Positions 1 through 35,199 of a stretch of 35,199 nt of DNA are shown piece by piece. The stretch is taken from contig JAJRTR010000067.1 in assembly GCA_024278215.1 (NCBI GenBank), positions 1-35,199 of the forward strand. Direction: 5' to 3'. Position numbers and translations under genes: made by a program. Every line of letters begins with the position of its first letter. Position 1 is the first letter of the stretch. Source of the DNA: a bacterium. Lineage in GTDB: Bacteria > UBP15 > UBA6099 > JAJRTR01. The notes beneath the pieces are model-generated. The model saw only the letters and a list, made by a program, of their open reading frames with translations. It was not told where the DNA came from and ran no database searches.

Positions 1-17
1 GAAATTGTTCAGAGCAA

Positions 18-78
18 GGCGGAGGTGTAAAATCCTCGCAGGCGTACTTGTAGAGTACGTCGAGGACGATTTCGCGCC
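18..78. repeat. Imperfect long hairpin, likely dispersed repeat
   Basis: A nested inverted repeat is visible. The inner arms are CGTACT (43-48) and AGTACG (54-59) around a 5-nt loop. The outer arms are AAATCCTCG (30-38) and CGAGGACGATTT (61-72). It lies outside any convincing gene, downstream of the minus-strand desaturase gene. Its form resembles dispersed palindromic repeats seen in many environmental bacterial genomes. That link is from memory and no second copy occurs in this window. It could also act as a transcription terminator, though no clear T-run follows. Confidence 0.45.
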
Positions 79-188
79 AACAACGCAGCTATGGACAATA
101 GCAGCCGACCGCAGCAGAATCATAATTTTGCAATTGGCTCTATTGCAGACAATTTTATTTCATCATAATAGTGATAGTTTCCGGCATA

Positions 189-1049
189 TCATTTTATCAT
201 ACTGGAACTATACTTAAAGGATTTATCTCCGTCGTTCATTGTGCGGGTTTGTCCTGTCCAATATTCTCTCTGTTTTGCAAAGGGCATGATTATAAGATTG
301 ATGATACTATTGTCCTTCAAATCTGAATAACCTTTAATACCTATATCAATTTCGTCTTGAGGAACATTAAGTTTTAATGTTCTGTTCAGGCGGTCCCATA
401 CACTGAAGATCACAGAATAGTTCGAGTTGGCTTCGGCTTTCTGCACAGAATGGTGTATTCCATGCATTCGAGGTGTCACAAATAAAAAATTTATTGTTTT
501 CTCAAAAAGCACCGGCAGTTTCGTATTTGAATGATGAAAGGCAGTCGCCATGGAAAAGAACAACTCGTAAGCCATATAAATATACGGAGAAACTCCGATA
601 GCGGCAACCTGGATTATTCGAAAAACAGATGAATACAGAATTTCAACAAAGTGAAATCTGAATGATGTTGTCACATCCATATCAGGGTCTAAATGATGTA
701 TATTGTGGAACCGCCATAAAAGAGGCACCTTATGGTTCAGCCTGTGCCAGTAATAGAAACTCAGGTCAAGCAGCATAAAGCCAAGCGGCACTTTTATATA
801 CACAGGAATGTCAATAATATTCAACAGCCCTATCGAATTGCGTTCACAGAACACGAGTGTCGATAGAGCAACAGGACGAACTATCAGCGCACCTGTGATA
901 CCTGCAATTGATGTCAGGGCAACATTTGAAAAATATCTGATGTATGCCGGAGCCTTTTGCGTTCTAAGCGGTTTGAGATGTTCCAATGCAAAAAGCAGGA
1001 TAACCCATGCAGTCATAGCAAGTGGAAACAATGTATCGGAAGAAAACAT
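189..1049 (-). CDS. Sterol desaturase / fatty acid hydroxylase family membrane protein
   Basis: This is an integral-membrane di-iron oxygenase of the sterol desaturase/fatty acid hydroxylase superfamily, which hydroxylates or desaturates lipids at the membrane. The three His motifs are visible, numbered from the chosen start: HRLNH (102-106), HNIHH (115-119) and HGIHH (196-200). Hydrophobic segments surround them, including one right at the N terminus. The reading frame stays open to a TTG at 1151, but that extension has no hydrophobic character and no ribosome site. The ATG at 1049 gives about 286 aa, usual for the family, with GGGAAG upstream at rather long spacing. The substrate cannot be told from sequence. 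It stands alone; the genes upstream on the same strand are small Cys-rich ORFs and a broken transposase. Confidence 0.85.
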   Translation of the reverse strand: MFSSDTLFPLAMTAWVILLFALEHLKPLRTQKAPAYIRYFSNVALTSIAGITGALIVRPVALSTLVFCERNSIGLLNIIDIPVYIKVPLGFMLLDLSFYYWHRLNHKVPLLWRFHNIHHLDPDMDVTTSFRFHFVEILYSSVFRIIQVAAIGVSPYIYMAYELFFSMATAFHHSNTKLPVLFEKTINFLFVTPRMHGIHHSVQKAEANSNYSVIFSVWDRLNRTLKLNVPQDEIDIGIKGYSDLKDNSIINLIIMPFAKQREYWTGQTRTMNDGDKSFKYSSSMIK

Positions 1050-1225
1050 TTTTTGTATTCGAGCTTCCCAACCGCAGTATGAGTTACTGAAGCGGCATCG
1101 AGCAATTCCTCCAGACTGAGACATTGCTGCGGTTGTAAATATACATAACAACCGTGATACAGTAGTGTCTCCGCCGGTTTAACTTCGTCAAGGCGTGAGT
1201 ACCATTCTTTGTGCTCGATCGGCCA

Positions 1226-1543
1226 TCACACGACAACTGCCTTTTCTATGACAGGCTGTTTTACACGCCAGTTTCGATAAGGATGAATATTGATTTCCTT
1301 GCTGATGCTTTTTATCTTGCCGGTCAGAAAGTCATTGGATTCACGTATCCATGCTTTGCACTGCTCGGCGTTATCACGGTAATTTCCAAATGCACAATCA
1401 ATATAACATGAGCAGCACTCGATACATTTCGAGACCATATCAAGTGCATCAGCACGTAATTCGACCATGCTGTCATACGTAAAAGTGTCTGGATTTTCTG
1501 TTATCTCATTCAATGTCCTATCTCTCCAGTACCGTTTCCACAT
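1226..1543 (-). CDS. Hypothetical Cys-rich small protein
   Basis: This is a 105-aa ORF I do not recognise. Its centre holds a cysteine cluster (C-x2-CC-x-C-x3-C, then another C about ten residues on) that could bind a metal, followed by a basic C terminus. It starts inside the end of the zinc-ribbon ORF 1518-1691 and overlaps it by 26 nt in another frame. The two may therefore be coupled genes or one protein split by a frameshift. There is no membrane segment or signal peptide. The nearby decayed transposase makes a degraded locus plausible. Confidence 0.4.
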   Translation of the reverse strand: MWKRYWRDRTLNEITENPDTFTYDSMVELRADALDMVSKCIECCSCYIDCAFGNYRDNAEQCKAWIRESNDFLTGKIKSISKEINIHPYRNWRVKQPVIEKAVVV

Positions 1544-1676
1544 TGCATTTCGGACACATCATTCCGAAATGTTCTCCGTCAGCTCTGCCGCCGCAACTCG
1601 GACAAATAATTGTCTTGGGTGCTATGTTTCCCTTATTTCCACAGCTGCATCTGCTGTAAATTACCTGAAAAAACAA
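1518..1676 (-). CDS. Small double zinc-ribbon ORF (52 aa, TTG start) or fragment
   Basis: Read from a TTG at 1676, this short ORF gives 52 residues with two Cys-pair knuckles, CPSCGG and CPKCN, preceded by a CSCGN pair, the pattern of a zinc ribbon. GAAGG lies close upstream of the TTG. The frame is open back to a stop at 1692-1694 with no ATG, so this may instead be the surviving part of a larger gene disrupted together with the adjacent transposase region. The ATG of the 105-aa Cys-rich ORF lies within its last codons. Function unknown. Confidence 0.3.
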   Translation of the reverse strand: MFFQVIYSRCSCGNKGNIAPKTIICPSCGGRADGEHFGMMCPKCNVETVLER

Positions 1677-2535
1677 GAGCCTTCGCTGCTCTCAGAATTA
1701 CATTCACAACATATCGCGTTGTAGTCACAAACAAACCAGCCACTGCATTTGTCAAACAGGGTTATATCTTGAATTGTTCCTCTATTTGGAAACTTGCAAC
1801 TTAAGGACCCCTGACCTGGAGGAAAAGAGTTTGCCACCAGTTCGTAGACGAGGCGAAGGTTTGTGTTGGGATAACGGGTCTGTGATTCGTTGAGAGTTTC
1901 GATCAGGGTGAGCAGTGCGTTGTCTGAGGAGTGATTTGTGAGATGATGGAGGCGAATGGTAAGGGTGTTGTTTGTGTGGTCGGGGAGCAGGTCCGCTCTC
2001 TTTTGCAATATCCTCGATCACCGACCATAAGATCACCTTGCTCAACGAAGTACCTTTCGAAACTTTCGCCTATCTCTGGCGTTGTGATTATGAAAGAATC
2101 GCATATAAAGTTAACAAGTTTAAAACAATAATGTATTCTCCAATCAGTACCAGCACTTCCTGTTTCACTGATAGAAGTTCCATCAACAAATCTGATTCGA
2201 TATTTCTTGACAAGATGGTCTGGCAATGGCGTCCCTTGCAGACCTTTCTGTAATTCCATAGCTATGCAGCATAACCATCTTTCAGAAACTTGCAAACGGT
2301 GAAGTAATGCAACGTCATTGATATCGCAGAGACCTACTTCTTTTGCGTATGCGGCAGTTGTACGCAGGCTCTTCCCGTCAGCTAAATGGATTAGTAGTAA
2401 TCTGAGTAGTGTTTCGGCTGAATCAATTTTTCTTCTTCGTGCCAAAGCCCCGAGGTCATAGGCTTTCTGCTCCCAGCCTTTCGGAAGAAACCTTACAAGG
2501 ATTCTCCAATGTTCTTTATCTGGTGTTGTGCTCAT
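1661..2535 (-). pseudogene. Frameshifted IS4-family transposase remnant
   Basis: The first 210 codons (ATG at 2535 down to 1903) read as an IS4-type DDE transposase. There is an N-terminal region rich in LLRLLLIHLADGKSLR-like helices, then FVDGT containing the first catalytic Asp, then CDSFIITTPEIGESF, then LMVGDRGY with the second Asp. Just after GDRGYCKR, in an AG-repeat near 2003-2008, the frame breaks. A second frame continues (RADLLPDHTNN...) to 1661. The C-terminal third with the catalytic Glu is not recognisable, and it is uncertain how much of the second frame belongs to the transposase. I found no terminal inverted repeats or target duplications. The gene is probably inactive. Confidence 0.7.
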
Positions 2536-2732
2536 GAATCCTGTTATATATATATTTGCTTCTATATTAAGCTTCTTATTTGAGCTCTTATGGTACGGTG
2601 CCCCCGCCCTACACTTTTATAGTTTTTACGCTACCCCTCTCTTACATCTTTTCTTTGTCGACATGGCACTGCATTATATATAACGCACAAGTGTGGTATC
2701 TGTAATGGCAATAACTTATCAGTGGGAATATA

Positions 2733-4637
2733 ATGAAGGATAATATGAAACCTGGTTCGAGCAAAACTACTAAATACACATTTTTATTTGTTCTTTTGTT
2801 TATTCTCTATTTCGCAAGCCGTTTTCTGCTGCTTGCCGGCATGGTACCACCGATAGGGCTTGAGGAATGCCATACGGGAGCCGCGGCACACGAAATTCTT
2901 AAACACGGATTTCAGTTTCCCATAGAACAATACACACCGGAGTATTATGAAACCACAATAATTATTGTATCGATGATTACAGTTATCCCTGAATATATTT
3001 TTGGTCTTATACCATTTTCTGTCGAGATAGTGCCATTCCTGTTTTCATTCGCGTCACTACTTGTCTGCTGCGTGCTGCTTGTGAAAAGCGGTTTCAGGCG
3101 TGGACTCGGTTTTCTGGCTACATTCTTTTTTTTCGGCTCCGGCGTTTTCGTCTACCTGACAATGGACAGCGTCGGCAGCCATATAATCGCCCTGTTGTTC
3201 TGCATGATTATCTTTTATTGCTTCTACAGCTTCTGCATATCCACACGTCGAGTATATTTCTATCTGTTCTGGTTGTTTTCCGGTGTCGGGGCCTTTGTTC
3301 ACATCTCAACACTAATGTTTTTCGGACTGGGAATACTCGTCTACATCATTCACTTTGCAGCCGATAAGAAATTTGCCGAAAGACTACACCTGAGTGGGAA
3401 GCAGGTTCTCACGGGGCTGTTGCTGTTTGTCGTCGGCTATGCCCCGAATATATATTTTCTGATTAAAACAGACTTTCGCAATGTCCTTTTCATATCGAAT
3501 ATTTTCAACAGGAGAGTCCTTGAGCATTCAGAAAAAGATATTTTTTACAAATCGTCCATTGATGCCTTTCTTTTCCAGTTCGACGGCAGGGTATGGCCGC
3601 CGGTCATGTTTGCAGTGTTGTTTATTCTCTGCGGATTTTACGTTCTGAAACTGCGCAGGCGACCAGATCGTTTCAATTCATATTTCCTGCTCGTCACTTT
3701 GTTCATATCGGTTATTCCTTTTCTCATAGCTATTGTGCTGCTGTCGGGACTCGAATTCACGTCTTATTACATCTATCTGATGCCGATGCTGTTTCTTATG
3801 GGGGGCGCAGTTTCATCTCTGATTATCGAGTCGCTTGCAAGCAACAACATGAAACTCGATATTGTATTGCAGTGTTGTATCGCAGCTGGTTTTTCCCTGA
3901 TGCTTCTGAAACCTTTCTATCATCGACTCAACTTTTCGCTCGACAATTCGCGACGGATTTACATCGCTGATAAAGAATCGGCATATTGCTACTGGCGGTT
4001 CGGGAAGGCGTTCGCGAATTACACAGAATATGATCCCGACCCGGCGATAAACGCGCGCAGAATTATCGAGAAATGCGATCGTTTCGACACGGTGGAAAAA
4101 CAGAATGAATGCTATTTCGGATGGGGAACAAGCTTTTCGCAAACAAACCTGCTGGATGATCGTGCGGTAAAGGTGCTTGGTGAACGGCGGGCAAGATTGC
4201 TGGCGATGAGCATGGGGGCATGGGAACAGGACCTGAGCTTCTGCGTGTCGGGCAATATACCATCACCGTATATTGATGATTGTATCGTGGGGATGATAGA
4301 AAAAAGAATATTGAATGCACGATCATTACCACCTATGGTCTATCAGAATATTCTCTTTCCGTGCACGCACGGAAGTCTACCGCGATACAGCGGTTTGCTG
4401 CAGAAATTGAGAAACGATTACAATAATGGAAGTATTGAAGATGCGGCTGCGAGATATGAAGTCAATTCCAATGATATCCGGGCGATAACGGCAGGATATT
4501 GCGCCGCAATGGATTCGAATGATGGTTACTGTGCAGAGATAAATAAAAACAACGATTATTCCGCATATTGCAGGATGGTCTACGATGTGTTGACGTATGC
4601 GAGGGAATGGGAGACAGGGGAGTCTCCGTTACAATAG
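2733..4637 (+). CDS. GT-C-like polytopic membrane protein, copy 1 (634 aa)
   Basis: This is a large membrane protein of the GT-C/ArnT-PMT glycosyltransferase type, an assignment made by architecture. It has a first membrane helix at about 15-36, then a short external loop with PPIGLEECHTG, whose acidic pair E44/E45 sits where GT-C enzymes keep their catalytic acid. About ten further hydrophobic helices run to residue 410, followed by a soluble C-terminal domain of about 220 residues with many cysteines (CYWRFGKAF, NECYFGW, DDCIVG, GYC). It is clearly paralogous to the protein at 8720-10594: the loop, the FQFPIEQYTPEYYE stretch and the Cys pattern are shared. ATG 2733 has GGGA upstream. Such enzymes would move a lipid-linked sugar to an acceptor outside the membrane; substrate unknown. 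Confidence 0.8.
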   Translation: MKDNMKPGSSKTTKYTFLFVLLFILYFASRFLLLAGMVPPIGLEECHTGAAAHEILKHGFQFPIEQYTPEYYETTIIIVSMITVIPEYIFGLIPFSVEIVPFLFSFASLLVCCVLLVKSGFRRGLGFLATFFFFGSGVFVYLTMDSVGSHIIALLFCMIIFYCFYSFCISTRRVYFYLFWLFSGVGAFVHISTLMFFGLGILVYIIHFAADKKFAERLHLSGKQVLTGLLLFVVGYAPNIYFLIKTDFRNVLFISNIFNRRVLEHSEKDIFYKSSIDAFLFQFDGRVWPPVMFAVLFILCGFYVLKLRRRPDRFNSYFLLVTLFISVIPFLIAIVLLSGLEFTSYYIYLMPMLFLMGGAVSSLIIESLASNNMKLDIVLQCCIAAGFSLMLLKPFYHRLNFSLDNSRRIYIADKESAYCYWRFGKAFANYTEYDPDPAINARRIIEKCDRFDTVEKQNECYFGWGTSFSQTNLLDDRAVKVLGERRARLLAMSMGAWEQDLSFCVSGNIPSPYIDDCIVGMIEKRILNARSLPPMVYQNILFPCTHGSLPRYSGLLQKLRNDYNNGSIEDAAARYEVNSNDIRAITAGYCAAMDSNDGYCAEINKNNDYSAYCRMVYDVLTYAREWETGESPLQ

Positions 4638-4704
4638 ACGAACCGGAACAAAAACTATCACGCTACTTCACCATTGCGGGCTGAATAATCTCCTCGGAGC
4701 AGAA

Positions 4705-6924
4705 TCAATTCTCTGCCGAAGAAATGGTAATAGAAGAAAATGCCGCGACGCCGAAATCACGGAACCCGATGATTAGATGGCCGTCTCCCGGCGTTCTTTC
4801 AATCAAATATTCCGGGGCAAGTGCATTACCGTCAGAATTGACGGGATAGTATGTTTTTTGTGACTGAATGTCCTTGAGGGCGAATAGTGATGATGGGGCT
4901 GCTGATTTAAGATCGAATCTGACCTTAATTAAATCGACCCCACGCTGGATAAAAACAAGTAGTTGTGTCTGCTCTGTGATGTTTCGGAAATCGCTGTAAA
5001 GAAGTGTGTCGGGCGAAACACCGCGAACAAAATAAAAATCATTCACTCCGGCTGTGATTGTGTAACTGTCAATACTGCTTGTAATGATCGGCTGATGTTC
5101 TATTGCGTAAAGTTCGATGTCCACGCCGGAAAAACCGCTTGTTTTTTCAATCAGTCTGAATTTTGAAAGCGCGCTCTTTAATTCGTTTTCATACCTGCCT
5201 GAGAAGTCGGGAAAAACACCCAGAAAGCGATCATCATTATCCAGGAACCATGTTCTTTGAATGAAGTTATTCTGTAAAAGCGTGTGAAAAGAATCGATGT
5301 TCATCGGTGCAATATCGGTCATCACCTGCACTGTGTTGTCGGCGCCTGGCTTATTGAGTTCGCACCAGCGGGCGAACGAAAGAAATATTTCATCCTGCAG
5401 GGTTTCGCCTGTTTGAAATACCGGCCTGATAGAATATCTTTCATTCATTTCGGAAAAGAAATAATTCCGGTATTCATTCATAAAGAAAATATTGCCGGTT
5501 ATTACGCCGTCGTAGTATTCGGCTCGATCATAAACATATCTTAACGCTGAGAACATGTCCGGCGATTGCATGGATTTCAGAACACCGGGGAGATTGAAAA
5601 TAAAAAGGATAAGAATCAGCAGGCATGGCATGGAAGCAGAGATATTGTTATTCCTTGAAAACAATTTGCCGAAACGCTCTGCCGCAAAGAATACGACATA
5701 CAGAAAAAAGAAAGACATCATCGCAAGATGCCTGTATGACATTGGATAGCCGTTGAAATCGACATGGTTGAGCGCGTCTGTCGCGATGAGCACACCACCT
5801 GACGCAATTCCAAGAAGTGAAAAAAGCAGTCCGTTTTTGCCATGCCTGACCAGGGCGATTGCACCTGCAACGAATAGCGAACCGGTGATAATTGCCGGAA
5901 GTGGATTAAGTGTCAGGAACGATGAATAGATGTTAAGAATAAACGTTGTGCAGAGTGGTATGAAATCCAGATTGCCGGCGGCTGTCTGGAAATAAACATT
6001 CAGCCTTTCCGTTGCGGGCGCGGATATTGACACAAGCGCGCGTTTGAAGACAAAAATGTGTCCCGTGTTGAAAAGTATCGATCCCAGCGCCGCCGTCACG
6101 ACTGCGACGAAATACCCTGCGTTACGCTGCTTTGCGGCATGCGTCTTCATGAACGATGTAAAGAAAGCAATAAGAAAAATGAAGATTCCGGCAAACGTAA
6201 GCACGTGCATGAAAGGGAGAATAAAAGCGGTGGCAAGCATTCCGAAAACAGCTGATTTCCGACCGGTTTCAATGAAAACGATATAGAAATAAGCAAGATA
6301 AATGAAAAGGAAGGCGATTATAGCGTATGGCGATATTCGAAAAAAAGTATAAACGATAATCGGGGAAAGATAAAAAGAAAGTGTCGCGAAAATTGCGGAT
6401 TCGCGGCTGAGATTTCTCGCAAGAAGTTTGTATGCTGGTACTATGGCGGCTGCAAGCGCGAGGAAGTTGACAATCAGATACGCTTCGCGGGCGCCTCCCA
6501 AAAAGGACCTTATGCACCAGCTTATCAGGAGGTATCCGGGCGCGTGTATGTTCGAGAGGTATTGCTTCTTAATAAGGAATTCCCTGAAGCCTGAAAAGCT
6601 TCCCTCGTAAAAATATGAGAAATCCATGTAGGCGAATGCGACATGGTTTCTTAAAAGAAAAAGAAAAGTGAGAAAAACAATTGGTAAGACAATTACTATC
6701 CAGGGCAGGCGTGCCGCTTTTTCAGTGTGTGGTCTAACGGCTTCGATGCTCGCGGTTCCCGGTCGGTATACTACTGCAAACACGAGAGAAACCGCCAGGA
6801 GCAGAAAGCATATCACGAAACAGGCAAACCTGAAATTATAGAAAGATTCTCCTGCCGGCGAATTGATAAACCGGTCGTAAAGATATCCCTGATCGTCAAG
6901 ATGGTATATCACTTTTTCATACAT
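4705..6924 (-). CDS. GT-C-like polytopic membrane protein (739 aa)
   Basis: This is a second type of GT39/ArnT-like membrane protein. One helix lies near the N terminus (about residues 30-55), a second follows a cytoplasmic segment, then an external loop with acidic residues (AYMDFSYFYEG) and an HAPGYLL motif as in GT39-like proteins. Many helices follow to about residue 470, then a soluble C-terminal domain of about 270 residues. It is not an obvious paralogue of the 2733/8720 pair: the EECHTG loop and Cys-rich tail are missing. The frame is open to a TTG at 6948, but the ATG at 6924 was preferred; neither start has a strong ribosome site. The gene is convergent with 2733-4637 and divergent from the secreted protein at 7070, so it is probably transcribed alone. 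Confidence 0.75.
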   Translation of the reverse strand: MYEKVIYHLDDQGYLYDRFINSPAGESFYNFRFACFVICFLLLAVSLVFAVVYRPGTASIEAVRPHTEKAARLPWIVIVLPIVFLTFLFLLRNHVAFAYMDFSYFYEGSFSGFREFLIKKQYLSNIHAPGYLLISWCIRSFLGGAREAYLIVNFLALAAAIVPAYKLLARNLSRESAIFATLSFYLSPIIVYTFFRISPYAIIAFLFIYLAYFYIVFIETGRKSAVFGMLATAFILPFMHVLTFAGIFIFLIAFFTSFMKTHAAKQRNAGYFVAVVTAALGSILFNTGHIFVFKRALVSISAPATERLNVYFQTAAGNLDFIPLCTTFILNIYSSFLTLNPLPAIITGSLFVAGAIALVRHGKNGLLFSLLGIASGGVLIATDALNHVDFNGYPMSYRHLAMMSFFFLYVVFFAAERFGKLFSRNNNISASMPCLLILILFIFNLPGVLKSMQSPDMFSALRYVYDRAEYYDGVITGNIFFMNEYRNYFFSEMNERYSIRPVFQTGETLQDEIFLSFARWCELNKPGADNTVQVMTDIAPMNIDSFHTLLQNNFIQRTWFLDNDDRFLGVFPDFSGRYENELKSALSKFRLIEKTSGFSGVDIELYAIEHQPIITSSIDSYTITAGVNDFYFVRGVSPDTLLYSDFRNITEQTQLLVFIQRGVDLIKVRFDLKSAAPSSLFALKDIQSQKTYYPVNSDGNALAPEYLIERTPGDGHLIIGFRDFGVAAFSSITISSAEN

Positions 6925-7069
6925 ATCGTTCTTTGCGCAACCCGCCAAATACGTTTGAAGTTTTTCAATTGGTCAATATTGAGTTATTATATAAAACATA
7001 TACGACGATTACGAATTGATCAATCGTTGTGGTGCGAAGCGACTTGTTTTCAATCAGAAGGTGGTATAA

Positions 7070-8587
7070 GTGTTCTACAGAAGAGACTTCCATTTATTCA
7101 TTTACACATTGATATTTGTTATCGGGCTGTCCGTGCCGTCTCAATGCGCCGTGATCACTGGTGTGGTGAGATATGGGTTGCCTGCGTCCGGAAAAGACAA
7201 TGTAAAGGGGATCAACGCGCTTGCTGTCGTAAAGGGCACCGACATCGGTGTTTACGACATACAAGGCAATCTTCTGGATGAAACACAGACAGGAAAAGAC
7301 GGCAGCTACACTCTCGACATTCCGGACGCCTACAGTTTCGAAGACAACCTGGTTGTGACTCTGAAGTCGGATGCGTACAGGTTAAGGGCGCTCGTGACAG
7401 GAGAAATAGTTGATGTGAATCCGGTTACGGAATCACTAGCGAGACTTATCCTAGATGTGCATGTTCTGAAAAACGATTTCTCCATTAAGGAAGTAAAAAC
7501 GATCGAAAAAGTGTTGTACGAGGCGGCCTCAAAGAAAACATTTTCAAGTGCGGATTCGGTGGCGGACCCCGTGGATATTCTACTGAACGATGAAGCATAC
7601 AGGCTGGCCCTGGGCGATCTTACGATGACATATTCAACAGAAGGCGACACTGTAGAAGACGTTGAGAATTTAAAAACTTTCATGCGCGACCTCATTGGAA
7701 CTTTTAAGGATAACAAACCGGCGGAAGTGCGGAATTATATATCAGACGATGTGAAGGTTTATATCGCCGGGCGGGTTTACACCTACGAAACTCTGCCGGC
7801 GTTCATTAAAAAACTGAATGAAGATTTCGAGATCACAGGTTTCAACATCAAGTGCGACAGGGTGGAGATCAGCAGCGACACGGCGTGGATTGAAACTACC
7901 GAAGGTATTACAATGCTCGACCGCGACGGCGATTACGATATGGATGAAACGTGGATAATGGGTAACAGGTTGAAGAGAATCAACGGAGAATGGAAGCTTG
8001 CCGAGAGAAAGCGAAAAGACTGTACCGTCGAAAATGCGCCGTACATGGAAAACGACACAACACCCGGCTGGGTGGGCATTCGACCATGTATCCTGCAAAG
8101 GCCCAAGCCGGGGATAACGGATGGCTCGCAGTGGGACCCGATCAAGTCGATCTACTTCGCAAAAAGTGGCCGGTATCTTTTCTGGAGAATGGAAATATCC
8201 GGAGATAATAAAGATGCACATGAATTGTTTTCAGACAAAAACGATGGACAAGAACTGTCGAGTGGCATATATGTTATAAGCTTCTCCGGAGACCTGAACG
8301 ATGAGCAGGGCAACAGAATAGACAGCTTCGTCAATCTTAATGATGTGCCTGTCGCAATGTATAAAATAATGCTGAAGGACCCGGACGGCTACATAGACGA
8401 CCTGTTATACACGAGTTATGTGGTCAATGTTGGAGACAGTTACGTGGAAGGCGCGGTGCCGCTCGATGAACTGTCGAAAATCGGTAAAACAATACAGGCC
8501 AAAGGTTTCGTGATAGCGAAGGAACAGTTGCAGGACAGTAATATGCAATCCAATATGAATTCTGTTGTTTTGCACATGGGGGAATAG
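7070..8587 (+). CDS. Secreted multidomain protein, copy 1 (carboxypeptidase-regulatory-like, NTF2-like, CBM9-like)
   Basis: This 505-aa exported protein starts at GTG 7070 with AAGG just upstream. A Sec signal peptide (about residues 1-27, ending PSQCA) is followed by a short beta-sandwich of the carboxypeptidase-regulatory-like type (about 28-110, ITGVVRYG and GKDGSYTLDIP). A helical linker follows, then a region that looks like an NTF2/SnoaL-type fold (about 190-315: FKDNKPAEVRNYISDDV through RINGEWKLAERKRKDC). The C-terminal part, WVGIRPC followed by YFAKSGRYLFWRMEI, resembles CBM9-like or DOMON-like binding modules. There is no catalytic signature; a binding or structural envelope role is inferred. 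It is paralogous over its whole length to 10789-12267. The GT-C protein at 8720 follows on the same strand. Confidence 0.8.
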   Translation: MFYRRDFHLFIYTLIFVIGLSVPSQCAVITGVVRYGLPASGKDNVKGINALAVVKGTDIGVYDIQGNLLDETQTGKDGSYTLDIPDAYSFEDNLVVTLKSDAYRLRALVTGEIVDVNPVTESLARLILDVHVLKNDFSIKEVKTIEKVLYEAASKKTFSSADSVADPVDILLNDEAYRLALGDLTMTYSTEGDTVEDVENLKTFMRDLIGTFKDNKPAEVRNYISDDVKVYIAGRVYTYETLPAFIKKLNEDFEITGFNIKCDRVEISSDTAWIETTEGITMLDRDGDYDMDETWIMGNRLKRINGEWKLAERKRKDCTVENAPYMENDTTPGWVGIRPCILQRPKPGITDGSQWDPIKSIYFAKSGRYLFWRMEISGDNKDAHELFSDKNDGQELSSGIYVISFSGDLNDEQGNRIDSFVNLNDVPVAMYKIMLKDPDGYIDDLLYTSYVVNVGDSYVEGAVPLDELSKIGKTIQAKGFVIAKEQLQDSNMQSNMNSVVLHMGE

Positions 8588-8595
8588 AATGGACG

Positions 8596-8709
8596 CGCCG
8601 ACGACCGGGATGAGAATCCGCTTGCAGTCTGTTTTTGTCTCCAGCCGGACCATGCAACGATTTCCCATGAAGAAAACGAAATAGTATTCTTCTCACGCCG
8701 ACGACCGGG
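8596..8709 (+). repeat. Pair of 14-bp direct repeats exactly 100 bp apart
   Basis: CGCCGACGACCGGG occurs at 8596-8609 and again at 8696-8709, in the gap between the secreted protein and the GT-C gene. The second copy ends 10 nt before ATG 8720. The rest of the spacer does not repeat. It could be a regulatory site pair, a recombination scar from the gene-pair duplication, or chance. Confidence 0.5.
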
Positions 8710-8719
8710 CGTACAGGCA

Positions 8720-10594
8720 ATGGATACGCATAGACTGACCACAGGTTCGACTCTACTTGTCCTGCTTCTGTTATGTCTCCTGTACGCCGCTTGCAGGTTT
8801 ATTCTGCTTGCGGGGATGCCGCCGCCTATAGGCATGGAAGAATGCCACACGGGAGCAGTCGCGAAGGAGATCATACAAAACGGATTCCAGTTTCCGATCG
8901 AACAATATACTCCTGAATACTATGAAAACTCGATAATCTTCGCGTCGATACTGTCCGTAATTCCGGTCAGGCTTTTCGGGCTCAGACCTATCTCGCTCGA
9001 AATGATTCCCTTTTTATTCTCATTCCTTACGCTGGTATTGTGCTGCCGCTTGTTGCTGCGCGCGAAGGCTGGCCGAGGCGTATTTTTCTTCATTGTCTTT
9101 TTCTTTTTCGGCTCGGGTTTTTTTGTCTACCAGACACTCGACAGTGTCGGGAACCACATAATCGGTCTGTTCTTTTCTCTGATTATCCTTACCTGTTTCT
9201 ATGAATATAAACTTACCGGAAGGCAGCGCTATCTATATTATTTCATGTTTGCATCGGGATTCGGCGCTTCTGTCCATCTCGGATGTGTTTTCTTCACCGT
9301 TTTTTGTTTGCTGATGAATATTACATTGAAAAATCAGGTGGCAATCCACCGGGAACGAAAAGGTATCAGACACCATGTAGTGTGTGTGTTTTATCTTGTT
9401 GCCGGCCTTTCCCCTCTAATATATTTCATGGCTGCTACTCACCTGATGAATGTAAAATATCTTCAGGGTGTGTTTGAGTCAAGGCTGGCGAAAAGTGGGT
9501 CTTTTGTAAGGTTCTTTCATAGTGTATGGAAACAGACAGTATTTCAGTTTGACGGGAGAATATGGCTTGTTGCTTTTTTTGCAGTTATTATGGTATTAGC
9601 TGTTGCGCAACTGAGAAGAAATGCAGGCAAAGACGGTAATGCAAACGAAAAACGATTGCTTCTTTATATTCTTTGCTTTTTGGCTATCCCGCTATATACT
9701 GCAATAATCGTATTTTCATCAGGAAACCTGACATTATATTTCACATACCTTATGCCGTTGCTTTTCATGATCGGTGCCATACAATTTAATGATCTGCTGG
9801 ACTTGCTCAACGATAAAAAAGCCGCTGCCGTAACTAATACCGTTATATGTATTATTCTGGTCGCGGTACTGCTGTTTCCATTAAGAACTCTGTTGAATAT
9901 TTCAATTGCGAAATCCGCGAATGTATTACTGTACGATAAAGAGTCGTCATACTGTTACTGGAGATTCGGAAAAGCTTTTTCGAACTACACGAAAGAAGGC
10001 CCTTCAGCCCGTGAATACGCAAAGGCAATAATCTCGCAATGCGGAAGGCTCAGAGATGAGGATAAGATAAATGAATGTGTCTGGGGCTGGGCGATACCCG
10101 ATGACAGAGTGTTGTCGGATGCTGACTTCTGGGAAGAGCTCGGGCCGAAATATTCTGCTCTGCTGGCTCAGGGATGGGGCGGCTGGCGCGACGATCAGAT
10201 TTATTGTTTTTCCGGCAAGATACCCACCCGCCTTGTCGACGACTGCGTGTCTGGTTATATCGAAAGGAATGTCATTCTGCTTCACTCGATTTCGGGAATG
10301 GGTGATGAACCGGTTTTGTTTCCGTGTCTGAAAGATGATGCCGTATCATATATCGGCTTCAGAAAGAAATACAGGACGGAAATCAGGAGAGGGAGCATCG
10401 AATCGGAAGCCGCGAAGTGTGCCCCCGATGCGACAGGTATATGTGCTGTTATGATAGGATACTGCGGAGCGAGGGAGAATCAACCCGGCGCATGTGATTT
10501 ACTGGGATCTCCTTCTCGGGCACATAAGATGTGCCGCGAAGTTTATGAACTGCTGGATGTCGTTCACAGGATCGTTGAAAACCGTCCCCAATAG
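8720..10594 (+). CDS. GT-C-like polytopic membrane protein, copy 2 (624 aa)
   Basis: This is a paralogue of the 2733-4637 protein with the same architecture. Helix 1 spans about residues 10-32, the external loop PPIGMEECHTG places the acidic pair at E40/E41, and the FQFPIEQYTPEYYE stretch follows. A long block of membrane helices runs to about residue 400, then a Cys-rich soluble tail (CYWRFGKAF, NECVWGW, DDCVSG, GYC, CREVY). The even spacing of tail cysteines shared with copy 1 suggests disulphides outside the cytoplasm. It sits between the two secreted paralogues and probably shares transcription with the upstream one (132-bp gap). The likely role is glycosyl or similar transfer from a lipid carrier. 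The acceptor might be the neighbouring secreted proteins, but that is only inferred from proximity. Confidence 0.8.
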   Translation: MDTHRLTTGSTLLVLLLLCLLYAACRFILLAGMPPPIGMEECHTGAVAKEIIQNGFQFPIEQYTPEYYENSIIFASILSVIPVRLFGLRPISLEMIPFLFSFLTLVLCCRLLLRAKAGRGVFFFIVFFFFGSGFFVYQTLDSVGNHIIGLFFSLIILTCFYEYKLTGRQRYLYYFMFASGFGASVHLGCVFFTVFCLLMNITLKNQVAIHRERKGIRHHVVCVFYLVAGLSPLIYFMAATHLMNVKYLQGVFESRLAKSGSFVRFFHSVWKQTVFQFDGRIWLVAFFAVIMVLAVAQLRRNAGKDGNANEKRLLLYILCFLAIPLYTAIIVFSSGNLTLYFTYLMPLLFMIGAIQFNDLLDLLNDKKAAAVTNTVICIILVAVLLFPLRTLLNISIAKSANVLLYDKESSYCYWRFGKAFSNYTKEGPSAREYAKAIISQCGRLRDEDKINECVWGWAIPDDRVLSDADFWEELGPKYSALLAQGWGGWRDDQIYCFSGKIPTRLVDDCVSGYIERNVILLHSISGMGDEPVLFPCLKDDAVSYIGFRKKYRTEIRRGSIESEAAKCAPDATGICAVMIGYCGARENQPGACDLLGSPSRAHKMCREVYELLDVVHRIVENRPQ

Positions 10595-10646
10595 TTGTTT
10601 GCAACATAAATCAACTGCATACGTGGTGCAAAGCTGCTATTCTACA

Positions 10647-10676
10647 TTGCATTGAGTTCAGCTTGTGCTTTATAAT
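10647..10676 (+). promoter_or_regulatory. Possible sigma70 promoter upstream of the second secreted-protein gene
   Basis: A perfect -10 TATAAT (10671-10676) is preceded at 18 bp by a weak -35 TTGCAT (10647-10652). It lies in the 194-bp gap between the GT-C gene ending at 10594 and the GTG start at 10789. It would give an untranslated leader of about 105 nt and could drive 10789 together with the radical SAM gene at 12274. The -35 match is poor. Confidence 0.3.
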
Positions 10677-10788
10677 GATAATGTAATCATTAATCCGATA
10701 TTTATGTGTATTGGATTTATTTGCTCGACAATCATATTGATGATAAAGGGCGTTTGCAGCAAAACCCTGAAGTGTAGAAGGTGAAGTT

Positions 10789-12267
10789 GTGAAAAAGCTG
10801 ATACTGATAATCCTGTGCGTTATCGGGATGGGAACAGCGGCATACAGCAAGGAGATAGCAGGAGTAGTCAGGTGGGGCGCGCCCGAGCCGGGAGAAACTG
10901 AGGGGATCGGCTCGCTCAGCGCCGTTGCCGGTATAGATGTGTCTGTGACCACGACCGATGGAACCGCCCTTGCGACAGCGGTAACCGATGAAAACGGAGA
11001 ATATGTTTTGCAATTCGATTCGGGAGAATCCGCAGCATATACGGATTTTATTCTTGAAGCGGCGACGACCGGCGCCAGGCTTCGCGCAGTTGCCGACGGC
11101 CCGCATGTCGATATCGATCCTGTTTCGGAAGTGATTGTGGAACAGGTTATCAAATCCGGTAGCCCGACAAATAGTTTTACCGCCGATGAAATACGGTTGA
11201 TAAATAAAGAGCTTGCCACCCTCGCGGCGAACGTTGATTTTCAGGGCGTAGAAACACCTTCCGCCGCGGTAGCGTTGTTGCTGAACGACAAGAATTTTAG
11301 CCTCTCTCTTGGTGATCTCATCAACACATACAGTACTGAAGGAGATACAGTCGTCGAAGTTAATGATCTGAAGTCTATGATCACAAAATTCATCGCCGCA
11401 TTCACCAATAACGATCCTTCCGGTGTTGCTGATTACATAACCAACGATGTGCAGATCATTGTTGGCGACAAAGTATATGACTATAACGGTATTCAGAAGT
11501 TTATCGAAGAAATAAACCGAAAATTCGAGATGAATAAATTTGATGTTGAATGTGCTCGTGTCAGGGTGGACGGTGACAGCGCCGAAGTGGAGACTTCGGA
11601 GAAACTTTTATTGACGTCACGCGCCGGCGGCGAAGTTACAAGCGATTCATGGAATATGATAAATACGGTCAGGAGGATTGGCGGCAAGTGGCGTCTTGTA
11701 GACAGAAAAAGGAAGAAATGTGTTGTAGCAAAGCGGAGTATTACGCCGGACGGCGATATATCCGACTGGGTGGGTATCAGACCGTGTCTGATACAAAAGC
11801 CTGTTGTGAAAGGTGGTTCCGGAGTCTGGGGACGTATTGAATCGCTGTATTTCGCAAGAGATGAAATGTATCTGTACTGGAGAATGGACCTTCCGCGGAC
11901 GGCTGCCGCGTCAAACGGCGAAAAGACGTCACGTGGATTGTATTCGTTAACCCTGAAGAACGACACCGGTGATGAAGGTTGCGACCATTTTATAAACATG
12001 ATAGTTTACGAGGGCGTTCAGGGCGCTTCTCTGGGAGAGTCCTGCATCCGAGGGGCGGATAATACCAAAAAGGAAGCCACGTATACATACGAGAAATACG
12101 GTGTCGGAAAACTCACGGTGGAAGGGCGCGTTCCTCTGGATGACATCGGGTATCTGCCCAACGGAGTTATAGCTTTTGGAGCTTACAAGGGAAAAACACA
12201 TACCGGAGAGAAAGAAAAGCCAACGGTGTACACAGACGATACACAGATATTCTTTACCCCCGAATAG
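10789..12267 (+). CDS. Secreted multidomain protein, copy 2 (carboxypeptidase-regulatory-like, NTF2-like, CBM9-like)
   Basis: This 492-aa exported protein starts at GTG 10789 with GAAGGTG upstream. It has a Sec signal peptide (about residues 1-21), then IAGVVRWG opening a carboxypeptidase-regulatory-like beta-sandwich (to about 105) with NGEYVLQF. A linker follows with YSTEGDTV, shared almost exactly with copy 1. Next is an NTF2-like region (about 190-315) ending GGKWRLVDRKRKKC. The C-terminal domain has DGDISDWVGIRPC and SLYFARDEMYLYWRMDL, a pattern typical of CBM9-like surface-binding modules. No enzyme motif is seen. The stop is 6 nt before the radical SAM gene at 12274, so the two are almost certainly co-transcribed. 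This raises the possibility that the protein is made or modified together with that enzyme's product. Confidence 0.8.
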   Translation: MKKLILIILCVIGMGTAAYSKEIAGVVRWGAPEPGETEGIGSLSAVAGIDVSVTTTDGTALATAVTDENGEYVLQFDSGESAAYTDFILEAATTGARLRAVADGPHVDIDPVSEVIVEQVIKSGSPTNSFTADEIRLINKELATLAANVDFQGVETPSAAVALLLNDKNFSLSLGDLINTYSTEGDTVVEVNDLKSMITKFIAAFTNNDPSGVADYITNDVQIIVGDKVYDYNGIQKFIEEINRKFEMNKFDVECARVRVDGDSAEVETSEKLLLTSRAGGEVTSDSWNMINTVRRIGGKWRLVDRKRKKCVVAKRSITPDGDISDWVGIRPCLIQKPVVKGGSGVWGRIESLYFARDEMYLYWRMDLPRTAAASNGEKTSRGLYSLTLKNDTGDEGCDHFINMIVYEGVQGASLGESCIRGADNTKKEATYTYEKYGVGKLTVEGRVPLDDIGYLPNGVIAFGAYKGKTHTGEKEKPTVYTDDTQIFFTPE

Positions 12268-12273
12268 CAACTG

Positions 12274-13629
12274 ATGACAGTTCCGGAAGAAAAAGAATCG
12301 CGAATATACCTTGTCAATCCCCCATCAAAACGGCTTGTTCTGCGTGATTACTATTGCTGTACATTCTCGAAAACAGGCTATCTCTGGCAACCGGTTGATC
12401 TGCTTGTGCAGAGTGGTATTCTTTCCGAACAATACAGTGTCGGGATTATTGACGCGGTAGCGGAAAAGACCGGTGTGGCAACGGTGATAAGGACAATCCG
12501 CGACGCGAAACCTGAAGCGGTATATTCGCTCATCGGATCGAAAACGATTGAAACCGACCTGCAATTTCTGAAAACACTTAAGAGCAATACCGGCGCAACA
12601 ATTATTGTGTCCGGCGATGTCGTGCTCCATAAACCAGCAGTGTTTATTGAAAAACATGACTGTATTGATGCTGTGCTTCTTGATTTTACAACCAGAGATA
12701 TTGTCTACTATTTGCATTCCGTGTTCGACGAGATATCAGGTATGGTTTTTCGGACGGAAGATGGAATAATTTCAAAGATAAAATCATCTCGGCATGAATT
12801 CAAATATCCGTTTCCCTTGCATTCAGCTTTTCCTTCAGAAAAGTATAGTTTCCCGTTTGCGCAGCACGGTTATTCTGCGGTGCTCGCTTCGTTCGGCTGT
12901 CCCTTTTCCTGCGCGTTCTGCAATAGTGGTGTAAAGTCAATCGGGTTCAGTTTCCGAGACTTCGATAATCTGACCGATGAAATATCAGGATTGTACGAAA
13001 AAGGAGTCAGGCATATATTTTTCAAGGATATGACTTTCGGAACGAGTCGTTCCCGCCGCGAGAAGTTGTGCAGTTTTCTCAGCGCGGAAACACGGGGCCT
13101 GACATGGAACACTTATGCGAGAGTCGACCTGCTCGATGAAGAGACAATTAAGATGTATTCGGAGGCGGGCTGCCGGCTACTGCAAATGGGGATAGAGACA
13201 GCGGATGCGGACATGGCCGCGGGAGTCGGAAAGAAATTCGATATGGATCACGTCAGAAAAACATTCGCGTCGCTGAAAAGGAATAACATAGCGATCGGAG
13301 CGCACTATATCGTGGGGCTGCCGGGCGAAGTCGTGGCTGGGGCGATGAAAACACTAAGGCTGGCGCGGCGTCTCGATTCCGATTACGCATCATTTAATCT
13401 ATACTCGCCAAGACCGGGATCATCGCTCTATGATGTGGAGAAGACCCGGAAACGAAAACGGTTTGTATGGAAACAGGTATTCAGATTGATTTACATTATG
13501 TTTTATTTGCGGCCCGGATATATATTCGCTTCTCTGCGAAAAGGAAAGGCCGGGGGGGACGAAAGGAACATAAATATCCGCTCGATGATGAATATAATAA
13601 GTTATATTTTGTATCTGCCTGATGAATGA
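12274..13629 (+). CDS. Cobalamin-type (B12-binding-like) radical SAM protein
   Basis: This 451-aa protein has the layout of class B radical SAM enzymes. An N-terminal Rossmann-like region (about 10-170) opens with YLVNPPS, typical of the cobalamin-binding-like domain, but no DxHxxG cobalamin motif is seen. A TIM-barrel radical SAM domain follows with the cluster motif C209-x3-C213-x2-C216 (GCPFSCAFC). After it come the usual MGIETAD and HYIVGLPGE strands. The C-terminal region (about 385-451) is basic and partly hydrophobic. It follows the secreted protein at 10789-12267 by 6 nt. The family includes methyltransferases and lipid-modifying enzymes, so the substrate cannot be named. It is convergent with the minus-strand operon ending at 13692, with no obvious terminator hairpin in the 62-bp gap. 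Confidence 0.85.
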   Translation: MTVPEEKESRIYLVNPPSKRLVLRDYYCCTFSKTGYLWQPVDLLVQSGILSEQYSVGIIDAVAEKTGVATVIRTIRDAKPEAVYSLIGSKTIETDLQFLKTLKSNTGATIIVSGDVVLHKPAVFIEKHDCIDAVLLDFTTRDIVYYLHSVFDEISGMVFRTEDGIISKIKSSRHEFKYPFPLHSAFPSEKYSFPFAQHGYSAVLASFGCPFSCAFCNSGVKSIGFSFRDFDNLTDEISGLYEKGVRHIFFKDMTFGTSRSRREKLCSFLSAETRGLTWNTYARVDLLDEETIKMYSEAGCRLLQMGIETADADMAAGVGKKFDMDHVRKTFASLKRNNIAIGAHYIVGLPGEVVAGAMKTLRLARRLDSDYASFNLYSPRPGSSLYDVEKTRKRKRFVWKQVFRLIYIMFYLRPGYIFASLRKGKAGGDERNINIRSMMNIISYILYLPDE

Positions 13630-13691
13630 TATTGTGTGGTGCGTGATAGGTTTTTATTGATACATGCGACATTGCTTACGGTGGAAAGCCA

Positions 13692-14939
13692 TCAGATATT
13701 CGCAAGTATATCATTGGTAAACCTGATTTGTGGTTCCACAGATTTGAAACCTTCAAGTACCTTGGCGGCCTCAGTATATAGAGACCTGACTGCTGATCCC
13801 GTATAGCGGTCGAGATTGCCCGCGCTGGGATAGGGAAGAGACAGGACGATTCCTTCGAAGTCTCTGTTTCCGCTGTATTTGTCGACAATTGACTGGATTG
13901 TGTCGCCGAGCGTGCCGATGCTTTCCGGGGTGAGTTTGATATTGACTCTTGATTTGTTTTCATCTTCGAGCAGGTTTTCGAGTCCCTGCAATGTTTGCGA
14001 CAGGCTGTTATCAGTACGTGTATGTGCATCGTGTATTTTCGGGTCCGAGGAAAAAAGTGACACTTCAAATATCAGACTGTCACTTTTGAGTTCGTTATGC
14101 CTTTTTCTGAATGAGGGATTACAGAATATCCGACCATTGGTGTTCACCTGCACGCGAATATCGGGTCTTATCGCCATCACCATTTTCATGACCTTGAGAT
14201 AGCTCTTGTGAAGAGTAGGTTCGCCGCCCTTGATGACCAGTGTTTTCAGTGCTTTTTGTCTTACCTTGCAATATATATATTTTGATAAAGGCATGAAATT
14301 GTGTTTTGAAACTCTTTCATCGAAGTCATAACCTTTCAGATCTGCCGGGATGTGGCATCCGACGCAGTTGTTGTTGCAGTTGCCGTTGATGAATAGATAT
14401 TCGGTAACGAACTTGACTTCCTTGTTGTAGTTTTCTCTTATTTCGGGCTTTTGTGCTTCCTGCCGCACTATTGCCGACAATATGTTGAGAGACCTGAAGT
14501 CAAGTGTGTGGAAGTTGTATTTGAAATAGTTCCTGATGTAATGATAGAGGTGAAAACGCATGTTGAGAAAAGTATCGTAACCGTCGGGGATGTAGGCCAT
14601 AAAAAAGGAAAGGTCTATCCAGTTGTCAATATTCGACGGGCTGTTATCGAGGAGTTCCCAGATCAATTTTATGCCTTTGTCAAACTCCTTTTCCACATAA
14701 TGACAATAGGCTTTGATCGCGACGTAAATGTCGGACCTGAAGTCGGACTTGTAAGACTCGATGAAATCTTTCAAGCGGCGATACTCTTCCGGTTCTCTAT
14801 ACGAGAGCAGTGATATGTGTGTGAAAAAGCTCATATCGTTAACGATATTGAACGAATAGTCGTTCAGATTGCGGTGGTAGGGCATGTCGAAGTTTTTGTT
14901 CAGAACTTCGTTCAGGATGTCGTCATAAGAGTTAATCAT
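13692..14939 (-). CDS. Radical SAM protein with N-terminal helical domain
   Basis: This is a radical SAM enzyme of about 415 aa. The first half (residues 1-170) is helical and resembles TPR-type repeats (YCHYVEKEFDKGIKLIWELLDNSP). The radical SAM domain begins with C188-x3-C192-x2-C195 (CNNNCVGC), followed by VIKGGEPTLH and a TNGR strand. The C-terminal part has no Cys cluster, so no SPASM-type auxiliary site is visible. ATG 14939 was chosen over an in-frame TTG at 14945. It overlaps the stop of the DUF483-like gene by 8 nt, which implies translational coupling. It is the last gene of the His-Xaa-Ser precursor operon. By position it is a candidate additional peptide-modifying enzyme, with the helical domain possibly used for substrate binding (inference). 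Confidence 0.85.
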   Translation of the reverse strand: MINSYDDILNEVLNKNFDMPYHRNLNDYSFNIVNDMSFFTHISLLSYREPEEYRRLKDFIESYKSDFRSDIYVAIKAYCHYVEKEFDKGIKLIWELLDNSPSNIDNWIDLSFFMAYIPDGYDTFLNMRFHLYHYIRNYFKYNFHTLDFRSLNILSAIVRQEAQKPEIRENYNKEVKFVTEYLFINGNCNNNCVGCHIPADLKGYDFDERVSKHNFMPLSKYIYCKVRQKALKTLVIKGGEPTLHKSYLKVMKMVMAIRPDIRVQVNTNGRIFCNPSFRKRHNELKSDSLIFEVSLFSSDPKIHDAHTRTDNSLSQTLQGLENLLEDENKSRVNIKLTPESIGTLGDTIQSIVDKYSGNRDFEGIVLSLPYPSAGNLDRYTGSAVRSLYTEAAKVLEGFKSVEPQIRFTNDILANI

Positions 14940-15909
14940 CGGCAAAGGATATAAAAAACCATGGCTCCGTTTCAGTTTTTAGAATCATTTTTATCATTCG
15001 GTCGCCGGCATGCACGAAAATTCTGTCGTCGAGTATTTCAAGAGTATCGCCCTGCCTGAAGATGTCTTCGAGTATGCCGGGATAGAGATATTTGTCGACA
15101 AAACCACCGTTGTTGTATTTAAGTATGTTGCCCTCGGGCCTGCCGTCGAATGCGTAAATATCTCTTTCTCTGAAAACAAGGAAATTGAGTTTCAAGTGCC
15201 TGTCGATGATCTCGACATAAGTGGGATCATATTGTTGAATGAACGCTCTGAGTTTTGCGGAAAGTTCGGCGGTCGCCGTGCAATCGAAACTGCATGGGAT
15301 GTGGTATAAGTAGCAAAATGAATCTTTGACAAGCGAGTTGCAAAGGTAATTCGGTTTGGTTTTAGTATTTTCGAAAGGTTTCATCAGCGTGTTGCGATAT
15401 GCGTTGTGGTTGTTGAATTTCGCGAAGAAGTCGATGCAGCATTTCGGGTATCCGAGGTGTTCGCCGAACCAGTAATAGTCGATAATCGGTTTTGTGACTA
15501 TCCTGTTATTGACGCAGACAGGATACCAGCCGGTTCGTTTTATACGGTCGAGCGTTTCTCCGGATTTAGAAACGTAGAGATGAACCCGTCCGTAATAGCC
15601 TGCATCTACCGGTGCGCCCTGTGCGATAGTTGTAGTGAGCATTTCGCTGCCGATGGCGGACCTGACATCGTATGACCAGCCTTCGTCGTAAAAAACCGAT
15701 TCCGTTTCGACAACGAGAGAATACTTCTCGCAGGCGCTGATGAATTCGTCCAGCTTGTCCACATATATCCAGTCGTCGAGCGCGGGTTTAAGGTCCGCAA
15801 GCAGCGCATAGTAGAGGAATATCTGTCCGTGGCTGCCTCTTGCCCGGTAAATCTCGTTGAGATAGGTCGGGGAATAATCACCAAAATAAATGTCGCTGTC
15901 ATTAGGCAT
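14932..15909 (-). CDS. DUF483-like protein (325 aa)
   Basis: This protein is of unknown function. The central segment LGYPKCCIDFF (about 165-175), followed about 45 residues later by HIPCSFDC, matches my recollection of the DUF483 family. These paired cysteines suggest a metal or Fe-S site. The N terminus (1-150) is mixed alpha/beta with no recognised motif, and there is no signal peptide or membrane helix. ATG 15909 has GGGA upstream. It lies between radical SAM genes, 66 nt after one and overlapping the next by 8 nt, so it very probably works with them. Candidate roles are a partner, chaperone or accessory redox protein for the peptide-modifying enzymes. That role is inferred from context only. 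Confidence 0.75.
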   Translation of the reverse strand: MPNDSDIYFGDYSPTYLNEIYRARGSHGQIFLYYALLADLKPALDDWIYVDKLDEFISACEKYSLVVETESVFYDEGWSYDVRSAIGSEMLTTTIAQGAPVDAGYYGRVHLYVSKSGETLDRIKRTGWYPVCVNNRIVTKPIIDYYWFGEHLGYPKCCIDFFAKFNNHNAYRNTLMKPFENTKTKPNYLCNSLVKDSFCYLYHIPCSFDCTATAELSAKLRAFIQQYDPTYVEIIDRHLKLNFLVFRERDIYAFDGRPEGNILKYNNGGFVDKYLYPGILEDIFRQGDTLEILDDRIFVHAGDRMIKMILKTETEPWFFISFADD

Positions 15910-15975
15910 AAGTATATATTGTCCCGGTCGGATTATCGTTGAAACCTGTGATTTTCACAATACGCATGTCCGACT

Positions 15976-16884
15976 CTATTTTTTTGTCACGGGTTCAAAT
16001 TCGCTCCATCCGTAAGTCCTCGGATATTGCAGCCATGGCCCCTCGCAGATGTTGTAGTATAAACATTTCTTGCATTTTGGGGCTTTTTCCTTTTCAAAAT
16101 TTTTTCTGATGTATTCGAAATCGTTAACGACATTGGTAACGTCGTTAAGCTTGACGTGCGGGATATAGTTTTCCGACACATGCTTTTCATATCCCTGCAT
16201 GAAGCAGAACGGTACGGCTTCCACAAAGACCTGCACACCTGCTTTTCTTCCTATGTCGATGCCCTTTTTTATATAAGGTACGCAAAGCGATTTTTTCGGG
16301 AGCACGGAAAGTATGTTTTTGTCTGCGCTGCCGAGCACATGCACGAAAGCGTACTGAAACACATCGACTCCAAGCCGCACGAGAAGAGTGGCGAGGTCGG
16401 GGAATGTCCTGAAATTTGTTTTTGTAACGACAGTGTTTATCGAAACCGACTGTTTTCTCTTTGTGAGGTTGTATATTCCTTTTACTGTCTGTCTGTAGCT
16501 GTTGGCGCCGGTCAGGTAATTGTGGCAATATTCGTTAGCGGAGAGCAGTGCCGCGGTAACGGTTTGTATGCGGCCTTTACCAGCGGCGAGGAATTCGTCG
16601 CAGAACTTGCTGTAAGCGAATCGCCGGGCATTGGTCTGGATAAGTATGTTGTATCCGAGTCCGGCAGCATATTCGAGAATTTCCATGCAGTCGTTTCTGA
16701 CAGTGAATTCACCACCGGTCAGCACGACTTCCTGGTAGTCGTCTTTTTCCGCATAGAGGACATCCTTTATCTGCTGCGTTGTGCGGTCGGGAATAAAAAA
16801 TCTTTTGTCGCCGATAACACAATGTTTGCAGTAGTTGTTGCATCTATAACCAACTTTCAGGTCAAGTCTGTTCGGCATTGCCAT
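15976..16884 (-). CDS. Radical SAM protein with C-terminal auxiliary Cys cluster (302 aa)
   Basis: The radical SAM cluster motif lies near the N terminus, C15-x3-C19-x2-C22 (CNNYCKHC). It is followed by VVLTGGEFTVR (the GGE SAM-binding strand) and an IQTNARR strand. The C terminus has FCFMQGYE and then C271, C274 and C280 (CKKCLYYNIC), suggesting a SPASM/twitch-like auxiliary Fe-S cluster as in peptide-modifying enzymes. ATG 16884 has GGAG about 10 nt upstream. It resembles the preceding gene product in layout, including the shared phrase with P-x-C-x-M-x-G-[YF]-E, so the two look like diverged duplicates. It lies 43 nt after that gene within the precursor operon. A role in modifying the His-Xaa-Ser precursors is inferred. 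It might take the place of the classical HxsC, which I could not assign. Confidence 0.88.
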   Translation of the reverse strand: MAMPNRLDLKVGYRCNNYCKHCVIGDKRFFIPDRTTQQIKDVLYAEKDDYQEVVLTGGEFTVRNDCMEILEYAAGLGYNILIQTNARRFAYSKFCDEFLAAGKGRIQTVTAALLSANEYCHNYLTGANSYRQTVKGIYNLTKRKQSVSINTVVTKTNFRTFPDLATLLVRLGVDVFQYAFVHVLGSADKNILSVLPKKSLCVPYIKKGIDIGRKAGVQVFVEAVPFCFMQGYEKHVSENYIPHVKLNDVTNVVNDFEYIRKNFEKEKAPKCKKCLYYNICEGPWLQYPRTYGWSEFEPVTKK

Positions 16885-16927
16885 AAAATCACATCTCCGA
16901 CATTCCTATAAGGGCGGCGTTTCTATG

Positions 16928-17878
16928 TTACGATGCGCCTGCTAAGATTTTTTCTGAAACTTCTTCTTTCGTTGTGTAAAACACAGGATACAATTCTCTG
17001 GATGTGTAGTGTTCGTCCATGGAATACAAACCTGCACATATTTCGTTCAGGTAGCACACTTTGCAGCAATCGGTTTTCCCGTAAAACCTGTCACCGTCTC
17101 TTTTGTCTACTTCACCTTTTTCGTCCAGGAAAAGTATCCTGCATTTGTCGTTTTTAACGATCCTTCTGGTCTCGGTCGATAAGTGCTCGAAACCGCTCAT
17201 GTAACACAGGGGAACGCGTTCGACGCGGCAGGACATTCCCCATTCTTCGATCAAATTTACCGATCTGTCGAGTTGTATGTCGAAATCATTCAGCATGGGG
17301 ATTGTATCGGTGTTCTGCGAGGCGCGGTTCATCAGCGGGTCGAGGTTATTGAAGGTTATATGTTTTACAAAAGAGAATTTCTTTTTTATGTGGCCGACGA
17401 TACGGCTCAGGTGGTCGGAATTGTACTTGTTGATCGTTATCGCTATATCGAGCTTGATGCCGCCGATTTTTTTTATATTGCGCGCGGCCTGCTCGAAATT
17501 CTTGAGCGAATCCTGATTGCCGGTGAGAAAGCTCTGGACACCGGCATCGTCGGAGTAGACGGACATTGTTACAAGTTTCAGGCCGGAATCCTTAAGTTTT
17601 TTCAGATAGGCCATGTCTGCCAGTTTCTGGCCGTTTGTGATAATGCGACAGCCGAATTTCCTTGAAGCGCAATATTCGATATATTCCGGCAGATCATCGG
17701 ACAGGGTCGGTTCGCCGCCTGTGAGCAGAACGCCGAGGTAATCGCCGTCGGCAATTGTCGAGTCGATAAACTTTTTGCCCTGGGACAATGTTATGGAATT
17801 CTGATTCTCCGGATTTGAACAGAATCTGCATTGCTGGTTACATAAACGTGTGATCTGAAGATATGAAAAACTTGCCAT
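16928..17878 (-). CDS. Radical SAM protein with C-terminal auxiliary Cys cluster (316 aa)
   Basis: This is a radical SAM enzyme with CNQQCRFC near its N terminus and VLLTGGEPTLSDD as the GGE strand. It has an IITNG strand, then PLCYMSGFE and a C-terminal group DCCKVCYLNEIC that suggests a SPASM/twitch auxiliary cluster. The frame is open to a TTG at 17893. ATG 17878 was chosen because AGG-type ribosome binding is as good there and the product then starts just before the conserved barrel strand. It is the first gene after the three His-Xaa-Ser repeat precursors (136-nt gap with a CGGGTT/AACCCG hairpin). With the neighbour at 15976 it is the best candidate for a second maturase. HxsC-like identity is possible but not demonstrable here. 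Confidence 0.88.
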   Translation of the reverse strand: MASFSYLQITRLCNQQCRFCSNPENQNSITLSQGKKFIDSTIADGDYLGVLLTGGEPTLSDDLPEYIEYCASRKFGCRIITNGQKLADMAYLKKLKDSGLKLVTMSVYSDDAGVQSFLTGNQDSLKNFEQAARNIKKIGGIKLDIAITINKYNSDHLSRIVGHIKKKFSFVKHITFNNLDPLMNRASQNTDTIPMLNDFDIQLDRSVNLIEEWGMSCRVERVPLCYMSGFEHLSTETRRIVKNDKCRILFLDEKGEVDKRDGDRFYGKTDCCKVCYLNEICAGLYSMDEHYTSRELYPVFYTTKEEVSEKILAGAS

Positions 17879-17913
17879 AATATTATTTTTCAACCTGATA
17901 TATCTGATCTTAT

Positions 17914-17926
17914 CGGGTTGAACCCG
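17914..17926 (-). promoter_or_regulatory. Hairpin between the last precursor and the next radical SAM gene
   Basis: A perfect inverted repeat with 6-bp arms CGGGTT/AACCCG and a 1-nt centre lies between the precursor stop (18015) and the radical SAM start (17878). On the minus strand no T-run follows, so it is not a standard terminator. It may be an RNA processing or attenuation point that lets precursors be made in excess of enzymes. With only one base between the arms it may equally be a DNA palindrome. Confidence 0.35.
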
Positions 17927-18014
17927 TTGTTATTTTTGAAACAGTAAATTATAGTTGCATTCTCCCTGTTTTCCATCGATGGAAATGATATTGCCGAACC
18001 AGGTGGAAAAGATG

Positions 18015-18839
18015 TTACCACGATGAATGCGAGCCGTGCGAACCGTGGCTGTTCGCGCTGCTGTGCGAGTTGGCGGCAGCAATGCTGGCGTGAGTATTCG
18101 CAGAGCCGGTGTTGGCGTGTGTGCTAAGGTTCGTGTGCCTGTTTATTGCGTTAGTGCTGGCGTGTGTCGCATAGTTCCTGTGATTATTTATAGCATTGGC
18201 ATTGCCGTGAGTATTGACATTGGTGCTGGCATGGGTGGCGCTTACATTGTTGTGAACACTTGTGCCCGCCGTGTTGACGTGATTGCCGGTAGTCGCGCTT
18301 CCGTGTGCTGTCCATGCGGAGTGTTTGCCTTGCGAGGCGCTGTTGTGCATATTGCCTTTTGTGACCCCGCCGCTCGAGTGTACGGCGGCCGCATTGATCG
18401 CCGGTTTGCTGGAGTGCTTATTTATAGCAGATGTGGCGATATTTTTATTGTAGCTGTTATGGGCGTTTACGGCTGCGGTGCTTGTGTGCGCGCCTGAGCT
18501 TGAGTGCACACTGTTTGCGACCTGGCTGGCGTGCGTGTTTGCGTTGGAATGCTGGGCAATAGCGGCGACACTCGTGTGCCCCGACTGGGCGGCCCTGTTT
18601 GTGTGGGCATTATAACTGACGTGCATACTTTCGTGTGCCGACCTTGCGACCTGCGGGTCGATAAGAATTCCCAGCGCGACGAAAACCATGGCACCGGTCA
18701 CAACATTTTTCGATGTGATCTTCGCCTCTTCTTTTGTGAAATAGCACAGTGCATCTTCAACTATTCCCGGCAGTTTCCTTTTTGGGGACTGTAATCCCGC
18801 CGTGCCGGTCTGCGCTGTTCCTTTCATTCTCTTTTTCAT
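18015..18839 (-). CDS. hxsA: His-Xaa-Ser repeat precursor protein, copy 3 (HxsA-like, 274 aa)
   Basis: This is the third of three tandem HxsA-like precursors. The leader (about residues 1-60) has a basic start, then KLPGIVEDALCYFTKEEAK and a hydrophobic stretch ending ILIDPQ. The rest is almost entirely His-x-[Ser/Thr/Asn] units spaced 6 or 9 residues apart, rich in Ser, Asn and Ala. The repeats break at a central motif TKGNMHNSASQGKH followed by SAWTAH (160-179). They end at HGSHGSHSSW. The ATG at 18839 was preferred to GTG 18848 because AGGTGG sits 8 nt before it and it matches the other copies. By analogy with the predicted Hxs system, the repeats would be modified by radical SAM enzymes and the leader recognised by them. 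The product and its activity are unknown. Confidence 0.85.
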   Translation of the reverse strand: MKKRMKGTAQTGTAGLQSPKRKLPGIVEDALCYFTKEEAKITSKNVVTGAMVFVALGILIDPQVARSAHESMHVSYNAHTNRAAQSGHTSVAAIAQHSNANTHASQVANSVHSSSGAHTSTAAVNAHNSYNKNIATSAINKHSSKPAINAAAVHSSGGVTKGNMHNSASQGKHSAWTAHGSATTGNHVNTAGTSVHNNVSATHASTNVNTHGNANAINNHRNYATHASTNAINRHTNLSTHANTGSANTHASIAAANSHSSANSHGSHGSHSSW

Positions 18840-18866
18840 CTCGCCCACCTTTTAATAAATTTACCT

Positions 18867-18987
18867 GCCGGGACTGTCCTGACCCGGCAAAGCCGGAATC
18901 CAACAGGCCGCATTTTCGTGCCCAAACAAATGCGGTTTGAGCACGGCACACAGAGTTTCATCGTTTCCAAGGTCTACCTCGGAAACG
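18867..18987 (-). promoter_or_regulatory. Highly structured leader upstream of precursor copy 3
   Basis: The 255-nt gap before ATG 18839 contains stacked, partly exclusive hairpins. GCCGGG (18867-18872) can pair with CCCGGC (18883-18888), or CCGGC (18884-18888) with GCCGG (18892-18896). CCGCATTT (18908-18915) can pair with AAATGCGG (18928-18935), or CGTGCCCAAAC (18917-18927) with GTTTGAGCACG (18935-18945, one mismatch). CGTTTCC (18962-18968) pairs with GGAAACG (18981-18987) around AGGT/ACCT. Alternative pairings are typical of attenuators or cis-regulatory RNAs. I recognise no known riboswitch class. Confidence 0.45.
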
Positions 18988-19094
18988 CCTGTAACTGGCA
19001 GCTCCAGCTTTCACCGATCTCTTTTCAGCATTTCTTTACCATCCTGCGTAGAATTTCAGTCGTAAGATACTATACGTCAATTATTATCAATATG

Positions 19095-19928
19095 TTACCA
19101 TGAAGCGTGAGAAGCATGTGAGAAATGCTTGTTAGAACTTACATGATTGTTGATCGCTGTGATATTCGAGTGTGTGTTAACGGCGGCTCTGTTCCCATGT
19201 GAATTGGAGTTGGCATGGGAGTTTATGGCGCCGGTATTGGAATGTCTGTTCACACTGGCATGGTCTGCGGCGGCGACGGTGCTCGCATGGGCGGAAGATG
19301 AAGCGTGATCGGATACGGCGGGGATACTGGTATGTGTGTTTGTACCCGCGGCATTCACATGTGATGTGAGGCTCGAATTGTCGTGAGCAGTCCACGCGGT
19401 GTGTTTGCCCTGCGAGGCGCTGTTGTGCATGTTGCCTTTTGTCAGGCTGTTGTTCGAGTGAACAGCCGCGGCGCTTGTGTGTCCCGAACTGGAGTGTACG
19501 GACCTTACCGGATAGCTTGTAGCGTTGTTGAGGCTTGAATGGTTGTTCAGGGCGGCGGAACTGGTGTGGTCGCTGGCACTGACGTGAGAGTTGATCGCGT
19601 TCGAACTGCGGTGGCTGGTGTCACTAAGATGTTTGTTCACGGCTATCACGCTCGAATGAGTGCTTCTTGCTGCCTGGCTTCCGTGGCTGACGATGTTGGA
19701 ATGGATGTTTGTATGCCAGCCTGCGGCCGGGTCGCTCGCCAGTCCGATGTCCACCACCGCAAGCGTTCCTGTAAGGATGCTCTTCGAGCTGATTTTGGCT
19801 TCTTCATTCTTGAAGTAACCAAGCACATCTTCTTTGATGGAGGGAAGCAATTTACCAGCGCCGGGCTTGAGTTTGCTGTCAGGCGAAATGTTGCCATCCC
19901 TGCCTGTCTTTTTCCTTTTATCCGCCAT
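19095..19928 (-). CDS. hxsA: His-Xaa-Ser repeat precursor protein, copy 2 (HxsA-like, 277 aa)
   Basis: This is the middle HxsA-like precursor. The leader has KLLPSIKEDVLGYFKNEEAK, then ISSKSILTGTLAVVDIGLASDPA, a hydrophobic segment that could span or insert in a membrane or serve as an export signal. The repeat region from about residue 75 has His-x-Ser/Asn units at 9- and 6-residue steps, for example HGS-x6-HSS-x6-HLS-x3-HRS-x6-HVS-x3-HTS. The central motif TKGNMHNSASQGKH followed by TAWTAH starts at residue 163. The C terminus is HFSHASHASW. ATG 19928 has a strong GGAGG site. The leader, the central motif and the tail are what the three copies share best, and the repeats themselves drift. 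Known HxsA proteins are paired with HxsB/C/D, and an HxsB-like gene lies upstream here. Confidence 0.88.
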   Translation of the reverse strand: MADKRKKTGRDGNISPDSKLKPGAGKLLPSIKEDVLGYFKNEEAKISSKSILTGTLAVVDIGLASDPAAGWHTNIHSNIVSHGSQAARSTHSSVIAVNKHLSDTSHRSSNAINSHVSASDHTSSAALNNHSSLNNATSYPVRSVHSSSGHTSAAAVHSNNSLTKGNMHNSASQGKHTAWTAHDNSSLTSHVNAAGTNTHTSIPAVSDHASSSAHASTVAAADHASVNRHSNTGAINSHANSNSHGNRAAVNTHSNITAINNHVSSNKHFSHASHASW

Positions 19929-19973
19929 TTCTATCGCCTCCGGACATCAACTTGTGTTTTGCGTTCTTTAATG

Positions 19974-19987
19974 GAGCCAATTGGCTC
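19974..19987. promoter_or_regulatory. Perfect 14-bp palindrome upstream of precursor copy 2
   Basis: GAGCCAA (19974-19980) meets its exact complement TTGGCTC (19981-19987) with no spacer, 46 bp before ATG 19928. A spacerless palindrome is more like a protein operator than an RNA hairpin. It may therefore mark a separate control point for this precursor. No regulator gene is seen nearby. Confidence 0.35.
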
Positions 19988-20071
19988 AATGATCCGTTCA
20001 ATTCAGGTTACACATCTTGCTTTGTTGCTTTTAAATCTTTGTTGTTTTAAAATCACTGTATTCCCTTATCA

Positions 20072-20893
20072 TTACCATGAAGCGTGCGAGCTGTGTGAAG
20101 AATGCGCATTGGAATTCGAATGAGCGTTCACAGCAGTGATGCTCGAGTGGGCACTGACACCGGTTCCGCTTGTATGACTGTTAAGGCTGTAGTGGTTATT
20201 GATCGCATTCCTGCTGGCATGTCTGCTCGAATTCGAGTGTGCCGCCGCGGCTGAAGCGTTCGAGTGTGTGCTGTAGTTTGTGTGTGCATTTGTAGGCGAC
20301 ATGCTTGTGTGCCTGCTGGATGCGGCCCTGCTGGCATGTGTTGTGGGGGCTGTGTTGCTGTGGTCCGTCCAGGCGGAGTGCGTGCCCTGTGAGGCGCTGT
20401 TGTGCATGTTGCCTTTTGTGAGTGCGCTGTTGGAGTGTGTGTCGACAACGGTGTTTGTGGCTGCCGTACTTGCATGGCTGTTGGAGTTCATGTTCGAATG
20501 ATTGTTGATGCTGTTATGTACATTCACACTGCCTTTGCTGGAATGATCGCTGACAACATTGCTGTGTCTGGACGATGCTGCCATGCTGCCGTGCGAACTT
20601 ATGTTTGTGTGCCTGTTGACGGCGGAAACATTGGAGTGCGAACTGGACCCCGCCTGGTTGATATGCTGAACAACACTGGAATGAGCGCTGGTGTGAATAG
20701 ACGACGCGGGGTCGGAGAGCAGACCGATGGCGGCAATCGCCAGTGTGCCGGTGAGAATGTTTTTGGGCGATATCTTTGCTTCTTCATTGGTGAAATATTC
20801 GAGCACGTCATCCTTCACCGAGGGCAGTATCGTTTTGACACCCTGTTTGACTGAAGCGCTACCGTATACTTCGTTGCGTTTTTTTTCGCTCAT
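20072..20893 (-). CDS. hxsA: His-Xaa-Ser repeat precursor protein, copy 1 (HxsA-like, 273 aa)
   Basis: This is the first precursor after the HxsB-like gene (97-nt gap). The leader has TILPSVKDDVLEYFTNEEAK, then ISPKNILTGTLAIAAIGLLSDPA, nearly the same as copy 2. The repeats follow with His-x-Ser/Asn/Thr units 6 or 9 residues apart, for example HAS-x6-HYS-x3-HTS-x6-HSS-x6-HSN near the C terminus. The central motif TKGNMHNSASQGTH followed by SAWTDH starts at residue 159, and the tail is HSSHSSHASW. ATG 20893 has AAAGGTG upstream. Composition is extreme: mostly Ser, His, Asn, Ala and Thr. Cysteine is lacking, so thioether chemistry like that of sactipeptides is unlikely. Modification at His, Ser or Asn would fit better (inference). 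Confidence 0.88.
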   Translation of the reverse strand: MSEKKRNEVYGSASVKQGVKTILPSVKDDVLEYFTNEEAKISPKNILTGTLAIAAIGLLSDPASSIHTSAHSSVVQHINQAGSSSHSNVSAVNRHTNISSHGSMAASSRHSNVVSDHSSKGSVNVHNSINNHSNMNSNSHASTAATNTVVDTHSNSALTKGNMHNSASQGTHSAWTDHSNTAPTTHASRAASSRHTSMSPTNAHTNYSTHSNASAAAAHSNSSRHASRNAINNHYSLNSHTSGTGVSAHSSITAVNAHSNSNAHSSHSSHASW

Positions 20894-20990
20894 GACACAC
20901 CTTTTTTTACTTTTCCCTTTGCTGCATCAAAGGTCTTTTAAGTTAACAACATAACGGTCGTGTTGTCTTGCCGACATCAGTTATCCGTGC

Positions 20991-22535
20991 TTAATTGCTT
21001 TTCTCGCATTCGCATTCTTTTTCTTCCGGAACATTGTCTCGTTCACTCCCGTTATCCGGGATCACTGCATTGTCGTCCTGCACTCTTTTGCCGACATAGT
21101 CTTCGATCCACTTAAGGAATACGGCACTGTTTTCCGGGATGAGGAGTCGCTCGAACAGGATATCCATAATACCTTCGTTTATTTTGTGCCTTCTTGTAGT
21201 GAAAACATTTGGGGACAACTCACCGCTCTCGTGATAATTCTGCACGGGACATATACCGCAATAAGGTTTATAGACGCACATCGAGCAACCGGGTGTCGAT
21301 TCTATAGTCGAAGCAAGGCATACGGCTTTAGTCGCCTTGTGCATGATCAGGTCGGTGTATGTGGACTCGCCGCAAGTGCCTATCTTGAATGTATCGTCGC
21401 CAAGGTGCCCGAGCATTCGGGCTTCGTCACATGTATACACGTCTCCGTTGTAGTTGTATGCAAGCTGTCCGAGTGCCGCGCCGCACGGAGACTTTAAATC
21501 CACATAACCAGGTTCGTGGCCTGCGATAGCCTTGCTGAGTATGTATATCGCAAATGTCTCCGTGAAGTATGTGCCGCCGTGGTTGATCTCCAGCACATAA
21601 TCAATTATCTCTGCATAAAATTCGAGAAATTCATCTGTGGTTATTCCTATTTTCTCCCAGTTTTTCTGAGCTACGCCCAGCGTGGTGGGGGGCCGCACGA
21701 ATATGGAATTCGACCCAAGCGAACGATATTCGTCTACAATCTCCCTTGCATAAGGCAGTGAATGTTTTGTAACGGTTCCTATCAGCGCCGGGAGTCTCTC
21801 GAGTCCTTCGTTCACATAGCGGTCAAACACTTTTCTGTAGTTTTTAACTACAAGCGCATGATTATCGCCGCGGTTTTTGTTGTGTACGTAGTCCGGTCCG
21901 TCGAGCGACATGCACATCACAACTTCGTTCTCGACAAGGAAATCAAGTTTCTCGTCATCTATCAGGGTGTGGTTTGATACTATGTTGAAACTTATCGACC
22001 TGTTTTTTACTTTATTAACTTCTTTCGCGTATTTGATTATGTGTTTGACAACTTCCCAGTTGAGCAGCGGTTCGCCGCCCTGGAACTCTATGCTGAGAAC
22101 TTCCGAAGGCGCCTGGAAGATCGTGTCCACCACCTTCTCGGCGGTTTCTATCGACATGTCTGTGCCGTGTGTGCTGCCCGGCACAGAATTCGCCTGGCAG
22201 TAAAGACATTTCAGATTGCATCTCAGCGTGGCGATTATGATATGCAGATTGGTAATGTGGGCGGGGTCCCTGAATCGTTTCAGCGCCTTATCCACCACAC
22301 CCGCTCTTGTTTCCTTCGTGAAGATCATATTGTGTTTCTGGAAATCTTCCATCAGCCGGCGATTACCGTAGGGGAGCCCGTTTTCGACAAGGTCTTTGAA
22401 ATCCGGCTCTTCGAGAAATAAGTAATTGCCGTATTCATTAACTATCAGAACATAGCCGCCTATTTTCCTGAAGCTGAAAGGCACCATTTTCTCAAAGTGC
22501 TTTTGTTTAACTTTTTTAATTGCGATGCCGTTCAT
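20991..22535 (-). CDS. hxsB: HxsB-like radical SAM/SPASM peptide maturase (514 aa)
   Basis: The N terminus (about 1-70, with FSFRKIGGYVLIVNEYGNYLFL) resembles the PqqD/RRE-like start typical of HxsB proteins. The radical SAM domain has C106-x3-C110-x2-C113 (CNLKCLYC), then IEFQGGEPLLNW. The SPASM region includes CGAALGQ, YTCDEARML, CSMCVYKPYC and CPVQNYHESG, expected to hold auxiliary Fe-S clusters. The Cys-rich acidic tail (ECECEKSN) is unusual. HxsB enzymes are predicted to modify His-Xaa-Ser repeat proteins, and three such proteins follow immediately downstream. Its ATG overlaps the stop of the 67-aa gene by one base (TAATG), so they are translationally coupled. I am confident it is a radical SAM/SPASM maturase and fairly confident it is HxsB-like. 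Confidence 0.85.
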   Translation of the reverse strand: MNGIAIKKVKQKHFEKMVPFSFRKIGGYVLIVNEYGNYLFLEEPDFKDLVENGLPYGNRRLMEDFQKHNMIFTKETRAGVVDKALKRFRDPAHITNLHIIIATLRCNLKCLYCQANSVPGSTHGTDMSIETAEKVVDTIFQAPSEVLSIEFQGGEPLLNWEVVKHIIKYAKEVNKVKNRSISFNIVSNHTLIDDEKLDFLVENEVVMCMSLDGPDYVHNKNRGDNHALVVKNYRKVFDRYVNEGLERLPALIGTVTKHSLPYAREIVDEYRSLGSNSIFVRPPTTLGVAQKNWEKIGITTDEFLEFYAEIIDYVLEINHGGTYFTETFAIYILSKAIAGHEPGYVDLKSPCGAALGQLAYNYNGDVYTCDEARMLGHLGDDTFKIGTCGESTYTDLIMHKATKAVCLASTIESTPGCSMCVYKPYCGICPVQNYHESGELSPNVFTTRRHKINEGIMDILFERLLIPENSAVFLKWIEDYVGKRVQDDNAVIPDNGSERDNVPEEKECECEKSN

Positions 22536-22738
22536 TACTTTCCGCCCATCTTGTATATCACGTAATTGCAGAATTCATCTATGAAATTTTCATGATCGGA
22601 ATAATCAATATTTTCGACGCTTACGTCAATTTTTCGCCCGGTGTCCGAAATAGTGAAATCAGCGAAACCGCCGTAATCTTTTACTGCTTCTTTTACAGCG
22701 CTCAATTTGTAAATCCTTTTGTCAAAATCAACTTTCAA
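22535..22738 (-). CDS. HxsD-like mini-protein (67 aa)
   Basis: This small acidic protein starts at TTG 22738, with GGAG 6 nt upstream, and overlaps the end of the 190-aa HxsD-like gene by 11 nt. It reads DFDKRIYKLSAVKEAV, then a beta-strand pair (FADFTISDTGRKIDVSVEN), then FIDEFCNYVIYKM. That order (Y-x-L start, strands, then an EFxNYxL-like helix) mirrors the HxsD fold at less than half the length of its neighbour. It is probably a second HxsD-type partner for the HxsB enzyme. The similarity is by pattern only, so it could also be an unrelated peptide-binding protein. Confidence 0.65.
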   Translation of the reverse strand: MKVDFDKRIYKLSAVKEAVKDYGGFADFTISDTGRKIDVSVENIDYSDHENFIDEFCNYVIYKMGGK

Positions 22739-23300
22739 CGACTTCTCCGTTCAATGTCGGTATCACCAGCCCCTTTTTCGCCTGATCCTCGATTTGTTGC
22801 CGGGGGTCAAGTATATTGTCGGGCTGTCCGTATTTTTCTTCCCAGGGCGTCGCGATGCCGAGCGGATCGTCTTCGTAGTCGAACGATTCTTCCTCTTCCT
22901 CGATATCGGCAAGAAGTTTTTCCATTTTGTCGTTGAGTTTGAATACCTCCGCCCTGCTCTCCGTGTCCAGTTCCGTCTGCAAGTTGTCCGAAGCTAGGGA
23001 TATGCGTTCCGGGTTGAACACGATGTGAAATATCTGGTCCCTGACTCTTGATGTGCCTTTTAATATCTTCAATTTCACCGAGTAGTCCAACGCTTCATCC
23101 CGGAACTCACTTTCCAGATTGTCTATGGTTTCTCCGTCTTTTGGTTTAAGCTGCACAATAATTTTTCTGGCGTCGCTTTCGTCGTAATCAACACGCACAT
23201 AGCATTTCGCCAGGAATTTGTGGCATGCGCCCAATATGGCTTCCGCTGGAAACAACTTCGTGCTGAAGTGCATTTCCACACCGTTACCGCCGTTCTTCAT
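22728..23300 (-). CDS. hxsD: HxsD-like protein with extended C terminus (190 aa)
   Basis: This is the first gene of the operon. The N-terminal ~110 residues match what I recall of HxsD: FSTKLFPAEAILGACHKFLAKCYVRVDYD, strands with IIVQLKPK, then EFRDEALDYSVKLKILKGTSRVRDQIFHIVF. The last part corresponds to the family's LLNDYxLRE-type motif. The remaining ~80 residues are an acidic, probably disordered extension (DIEEEEESFDYEDDP), which HxsD proteins usually lack. ATG 23300 has GGGAGGG upstream, and the predicted promoter is about 130 bp upstream. HxsD is a non-enzymatic partner of HxsB/HxsC, possibly aiding substrate recognition. Family assignment is by motif, without a search. Confidence 0.72.
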   Translation of the reverse strand: MKNGGNGVEMHFSTKLFPAEAILGACHKFLAKCYVRVDYDESDARKIIVQLKPKDGETIDNLESEFRDEALDYSVKLKILKGTSRVRDQIFHIVFNPERISLASDNLQTELDTESRAEVFKLNDKMEKLLADIEEEEESFDYEDDPLGIATPWEEKYGQPDNILDPRQQIEDQAKKGLVIPTLNGEVVES

Positions 23301-23431
23301 TTTTTGCCGGCCCTCCCAGGATTCCTCAACACTTTATCAAAGCCTGTTGAAGCGATCATTCTGAAAAATAAATATTTCCATCTCCGAGCGATGTGATTAT
23401 ATATATAAATGGTTATATAACTCTTCGATCT

Positions 23432-23460
23432 ATTATAGTACAGAACATGAAAATTCACAA
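23432..23460 (-). promoter_or_regulatory. Candidate sigma70 promoter of the His-Xaa-Ser operon
   Basis: On the minus strand, TTGTGA (23460-23455) and TATAAT (23437-23432) are separated by exactly 17 bp. Transcription would start near 23425 and leave a leader of about 125 nt before ATG 23300. It is the best-scoring promoter by eye in the 289-bp divergent gap between 23300 and 23590. Confidence 0.5.
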
Positions 23461-23589
23461 TCTTTCACTGAAGCTTATCGGTTATTCATGCTTTCCATGT
23501 GAAAACAAGCCGCATATTTATTCGAAATCACATTATTGTTATAGTATATCATGTATTGCAGAATATCAGATAGCGGGAAAAGTTCTGAA

Positions 23590-24888
23590 ATGAAGAAAAC
23601 TCATATCGTCTGCCTGCTTGGGCTGTCGAAACTTGACATTTATCATAAGGATACCTATTGCTACGGACTCGATAGAATCGCGGCGCATTCGCTCAAAAAA
23701 GGCCTGAATGCAAGAATACACAAATTAAACAGATATGTGGCAGGAGACATAACAGATGATTTGAAGCAGGTGGTTGAAATATATCCCGACGTACTGGCCT
23801 TATCGGCGTATTTGTGGAATGTGGAAAGAGTCGATTACCTTATATCCAGGACCAGGGAACTGCTCACGGAAACGCTGGTGGTGGTCGGCGGTCCGAGCGC
23901 GGGAAGGTACAGGCAGTTTGCTCCGGAATCGAAAAGCCCCCACTACGTAATTATCGGCGAGGGCGAAAAAGTATTCTTCGATCTTGTTGATTCATACCTG
24001 AACGGCAGGAAAAGATGTTATATCGCGCCGATATTAGAAAAAGAGGAGCTTGTATCATGCCGGGAACCTGTGATTATTGAAGATGCGCCGCCTGTCGCGA
24101 ATCTGGACGAACTGGGGTCGCCGTATACGATGAACCTTGGAATGCCGCCCGGTGACCGCCTGTATATCGAGACAAGCAGGGGATGTCCCCACAGGTGCTC
24201 TTTCTGCATTATGGGAATGTGCCGGGCGCCCCTTAGATTTTTCAGTATGGATTTTCTCAGGGAAGAATTACTCTGGGCAAAAAGCAACGGGAAAACCGAT
24301 GTCGATATTTGCGATGCGGCAATCAATTATAATTCGGAACATGCGGCGGGCTTTTTCAGAACGGCGGAAAGTATTGATCCTGAAGGTCAACTGAGTTTCA
24401 CTTTCGCAGTTCATGCGGATTATATAACGCCGGATCAGATCAGTGAGATGTCGCGTGTGAATGTTTTGCAGGCATCGGTAGGACTGAATTCATTAACACC
24501 CGGGACATTCAAGACAGTTGGGCGCAGAGTGGACAGAGTAAAGTTTGCAAGAAAAATCGATATGCTGAATACGGTCACAAGGCCCTCTGTTTCAGTTATA
24601 ATGGGGCTTCCGGGCGATACTGTGGAAGGATTTCGTGAGACGCTGGAATTCTGTGCGGAGTTGGATGCCGATATAAATATTTTTGAGCTCAAGGTTTTTC
24701 ACGATACCGGCTACTACAGGGATATCGAGAGATATAAGATTGTGTTTGATGAGGGCAACAGCATGAATGTTGTGTCGACGTTCAGCTACACGGAATCCGA
24801 TCTTGAAGAGATGCGGGCGGCGGCGGCGGAGTACGCCAGGAGGTTCGACAGGTTCAGTGCAGGCGATGTCGAACAAGTATGGAAATGA
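23590..24888 (+). CDS. Cobalamin-type (B12-binding-like) radical SAM protein
   Basis: This 432-aa class B radical SAM enzyme has an N-terminal cobalamin-binding-like Rossmann domain (about 1-150, VVVGGPSAGRY and IIGEGEKVFFDL). The radical SAM domain has C199-x3-C203-x2-C206 (CPHRCSFC) preceded by IETSRG. SVIMGLPGDT and a C-terminal helical part follow. The start was set at ATG 23590; the frame is open to 23551, but that extension adds nothing conserved. No DxHxxG motif is present, as in many members that still bind cobalamin. It is divergent from the His-Xaa-Ser operon, and a 289-bp gap with promoters separates them. It may belong to the same functional island, but nothing links it directly. 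Confidence 0.85.
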   Translation: MKKTHIVCLLGLSKLDIYHKDTYCYGLDRIAAHSLKKGLNARIHKLNRYVAGDITDDLKQVVEIYPDVLALSAYLWNVERVDYLISRTRELLTETLVVVGGPSAGRYRQFAPESKSPHYVIIGEGEKVFFDLVDSYLNGRKRCYIAPILEKEELVSCREPVIIEDAPPVANLDELGSPYTMNLGMPPGDRLYIETSRGCPHRCSFCIMGMCRAPLRFFSMDFLREELLWAKSNGKTDVDICDAAINYNSEHAAGFFRTAESIDPEGQLSFTFAVHADYITPDQISEMSRVNVLQASVGLNSLTPGTFKTVGRRVDRVKFARKIDMLNTVTRPSVSVIMGLPGDTVEGFRETLEFCAELDADINIFELKVFHDTGYYRDIERYKIVFDEGNSMNVVSTFSYTESDLEEMRAAAAEYARRFDRFSAGDVEQVWK

Positions 24889-24909
24889 TTGTATGTCAAA
24901 CGGCGCTAT

Positions 24910-25029
24910 CCCGCATATTTCACCAGATATGGGCTGGAATCGTGAGAATGGATGTTATCTGCAAGGTACGCATTTTTCAGATTCGCACCTGACCAGATAT
25001 GGGCTGGAATCGTGAGAATGGATGTTATC
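24910..25029 (+). repeat. 38-bp direct repeat, two copies 70 bp apart
   Basis: Positions 24922-24959 and 24992-25029 are identical over 38 bp (from ACCAGATATGGGCTGGAATC onward). The first copy is preceded by CCCGCATATTTC, which also occurs in the related unit at 29421 and in inverted form at 29071. It lies in the gap between two convergent genes. It is part of a dispersed intergenic repeat family that ends in the hairpin listed at 25041. Confidence 0.8.
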
Positions 25030-25040
25030 GCGATTCCTCA

Positions 25041-25061
25041 GGATTTCTTTGTGAGAAATCC
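25041..25061. terminator. Hairpin, likely bidirectional terminator within repeat
   Basis: Perfect 8-bp arms GGATTTCT/AGAAATCC flank a TTGTG loop, between the convergent ends of the radical SAM gene (24888) and the crotonase gene (25118). The same hairpin, with 10-bp arms, is at 29461-29485. No T-run follows on either side, so termination is inferred from location and symmetry rather than a full intrinsic signal. Confidence 0.5.
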
Positions 25062-25117
25062 GGGCCATTACTTAGATGCGCATGTAAAATTCAGGTTTTC
25101 GCCCGCCCGCCGATCTG

Positions 25118-25840
25118 CTATGACGGCATGGAAAAAGTCAGTGTCGTTTCGAAATACTTCGGGTCTTCCTCATCGAGTATCACTGCTATATATTCCCTTA
25201 TCCGCCTTTTCATTTCCGCATAAGTAGCGGTTTTCTTTTTGGCGAGTTCCGCCGCGAATTCTATGCTTTTGGGAACAAGTTCGTCCATCGAATAAGTTTC
25301 GTCTACGAAATTTATCTTCATCGCTTCGGTAGCGTTCATCCGCTTGCCGGTATAATATAATTCCCGGAAACCCGCATTTGTCATCACCGCCTGGCATGTT
25401 GCTATCATTCCCGGCAGGAGCGGTATGTTAATGTCCATTTCAGGCATACATATCCAGCCGCGGTCCTCTCGCATAAATCGAAAATCCATATATGATGCCA
25501 TAAAAAGCCCGGCGGCGAAGGTGTGTCCGTTCAGCGCGGCCACCGTAGGTTTCGGATACAGGCACCATCTCTTGAACATGTCGTTGATTTTCTTAAGATA
25601 GCCCAGAATCACATCTTTGTTGTTGAAATTCGCCATCATCCATTCAAGATCAAGTCCGTTGGAAAAGAATTTAGGATCACCGCCCGTCACCACGATCGCG
25701 CCCAGGCTGTCGTCCGCTTCGATCTCATCGAGTTGCCCCATCATTTCATCGATAACTTCCGGGTTGAACCTGTTTTCCTTCTTATAATTCATTGTCATCA
25801 GGGCGACTTTGCCGTGCTTTTCTATCGTTATGTATCCCAT
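25118..25840 (-). CDS. Enoyl-CoA isomerase/hydratase-like (crotonase) protein
   Basis: This 240-aa crotonase-fold protein has the two oxyanion-hole segments: FFSNGLDLEWM (about 59-69) and HTFAAGLFMASYMDFR (about 105-120). ICMPEMDINI (about 130) follows, where the Glu of isomerases normally lies. The FFSNGLDL and MREDRG phrases recall delta3,delta2-enoyl-CoA isomerases of the ECI type more than classical hydratases. It would act on fatty acyl-CoA in the cytoplasm. ATG 25840 has AGGGA upstream. No other beta-oxidation gene is nearby. It follows the radical SAM gene at 26097 on the same strand after 256 nt, containing a GTGCCGCC/GGCGGCAC hairpin. Confidence 0.85.
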   Translation of the reverse strand: MGYITIEKHGKVALMTMNYKKENRFNPEVIDEMMGQLDEIEADDSLGAIVVTGGDPKFFSNGLDLEWMMANFNNKDVILGYLKKINDMFKRWCLYPKPTVAALNGHTFAAGLFMASYMDFRFMREDRGWICMPEMDINIPLLPGMIATCQAVMTNAGFRELYYTGKRMNATEAMKINFVDETYSMDELVPKSIEFAAELAKKKTATYAEMKRRIREYIAVILDEEDPKYFETTLTFSMPS

Positions 25841-25862
25841 GTTCCGCGTTCCCTTCGTGTGT

Positions 25863-25883
25863 GTGCCGCCGACCCGGCGGCAC
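25863..25883 (-). promoter_or_regulatory. Strong hairpin upstream of the crotonase gene
   Basis: Perfect 8-bp GC-rich arms GTGCCGCC/GGCGGCAC around a 5-nt loop lie 23 bp before ATG 25840. It has no T-run on the minus strand. It may stabilise the mRNA start or form the 3' end of the upstream transcript. Confidence 0.4.
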
Positions 25884-26096
25884 GATATCCTTATCTGCGT
25901 TTGTTAATATCTCGTTGAATATTATCCATACACAAGTTTGTTGTCAATTCGTTGATTCCGGCTTGAAAAGTTCCGGGATGTTTTTATCATCGCTATAAAT
26001 TGCTAATGGCCGCAATATCAATTTCATGTGTCACTCTTAATCCGGCTCAGCGTCTCCTTGACTTATCGACAGGCGCAAACGCACCCACGCTGTTTG

Positions 26097-27584
26097 TCAT
26101 GCGTCGAGCCCGAAGAATTTTTTGAGGTAGTGTTTGTAGCGCGCGGCGTACTGGAGCATCATGATCTCGGCGTCGGGCGACTTGCGCATCAGGAGCCGCG
26201 CGGCGGTGTATGCTATGCCGGGGATGACGGATGTCGGGAAACGTCGATACCAGCGCCGCCGGATGATTTTGTCTATCCAGCGCTTCGGCAGTATCATGAT
26301 AAGCACGAACAGCAGGTAGAACTGTCGCTGGAGCAGCGGCGACGCGCTGTCGATGGTGATCGAGCCGAGGTCGTCGCCCGAGTTGATACGGGCTACATCC
26401 TCAGCGGTCAGCACGCCGTGGTCCATTGCGATTTGAATTATTTCGGTGCTCGGAAAGTATCGCAGCCAGAACACTTTCAATATGTCGGGCCGGACTTCGT
26501 TGTAGAACTCGGCCATCTCGAGCAGGTCGTCCTCGTTTTCTGTCGGAAAGTTGGTAATGTTTTCGGCGGCGACGAATATATTCCTGCTTTTGAGAATCTC
26601 AATCGAGCGCCTTATCCTGTCGGTCGTTTCACGGCGGTTGTAAATGTTGCGGCGTTTTTCCTGGTTGATCGTCTGCACGCCGATGTCCACCTTGCCACAG
26701 CCCGACTCCGCCAGAAGGTCGGCGTATTCCTCGGTGACTATGTTGGGATTCGTGCAGGCGATATAGGGCAGTCCGACCCGCCGGTTGTATTTTTCGACGA
26801 ATTCTTCCAGCCATTTTTTGTTGAATCCGAATACTTCGTCATAGAAATTGATGTGCGGCTCGCCGTACTTCTTTTTAGCAGCCGCGAGTTCTTCGATGAC
26901 GTTGTCCACGCTTCGCAGCCGGACATAGCCTTTGAGCCCGTAGATTCTTTTCAAGAGGTTATTATTGCAGAAAGTGCATTTGTAGGGACAGCCGCGCGAT
27001 GCCATGATGGTGTAGATGTCGGTGGGTTTCATGGGCGTCTTTTCGTAAAGCGTTTTGTCGGGGAAGGGGAGTGTGTCCAGGTCCGCGATCAGCGGTCTGA
27101 TGGGGTTTAATCGAGCGTTGCCGTTTTCGAGCGTGCCGAGATTTTCTATCGCCGGGTCTATTCCGCCGGTGCTCATGACCGAGTCGATGATGTCCGCGAA
27201 AGCGCCTTCGCCCTCGCCGCGCACGACTGCGTCCACACAGTCGAGTTCGAGAATGTTTTCGGGTACGGAAGTGATGTGAATGTTGCCCGCAATTATCGGG
27301 GCGTCCGTGTGCGGGCGGATCATGGCGGCTAACTCGCGGAACCACGGCACATCGCTTGTCACTACCGAGAAAGCGAGCAGGTCGGGTTTTTCGGCGAGGA
27401 CTTCCCTGACGACTTTTTTTCTCATGTTGAAGAGCCGCGCGAGCGGGCCGACGGTCACAAACGAATCGTCGAACAATCTCGGGTCGAACACCATCGATAC
27501 TTCGCAGCCCTTTGCTTTCGCCACAGCCGAAAGGTACTCGATTGCGAGGCTGCTGAACGCCGGGTATACAAATACTATTTTCAT
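26097..27584 (-). CDS. Cobalamin-type (B12-binding-like) radical SAM protein
   Basis: This 495-aa class B radical SAM enzyme starts MKIVFVYPAFSSL, the usual opening of the cobalamin-binding-like domain (to about 145, with IIAGNIHITSVPENIL and VVRGEGEGAF). The radical SAM cluster is C199-x3-C203-x2-C206 (CPYKCTFC) after IMASRG, followed by an FYDEVFGFNKKW strand and IGVQTIN. The C-terminal ~110 residues are basic and partly hydrophobic, which suggests membrane association. The frame is open to 27665, but ATG 27584 is the conserved start. The tetraether-synthase-like gene lies 145 nt upstream on the same strand, and the pair may act together on lipids (inference). Substrate unknown. Confidence 0.86.
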   Translation of the reverse strand: MKIVFVYPAFSSLAIEYLSAVAKAKGCEVSMVFDPRLFDDSFVTVGPLARLFNMRKKVVREVLAEKPDLLAFSVVTSDVPWFRELAAMIRPHTDAPIIAGNIHITSVPENILELDCVDAVVRGEGEGAFADIIDSVMSTGGIDPAIENLGTLENGNARLNPIRPLIADLDTLPFPDKTLYEKTPMKPTDIYTIMASRGCPYKCTFCNNNLLKRIYGLKGYVRLRSVDNVIEELAAAKKKYGEPHINFYDEVFGFNKKWLEEFVEKYNRRVGLPYIACTNPNIVTEEYADLLAESGCGKVDIGVQTINQEKRRNIYNRRETTDRIRRSIEILKSRNIFVAAENITNFPTENEDDLLEMAEFYNEVRPDILKVFWLRYFPSTEIIQIAMDHGVLTAEDVARINSGDDLGSITIDSASPLLQRQFYLLFVLIMILPKRWIDKIIRRRWYRRFPTSVIPGIAYTAARLLMRKSPDAEIMMLQYAARYKHYLKKFFGLDA

Positions 27585-27729
27585 AGGTCTGTTTTTATCC
27601 GAATTCCTGCATTTGTGTTTCGACAAGCCTGTAAAGCGGTTTGCCGTTGCCGCACTGCCAACCACAGTGGTGAAATATGCTGATAATATATCGAATCCAT
27701 ATCATATTACAGGTCGAGTCTTTGTCGTT

Positions 27730-28977
27730 TCAATCCGGTTTCGCCGGCTCGCCTTCCGGCAGCCAGCAGAAAGGCCGGTATTTTGTATTATATATGCAGG
27801 GCGGTATGAAACCGCGCTCGGCCATATAAACTTTATTGCAACGGTTCGCATCTACGAGGTCTATGGTGTCGTGTTGCCGGAAGTCCTCGACCGTCACCAG
27901 CTTGATACTGCCTGTGAGCGTGATCGCGTCCCAGTGTCGCAGAGCGCCCACGAGCAGGGCGAGTTCCGCGAATCCGCGCGGGTTGAGCAGAGCGCCAGAG
28001 GGCGTGAAGTACCTGTTCACCGGGAACGGGCCGCCGGGGCGGTTGTGCAGCAGCATCATGTGGAAACAGCTTTTCTGCTTGAAATCCTGGTGTCCCGTGA
28101 GTTTAAAAAGCCGGTTGCCGATAGCGCGTGTGTGCATGAAATCTTTCATCGTGACGCGCCCGCCCGTGCCCGATTCGATAGCGCGCAGGACATCGGGTGC
28201 GGTCGTGTCGAACTCCTCGCCGAAGTCGTCGCGCCCGACGCACGACAGAACCGTGCAGCCGAGGTGCATGATGTTGTCGCTCGCCATCATCAGGTCTATC
28301 ATCCGGCCAAGTTCACCGTCGTTGAGTCCCCTGACTACCATGCAGGCGAGACAGATTTTTATTCCCGATTCGGTAAGTACGGCGAGTGCTTTCTCCTTTA
28401 TCGCAACCAGGTCGCGGCCCCGTGTTTTTTTATAGATGGTGTCGGAAAAGCCGTCGAACTGCAGCAGCACCCATCCGAGCCCGGCATCATGAAGTGTGTC
28501 GACAAAGGCGCGGTCTGTCAGCTTTATCCCGTTGGACGCCATCTTGACGACAAAACCCATGCCGGTAACAGCGCGGATGAGGTCGGGCAGGTCTTTGCGC
28601 ACAGTCGGTTCGCCGCCGCACAGGAGAATCGTGGGAAGGGGCTCCGGCCAGTTTTCGAGACGCGCGCATATTTCGCCGATCGCGGGATCGCGTTTTTTTC
28701 TCGTGTGCGTGTTCGTGAAGCAGGCTGTGCAATTGAGATTGCAGCGCTCGGTGACATCCACCATAATTGTTTTCACGTGGCCGACGTGGCGGCGGCAGTC
28801 GAGGCAGCGCGTGATGTCGCAATCCGTGAAGTCATGGTCTGTTCGAGTTGTGCCTGCGACGCAGCGGTGGTAAAAACCGGCGTCACGGGCGAGCAGAAGG
28901 TCGAACTCTCCGTGGCGGGTGCATCGCTTGCGGATATAAACACTGCCGCCGCGCTCCACGAGTTCGGCGTCGAGCAC
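27730..28977 (-). CDS. Tetraether-synthase-like radical SAM protein (COG1964-like), start disrupted
   Basis: The radical SAM domain has C79-x3-C83-x2-C86 (CNLNCTAC) after DVTER. The phrases CGGEPTVRKDLPDLI, ASNGIKL, LLQFDGFSDTIYKKTRGRDL and VVRGLNDGELG resemble the COG1964/Tes-MJ0619 group, whose studied members join lipid chains. The N terminus has the group's extra Cys/His module (YIRKRCTRHGEF, then CLDCRR). The GTG at 28977 yields 415 aa but cuts off an in-frame LCPECDAV just upstream (28998-28975), which belongs to that module. The frame is open to 29067 without ATG, GTG or TTG. An ATG at 29057 in another frame would join after a one-base change in a T run. The true start is therefore uncertain; a frameshift or odd start codon is likely. 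Confidence 0.75.
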   Translation of the reverse strand: MLDAELVERGGSVYIRKRCTRHGEFDLLLARDAGFYHRCVAGTTRTDHDFTDCDITRCLDCRRHVGHVKTIMVDVTERCNLNCTACFTNTHTRKKRDPAIGEICARLENWPEPLPTILLCGGEPTVRKDLPDLIRAVTGMGFVVKMASNGIKLTDRAFVDTLHDAGLGWVLLQFDGFSDTIYKKTRGRDLVAIKEKALAVLTESGIKICLACMVVRGLNDGELGRMIDLMMASDNIMHLGCTVLSCVGRDDFGEEFDTTAPDVLRAIESGTGGRVTMKDFMHTRAIGNRLFKLTGHQDFKQKSCFHMMLLHNRPGGPFPVNRYFTPSGALLNPRGFAELALLVGALRHWDAITLTGSIKLVTVEDFRQHDTIDLVDANRCNKVYMAERGFIPPCIYNTKYRPFCWLPEGEPAKPD

Positions 28978-29069
28978 CGCGTCGCATTCCGGACACAGGC
29001 TGCGGGTATTGCCGAGATGTTTTTCGCCGTTTATCGAACTCAGGACAAAACCACCATGAAAGCAGAATT

Positions 29070-29093
29070 ACCCGCATTGGTGAAATAAGCGGG
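29070..29093 (-). repeat. Inverted copy of the dispersed repeat
   Basis: CCCGCATTGGTGAAATAAGC here is close to the reverse complement of the unit starting at 29421 (CCCGCATATTTCACCAATAC), about 330 bp away. The unit itself is roughly self-complementary at its ends (CCCG...CGGG), so it can also fold locally. Confidence 0.6.
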
Positions 29094-29280
29094 ATATATT
29101 ATGTATTCAATAACATTATAATATATCTTCCGTGGCGGCGGCGCGTTTTATACAATATACGTGATATTGTTTTCGGACGTCGTGCGGGGTCGAAGGGCAT
29201 ACTGAAGAAGAGAATCGAAGTGATCCGGCGGGACATTATATGTAGATGCTGTTTATGAATTCCGCGTCTGGTGCTAATAT

Positions 29281-29411
29281 GATTAGATGTAACACTTTAG
29301 CAGCCATCTGAAGTAAAGTCGTGGAATTCCGGGGGCATGACTGTATTTTGTCCTTTAATTCCGGATCGTGCACCAGGGAATTCTTCACCTTGCTAAAGTG
29401 TTACGATTAGA
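29281..29411. mobile_element. 117-bp MITE-like element with TIRs and 7-bp target duplication
   Basis: Inverted repeats TGTAACACTTTAGCA (29288-29302) and TGCTAAAGTGTTAC (29391-29404) bound a 117-bp segment. It is flanked on both sides by the identical heptamer GATTAGA (29281-29287 and 29405-29411), which reads as a target-site duplication. There is no ORF inside, so it must depend on a transposase elsewhere. The IS4-type remnant at 1661-2535 is not obviously its partner. Confidence 0.65.
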
Positions 29412-29420
29412 GAGAAACAG

Positions 29421-29485
29421 CCCGCATATTTCACCAATACGGGCTGGAATCGTGATGCCACCGGATTTCTTTGTGAGAAATCCGG
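29421..29485 (+). repeat. Dispersed repeat copy with terminal hairpin
   Basis: CCCGCATATTTCACCA and GGGCTGGAATCGTGA match the copy at 24910, separated by a variable few bases. It ends in a perfect hairpin with arms CCGGATTTCT (29461-29470) and AGAAATCCGG (29476-29485) and a TTGTG loop. The hairpin is 24 bp before the start codon of the next gene. Confidence 0.75.
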
Positions 29486-29509
29486 CATAGAGACCAATGG
29501 AGAGAATTG

Positions 29510-32134
29510 ATGAGATTCAAAGCAATGTCACAAATGGTTGTTGTCGCAGTGGCGGCGGTGATGTTAACTTCCGCTGTGAGCACAGCACGGCAATACGGAC
29601 CGAAGATGCCGTACAACATTCATGTTTTCAAGGAATACGGAGAAGAAATGGTCGGCACACCATACATACAGGGCGGCGGCGGGAAAGACGGTATTGATAA
29701 TACAGGTTTGATCACAAACGTATTCCGCCATGTGGGTGTCGTGCTGCCGCGTGATGTGATAGAGCTGTACCATTCGCAAAAGCTTGCCGATTCGTCCGAA
29801 GTGCCGCTGACATTCGGTGATCTGGTTTTTTTCGATCTCGATTATGACGACACTGTCGATTATGCAGGGATATACTGGGGCGACGGCAATATGCTGAGCG
29901 CCGATCCCACGGAAGGAAAGGCGGACATGCGCGACATATCCACAGATTTCTGGATCAACAGGCTCGAGGGCGTTCGCCGTGTTGTGGAGTCGGCACGCAT
30001 TTCCGTCGATCTTCAGTACCCTTTCGACCTCGAAGCGCTGCGCGATACGGCAAACAGTTTCCTGGATGTCCCTTACCGGTGGAATGCGAAAGAACTGGAC
30101 CTCATGGACAGTTCCGGCCTGACGTATAACATCTACAGACAGGTGGGCGTGACTATTCCGCAGACTGTCAACGGTCAATACGAGACTTCACGATTCGAGA
30201 ACGTGTCAGCGGATGACATGCGGCTTGGCGACCTTATTTTCTTTTATTCCAACAGGGCGCCCGACAAGGTCGCTCATGTCGGGATGTACTGGGACAGCGG
30301 CCTGATGATACATACGGACAGCGGCCCCGGACAGGTCGTTTTCGAGGACATTGCCACGGGCGGTCGGGCCGAACGTATAGCGGCTGTCAGGAGACTTGCC
30401 GGGCTGTCGGAACCTTTCGCCTTCGCGCCTGAATCCTCGCCTGAATCCAGACGTGAACCCGAAACCCCTGAAGATACATACATGGATCTTGTCGAGCAGA
30501 GTGTCGCCACCGCGGCAAATGGGGAGCAGCAGGAATCCCCGGAATATTTAGAGCCGCCGGCACCGCCGGTTTTGGAAACGGCTCCGGAAAAATCGCAGTC
30601 CGCAGCAGCTCCACAGAGCGATAACGCCGACACTGCGAAGACCGTTTCCGTCGAAGAAAACGCGGCGGCTGATAAAGTTGAAAAAGAAGTGGATGAAAGC
30701 GCCGGCAAGACGCATAAAAAACGAAAAAAGAAATTCGGTCCGCACTCTCGCAGGGCGAAACTTGTAACTTCGCGGCACGATAAGCAAAAAACACCGAACC
30801 CGCAGGAAGCCGCTCCCGCGCCGGAACCGGAAAATGTCGAAGTGGTGATCAGCGGGGAACGCCGATTCGAGGTAAACGACAATCCGCCGACTGTGGATGT
30901 ACCGATAACCGCGCAGACACAATTCCTGGTGAAAGAACCGGAGCCTGTGGAAGTAACGATAACGGCTGAAAAACAGTTCGAGGTAAAAGAACCGGAAATG
31001 GTCGAGGTGTCCATCACTGCGGAAAAAGAGTTCGAGGTGAAAGAGCCGGAAACAGAAGAAGTTGTTATTGCAGCGAAAGAAAGTTTTTCGGTGCGTGACG
31101 AACCGAACCCGGCGCCTGAGCTTGAGCCGGAAGCGGCGACGGTCCCGCAAAGTGCTGAAAATGAGATCCTCATCAAACTCGCAAAGATCGAATCAGCATC
31201 GCAGGCAGATGCGGAATCCGGTCCGGCACAGCAGCAGGATGAACAATTGGAGCCGAAGGAAAACTTCGCCAACAGCGTTGTGAACATCGACACAGACATG
31301 ACACAGAGCCACGCACCTGAAGTGCCCGGCGAAAAAGCAGCGCCCGATGAACCACAGGACTATCTCAGCGCAGATGTGCCTTCAACGACTGTCACAGAGA
31401 TCGAGATAGTAAAAAGAACAGAAGAGCCGCCGACGGAACCCGTAAAGGAAGAGCCTCCGAAACCGATTGTGGAGAAAGAACAGGAAGCGCGCGCGGCAAA
31501 AAACGAAGAAGCGGAAATAGTTGACGTTGAATCTGAAAAGAAAGAGGACGCCGGGCCGACTGCTCGACCGGACGCGGCCACACTGCCCGCGACGAAAAAC
31601 AACACTGCTGCACAGGCCGAACAGCCGGAGAGCGACAGCGGCTGGGTTTCGCGAATAGCAGGGAAAGCGGAGGCATCTCCGGAACTGAGCGAGATCATTG
31701 CACATTCGCCGGATAAAAAATCGGAACCAGTAACGACGGGGAAACAGTTGTTTGATCCGGCACAACTCAGGGAAGCGGCGCAGAGGATGGTCGGAGTTCC
31801 ATATAAATGGGGCGCAAAATCCACGAGCGCGACAGACAGTTCGGGCGTCGTCTTCAATATCTACAGGCTTGTCGGAATCAGAATTCCCGGATCGAGCCTG
31901 AACCAGTACAAATCAGACAAGTTCGGGATAGTGTCGAAGAAAGATATTCAATTGGGCGACATATTGTTTTTCGATATGACCGGCGCGGGCAGGCCGAACC
32001 ATGTCGCGATGTATCTGGGCAGCGGAAAGATGATTTTCGCCAGTGAATCCGCCGGAAAAGTTGTGATTCGCGATTTCGACACACCCTTCTGGCGCAAGCA
32101 TTTTATGGAAGCCAAAAGGTTGATACAAAAGTGA
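29510..32134 (+). CDS. Secreted protein with three NlpC/P60-like domains lacking catalytic Cys (874 aa)
   Basis: A Sec signal peptide (about residues 1-27) is followed by two NlpC/P60-like domains (about 40-165 and 175-305). Then comes a long acidic, Pro-rich linker (about 310-735) and a third domain (about 745-874). NlpC/P60 enzymes cleave peptidoglycan stem peptides using Cys in a D-C-S-G motif. Here the motif reads D63-N64-T-G, D200-S201-S-G and D776-S777-S-G, so the Cys is gone in all three. The His is kept in the second (H256) and third (H831) domains but not in the first (YAGIYWG). The linker carries 20-residue repeats of the form VEVTITAEKQFEVKEPE. ATG 29510 was chosen over TTG 29507; GGAGAG lies upstream. 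It is probably a cell-wall-binding pseudoenzyme. tsaE follows after 15 nt. Confidence 0.85.
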   Translation: MRFKAMSQMVVVAVAAVMLTSAVSTARQYGPKMPYNIHVFKEYGEEMVGTPYIQGGGGKDGIDNTGLITNVFRHVGVVLPRDVIELYHSQKLADSSEVPLTFGDLVFFDLDYDDTVDYAGIYWGDGNMLSADPTEGKADMRDISTDFWINRLEGVRRVVESARISVDLQYPFDLEALRDTANSFLDVPYRWNAKELDLMDSSGLTYNIYRQVGVTIPQTVNGQYETSRFENVSADDMRLGDLIFFYSNRAPDKVAHVGMYWDSGLMIHTDSGPGQVVFEDIATGGRAERIAAVRRLAGLSEPFAFAPESSPESRREPETPEDTYMDLVEQSVATAANGEQQESPEYLEPPAPPVLETAPEKSQSAAAPQSDNADTAKTVSVEENAAADKVEKEVDESAGKTHKKRKKKFGPHSRRAKLVTSRHDKQKTPNPQEAAPAPEPENVEVVISGERRFEVNDNPPTVDVPITAQTQFLVKEPEPVEVTITAEKQFEVKEPEMVEVSITAEKEFEVKEPETEEVVIAAKESFSVRDEPNPAPELEPEAATVPQSAENEILIKLAKIESASQADAESGPAQQQDEQLEPKENFANSVVNIDTDMTQSHAPEVPGEKAAPDEPQDYLSADVPSTTVTEIEIVKRTEEPPTEPVKEEPPKPIVEKEQEARAAKNEEAEIVDVESEKKEDAGPTARPDAATLPATKNNTAAQAEQPESDSGWVSRIAGKAEASPELSEIIAHSPDKKSEPVTTGKQLFDPAQLREAAQRMVGVPYKWGAKSTSATDSSGVVFNIYRLVGIRIPGSSLNQYKSDKFGIVSKKDIQLGDILFFDMTGAGRPNHVAMYLGSGKMIFASESAGKVVIRDFDTPFWRKHFMEAKRLIQK

Positions 32135-32149
32135 TTCGGCGAGATATAC

Positions 32150-32635
32150 ATGGACGCGCTTTTTGAGACAAAAACAACATCGGAACACGAAACCGAACAA
32201 CTGGGAGCGGCAATCGGCGAGATAATAGAACGAGGAACGATTGTCTGCCTGAGCGGTGAGTTGGGCGCGGGAAAAACAGTTATGGTTCGCGGCATAGCGC
32301 GGGGGCTCGGTGTCCGGGGCGCTGTGACAAGCCCCACATTCCAGCTTGTGCGCGAACACCAGGGCCGGGAACGGCTCTTCCATTTCGATTTCTACCGGCT
32401 CACGACTGCGGCCGAAGCTATCGACCTGGACATCGGGGAATGCCTTGCGACAGGTGTTGTCGCTGTCGAGTGGAGCGACAGGTTTCCCGAACTCCACTTT
32501 GCCGATTGCCTGAACCTGCACCTCGAGTGGGCTGGTGAAAATGAAAGGGATATTCGCATCACCGGCTTCAGCGGATCAGGCGAAAAACTGCATGAAGGGT
32601 TACTGAGGCTGTTAAAATTGAATGTGAAGGACTGA
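32150..32635 (+). CDS. tsaE: tRNA threonylcarbamoyladenosine biosynthesis ATPase TsaE
   Basis: TsaE is the ATPase partner of TsaD/TsaB in making the t6A37 modification of ANN-decoding tRNAs in the cytoplasm. This 161-aa protein has the expected size. It carries the P-loop G36-ELGAGKT-43, the SPTFQLVREHQG strand, the HFDFYRL motif and VAVEWSDRF, all standard for the family. It starts at ATG 32150, 15 nt after the NlpC/P60-like gene, probably in the same transcript. tsaB and tsaD are not next to it here. Confidence 0.95.
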   Translation: MDALFETKTTSEHETEQLGAAIGEIIERGTIVCLSGELGAGKTVMVRGIARGLGVRGAVTSPTFQLVREHQGRERLFHFDFYRLTTAAEAIDLDIGECLATGVVAVEWSDRFPELHFADCLNLHLEWAGENERDIRITGFSGSGEKLHEGLLRLLKLNVKD

Positions 32636-32757
32636 TCCTTTTGTGTTTGCGCCAGTTGTGTTGTAGCGTTGATGTCTGTGAAATAATCTGGGCCGATGAC
32701 CAATAAAAAAGCTGCAACTGTTCTCGGATGGCATTGGAAATAATGCGTTAAACACCT

Positions 32758-32787
32758 GGAGATTCTTCGCTTCGCTCAGAATGACAA
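32758..32787. repeat. Dispersed palindromic repeat in the gap after tsaE
   Basis: GATTCTTCGCTTCGCTCAGA, followed by ATGACA, matches a short intergenic repeat that I know from many unrelated bacterial genomes. ATTCT and AGAAT form the outer stem. It is in the 279-bp convergent gap between tsaE and the nikL-like gene, where I see no gene. It is a single copy in this window. Confidence 0.6.
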
Positions 32788-32914
32788 CCCATGGATTTTG
32801 AGTTTAACAGCACTATCAGAAAATCCTGGAATGCAAAAACGTCAGTTTTTGCAAAATGCGACTTCTTCACAGTTTACTGCTGTTATCCCGCAAACAGTTA
32901 CCGGTTACCCAATT

Positions 32915-33571
32915 TTATTCAGAGCTTTTTTTCCTGCCGATGAAAAACAACCAGAGGCCCATAATGCCGAAAATATATCCCAGCCCTCCGATGAGCTTGA
33001 CTATCGACGGTCCCGCGTTTCGGCGCTGCTCGAGCAGCATATCTTTTTTTATCTTTATTTTTTCTTTCTCGATCCTGTCCTTTATCGTTTTGTTCATTAT
33101 CTCTTCCGTAATGCAATCATTGCTTATTGCAACCGGTTCCCCGGCGCTTACCGGTTGCGTCGAACGGTTGTTTATTCCCTGCGTGCCGGATGCCGCCGAA
33201 TCGGGTTCCGCACTGTCCGCAACCGGTTCACCCTCTGATGCCGGCAATTCACTTTTTTTGACGATGTACTCGGAGCGGTGCCCCTCACCTGCGTAAACGA
33301 CTATCTTCAGATCGTCCCTCGCGGGAATCGCGAATGAGAAAATACCTTCATTATCTGTTTTCCCCTCGAGCAGTTTTTTGCCGGACGAATCGAAAACCTC
33401 GACCTTCGAATTCATCGCCGGTTTGCCGCCGGAGAAAAAACTTTCCGTCATCACCGTATTGCCTTCCGCGTATGCGAAAATGTTTACCCTGTGCGCGTGC
33501 GCCGACGTCACGGACAGCACAAGCAGCGATACAGACAGAGCAATGATGAAGCGTGTGCGTGAAAAGATCAT
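32915..33571 (-). CDS. NikL/CbiL-like component of a nickel/cobalt ECF uptake system
   Basis: This is a 218-aa exported protein. A signal peptide (about residues 1-24) ends AHA, and the mature chain starts HRVNIFAYAEG. Next is a carboxypeptidase-regulatory-like beta-sandwich (VEVFDSSGKKLLEGKTDNEGIFSFAIP, then VVYAGEGHRSEYIV). A Lys/Glu-rich coiled segment and a C-terminal membrane helix (GYIFGIMGLWLFFIG) end it. This layout is that of NikL/CbiL-type partners of CbiM/NikM, which contribute outside the membrane to Ni2+ or Co2+ capture. The new N-terminal His may bind metal. ATG 33571 was chosen over an upstream in-frame start at 33607 because it begins the signal peptide and lies 1 nt after the cbiM stop (coupled). 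The ATPase and T subunits are not in view. Confidence 0.82.
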   Translation of the reverse strand: MIFSRTRFIIALSVSLLVLSVTSAHAHRVNIFAYAEGNTVMTESFFSGGKPAMNSKVEVFDSSGKKLLEGKTDNEGIFSFAIPARDDLKIVVYAGEGHRSEYIVKKSELPASEGEPVADSAEPDSAASGTQGINNRSTQPVSAGEPVAISNDCITEEIMNKTIKDRIEKEKIKIKKDMLLEQRRNAGPSIVKLIGGLGYIFGIMGLWLFFIGRKKSSE

Positions 33572-33572
33572 A

Positions 33573-34196
33573 TCAACCGTCCTGTTCGGCCCGCGGAGGC
33601 AGACCAAGTATTTCCGGCTTTACTTTTTTTATGAAGCTGATTGCGCCGACCGCTATCAGCCCTTCGACAATCATAATAGGCAAATGGGCCACGACGATAA
33701 GTCGCGCTGTCTGGACAAACGATTCCTCGGTGAAGACTAGTTCAGCCGCCACCAGCAACCCGCTGAGCATCACAGGCAACGCGCCGCACAGAAACGCGCC
33801 CGTCACCGAGACCGCATTGTTTCCGCTGAAAATCATCCTGCTGAACAAGAACCGGCACATCACCGCCGGAAATGCCATGTTGAACGTGTTCACTCCCAGC
33901 ACGGTGATACCGCCGAACTGGAATAAAACAGCCTGCATGAACAGCGCGACAAGCATTGACGGAAAAGCCGCCCAACCGAGCAGAAGCCCGTTTAATCCGT
34001 TGAGAATAAGGTGCGCGCTCGACGGGCCGATAGGCACATGAATGAAAGAAGCGACAAAAAACGCCGACGACAGCAACGCCACTTTCGGTATGTCTTCCTG
34101 CTTCGTTTTCTTGAGTCCTATCGCTACGCCCACTACGGCCAGCGCCGCGCCGCCGATCAGTATCGGTGGCGAAAGGACTCCTTCCGAGATGTGCAT
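33573..34196 (-). CDS. cbiM: CbiM/NikM substrate-binding membrane component of ECF transporter
   Basis: This 207-aa membrane protein binds Ni2+ or Co2+ in ECF-type uptake systems. It begins MHISEGVLSPP, whose second-residue His is the hallmark metal ligand. HVPIGPSSAHLILNGLNGLLLGW and FGGITVLGVNTFNMAFPA follow, all conserved in the family, with about six membrane helices. It ends just before the nikL-like start (1-nt gap). A direct repeat similar to Geobacter-type NikR operators lies about 50 bp upstream, so nickel is favoured over cobalt. No B12 riboswitch sequence is apparent upstream, which fits. The family usually needs CbiQ and CbiO; neither is encoded on either side within this window. 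Confidence 0.92.
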   Translation of the reverse strand: MHISEGVLSPPILIGGAALAVVGVAIGLKKTKQEDIPKVALLSSAFFVASFIHVPIGPSSAHLILNGLNGLLLGWAAFPSMLVALFMQAVLFQFGGITVLGVNTFNMAFPAVMCRFLFSRMIFSGNNAVSVTGAFLCGALPVMLSGLLVAAELVFTEESFVQTARLIVVAHLPIMIVEGLIAVGAISFIKKVKPEILGLPPRAEQDG

Positions 34197-34242
34197 ATCA
34201 AACCCTATTCTAAATCGTATTTAACAATGTGCCGCCAGCGCG

Positions 34243-34269
34243 GTAACACTAATTACATATTCGTATCAC
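34243..34269 (-). promoter_or_regulatory. Candidate NikR operator (direct repeat) upstream of cbiM
   Basis: On the minus strand GTGATAC (34269-34263) and GTGTTAC (34249-34243) stand as direct repeats 13 bp apart, about 47 bp before ATG 34196. From memory, the NikR of Geobacter uraniireducens recognises GTGTTAC direct repeats with 13-14 bp spacing. One base differs in the first half-site. Nickel-dependent repression of cbiM-nikL is the inferred function. Confidence 0.5.
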
Positions 34270-34323
34270 TCTGAATTATATGAAGTTGAGGCCGGTTTGT
34301 AAAGTTTTTATTCGGAGGAAGCT

Positions 34324-34350
34324 CGGGAACGATAAATAGTAAGGTTCCCG
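34324..34350 (+). terminator. Inverted repeat followed by T-runs in the cbiM/DUF3592 gap
   Basis: Arms CGGGAAC (34324-34330) and GTTCCCG (34344-34350) flank a 13-nt loop, and T-rich sequence follows from about 34361. It could be a weak terminator on the plus strand or an operator. The rest of the 400-bp gap (34197-34601) holds the NikR-like site and no gene that I can see. Confidence 0.35.
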
Positions 34351-34601
34351 TTGTTCAACGTTTTTGTTTTTCCGAACCCCGAACCCCGGACCCGACTTCC
34401 TTGTTGGAAATCAGGGATAGTATCTTGAAAAGTGGTTGAGAAAAACCCGCTCCCGATGCTCTCCTGACGGTACAATTGCATTTGACATCCACAGCAGCCA
34501 AACTGTACACTGCGAATAAAGATTATCCCTCACCCGCAATGAGAGTTTTTGTGTAGTGAGAAAACGCAGGTAAACCGTGAAAGAAAAGAGCTGAACTGCT
34601 T

Positions 34602-35180
34602 ATGCAGAAAAGCACGGATCAGGACAGAAAAGATATGCTCGTCGCAATACCGGCCGCGGCACTATTCATTGTCATTGGCATAGTGCTGGTCTACGCTGGT
34701 TTTTATTTCTACAACGACATCCAGTCTGTCAGGAAAAACGGCATAAAAACCGAAGGGGTTATCGTCAGGTATGAGCGGCGCGGAAATAGAACCATATCTG
34801 AACGTGAAAATGGAATGTTTGTAGTTCCTATCGTTCAGTTTCAAACAGCAACAGGCCAGGTGGTTGTAGTAGAGGGCAAGGTGGACAACACATCGGTTTT
34901 ACAAAATCTCTGTGAGACTGGAGAGCAGGTTGAAATTATTTACGACCCGCAAAATCCTGAACATGCCGTAATCAACACCTTCGCGGAACTATGGTTCGTG
35001 CCTCTGCTTGCGTGGTTTATCGGTGTTGCATTTATTATTGTTCCTCCTTTTACAATCTGGAAATATTACAGAGAGAAAAGAACTGGACAGTACCAAGTTT
35101 ACCATCAAGCTGCAAGGCGAAAGTCAGGTAATCTACCAGGGTCGGCGTTTTCGAGGATGAATAACGCAAGGTCGGCCTGA
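34602..35180 (+). CDS. DUF3592 membrane protein
   Basis: This 192-aa protein begins with a membrane helix (about residues 13-35). An external beta-rich domain follows with GIKTEGVIVRYERRG, VPIVQFQTATGQ and GEQVEIIYDPQNPEHAVI, the typical DUF3592 pattern. A second helix runs at about 128-152. The C-terminal ~35 residues are basic and cytoplasmic. Function is unknown; the domain is widespread in bacterial membrane proteins. ATG 34602 has AAAGAG upstream. It stands alone at the window edge, divergent from cbiM. Confidence 0.8.
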   Translation: MQKSTDQDRKDMLVAIPAAALFIVIGIVLVYAGFYFYNDIQSVRKNGIKTEGVIVRYERRGNRTISERENGMFVVPIVQFQTATGQVVVVEGKVDNTSVLQNLCETGEQVEIIYDPQNPEHAVINTFAELWFVPLLAWFIGVAFIIVPPFTIWKYYREKRTGQYQVYHQAARRKSGNLPGSAFSRMNNARSA

Positions 35181-35199
35181 TTATCCCCGGCAAAGAGAA

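Follow-up and report, generated by a model that had tools for sequence, protein, structure and literature searches.

A putative enlarged Hxs operon

Our analysis indicates that, in an uncultured bacterium, ten minus-strand genes at positions 13692–23300 of the window (the whole stretch of 35,199 nucleotides that was analysed) probably specify an enlarged Hxs modification system acting at H-x-[S/N] sites. Hxs is a long-named system, whose canonical form HxsA/B/C/D (TIGR03976–TIGR03979) was reportedly described by Haft and Basu. The open-access literature that we searched held no report of Hxs chemistry, and in the literature searched we did not find an enlarged form with a substrate trio and a DUF483 partner described. 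Comparison of genomes at the sequence level establishes a conserved set of enzymes, precursors and constrained sites, so that the Hxs modification, its enzyme set and sites now being defined, becomes testable.

The first-pass annotation had described ten minus-strand genes with overlaps or short gaps. All ten open reading frames were confirmed; their intergenic distances range from -14 to 246 bases, the D1/D2, D2/B and DUF483/C3 pairs overlapping. The genes, together with one possible associated gene, are as follows (G003, G005 and G006 are other genomes of the phylum).

22728–23300, minus strand: D1, HxsD-like, with a C-terminal extension of ~90 residues, 190 aa (TIGR03976; orthologues start the Hxs genes in G003, G005 and G006)
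22535–22738, minus strand: D2, small HxsD-related protein, 67 aa (NF038315)
20991–22535, minus strand: HxsB, radical SAM/SPASM maturase, 514 aa (TIGR03978)
20072–20893, minus strand: A1, His-x-Ser/Asn repeat precursor, 273 aa (core motif count against shuffles)
19095–19928, minus strand: A2, His-x-Ser/Asn repeat precursor, 277 aa (motif count; nearest to A2 of other genomes)
18015–18848, minus strand: A3, His-x-Ser/Asn repeat precursor, 277 aa (motif count; A3 clade 100/100)
16928–17893, minus strand: C1, HxsC-like radical SAM enzyme with a C-terminal Cys cluster, 321 aa (TIGR03977; cross-phylum clade 100/100)
15976–16884, minus strand: C2, HxsC-like radical SAM enzyme with a C-terminal Cys cluster, 302 aa (NF038332, TIGR03977; cross-phylum clade 100/98)
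14932–15909, minus strand: DUF483-like four-Cys protein, 325 aa (PF04467; motifs YPxCC / N / PCxxxC)
13692–14945, minus strand: C3, HxsC-like radical SAM enzyme with a TPR-like helical N-terminal domain and without a C-terminal Cys cluster, 417 aa (TIGR03977)
10789–12267, plus strand: possible associated gene, predicted secreted protein with a SnoaL/DUF4440-like domain, 492 aa (Pfam DUF4440, E 5e-8)

Seven genomes of the phylum, all from one order, were compared. G003 and G005 carry D1-D2-B-A1-A2-A3-C1-C2-DUF483-C3 in the same order with a further enzyme gene, C4, appended after C3, and G006 carries the same gene set and order divided between two contigs. By this comparison of gene sequences, operon order is conserved between two families. 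A C4 homologue (35% identity) is present in the window's genome amid unrelated genes on another contig (C38), and this fifth enzyme probably belongs to the system. The SnoaL/DUF4440-like gene is a possible member; it lies on the opposite strand here, although a homologue (27%, E 3e-42) is found directly upstream of D1 in G003, G005 and G006. The A1-A2-A3 trio occurs in 5 of the 7 genomes, and wherever precursors were found they were found as a trio. In a tree of the precursors A3, the best conserved of the three, forms a clade with full support (100/100), and the A1 and A2 groups separate with low bootstrap values (41 and 45).

The HMM matches to HxsB and HxsD on which the first-pass annotation staked its reading were obtained. 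HxsB scores 470.8 bits against TIGR03978 in an HMM scan, above the cut-off of 370, and retains CxxxCxxC together with conserved cysteines at C351, C369, C417, C420, C426 and C429. An Hxs system requires an HxsD or HxsD-related protein, and D2 passes the model for the latter (HxsD_rel, NF038315; 66.5 bits, cut-off 41); D1 matches HxsD itself (TIGR03976) at 36.8 bits (E 3.7e-9), below that model's cut-off of 50.

Precursors with constrained H-x-[S/N] units

An Hxs system also requires a precursor with a leader and His-x-Ser repeats adjoining the enzymes, and A1–A3 are of this kind. Each consists, by sequence, of a leader with a terminal hydrophobic, signal-peptide-like stretch followed by a repeat of ~200 residues. 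The cores contain 27 (A1), 27 (A2) and 26 (A3) H-x-[S/N] motifs, whereas 2000 composition-matched shuffles gave means of 10.9, 9.6 and 8.4 and never more than 19. The spacings between His residues are mostly 6 and 9, with final ones of 3,3, indicating an underlying step of 3 residues and a visible unit of 6+9 = 15. Nine precursors from three genomes have in common the leader (LP..Y...EEAK), the hydrophobic stretch, a mid box of the HN..xQGxH type (HNSxxQGxH) and the ending H..H.SH.SW; the repeat stays in register over the full length and the C-terminus is fixed.

Comparison of the window's cores with their G003 orthologues points to the constrained residues. His is kept in 93–100% of positions, and Ser/Asn at His+2 remains Ser/Asn in 85–96%, whereas Ser/Asn elsewhere remains so in only 41–51% and other residues are 28–48% identical. 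The high retention of His and of the Ser/Asn two residues later, relative to other residues, identifies H-x-[S/N] as the constrained unit, within which Ser and Asn are interchangeable at His+2.

These data bear on two other explanations of the precursors. A1–A3 could be His-rich surface proteins that bind or buffer metal, with the radical SAM enzymes making a small change (Ser/Asn oxidation, epimerisation or dehydrogenation) and not crosslinks. There are 27–28 His per protein, the core is predicted to be disordered, and the free exchange of Ser and Asn at His+2 would suit a polar ligand or an oxidisable residue equally well; metal binding alone, however, does not require a fixed residue at His+2, or as many as four to five radical SAM enzymes, and we consider this explanation unlikely. 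The disorder is itself taken from an AlphaFold2 (AF2) model of A1, in which only leader helices 25–37 and 43–57 were predicted, at low confidence (pLDDT 32); the alignment behind the model had no more than nine rows, all repetitive. Alternatively, the precursors could be cut into many small modified peptides to yield a bioactive or cofactor-like product. Repeated cores plus a leader, as are present here, are typical of multi-core RiPP precursors, and DUF483 is uncharacterised, but HMM scans of the operon recognised no protease or dedicated exporter gene, a prepilin-peptidase-like gene is found only at this genome's other Hxs locus, and the repeat runs in register through the whole protein with a fixed mid box and C-terminus. 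This second explanation seems to us improbable.

By the curated models the precursors fall outside HxsA. A TIGR03979 search of this genome gave no match, so they are not HxsA by that model, and their best scores, 20.9 bits for HxsA3 (NF038309, cut-off 65) and 16.2 bits for HxsA4 (NF038313, cut-off 55), are below the cut-offs; two of the leaders match HxsA3 weakly. Short HxsA proteins of Patescibacteria, Omnitrophota and Elusimicrobia consist of an EEG-type leader, a hydrophobic stretch and (HGS)n, and several carry an HN...G-H box ahead of the (HGS)n tail. The window precursors may thus represent enlarged, degenerate versions of this layout. The genome's second Hxs locus (L016) encodes an HxsA4, a short (HGS)n protein, above the cut-off (68.8 against 55 bits). 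Processing of A1–A3 by a prepilin-type peptidase was considered and rejected, since such a gene is present only at L016.

HxsC-like enzymes form separate cross-phylum clades

All four enzymes of the operon (HxsB and C1–C3) contain CxxxCxxC, and C1, C2 and C3 pass the radical SAM Pfam cut-off. Against HxsC (TIGR03977) they score 88 (E 3.6e-25), 90 (E 1.5e-25) and 84 bits (E 1.1e-23), respectively, far below the cut-off of 267.9. HxsC is the top model for C1 and C3, and HxsC4 (NF038332, E 1.5e-28), then HxsC, for C2, again far below cut-off. C-terminal Cys clusters had been noted in two of the radical SAM enzymes from the sequence alone, and invariant Cys are indeed present in C1 (276, 277, 280 and 286) and C2 (271, 274 and 280); C3 has no extra Cys in the corresponding region. 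The helical N-terminal domain of C3 resembles TPRs, a reading made from its sequence and not from a model match.

In a maximum-likelihood tree the window's C1 falls in a 9-row clade (100/100) and its C2 in a 15-row clade (100/98), both cross-phylum, and relatives of C4 form a separate cross-phylum clade (100/100). The C1, C2 and C4 clades are separate from that of the Bacillota/Spirochaetota HxsC enzymes (100/100), and C3 is confined to this order. Given the scores below cut-off and the position outside the Bacillota HxsC clade, C1–C3 are best classed as HxsC-like, not HxsC, and their shortfall against the HxsC cut-off counts against our best explanation.

A DUF483-like partner

The DUF483-like protein is borderline by Pfam score, at 24.2 bits in hmmscan (E 3.6e-5) and 25.9 in the genome search against a gathering score of 25 for PF04467. 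Like DUF483 it has YPxCC and PCxxxC in the matched region; it is here linked to Hxs. Seven residues (Y154, P155, C157, C158, N191, C206 and C210) are invariant among 23 homologues. Its AF2 model is good, with a pLDDT of 81, and a PDB fold search with this model returned nothing at E<=0.001; the structure with the highest probability, 2guk (0.96), was rejected as a fold relative because its E value of 0.22 is too weak. A search of the PDB by sequence matched nothing but designed or unrelated proteins.

DUF483 was found in 19 of 50 Hxs genomes with the Pfam model and in 27 of 50 with a profile of the 23 homologues. Seven DUF483-like genes lie inside HxsB stretches of other phyla, where 0.33 were expected (Poisson p about 7e-8), a figure that leans high because some of the homologues behind the profile were themselves Hxs-linked. 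One Nanoarchaeota Hxs cluster contains a fusion of DUF483 with a C2-type enzyme, which predicts contact between DUF483 and C2. An Omnitrophota cluster reads C1-C2-other-DUF483, and the gene after DUF483 encodes a 161-residue protein with a match to the C3 N-terminal domain; this cluster is ~21 kb from its HxsB and connected to it by a run of HxsC-like genes. The extra radical SAM and DUF483-like genes, as the first-pass reading required, do co-occur with HxsA/HxsB in other genomes. On the basis of its four invariant Cys, its position and the fusion, we infer that DUF483 may be a metal-binding or adaptor subunit; the operon places it in a functional context, and a partner to which it can be fused is now identified.

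One further possibility is that C1–C3 and DUF483 form a separate pathway, co-transcribed by chance with a minimal Hxs system. DUF483-like genes occur away from Hxs loci, so other contexts exist, and HxsC-like enzymes were likewise found away from Hxs loci in these genomes. We nevertheless judge chance co-transcription to be very improbable, as enzymes of the C1, C2 and C4 clades, and DUF483, are repeatedly neighbours of HxsB across several phyla and the order C1-C2-(other)-DUF483-C3 domain is common to the Omnitrophota genome.

Multi-enzyme Hxs loci in other phyla

Scanning named genomes for HxsB yielded 80 loci. The nearest were in bacteria ADurb.Bin236, USMO_maxbin.112 and USCA_metabat.19, followed by those in Schekmanbacteria, Azambacteria, Elusimicrobia, Omnitrophota, Parcubacteria, Woesearchaeota, Myxococcales, Bacillota and others. 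At least three HxsC-like genes are present in 45 of 86 Hxs-anchored stretches (some of them overlapping), which rules out four radical SAM enzymes as exceptional in themselves; the Bacillota loci that we fetched have a single gene each for B, a C-type enzyme and A. As judged by these sequence matches, several radical SAM enzymes per locus are common in uncultured phyla, and multi-enzyme clusters are widespread in uncultured bacteria and DPANN archaea. The first-pass annotation's enlarged variant therefore stands as to enlargement, but not as to enzyme number as its distinguishing mark. Its unusual features are the three substrates of ~275 residues, found as a trio, and the DUF483/C3 module.

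The operon resembles the canonical Hxs system in having an HxsB above cut-off, HxsD-type proteins, a leader with H-x-S repeats and gene clustering. Where the canonical system has a single short precursor it has three long ones; its three HxsC-like enzymes fall outside the Bacillota HxsC clade, it includes a DUF483 partner, and in its cores His+2 is often Asn as well as Ser. With Hxs3/Hxs4 (HxsA3 NF038309, HxsA4 NF038313, HxsC4 NF038332) it shares the best match of C2 to HxsC4, and the same genome has the HxsA4 of L016, but the window precursors are 2–3 times longer and below both HxsA cut-offs, DUF483 is matched by no Hxs model and C3 is below all cut-offs. Judged by HxsB, the HxsD-type proteins, the repeats and linkage, the operon belongs to Hxs; the curated HxsC and HxsA models recognise neither an HxsC nor an HxsA in it.

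Proposed modification and fate of the precursors

In the mechanism that we propose, HxsB and C1–C3, with C4 in trans, would work in the cytoplasm on many H-x-[S/N] sites per precursor, with D1 and D2 helping HxsB with recognition and with DUF483 and the TPR-like domain of C3 as the metal-binding or adaptor subunits that keep C2 and C3 on the substrate. Export of the modified A1–A3 would follow, probably through the Sec pathway. As the most likely reaction we tentatively suggest, by analogy with three-residue cyclophanes, a radical C–C crosslink from the imidazole of His(i) to the beta carbon of Ser/Asn(i+2). HaaB, YhhB and ScaB make C2(His)-Cbeta(i+2) bonds and MscB makes a C4(Phe)-Cbeta(Ser) bond (PMC11002830). 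The aromatic-x-residue motif of the triceptides (XncB, OscB, MscB, HaaB, YhhB) has its counterpart in His i and Ser/Asn i+2 of the window, whose system, known from sequence alone, differs in having ~27 sites per 275-residue protein as against a few in a short peptide.

By HMM score HxsB is outside the known cyclophane-forming families (GrrM/OscB, 52 against 310 bits; YhhB, 55 against 445). It scores 132 and 123 bits against the thioether enzymes PapB/SCIFF, compared with 55 and 52 against the cyclophane formers YhhB/GrrM, and its best PDB match is the radical SAM protein 5wgg, which we take to be CteB; this closeness to thioether enzymes counts against the crosslink proposal. Cys counts in A1, A2 and A3 are 0, 0 and 1, respectively, the single Cys of A3 being in the leader, so that the cores are without Cys, which argues against thioether chemistry. 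Sactipeptide/ranthipeptide chemistry was rejected on this ground, the core having no Cys donors.

A leader with a hydrophobic stretch, in several cases also with an AxA-like site, is common to Hxs precursors of many phyla; the evidence for export comprises hydropathy and cleavage sites judged by eye only. It is quite possible, if short of probable, that the trio contributes to a structure on the cell surface, often in the neighbourhood of a large, secreted repeat protein of fibre-like type. We regard as rather unlikely the fuller version, in which ~27 His-x-Ser/Asn staples per ~275-residue protein would harden a surface fibre, the precursors would form an obligate hetero-trio and DUF483 would be a new accessory subunit; were it true, radical SAM chemistry would serve to staple repeat proteins instead of building a small natural product.

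A second trio in G003, a genome with a single HxsB above cut-off, and the trio in G004 have no Hxs enzymes within the fetched stretches (about 27 and 20 kb, respectively). Immediately upstream of each is the gene for a large secreted repeat protein that is tail-fibre-like and ends in CCPCQ; in G004 its frame is broken at an assembly gap. Relatives are encoded upstream of the loci with short HxsA, L016 in this genome and L023 in G002.

Gene neighbourhoods of the Hxs loci

The ten-gene Hxs operon of the window is flanked, on the opposite strand, by two genes for radical SAM proteins of the B12-dependent type, of which only the one at 23551-24888 has a B12-binding domain by Pfam. The window also encodes two further radical SAM proteins, one carrying a B12-binding domain and the other an HMPTM-type zinc ribbon, as well as a protein for cobalt uptake.

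12274-13629, plus strand: radical SAM, B12-dependent type, HpnJ-like
23551-24888, plus strand: radical SAM, B12-dependent type, KedN5-like
26097-27665 and 27730-28977, minus strand: two further radical SAM genes
33573-34196, minus strand: CbiM cobalt uptake

The same genome holds another Hxs locus, on contig C205 (L016), in which HxsA4 is short, with HGS repeats, and the Hxs enzymes are followed by a membrane protein that resembles prepilin peptidases (Pfam A24, E 1.5e-4).

L016, 2190-7893: HxsD, D2, HxsB, HxsA4, three enzymes (C2-like, C1-like and HxsC4-like, in that order) and the prepilin-peptidase-like protein

HxsA-type genes lie directly downstream of genes for large secreted tail-fibre-like repeat proteins, a multi-copy family in the window's genome, at four loci; the C-terminal ends of these proteins are CC-containing tails.

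L016, 3-2117; L023, 5777-8560; L170, 7604-10765; L171, 11544-14719: tail-fibre-like repeat proteins

HxsC-like proteins beyond these operons

Long HxsC-like proteins (600-857 aa) are encoded distant from Hxs loci on contigs C30, C6, C47, C10, C44 and C196 of the window's genome. Because two radical SAM matches share a single frame in those of C30 and C6, their sequences suggest tandem enzymes.

In Nanoarchaeota, an HxsC2-type radical SAM domain and DUF483 are joined in one protein, and in Omnitrophota a stand-alone match to the TPR-like N-terminal domain of the window's C3 enzyme is encoded immediately after DUF483.

L148 (Nanoarchaeota), 1941-3692: HxsC2-type radical SAM-DUF483 protein
L142 (Omnitrophota), 8422-8907: 161-aa match to the C3 N-terminal domain

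Follow-up and report, generated by a model that had tools for sequence, protein, structure and literature searches.

The Hxs system, which groups precursors of the HxsA, HxsA2, HxsA3 and HxsA4 types with the proteins HxsB, HxsC and HxsD, is reportedly covered by NCBIfam and is said to have been described by Haft and Basu in 2011. It has been recognised since that year, and still no chemistry of an Hxs product was found in the literature searched. In another class of systems, that of the triceptides, radical SAM 3-CyFEs link the aromatic ring of residue i to the C-beta of residue i+2, where Asn, Asp, Arg, Ser and Ala occur as acceptors; His-Ala, His-Arg and Phe-Ser links have been documented (PMC11002830).

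The window described here is the whole stretch of DNA analysed, 35,199 nucleotides from a bacterial contig. Its three precursors are probably Hxs substrates of an unusual kind, long and triplicated, within a system that is already known. Like other Hxs loci, it has an HxsB equivalog, an HxsD-like protein and HxsC-family relatives, and its precursors show a leader motif of the FLxxEEGK type with a hydrophobic stretch behind it, HxS units and an HxSHxSW-like tail. It differs in the length of the precursors (~270 aa vs mostly ~80-130 aa), in the spacing of their His (9/6 in a 15-residue unit vs 3) and in the unit itself (H-x-[S/N] vs mostly H-x-S). Furthermore, the window holds three tandem paralogues, together with a DUF483-like protein and three HxsC-like enzymes that are divergent; its precursors and these enzymes score below every curated HxsA and HxsC cut-off.

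Precursor and maturation genes

The first-pass annotation had placed three precursor ORFs in the window, and all three were found, on the minus strand. From the lowest coordinate upwards, the cluster consists of:

13692..14945, minus strand: HxsC-like radical SAM protein C (TIGR03977, 83.5 bits, below the cut-off of 267.9)
14932..15909, minus strand: conserved DUF483-like cluster protein (PF04467, 24.2 bits, just below the cut-off of 25)
15976..16884, minus strand: HxsC/HxsC4-like radical SAM protein B (NF038332, 99.9 bits, and TIGR03977, 89.7 bits, both below cut-off)
16928..17893, minus strand: HxsC-like radical SAM protein A (TIGR03977, 88.4 bits, below the cut-off of 267.9)
18015..18848, minus strand: long HxsA-type precursor, position 3 (copy 3), 277 aa, 27 His, GTG start
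19095..19928, minus strand: long HxsA-type precursor, position 2 (copy 2), 277 aa, 28 His
20072..20893, minus strand: long HxsA-type precursor, position 1 (copy 1), 273 aa, 28 His
20991..22535, minus strand: HxsB radical SAM maturase with SPASM-like C-terminal cysteines (TIGR03978, 470.8 bits, cut-off 370)
22535..22738, minus strand: HxsD-like small protein (NF038315, 66.5 bits, cut-off 41)
22728..23300, minus strand: divergent HxsD (TIGR03976, 36.8 bits, below the cut-off of 50; joins a 25-member HxsD alignment)

Because HxsB exceeds its cut-off and relatives of HxsD and HxsC adjoin, the locus is read as an Hxs system with unusual precursors, and its membership of that system is almost certain. 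The same neighbourhood agrees with the word precursors in the first-pass annotation. In the HxsC equivalog test (TIGR03977), the three relatives reached 84-90 bits, all below the cut-off of 267.9. Radical SAM protein B is 77% identical in syntenic loci, while the DUF483-like protein (65% identical) and radical SAM protein C are syntenic in L001 and L003, two loci that share the gene order of the window. The genes of the cluster are co-directional; upstream they overlap or lie a short distance apart, and around the precursors the gaps measure 97-246 bp. Scanning for promoters and terminators gave no excess over shuffles, and within the cluster no gene was recognisable as a dedicated protease or exporter.

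The AlphaFold2 model of the divergent HxsD, of moderate confidence (pLDDT 78), has the order beta-alpha-beta-beta-alpha followed by helices. By eye, HxsD seemed plausible as a PqqD-like recognition element (RRE), but the model matches only widespread alpha/beta arrangements. The N-terminus of HxsB was considered for the same role, and its alignment gave no RRE match in the PDB or Pfam.

The three window precursors are low-complexity proteins in which A, S, N, T and H are abundant. None scores above any curated HxsA model (best 20.9 bits vs a cut-off of 65 for HxsA2/A3/A4), and the other long homologues likewise reach none of these models. Judged from sequence, the ORFs form a long HxsA subfamily that lies beyond the reach of curated models and always occurs as a tandem triplet. 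The 18 long proteins all have the leader motif [YF][FI]xxEEAK ahead of a hydrophobic stretch; of the short HxsA examined, nearly all carry the motif at the equivalent place in an F[LM]xx[ED]EGK-type form. At their C termini, the long precursors end in the canonical HxSHxSW-type tail. Many short HxsA have a small-x-small motif before the first HxS, which resembles a signal-peptidase site and is less clear in the long ones. The similarity of the long and short leaders suggests a common recognition and possibly export.

Spacing of the histidines and a possible fold of the repeat

The run HGS-x6-HSS-x6-HLS-x3-HRS-x6-HVS-x3-HTS, which had been quoted from copy 2, is present there. From such runs, the first-pass annotation had concluded that His-x-Ser units follow each other at steps of 9 or 6 residues and keep one register modulo 3. 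In the three window ORFs, 18/27, 18/27 and 16/26 of the His-His steps are 9 or 6, and 20/27, 21/27 and 20/26 are divisible by 3, against shuffle means of 7.5-7.7. When the repeat domain of each ORF was shuffled separately, 0/20,000 shuffles reached the observed multiple-of-3 count in each of the three ORFs. The strongest autocorrelation lies at lag 15 (11-13 pairs vs ~3.5 expected), since the His steps alternate between 9 and 6, and this lag is also dominant in the homologues. The real period is 15 residues (9+6), not 3. The register itself is interrupted: steps of 4 occur near the start, and a conserved segment in the middle of all copies, which reads TKGNMHNSASQGxHxAWTxH in the window, has steps of 11/8/6/8 and departs from the lattice. 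One residue class holds 22/27 His of copy 3 and 23/28 of copy 2 but only 17/28 of copy 1, because there the register slips by one more residue. Thus the excess at multiples of 3 stood, while the unbroken register did not.

The His-x-Ser unit was correct in its His at position i and too narrow at position +2. Among the 18 homologues, the residue at +2 is Ser or Asn in 455/487 cases, about equally, and both occur in 25/28 His columns, whereas the short HxsA have 233 Ser vs 21 Asn at this place. The repeat unit is therefore better given as H-x-[S/N], and the long variant shows that His need not fall on every third residue and that Ser or Asn may follow at +2.

The hydrophobic residues lie on the same lattice. 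Between lattice-spaced His of the 18 homologues, they make up 51% of the non-His lattice positions vs 9% of the off-lattice ones, and in the window proteins 43/63 of them are on the lattice, vs 15 +/- 3 after shuffling within the inter-His segments (0/5000). From 96 distinct units, the 15-residue consensus H-x-[NS]-[VT]-[AG]-A-[VI]-N-x-H-x-[NS]-[AV]-N-[ST] was obtained. The empty lattice slots were also considered as degenerate canonical HxS triplets, which has no clear support: at +2, the non-His triplets mostly carry Ala or a mixture of residues, and not Ser/Asn.

A His of one homologue meets a His in the same column of another with a chance of 0.94, and all other residues except Trp remain at or below 0.55 (18 homologues). 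The window paralogues have 26-27 of their 27-28 His in common, with 36-39% identity at other positions. Loss of the spacing in homologues had been set beforehand as a possible refutation, and 18/18 keep it. With the hydrophobics on the lattice and the His conserved at ~94% while the remainder drifts, the claim that the 3-lattice has a physical meaning is supported, and ~28 His fixed amid the drift of three old paralogues mark the residues that chemistry or function needs. It is hardly credible that this regularity is a functionless by-product of composition bias or of a recent tandem DNA duplication. Although proteins of such low complexity and biased composition invite this explanation, shuffles do not reproduce the spacing, dN/dS between relatives is 0.11-0.22, and the spacing is kept between paralogues that are so little identical elsewhere. 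No 45-bp tandem repeat is detectable in the DNA, so a recent duplication does not explain the spacing.

The first-pass annotation had further proposed that the repeat may fold as a solenoid or an extended triplet helix, whose ladder may serve metal binding or processive enzyme action. If each coil of a monomeric beta-solenoid, or of some similar repetitive fold, took up 15 residues, His and Ser would come to lie in rows on its faces, in agreement with the dominance of lag 15 in the homologues and with the periodic hydrophobics. However, a period of 3 differs from the alternation of beta-strands, and the PDB search with the 18-protein profile found no sequence relative. AlphaFold2 modelling of a long precursor from the 18-sequence alignment gave a mean pLDDT of 33.8 (~25-40 in the repeat), with two leader helices only and no strands. 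The solenoid is thus unsupported, and we regard it as very unlikely; the model treats unmodified residues, while the mature protein may be modified.

Tandem triplets and their relatives

Genome contigs scanned for HxsB gave 25 loci. L001-L003 have the gene order of the window and three long precursors each, L002 ending inside the cluster. In the 22 further HxsB loci, every recognisable HxsA is 3-spaced in an HxS array (230/272 His steps are 3), and on the basis of these 22 loci only, long 9/6 precursors appear to be absent outside the phylum of the window. Viral contigs gave no relative of the long precursors.

The phylum of the window is represented by seven genomes. Long precursors were found in 5/7, always as tandem triplets and at six loci, two of them in one genome (G003). 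No HxsB was detected with the triplet of another genome (G004), which is 67%-complete. All six loci have exactly three long paralogues, near-equal in length and with matching His positions. In the tree of the 18 long precursors, the sequences group by gene position, with no more label changes than the minimum; support is 100/99 for the position-3 clade and weaker for positions 1 and 2. As the tree has it, the three precursor lineages are old paralogues.

Elsewhere in the genome of the window lies a second Hxs locus. Its HxsA is short and canonical, ends in HGSHGSHGSW, carries His at every third residue and passes the HxsA4 model. Also encoded there are a separate HxsB, 40% identical to that of the window, and counterparts of radical SAM proteins A (48% identical) and B (44%).

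Matching His positions in exactly three near-equal paralogues at 6/6 loci, together with the age of their lineages, are also what could be expected if the three proteins formed an in-register heterotrimeric or other multichain fibre, in which a His ladder binds metal between the chains and radical SAM modification is secondary. Trimeric phage fibres contain HxH iron sites (PMC6116203), and the trimeric phage and pyocin fibres, as long fibrous proteins with repeats, resemble the precursors in their conserved His pairs. Furthermore, a secreted fibre-like protein stands beside or within the cluster at four loci of this phylum, two with triplets and two with a short HxsA: its gene lies directly upstream of the triplet in L061 and L062, and precedes the short HxsA in L039 and the HxsD gene in the second Hxs locus of the window genome. 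In this protein, the motifs NYQG and TGDTMTG were judged by eye, and the Pfam match is only to a chlorovirus glycoprotein repeat. On the other side, the window cluster is without a fibre gene, no fold is predicted for the monomer, the fibres show no homology to the precursors, and HxS differs from HxH, with Ser and Asn interchanging freely at +2. Trimerisation of the precursors is conjecture, and we consider the fibre unlikely. A combined form, in which ~28 radical-SAM-modified H-x-[S/N] layers of a heterotrimeric surface fibre would serve as a metal- or electron-handling ladder, together with the secreted fibre protein found in the phylum, is less likely still.

Proposed modification of the His units

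With moderate confidence, we favour the reading that the three ORFs encode long HxsA-type precursors, which would be matured by HxsB, three HxsC-like enzymes and HxsD-type helpers. The leader ([YF]FxxEE[AG]K and the hydrophobic stretch) would recruit the enzymes, and it would probably also direct export or membrane attachment. Every H-x-[S/N] unit would be a site of radical-SAM modification, which, as the literature searched gave no chemistry of an Hxs product, we infer. The 3-residue lattice would represent the periodicity of an extended substrate, in which canonical (HxS)n arrays place His in every slot and the long form in 2/5 slots of each 15-residue unit, the remaining 3/5 being mainly aliphatic or small residues. 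The modified His would then follow each other at 9/6 spacing on a long chain that is probably extracytoplasmic. Against this reading stand the low scores of the precursors with the curated HxsA models, the failure to recognise a dedicated protease or exporter in the cluster, and the chance that the product functions as an intact protein instead of a processed peptide.

By analogy with three-residue cyclophanes, we tentatively suggest that the His ring at i may be cross-linked to the C-beta of Ser or Asn at i+2. Since Ser and Asn replace each other freely at +2, a cyclophane acceptor is a better match for this position than a role specific to Ser. Like the triceptide systems of XncB, OscB, MscB, HaaB and YhhB, the window combines an aromatic residue at i, an acceptor at i+2 of the series Asn, Ser, Ala, Arg and Asp, and adjacent radical SAM/SPASM enzymes; H-x-[S/N] falls within the motif definition given there, and His-to-Cbeta links are known from these systems (PMC11002830). 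The triceptide enzymes, however, are of other families. Against the cyclophane-maturase models (GrrM/OscB, YhhB, AmcB), HxsB scores 52-59 bits with cut-offs of 310-445, so the likeness is one of working only, not of membership, and the HxsC-like proteins are also below the curated models. By sequence, the closest solved relative of HxsB is the thioether-forming CteB (5wgg), whose structure has been described (PMC8326336). A repetitive core on which one radical SAM enzyme acts many times is also a likeness to TvgA/TvgB (TVGG repeats, poly-cyclopropylglycine), from which the window differs in residue, enzyme family and cluster.

Enzyme families of the Hxs type stand beside both the long precursors, with the order kept in L001-L003, and the short 3-spaced HxsA of the window genome. 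One genome thus offers two natural substrate formats, short 3-spaced and long 9/6-spaced, on which a His(i)-Ser/Asn(i+2) modification is directly testable.

Precursor sequences

The central segment that interrupts the three-residue histidine lattice lies at columns 181-195 of the alignment of long precursors (A2) and reads TKGNMHNSASQGxHxAWTxH in the window proteins. The sole His column with Ala at +2 in 18/18 homologues (H-[ST]-A-[WY]) is located inside this segment. The position-2 precursor of one triplet locus of the window genome's phylum (L062:10834-11664) terminates in NHSSNADAGSG, not in HxSHASW, and is possibly a frameshifted or degraded copy.

Fibre-like genes at Hxs loci

Beside or within several Hxs clusters, a gene encodes a secreted protein called fibre-like from motifs recognised by eye:

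L061:5605-8763, triplet locus
L062:12548-15720, triplet locus
L039:2778-5558, short-HxsA locus
L034:3-2114, second Hxs locus of the window genome

All four proteins share an NYQG start followed by repeated TGDTMTG/GDGSGLTG motifs, and among the loci read such genes at Hxs clusters are limited to the phylum of the window genome.

Other Hxs-related loci of the window genome

The second Hxs locus (L034, G000:C205:1-12000) has its own HxsB and a canonical short HxsA, which carries His at every third residue and scores above the HxsA4 cut-off. A third HxsD-family protein is encoded at L071:7724-8260 (G000:C47), where several radical SAM/B12 genes adjoin it and no HxS-repeat protein was seen in the locus.

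Genes in and around the window cluster

The window contains the following further genes:

12274-13629, flanking radical SAM protein
14932-15909, DUF483-like protein with a YPKCC motif
23551-24888, flanking radical SAM protein
26097-27665, flanking radical SAM protein
27730-28977, flanking radical SAM protein
29507-32134, single protein that combines a long linker rich in Glu, Pro and Ala with three NlpC/P60 domains
33573-34196, cobalt/nickel uptake protein CbiM, scoring 200.9 bits

The DUF483-like protein is retained in the cluster, with 65% identity. Two of the four flanking radical SAM proteins have B12-binding domains above the Pfam cut-off. The cbiM gene lies about 10 kb past the Hxs cluster, a proximity that is possibly coincidental.
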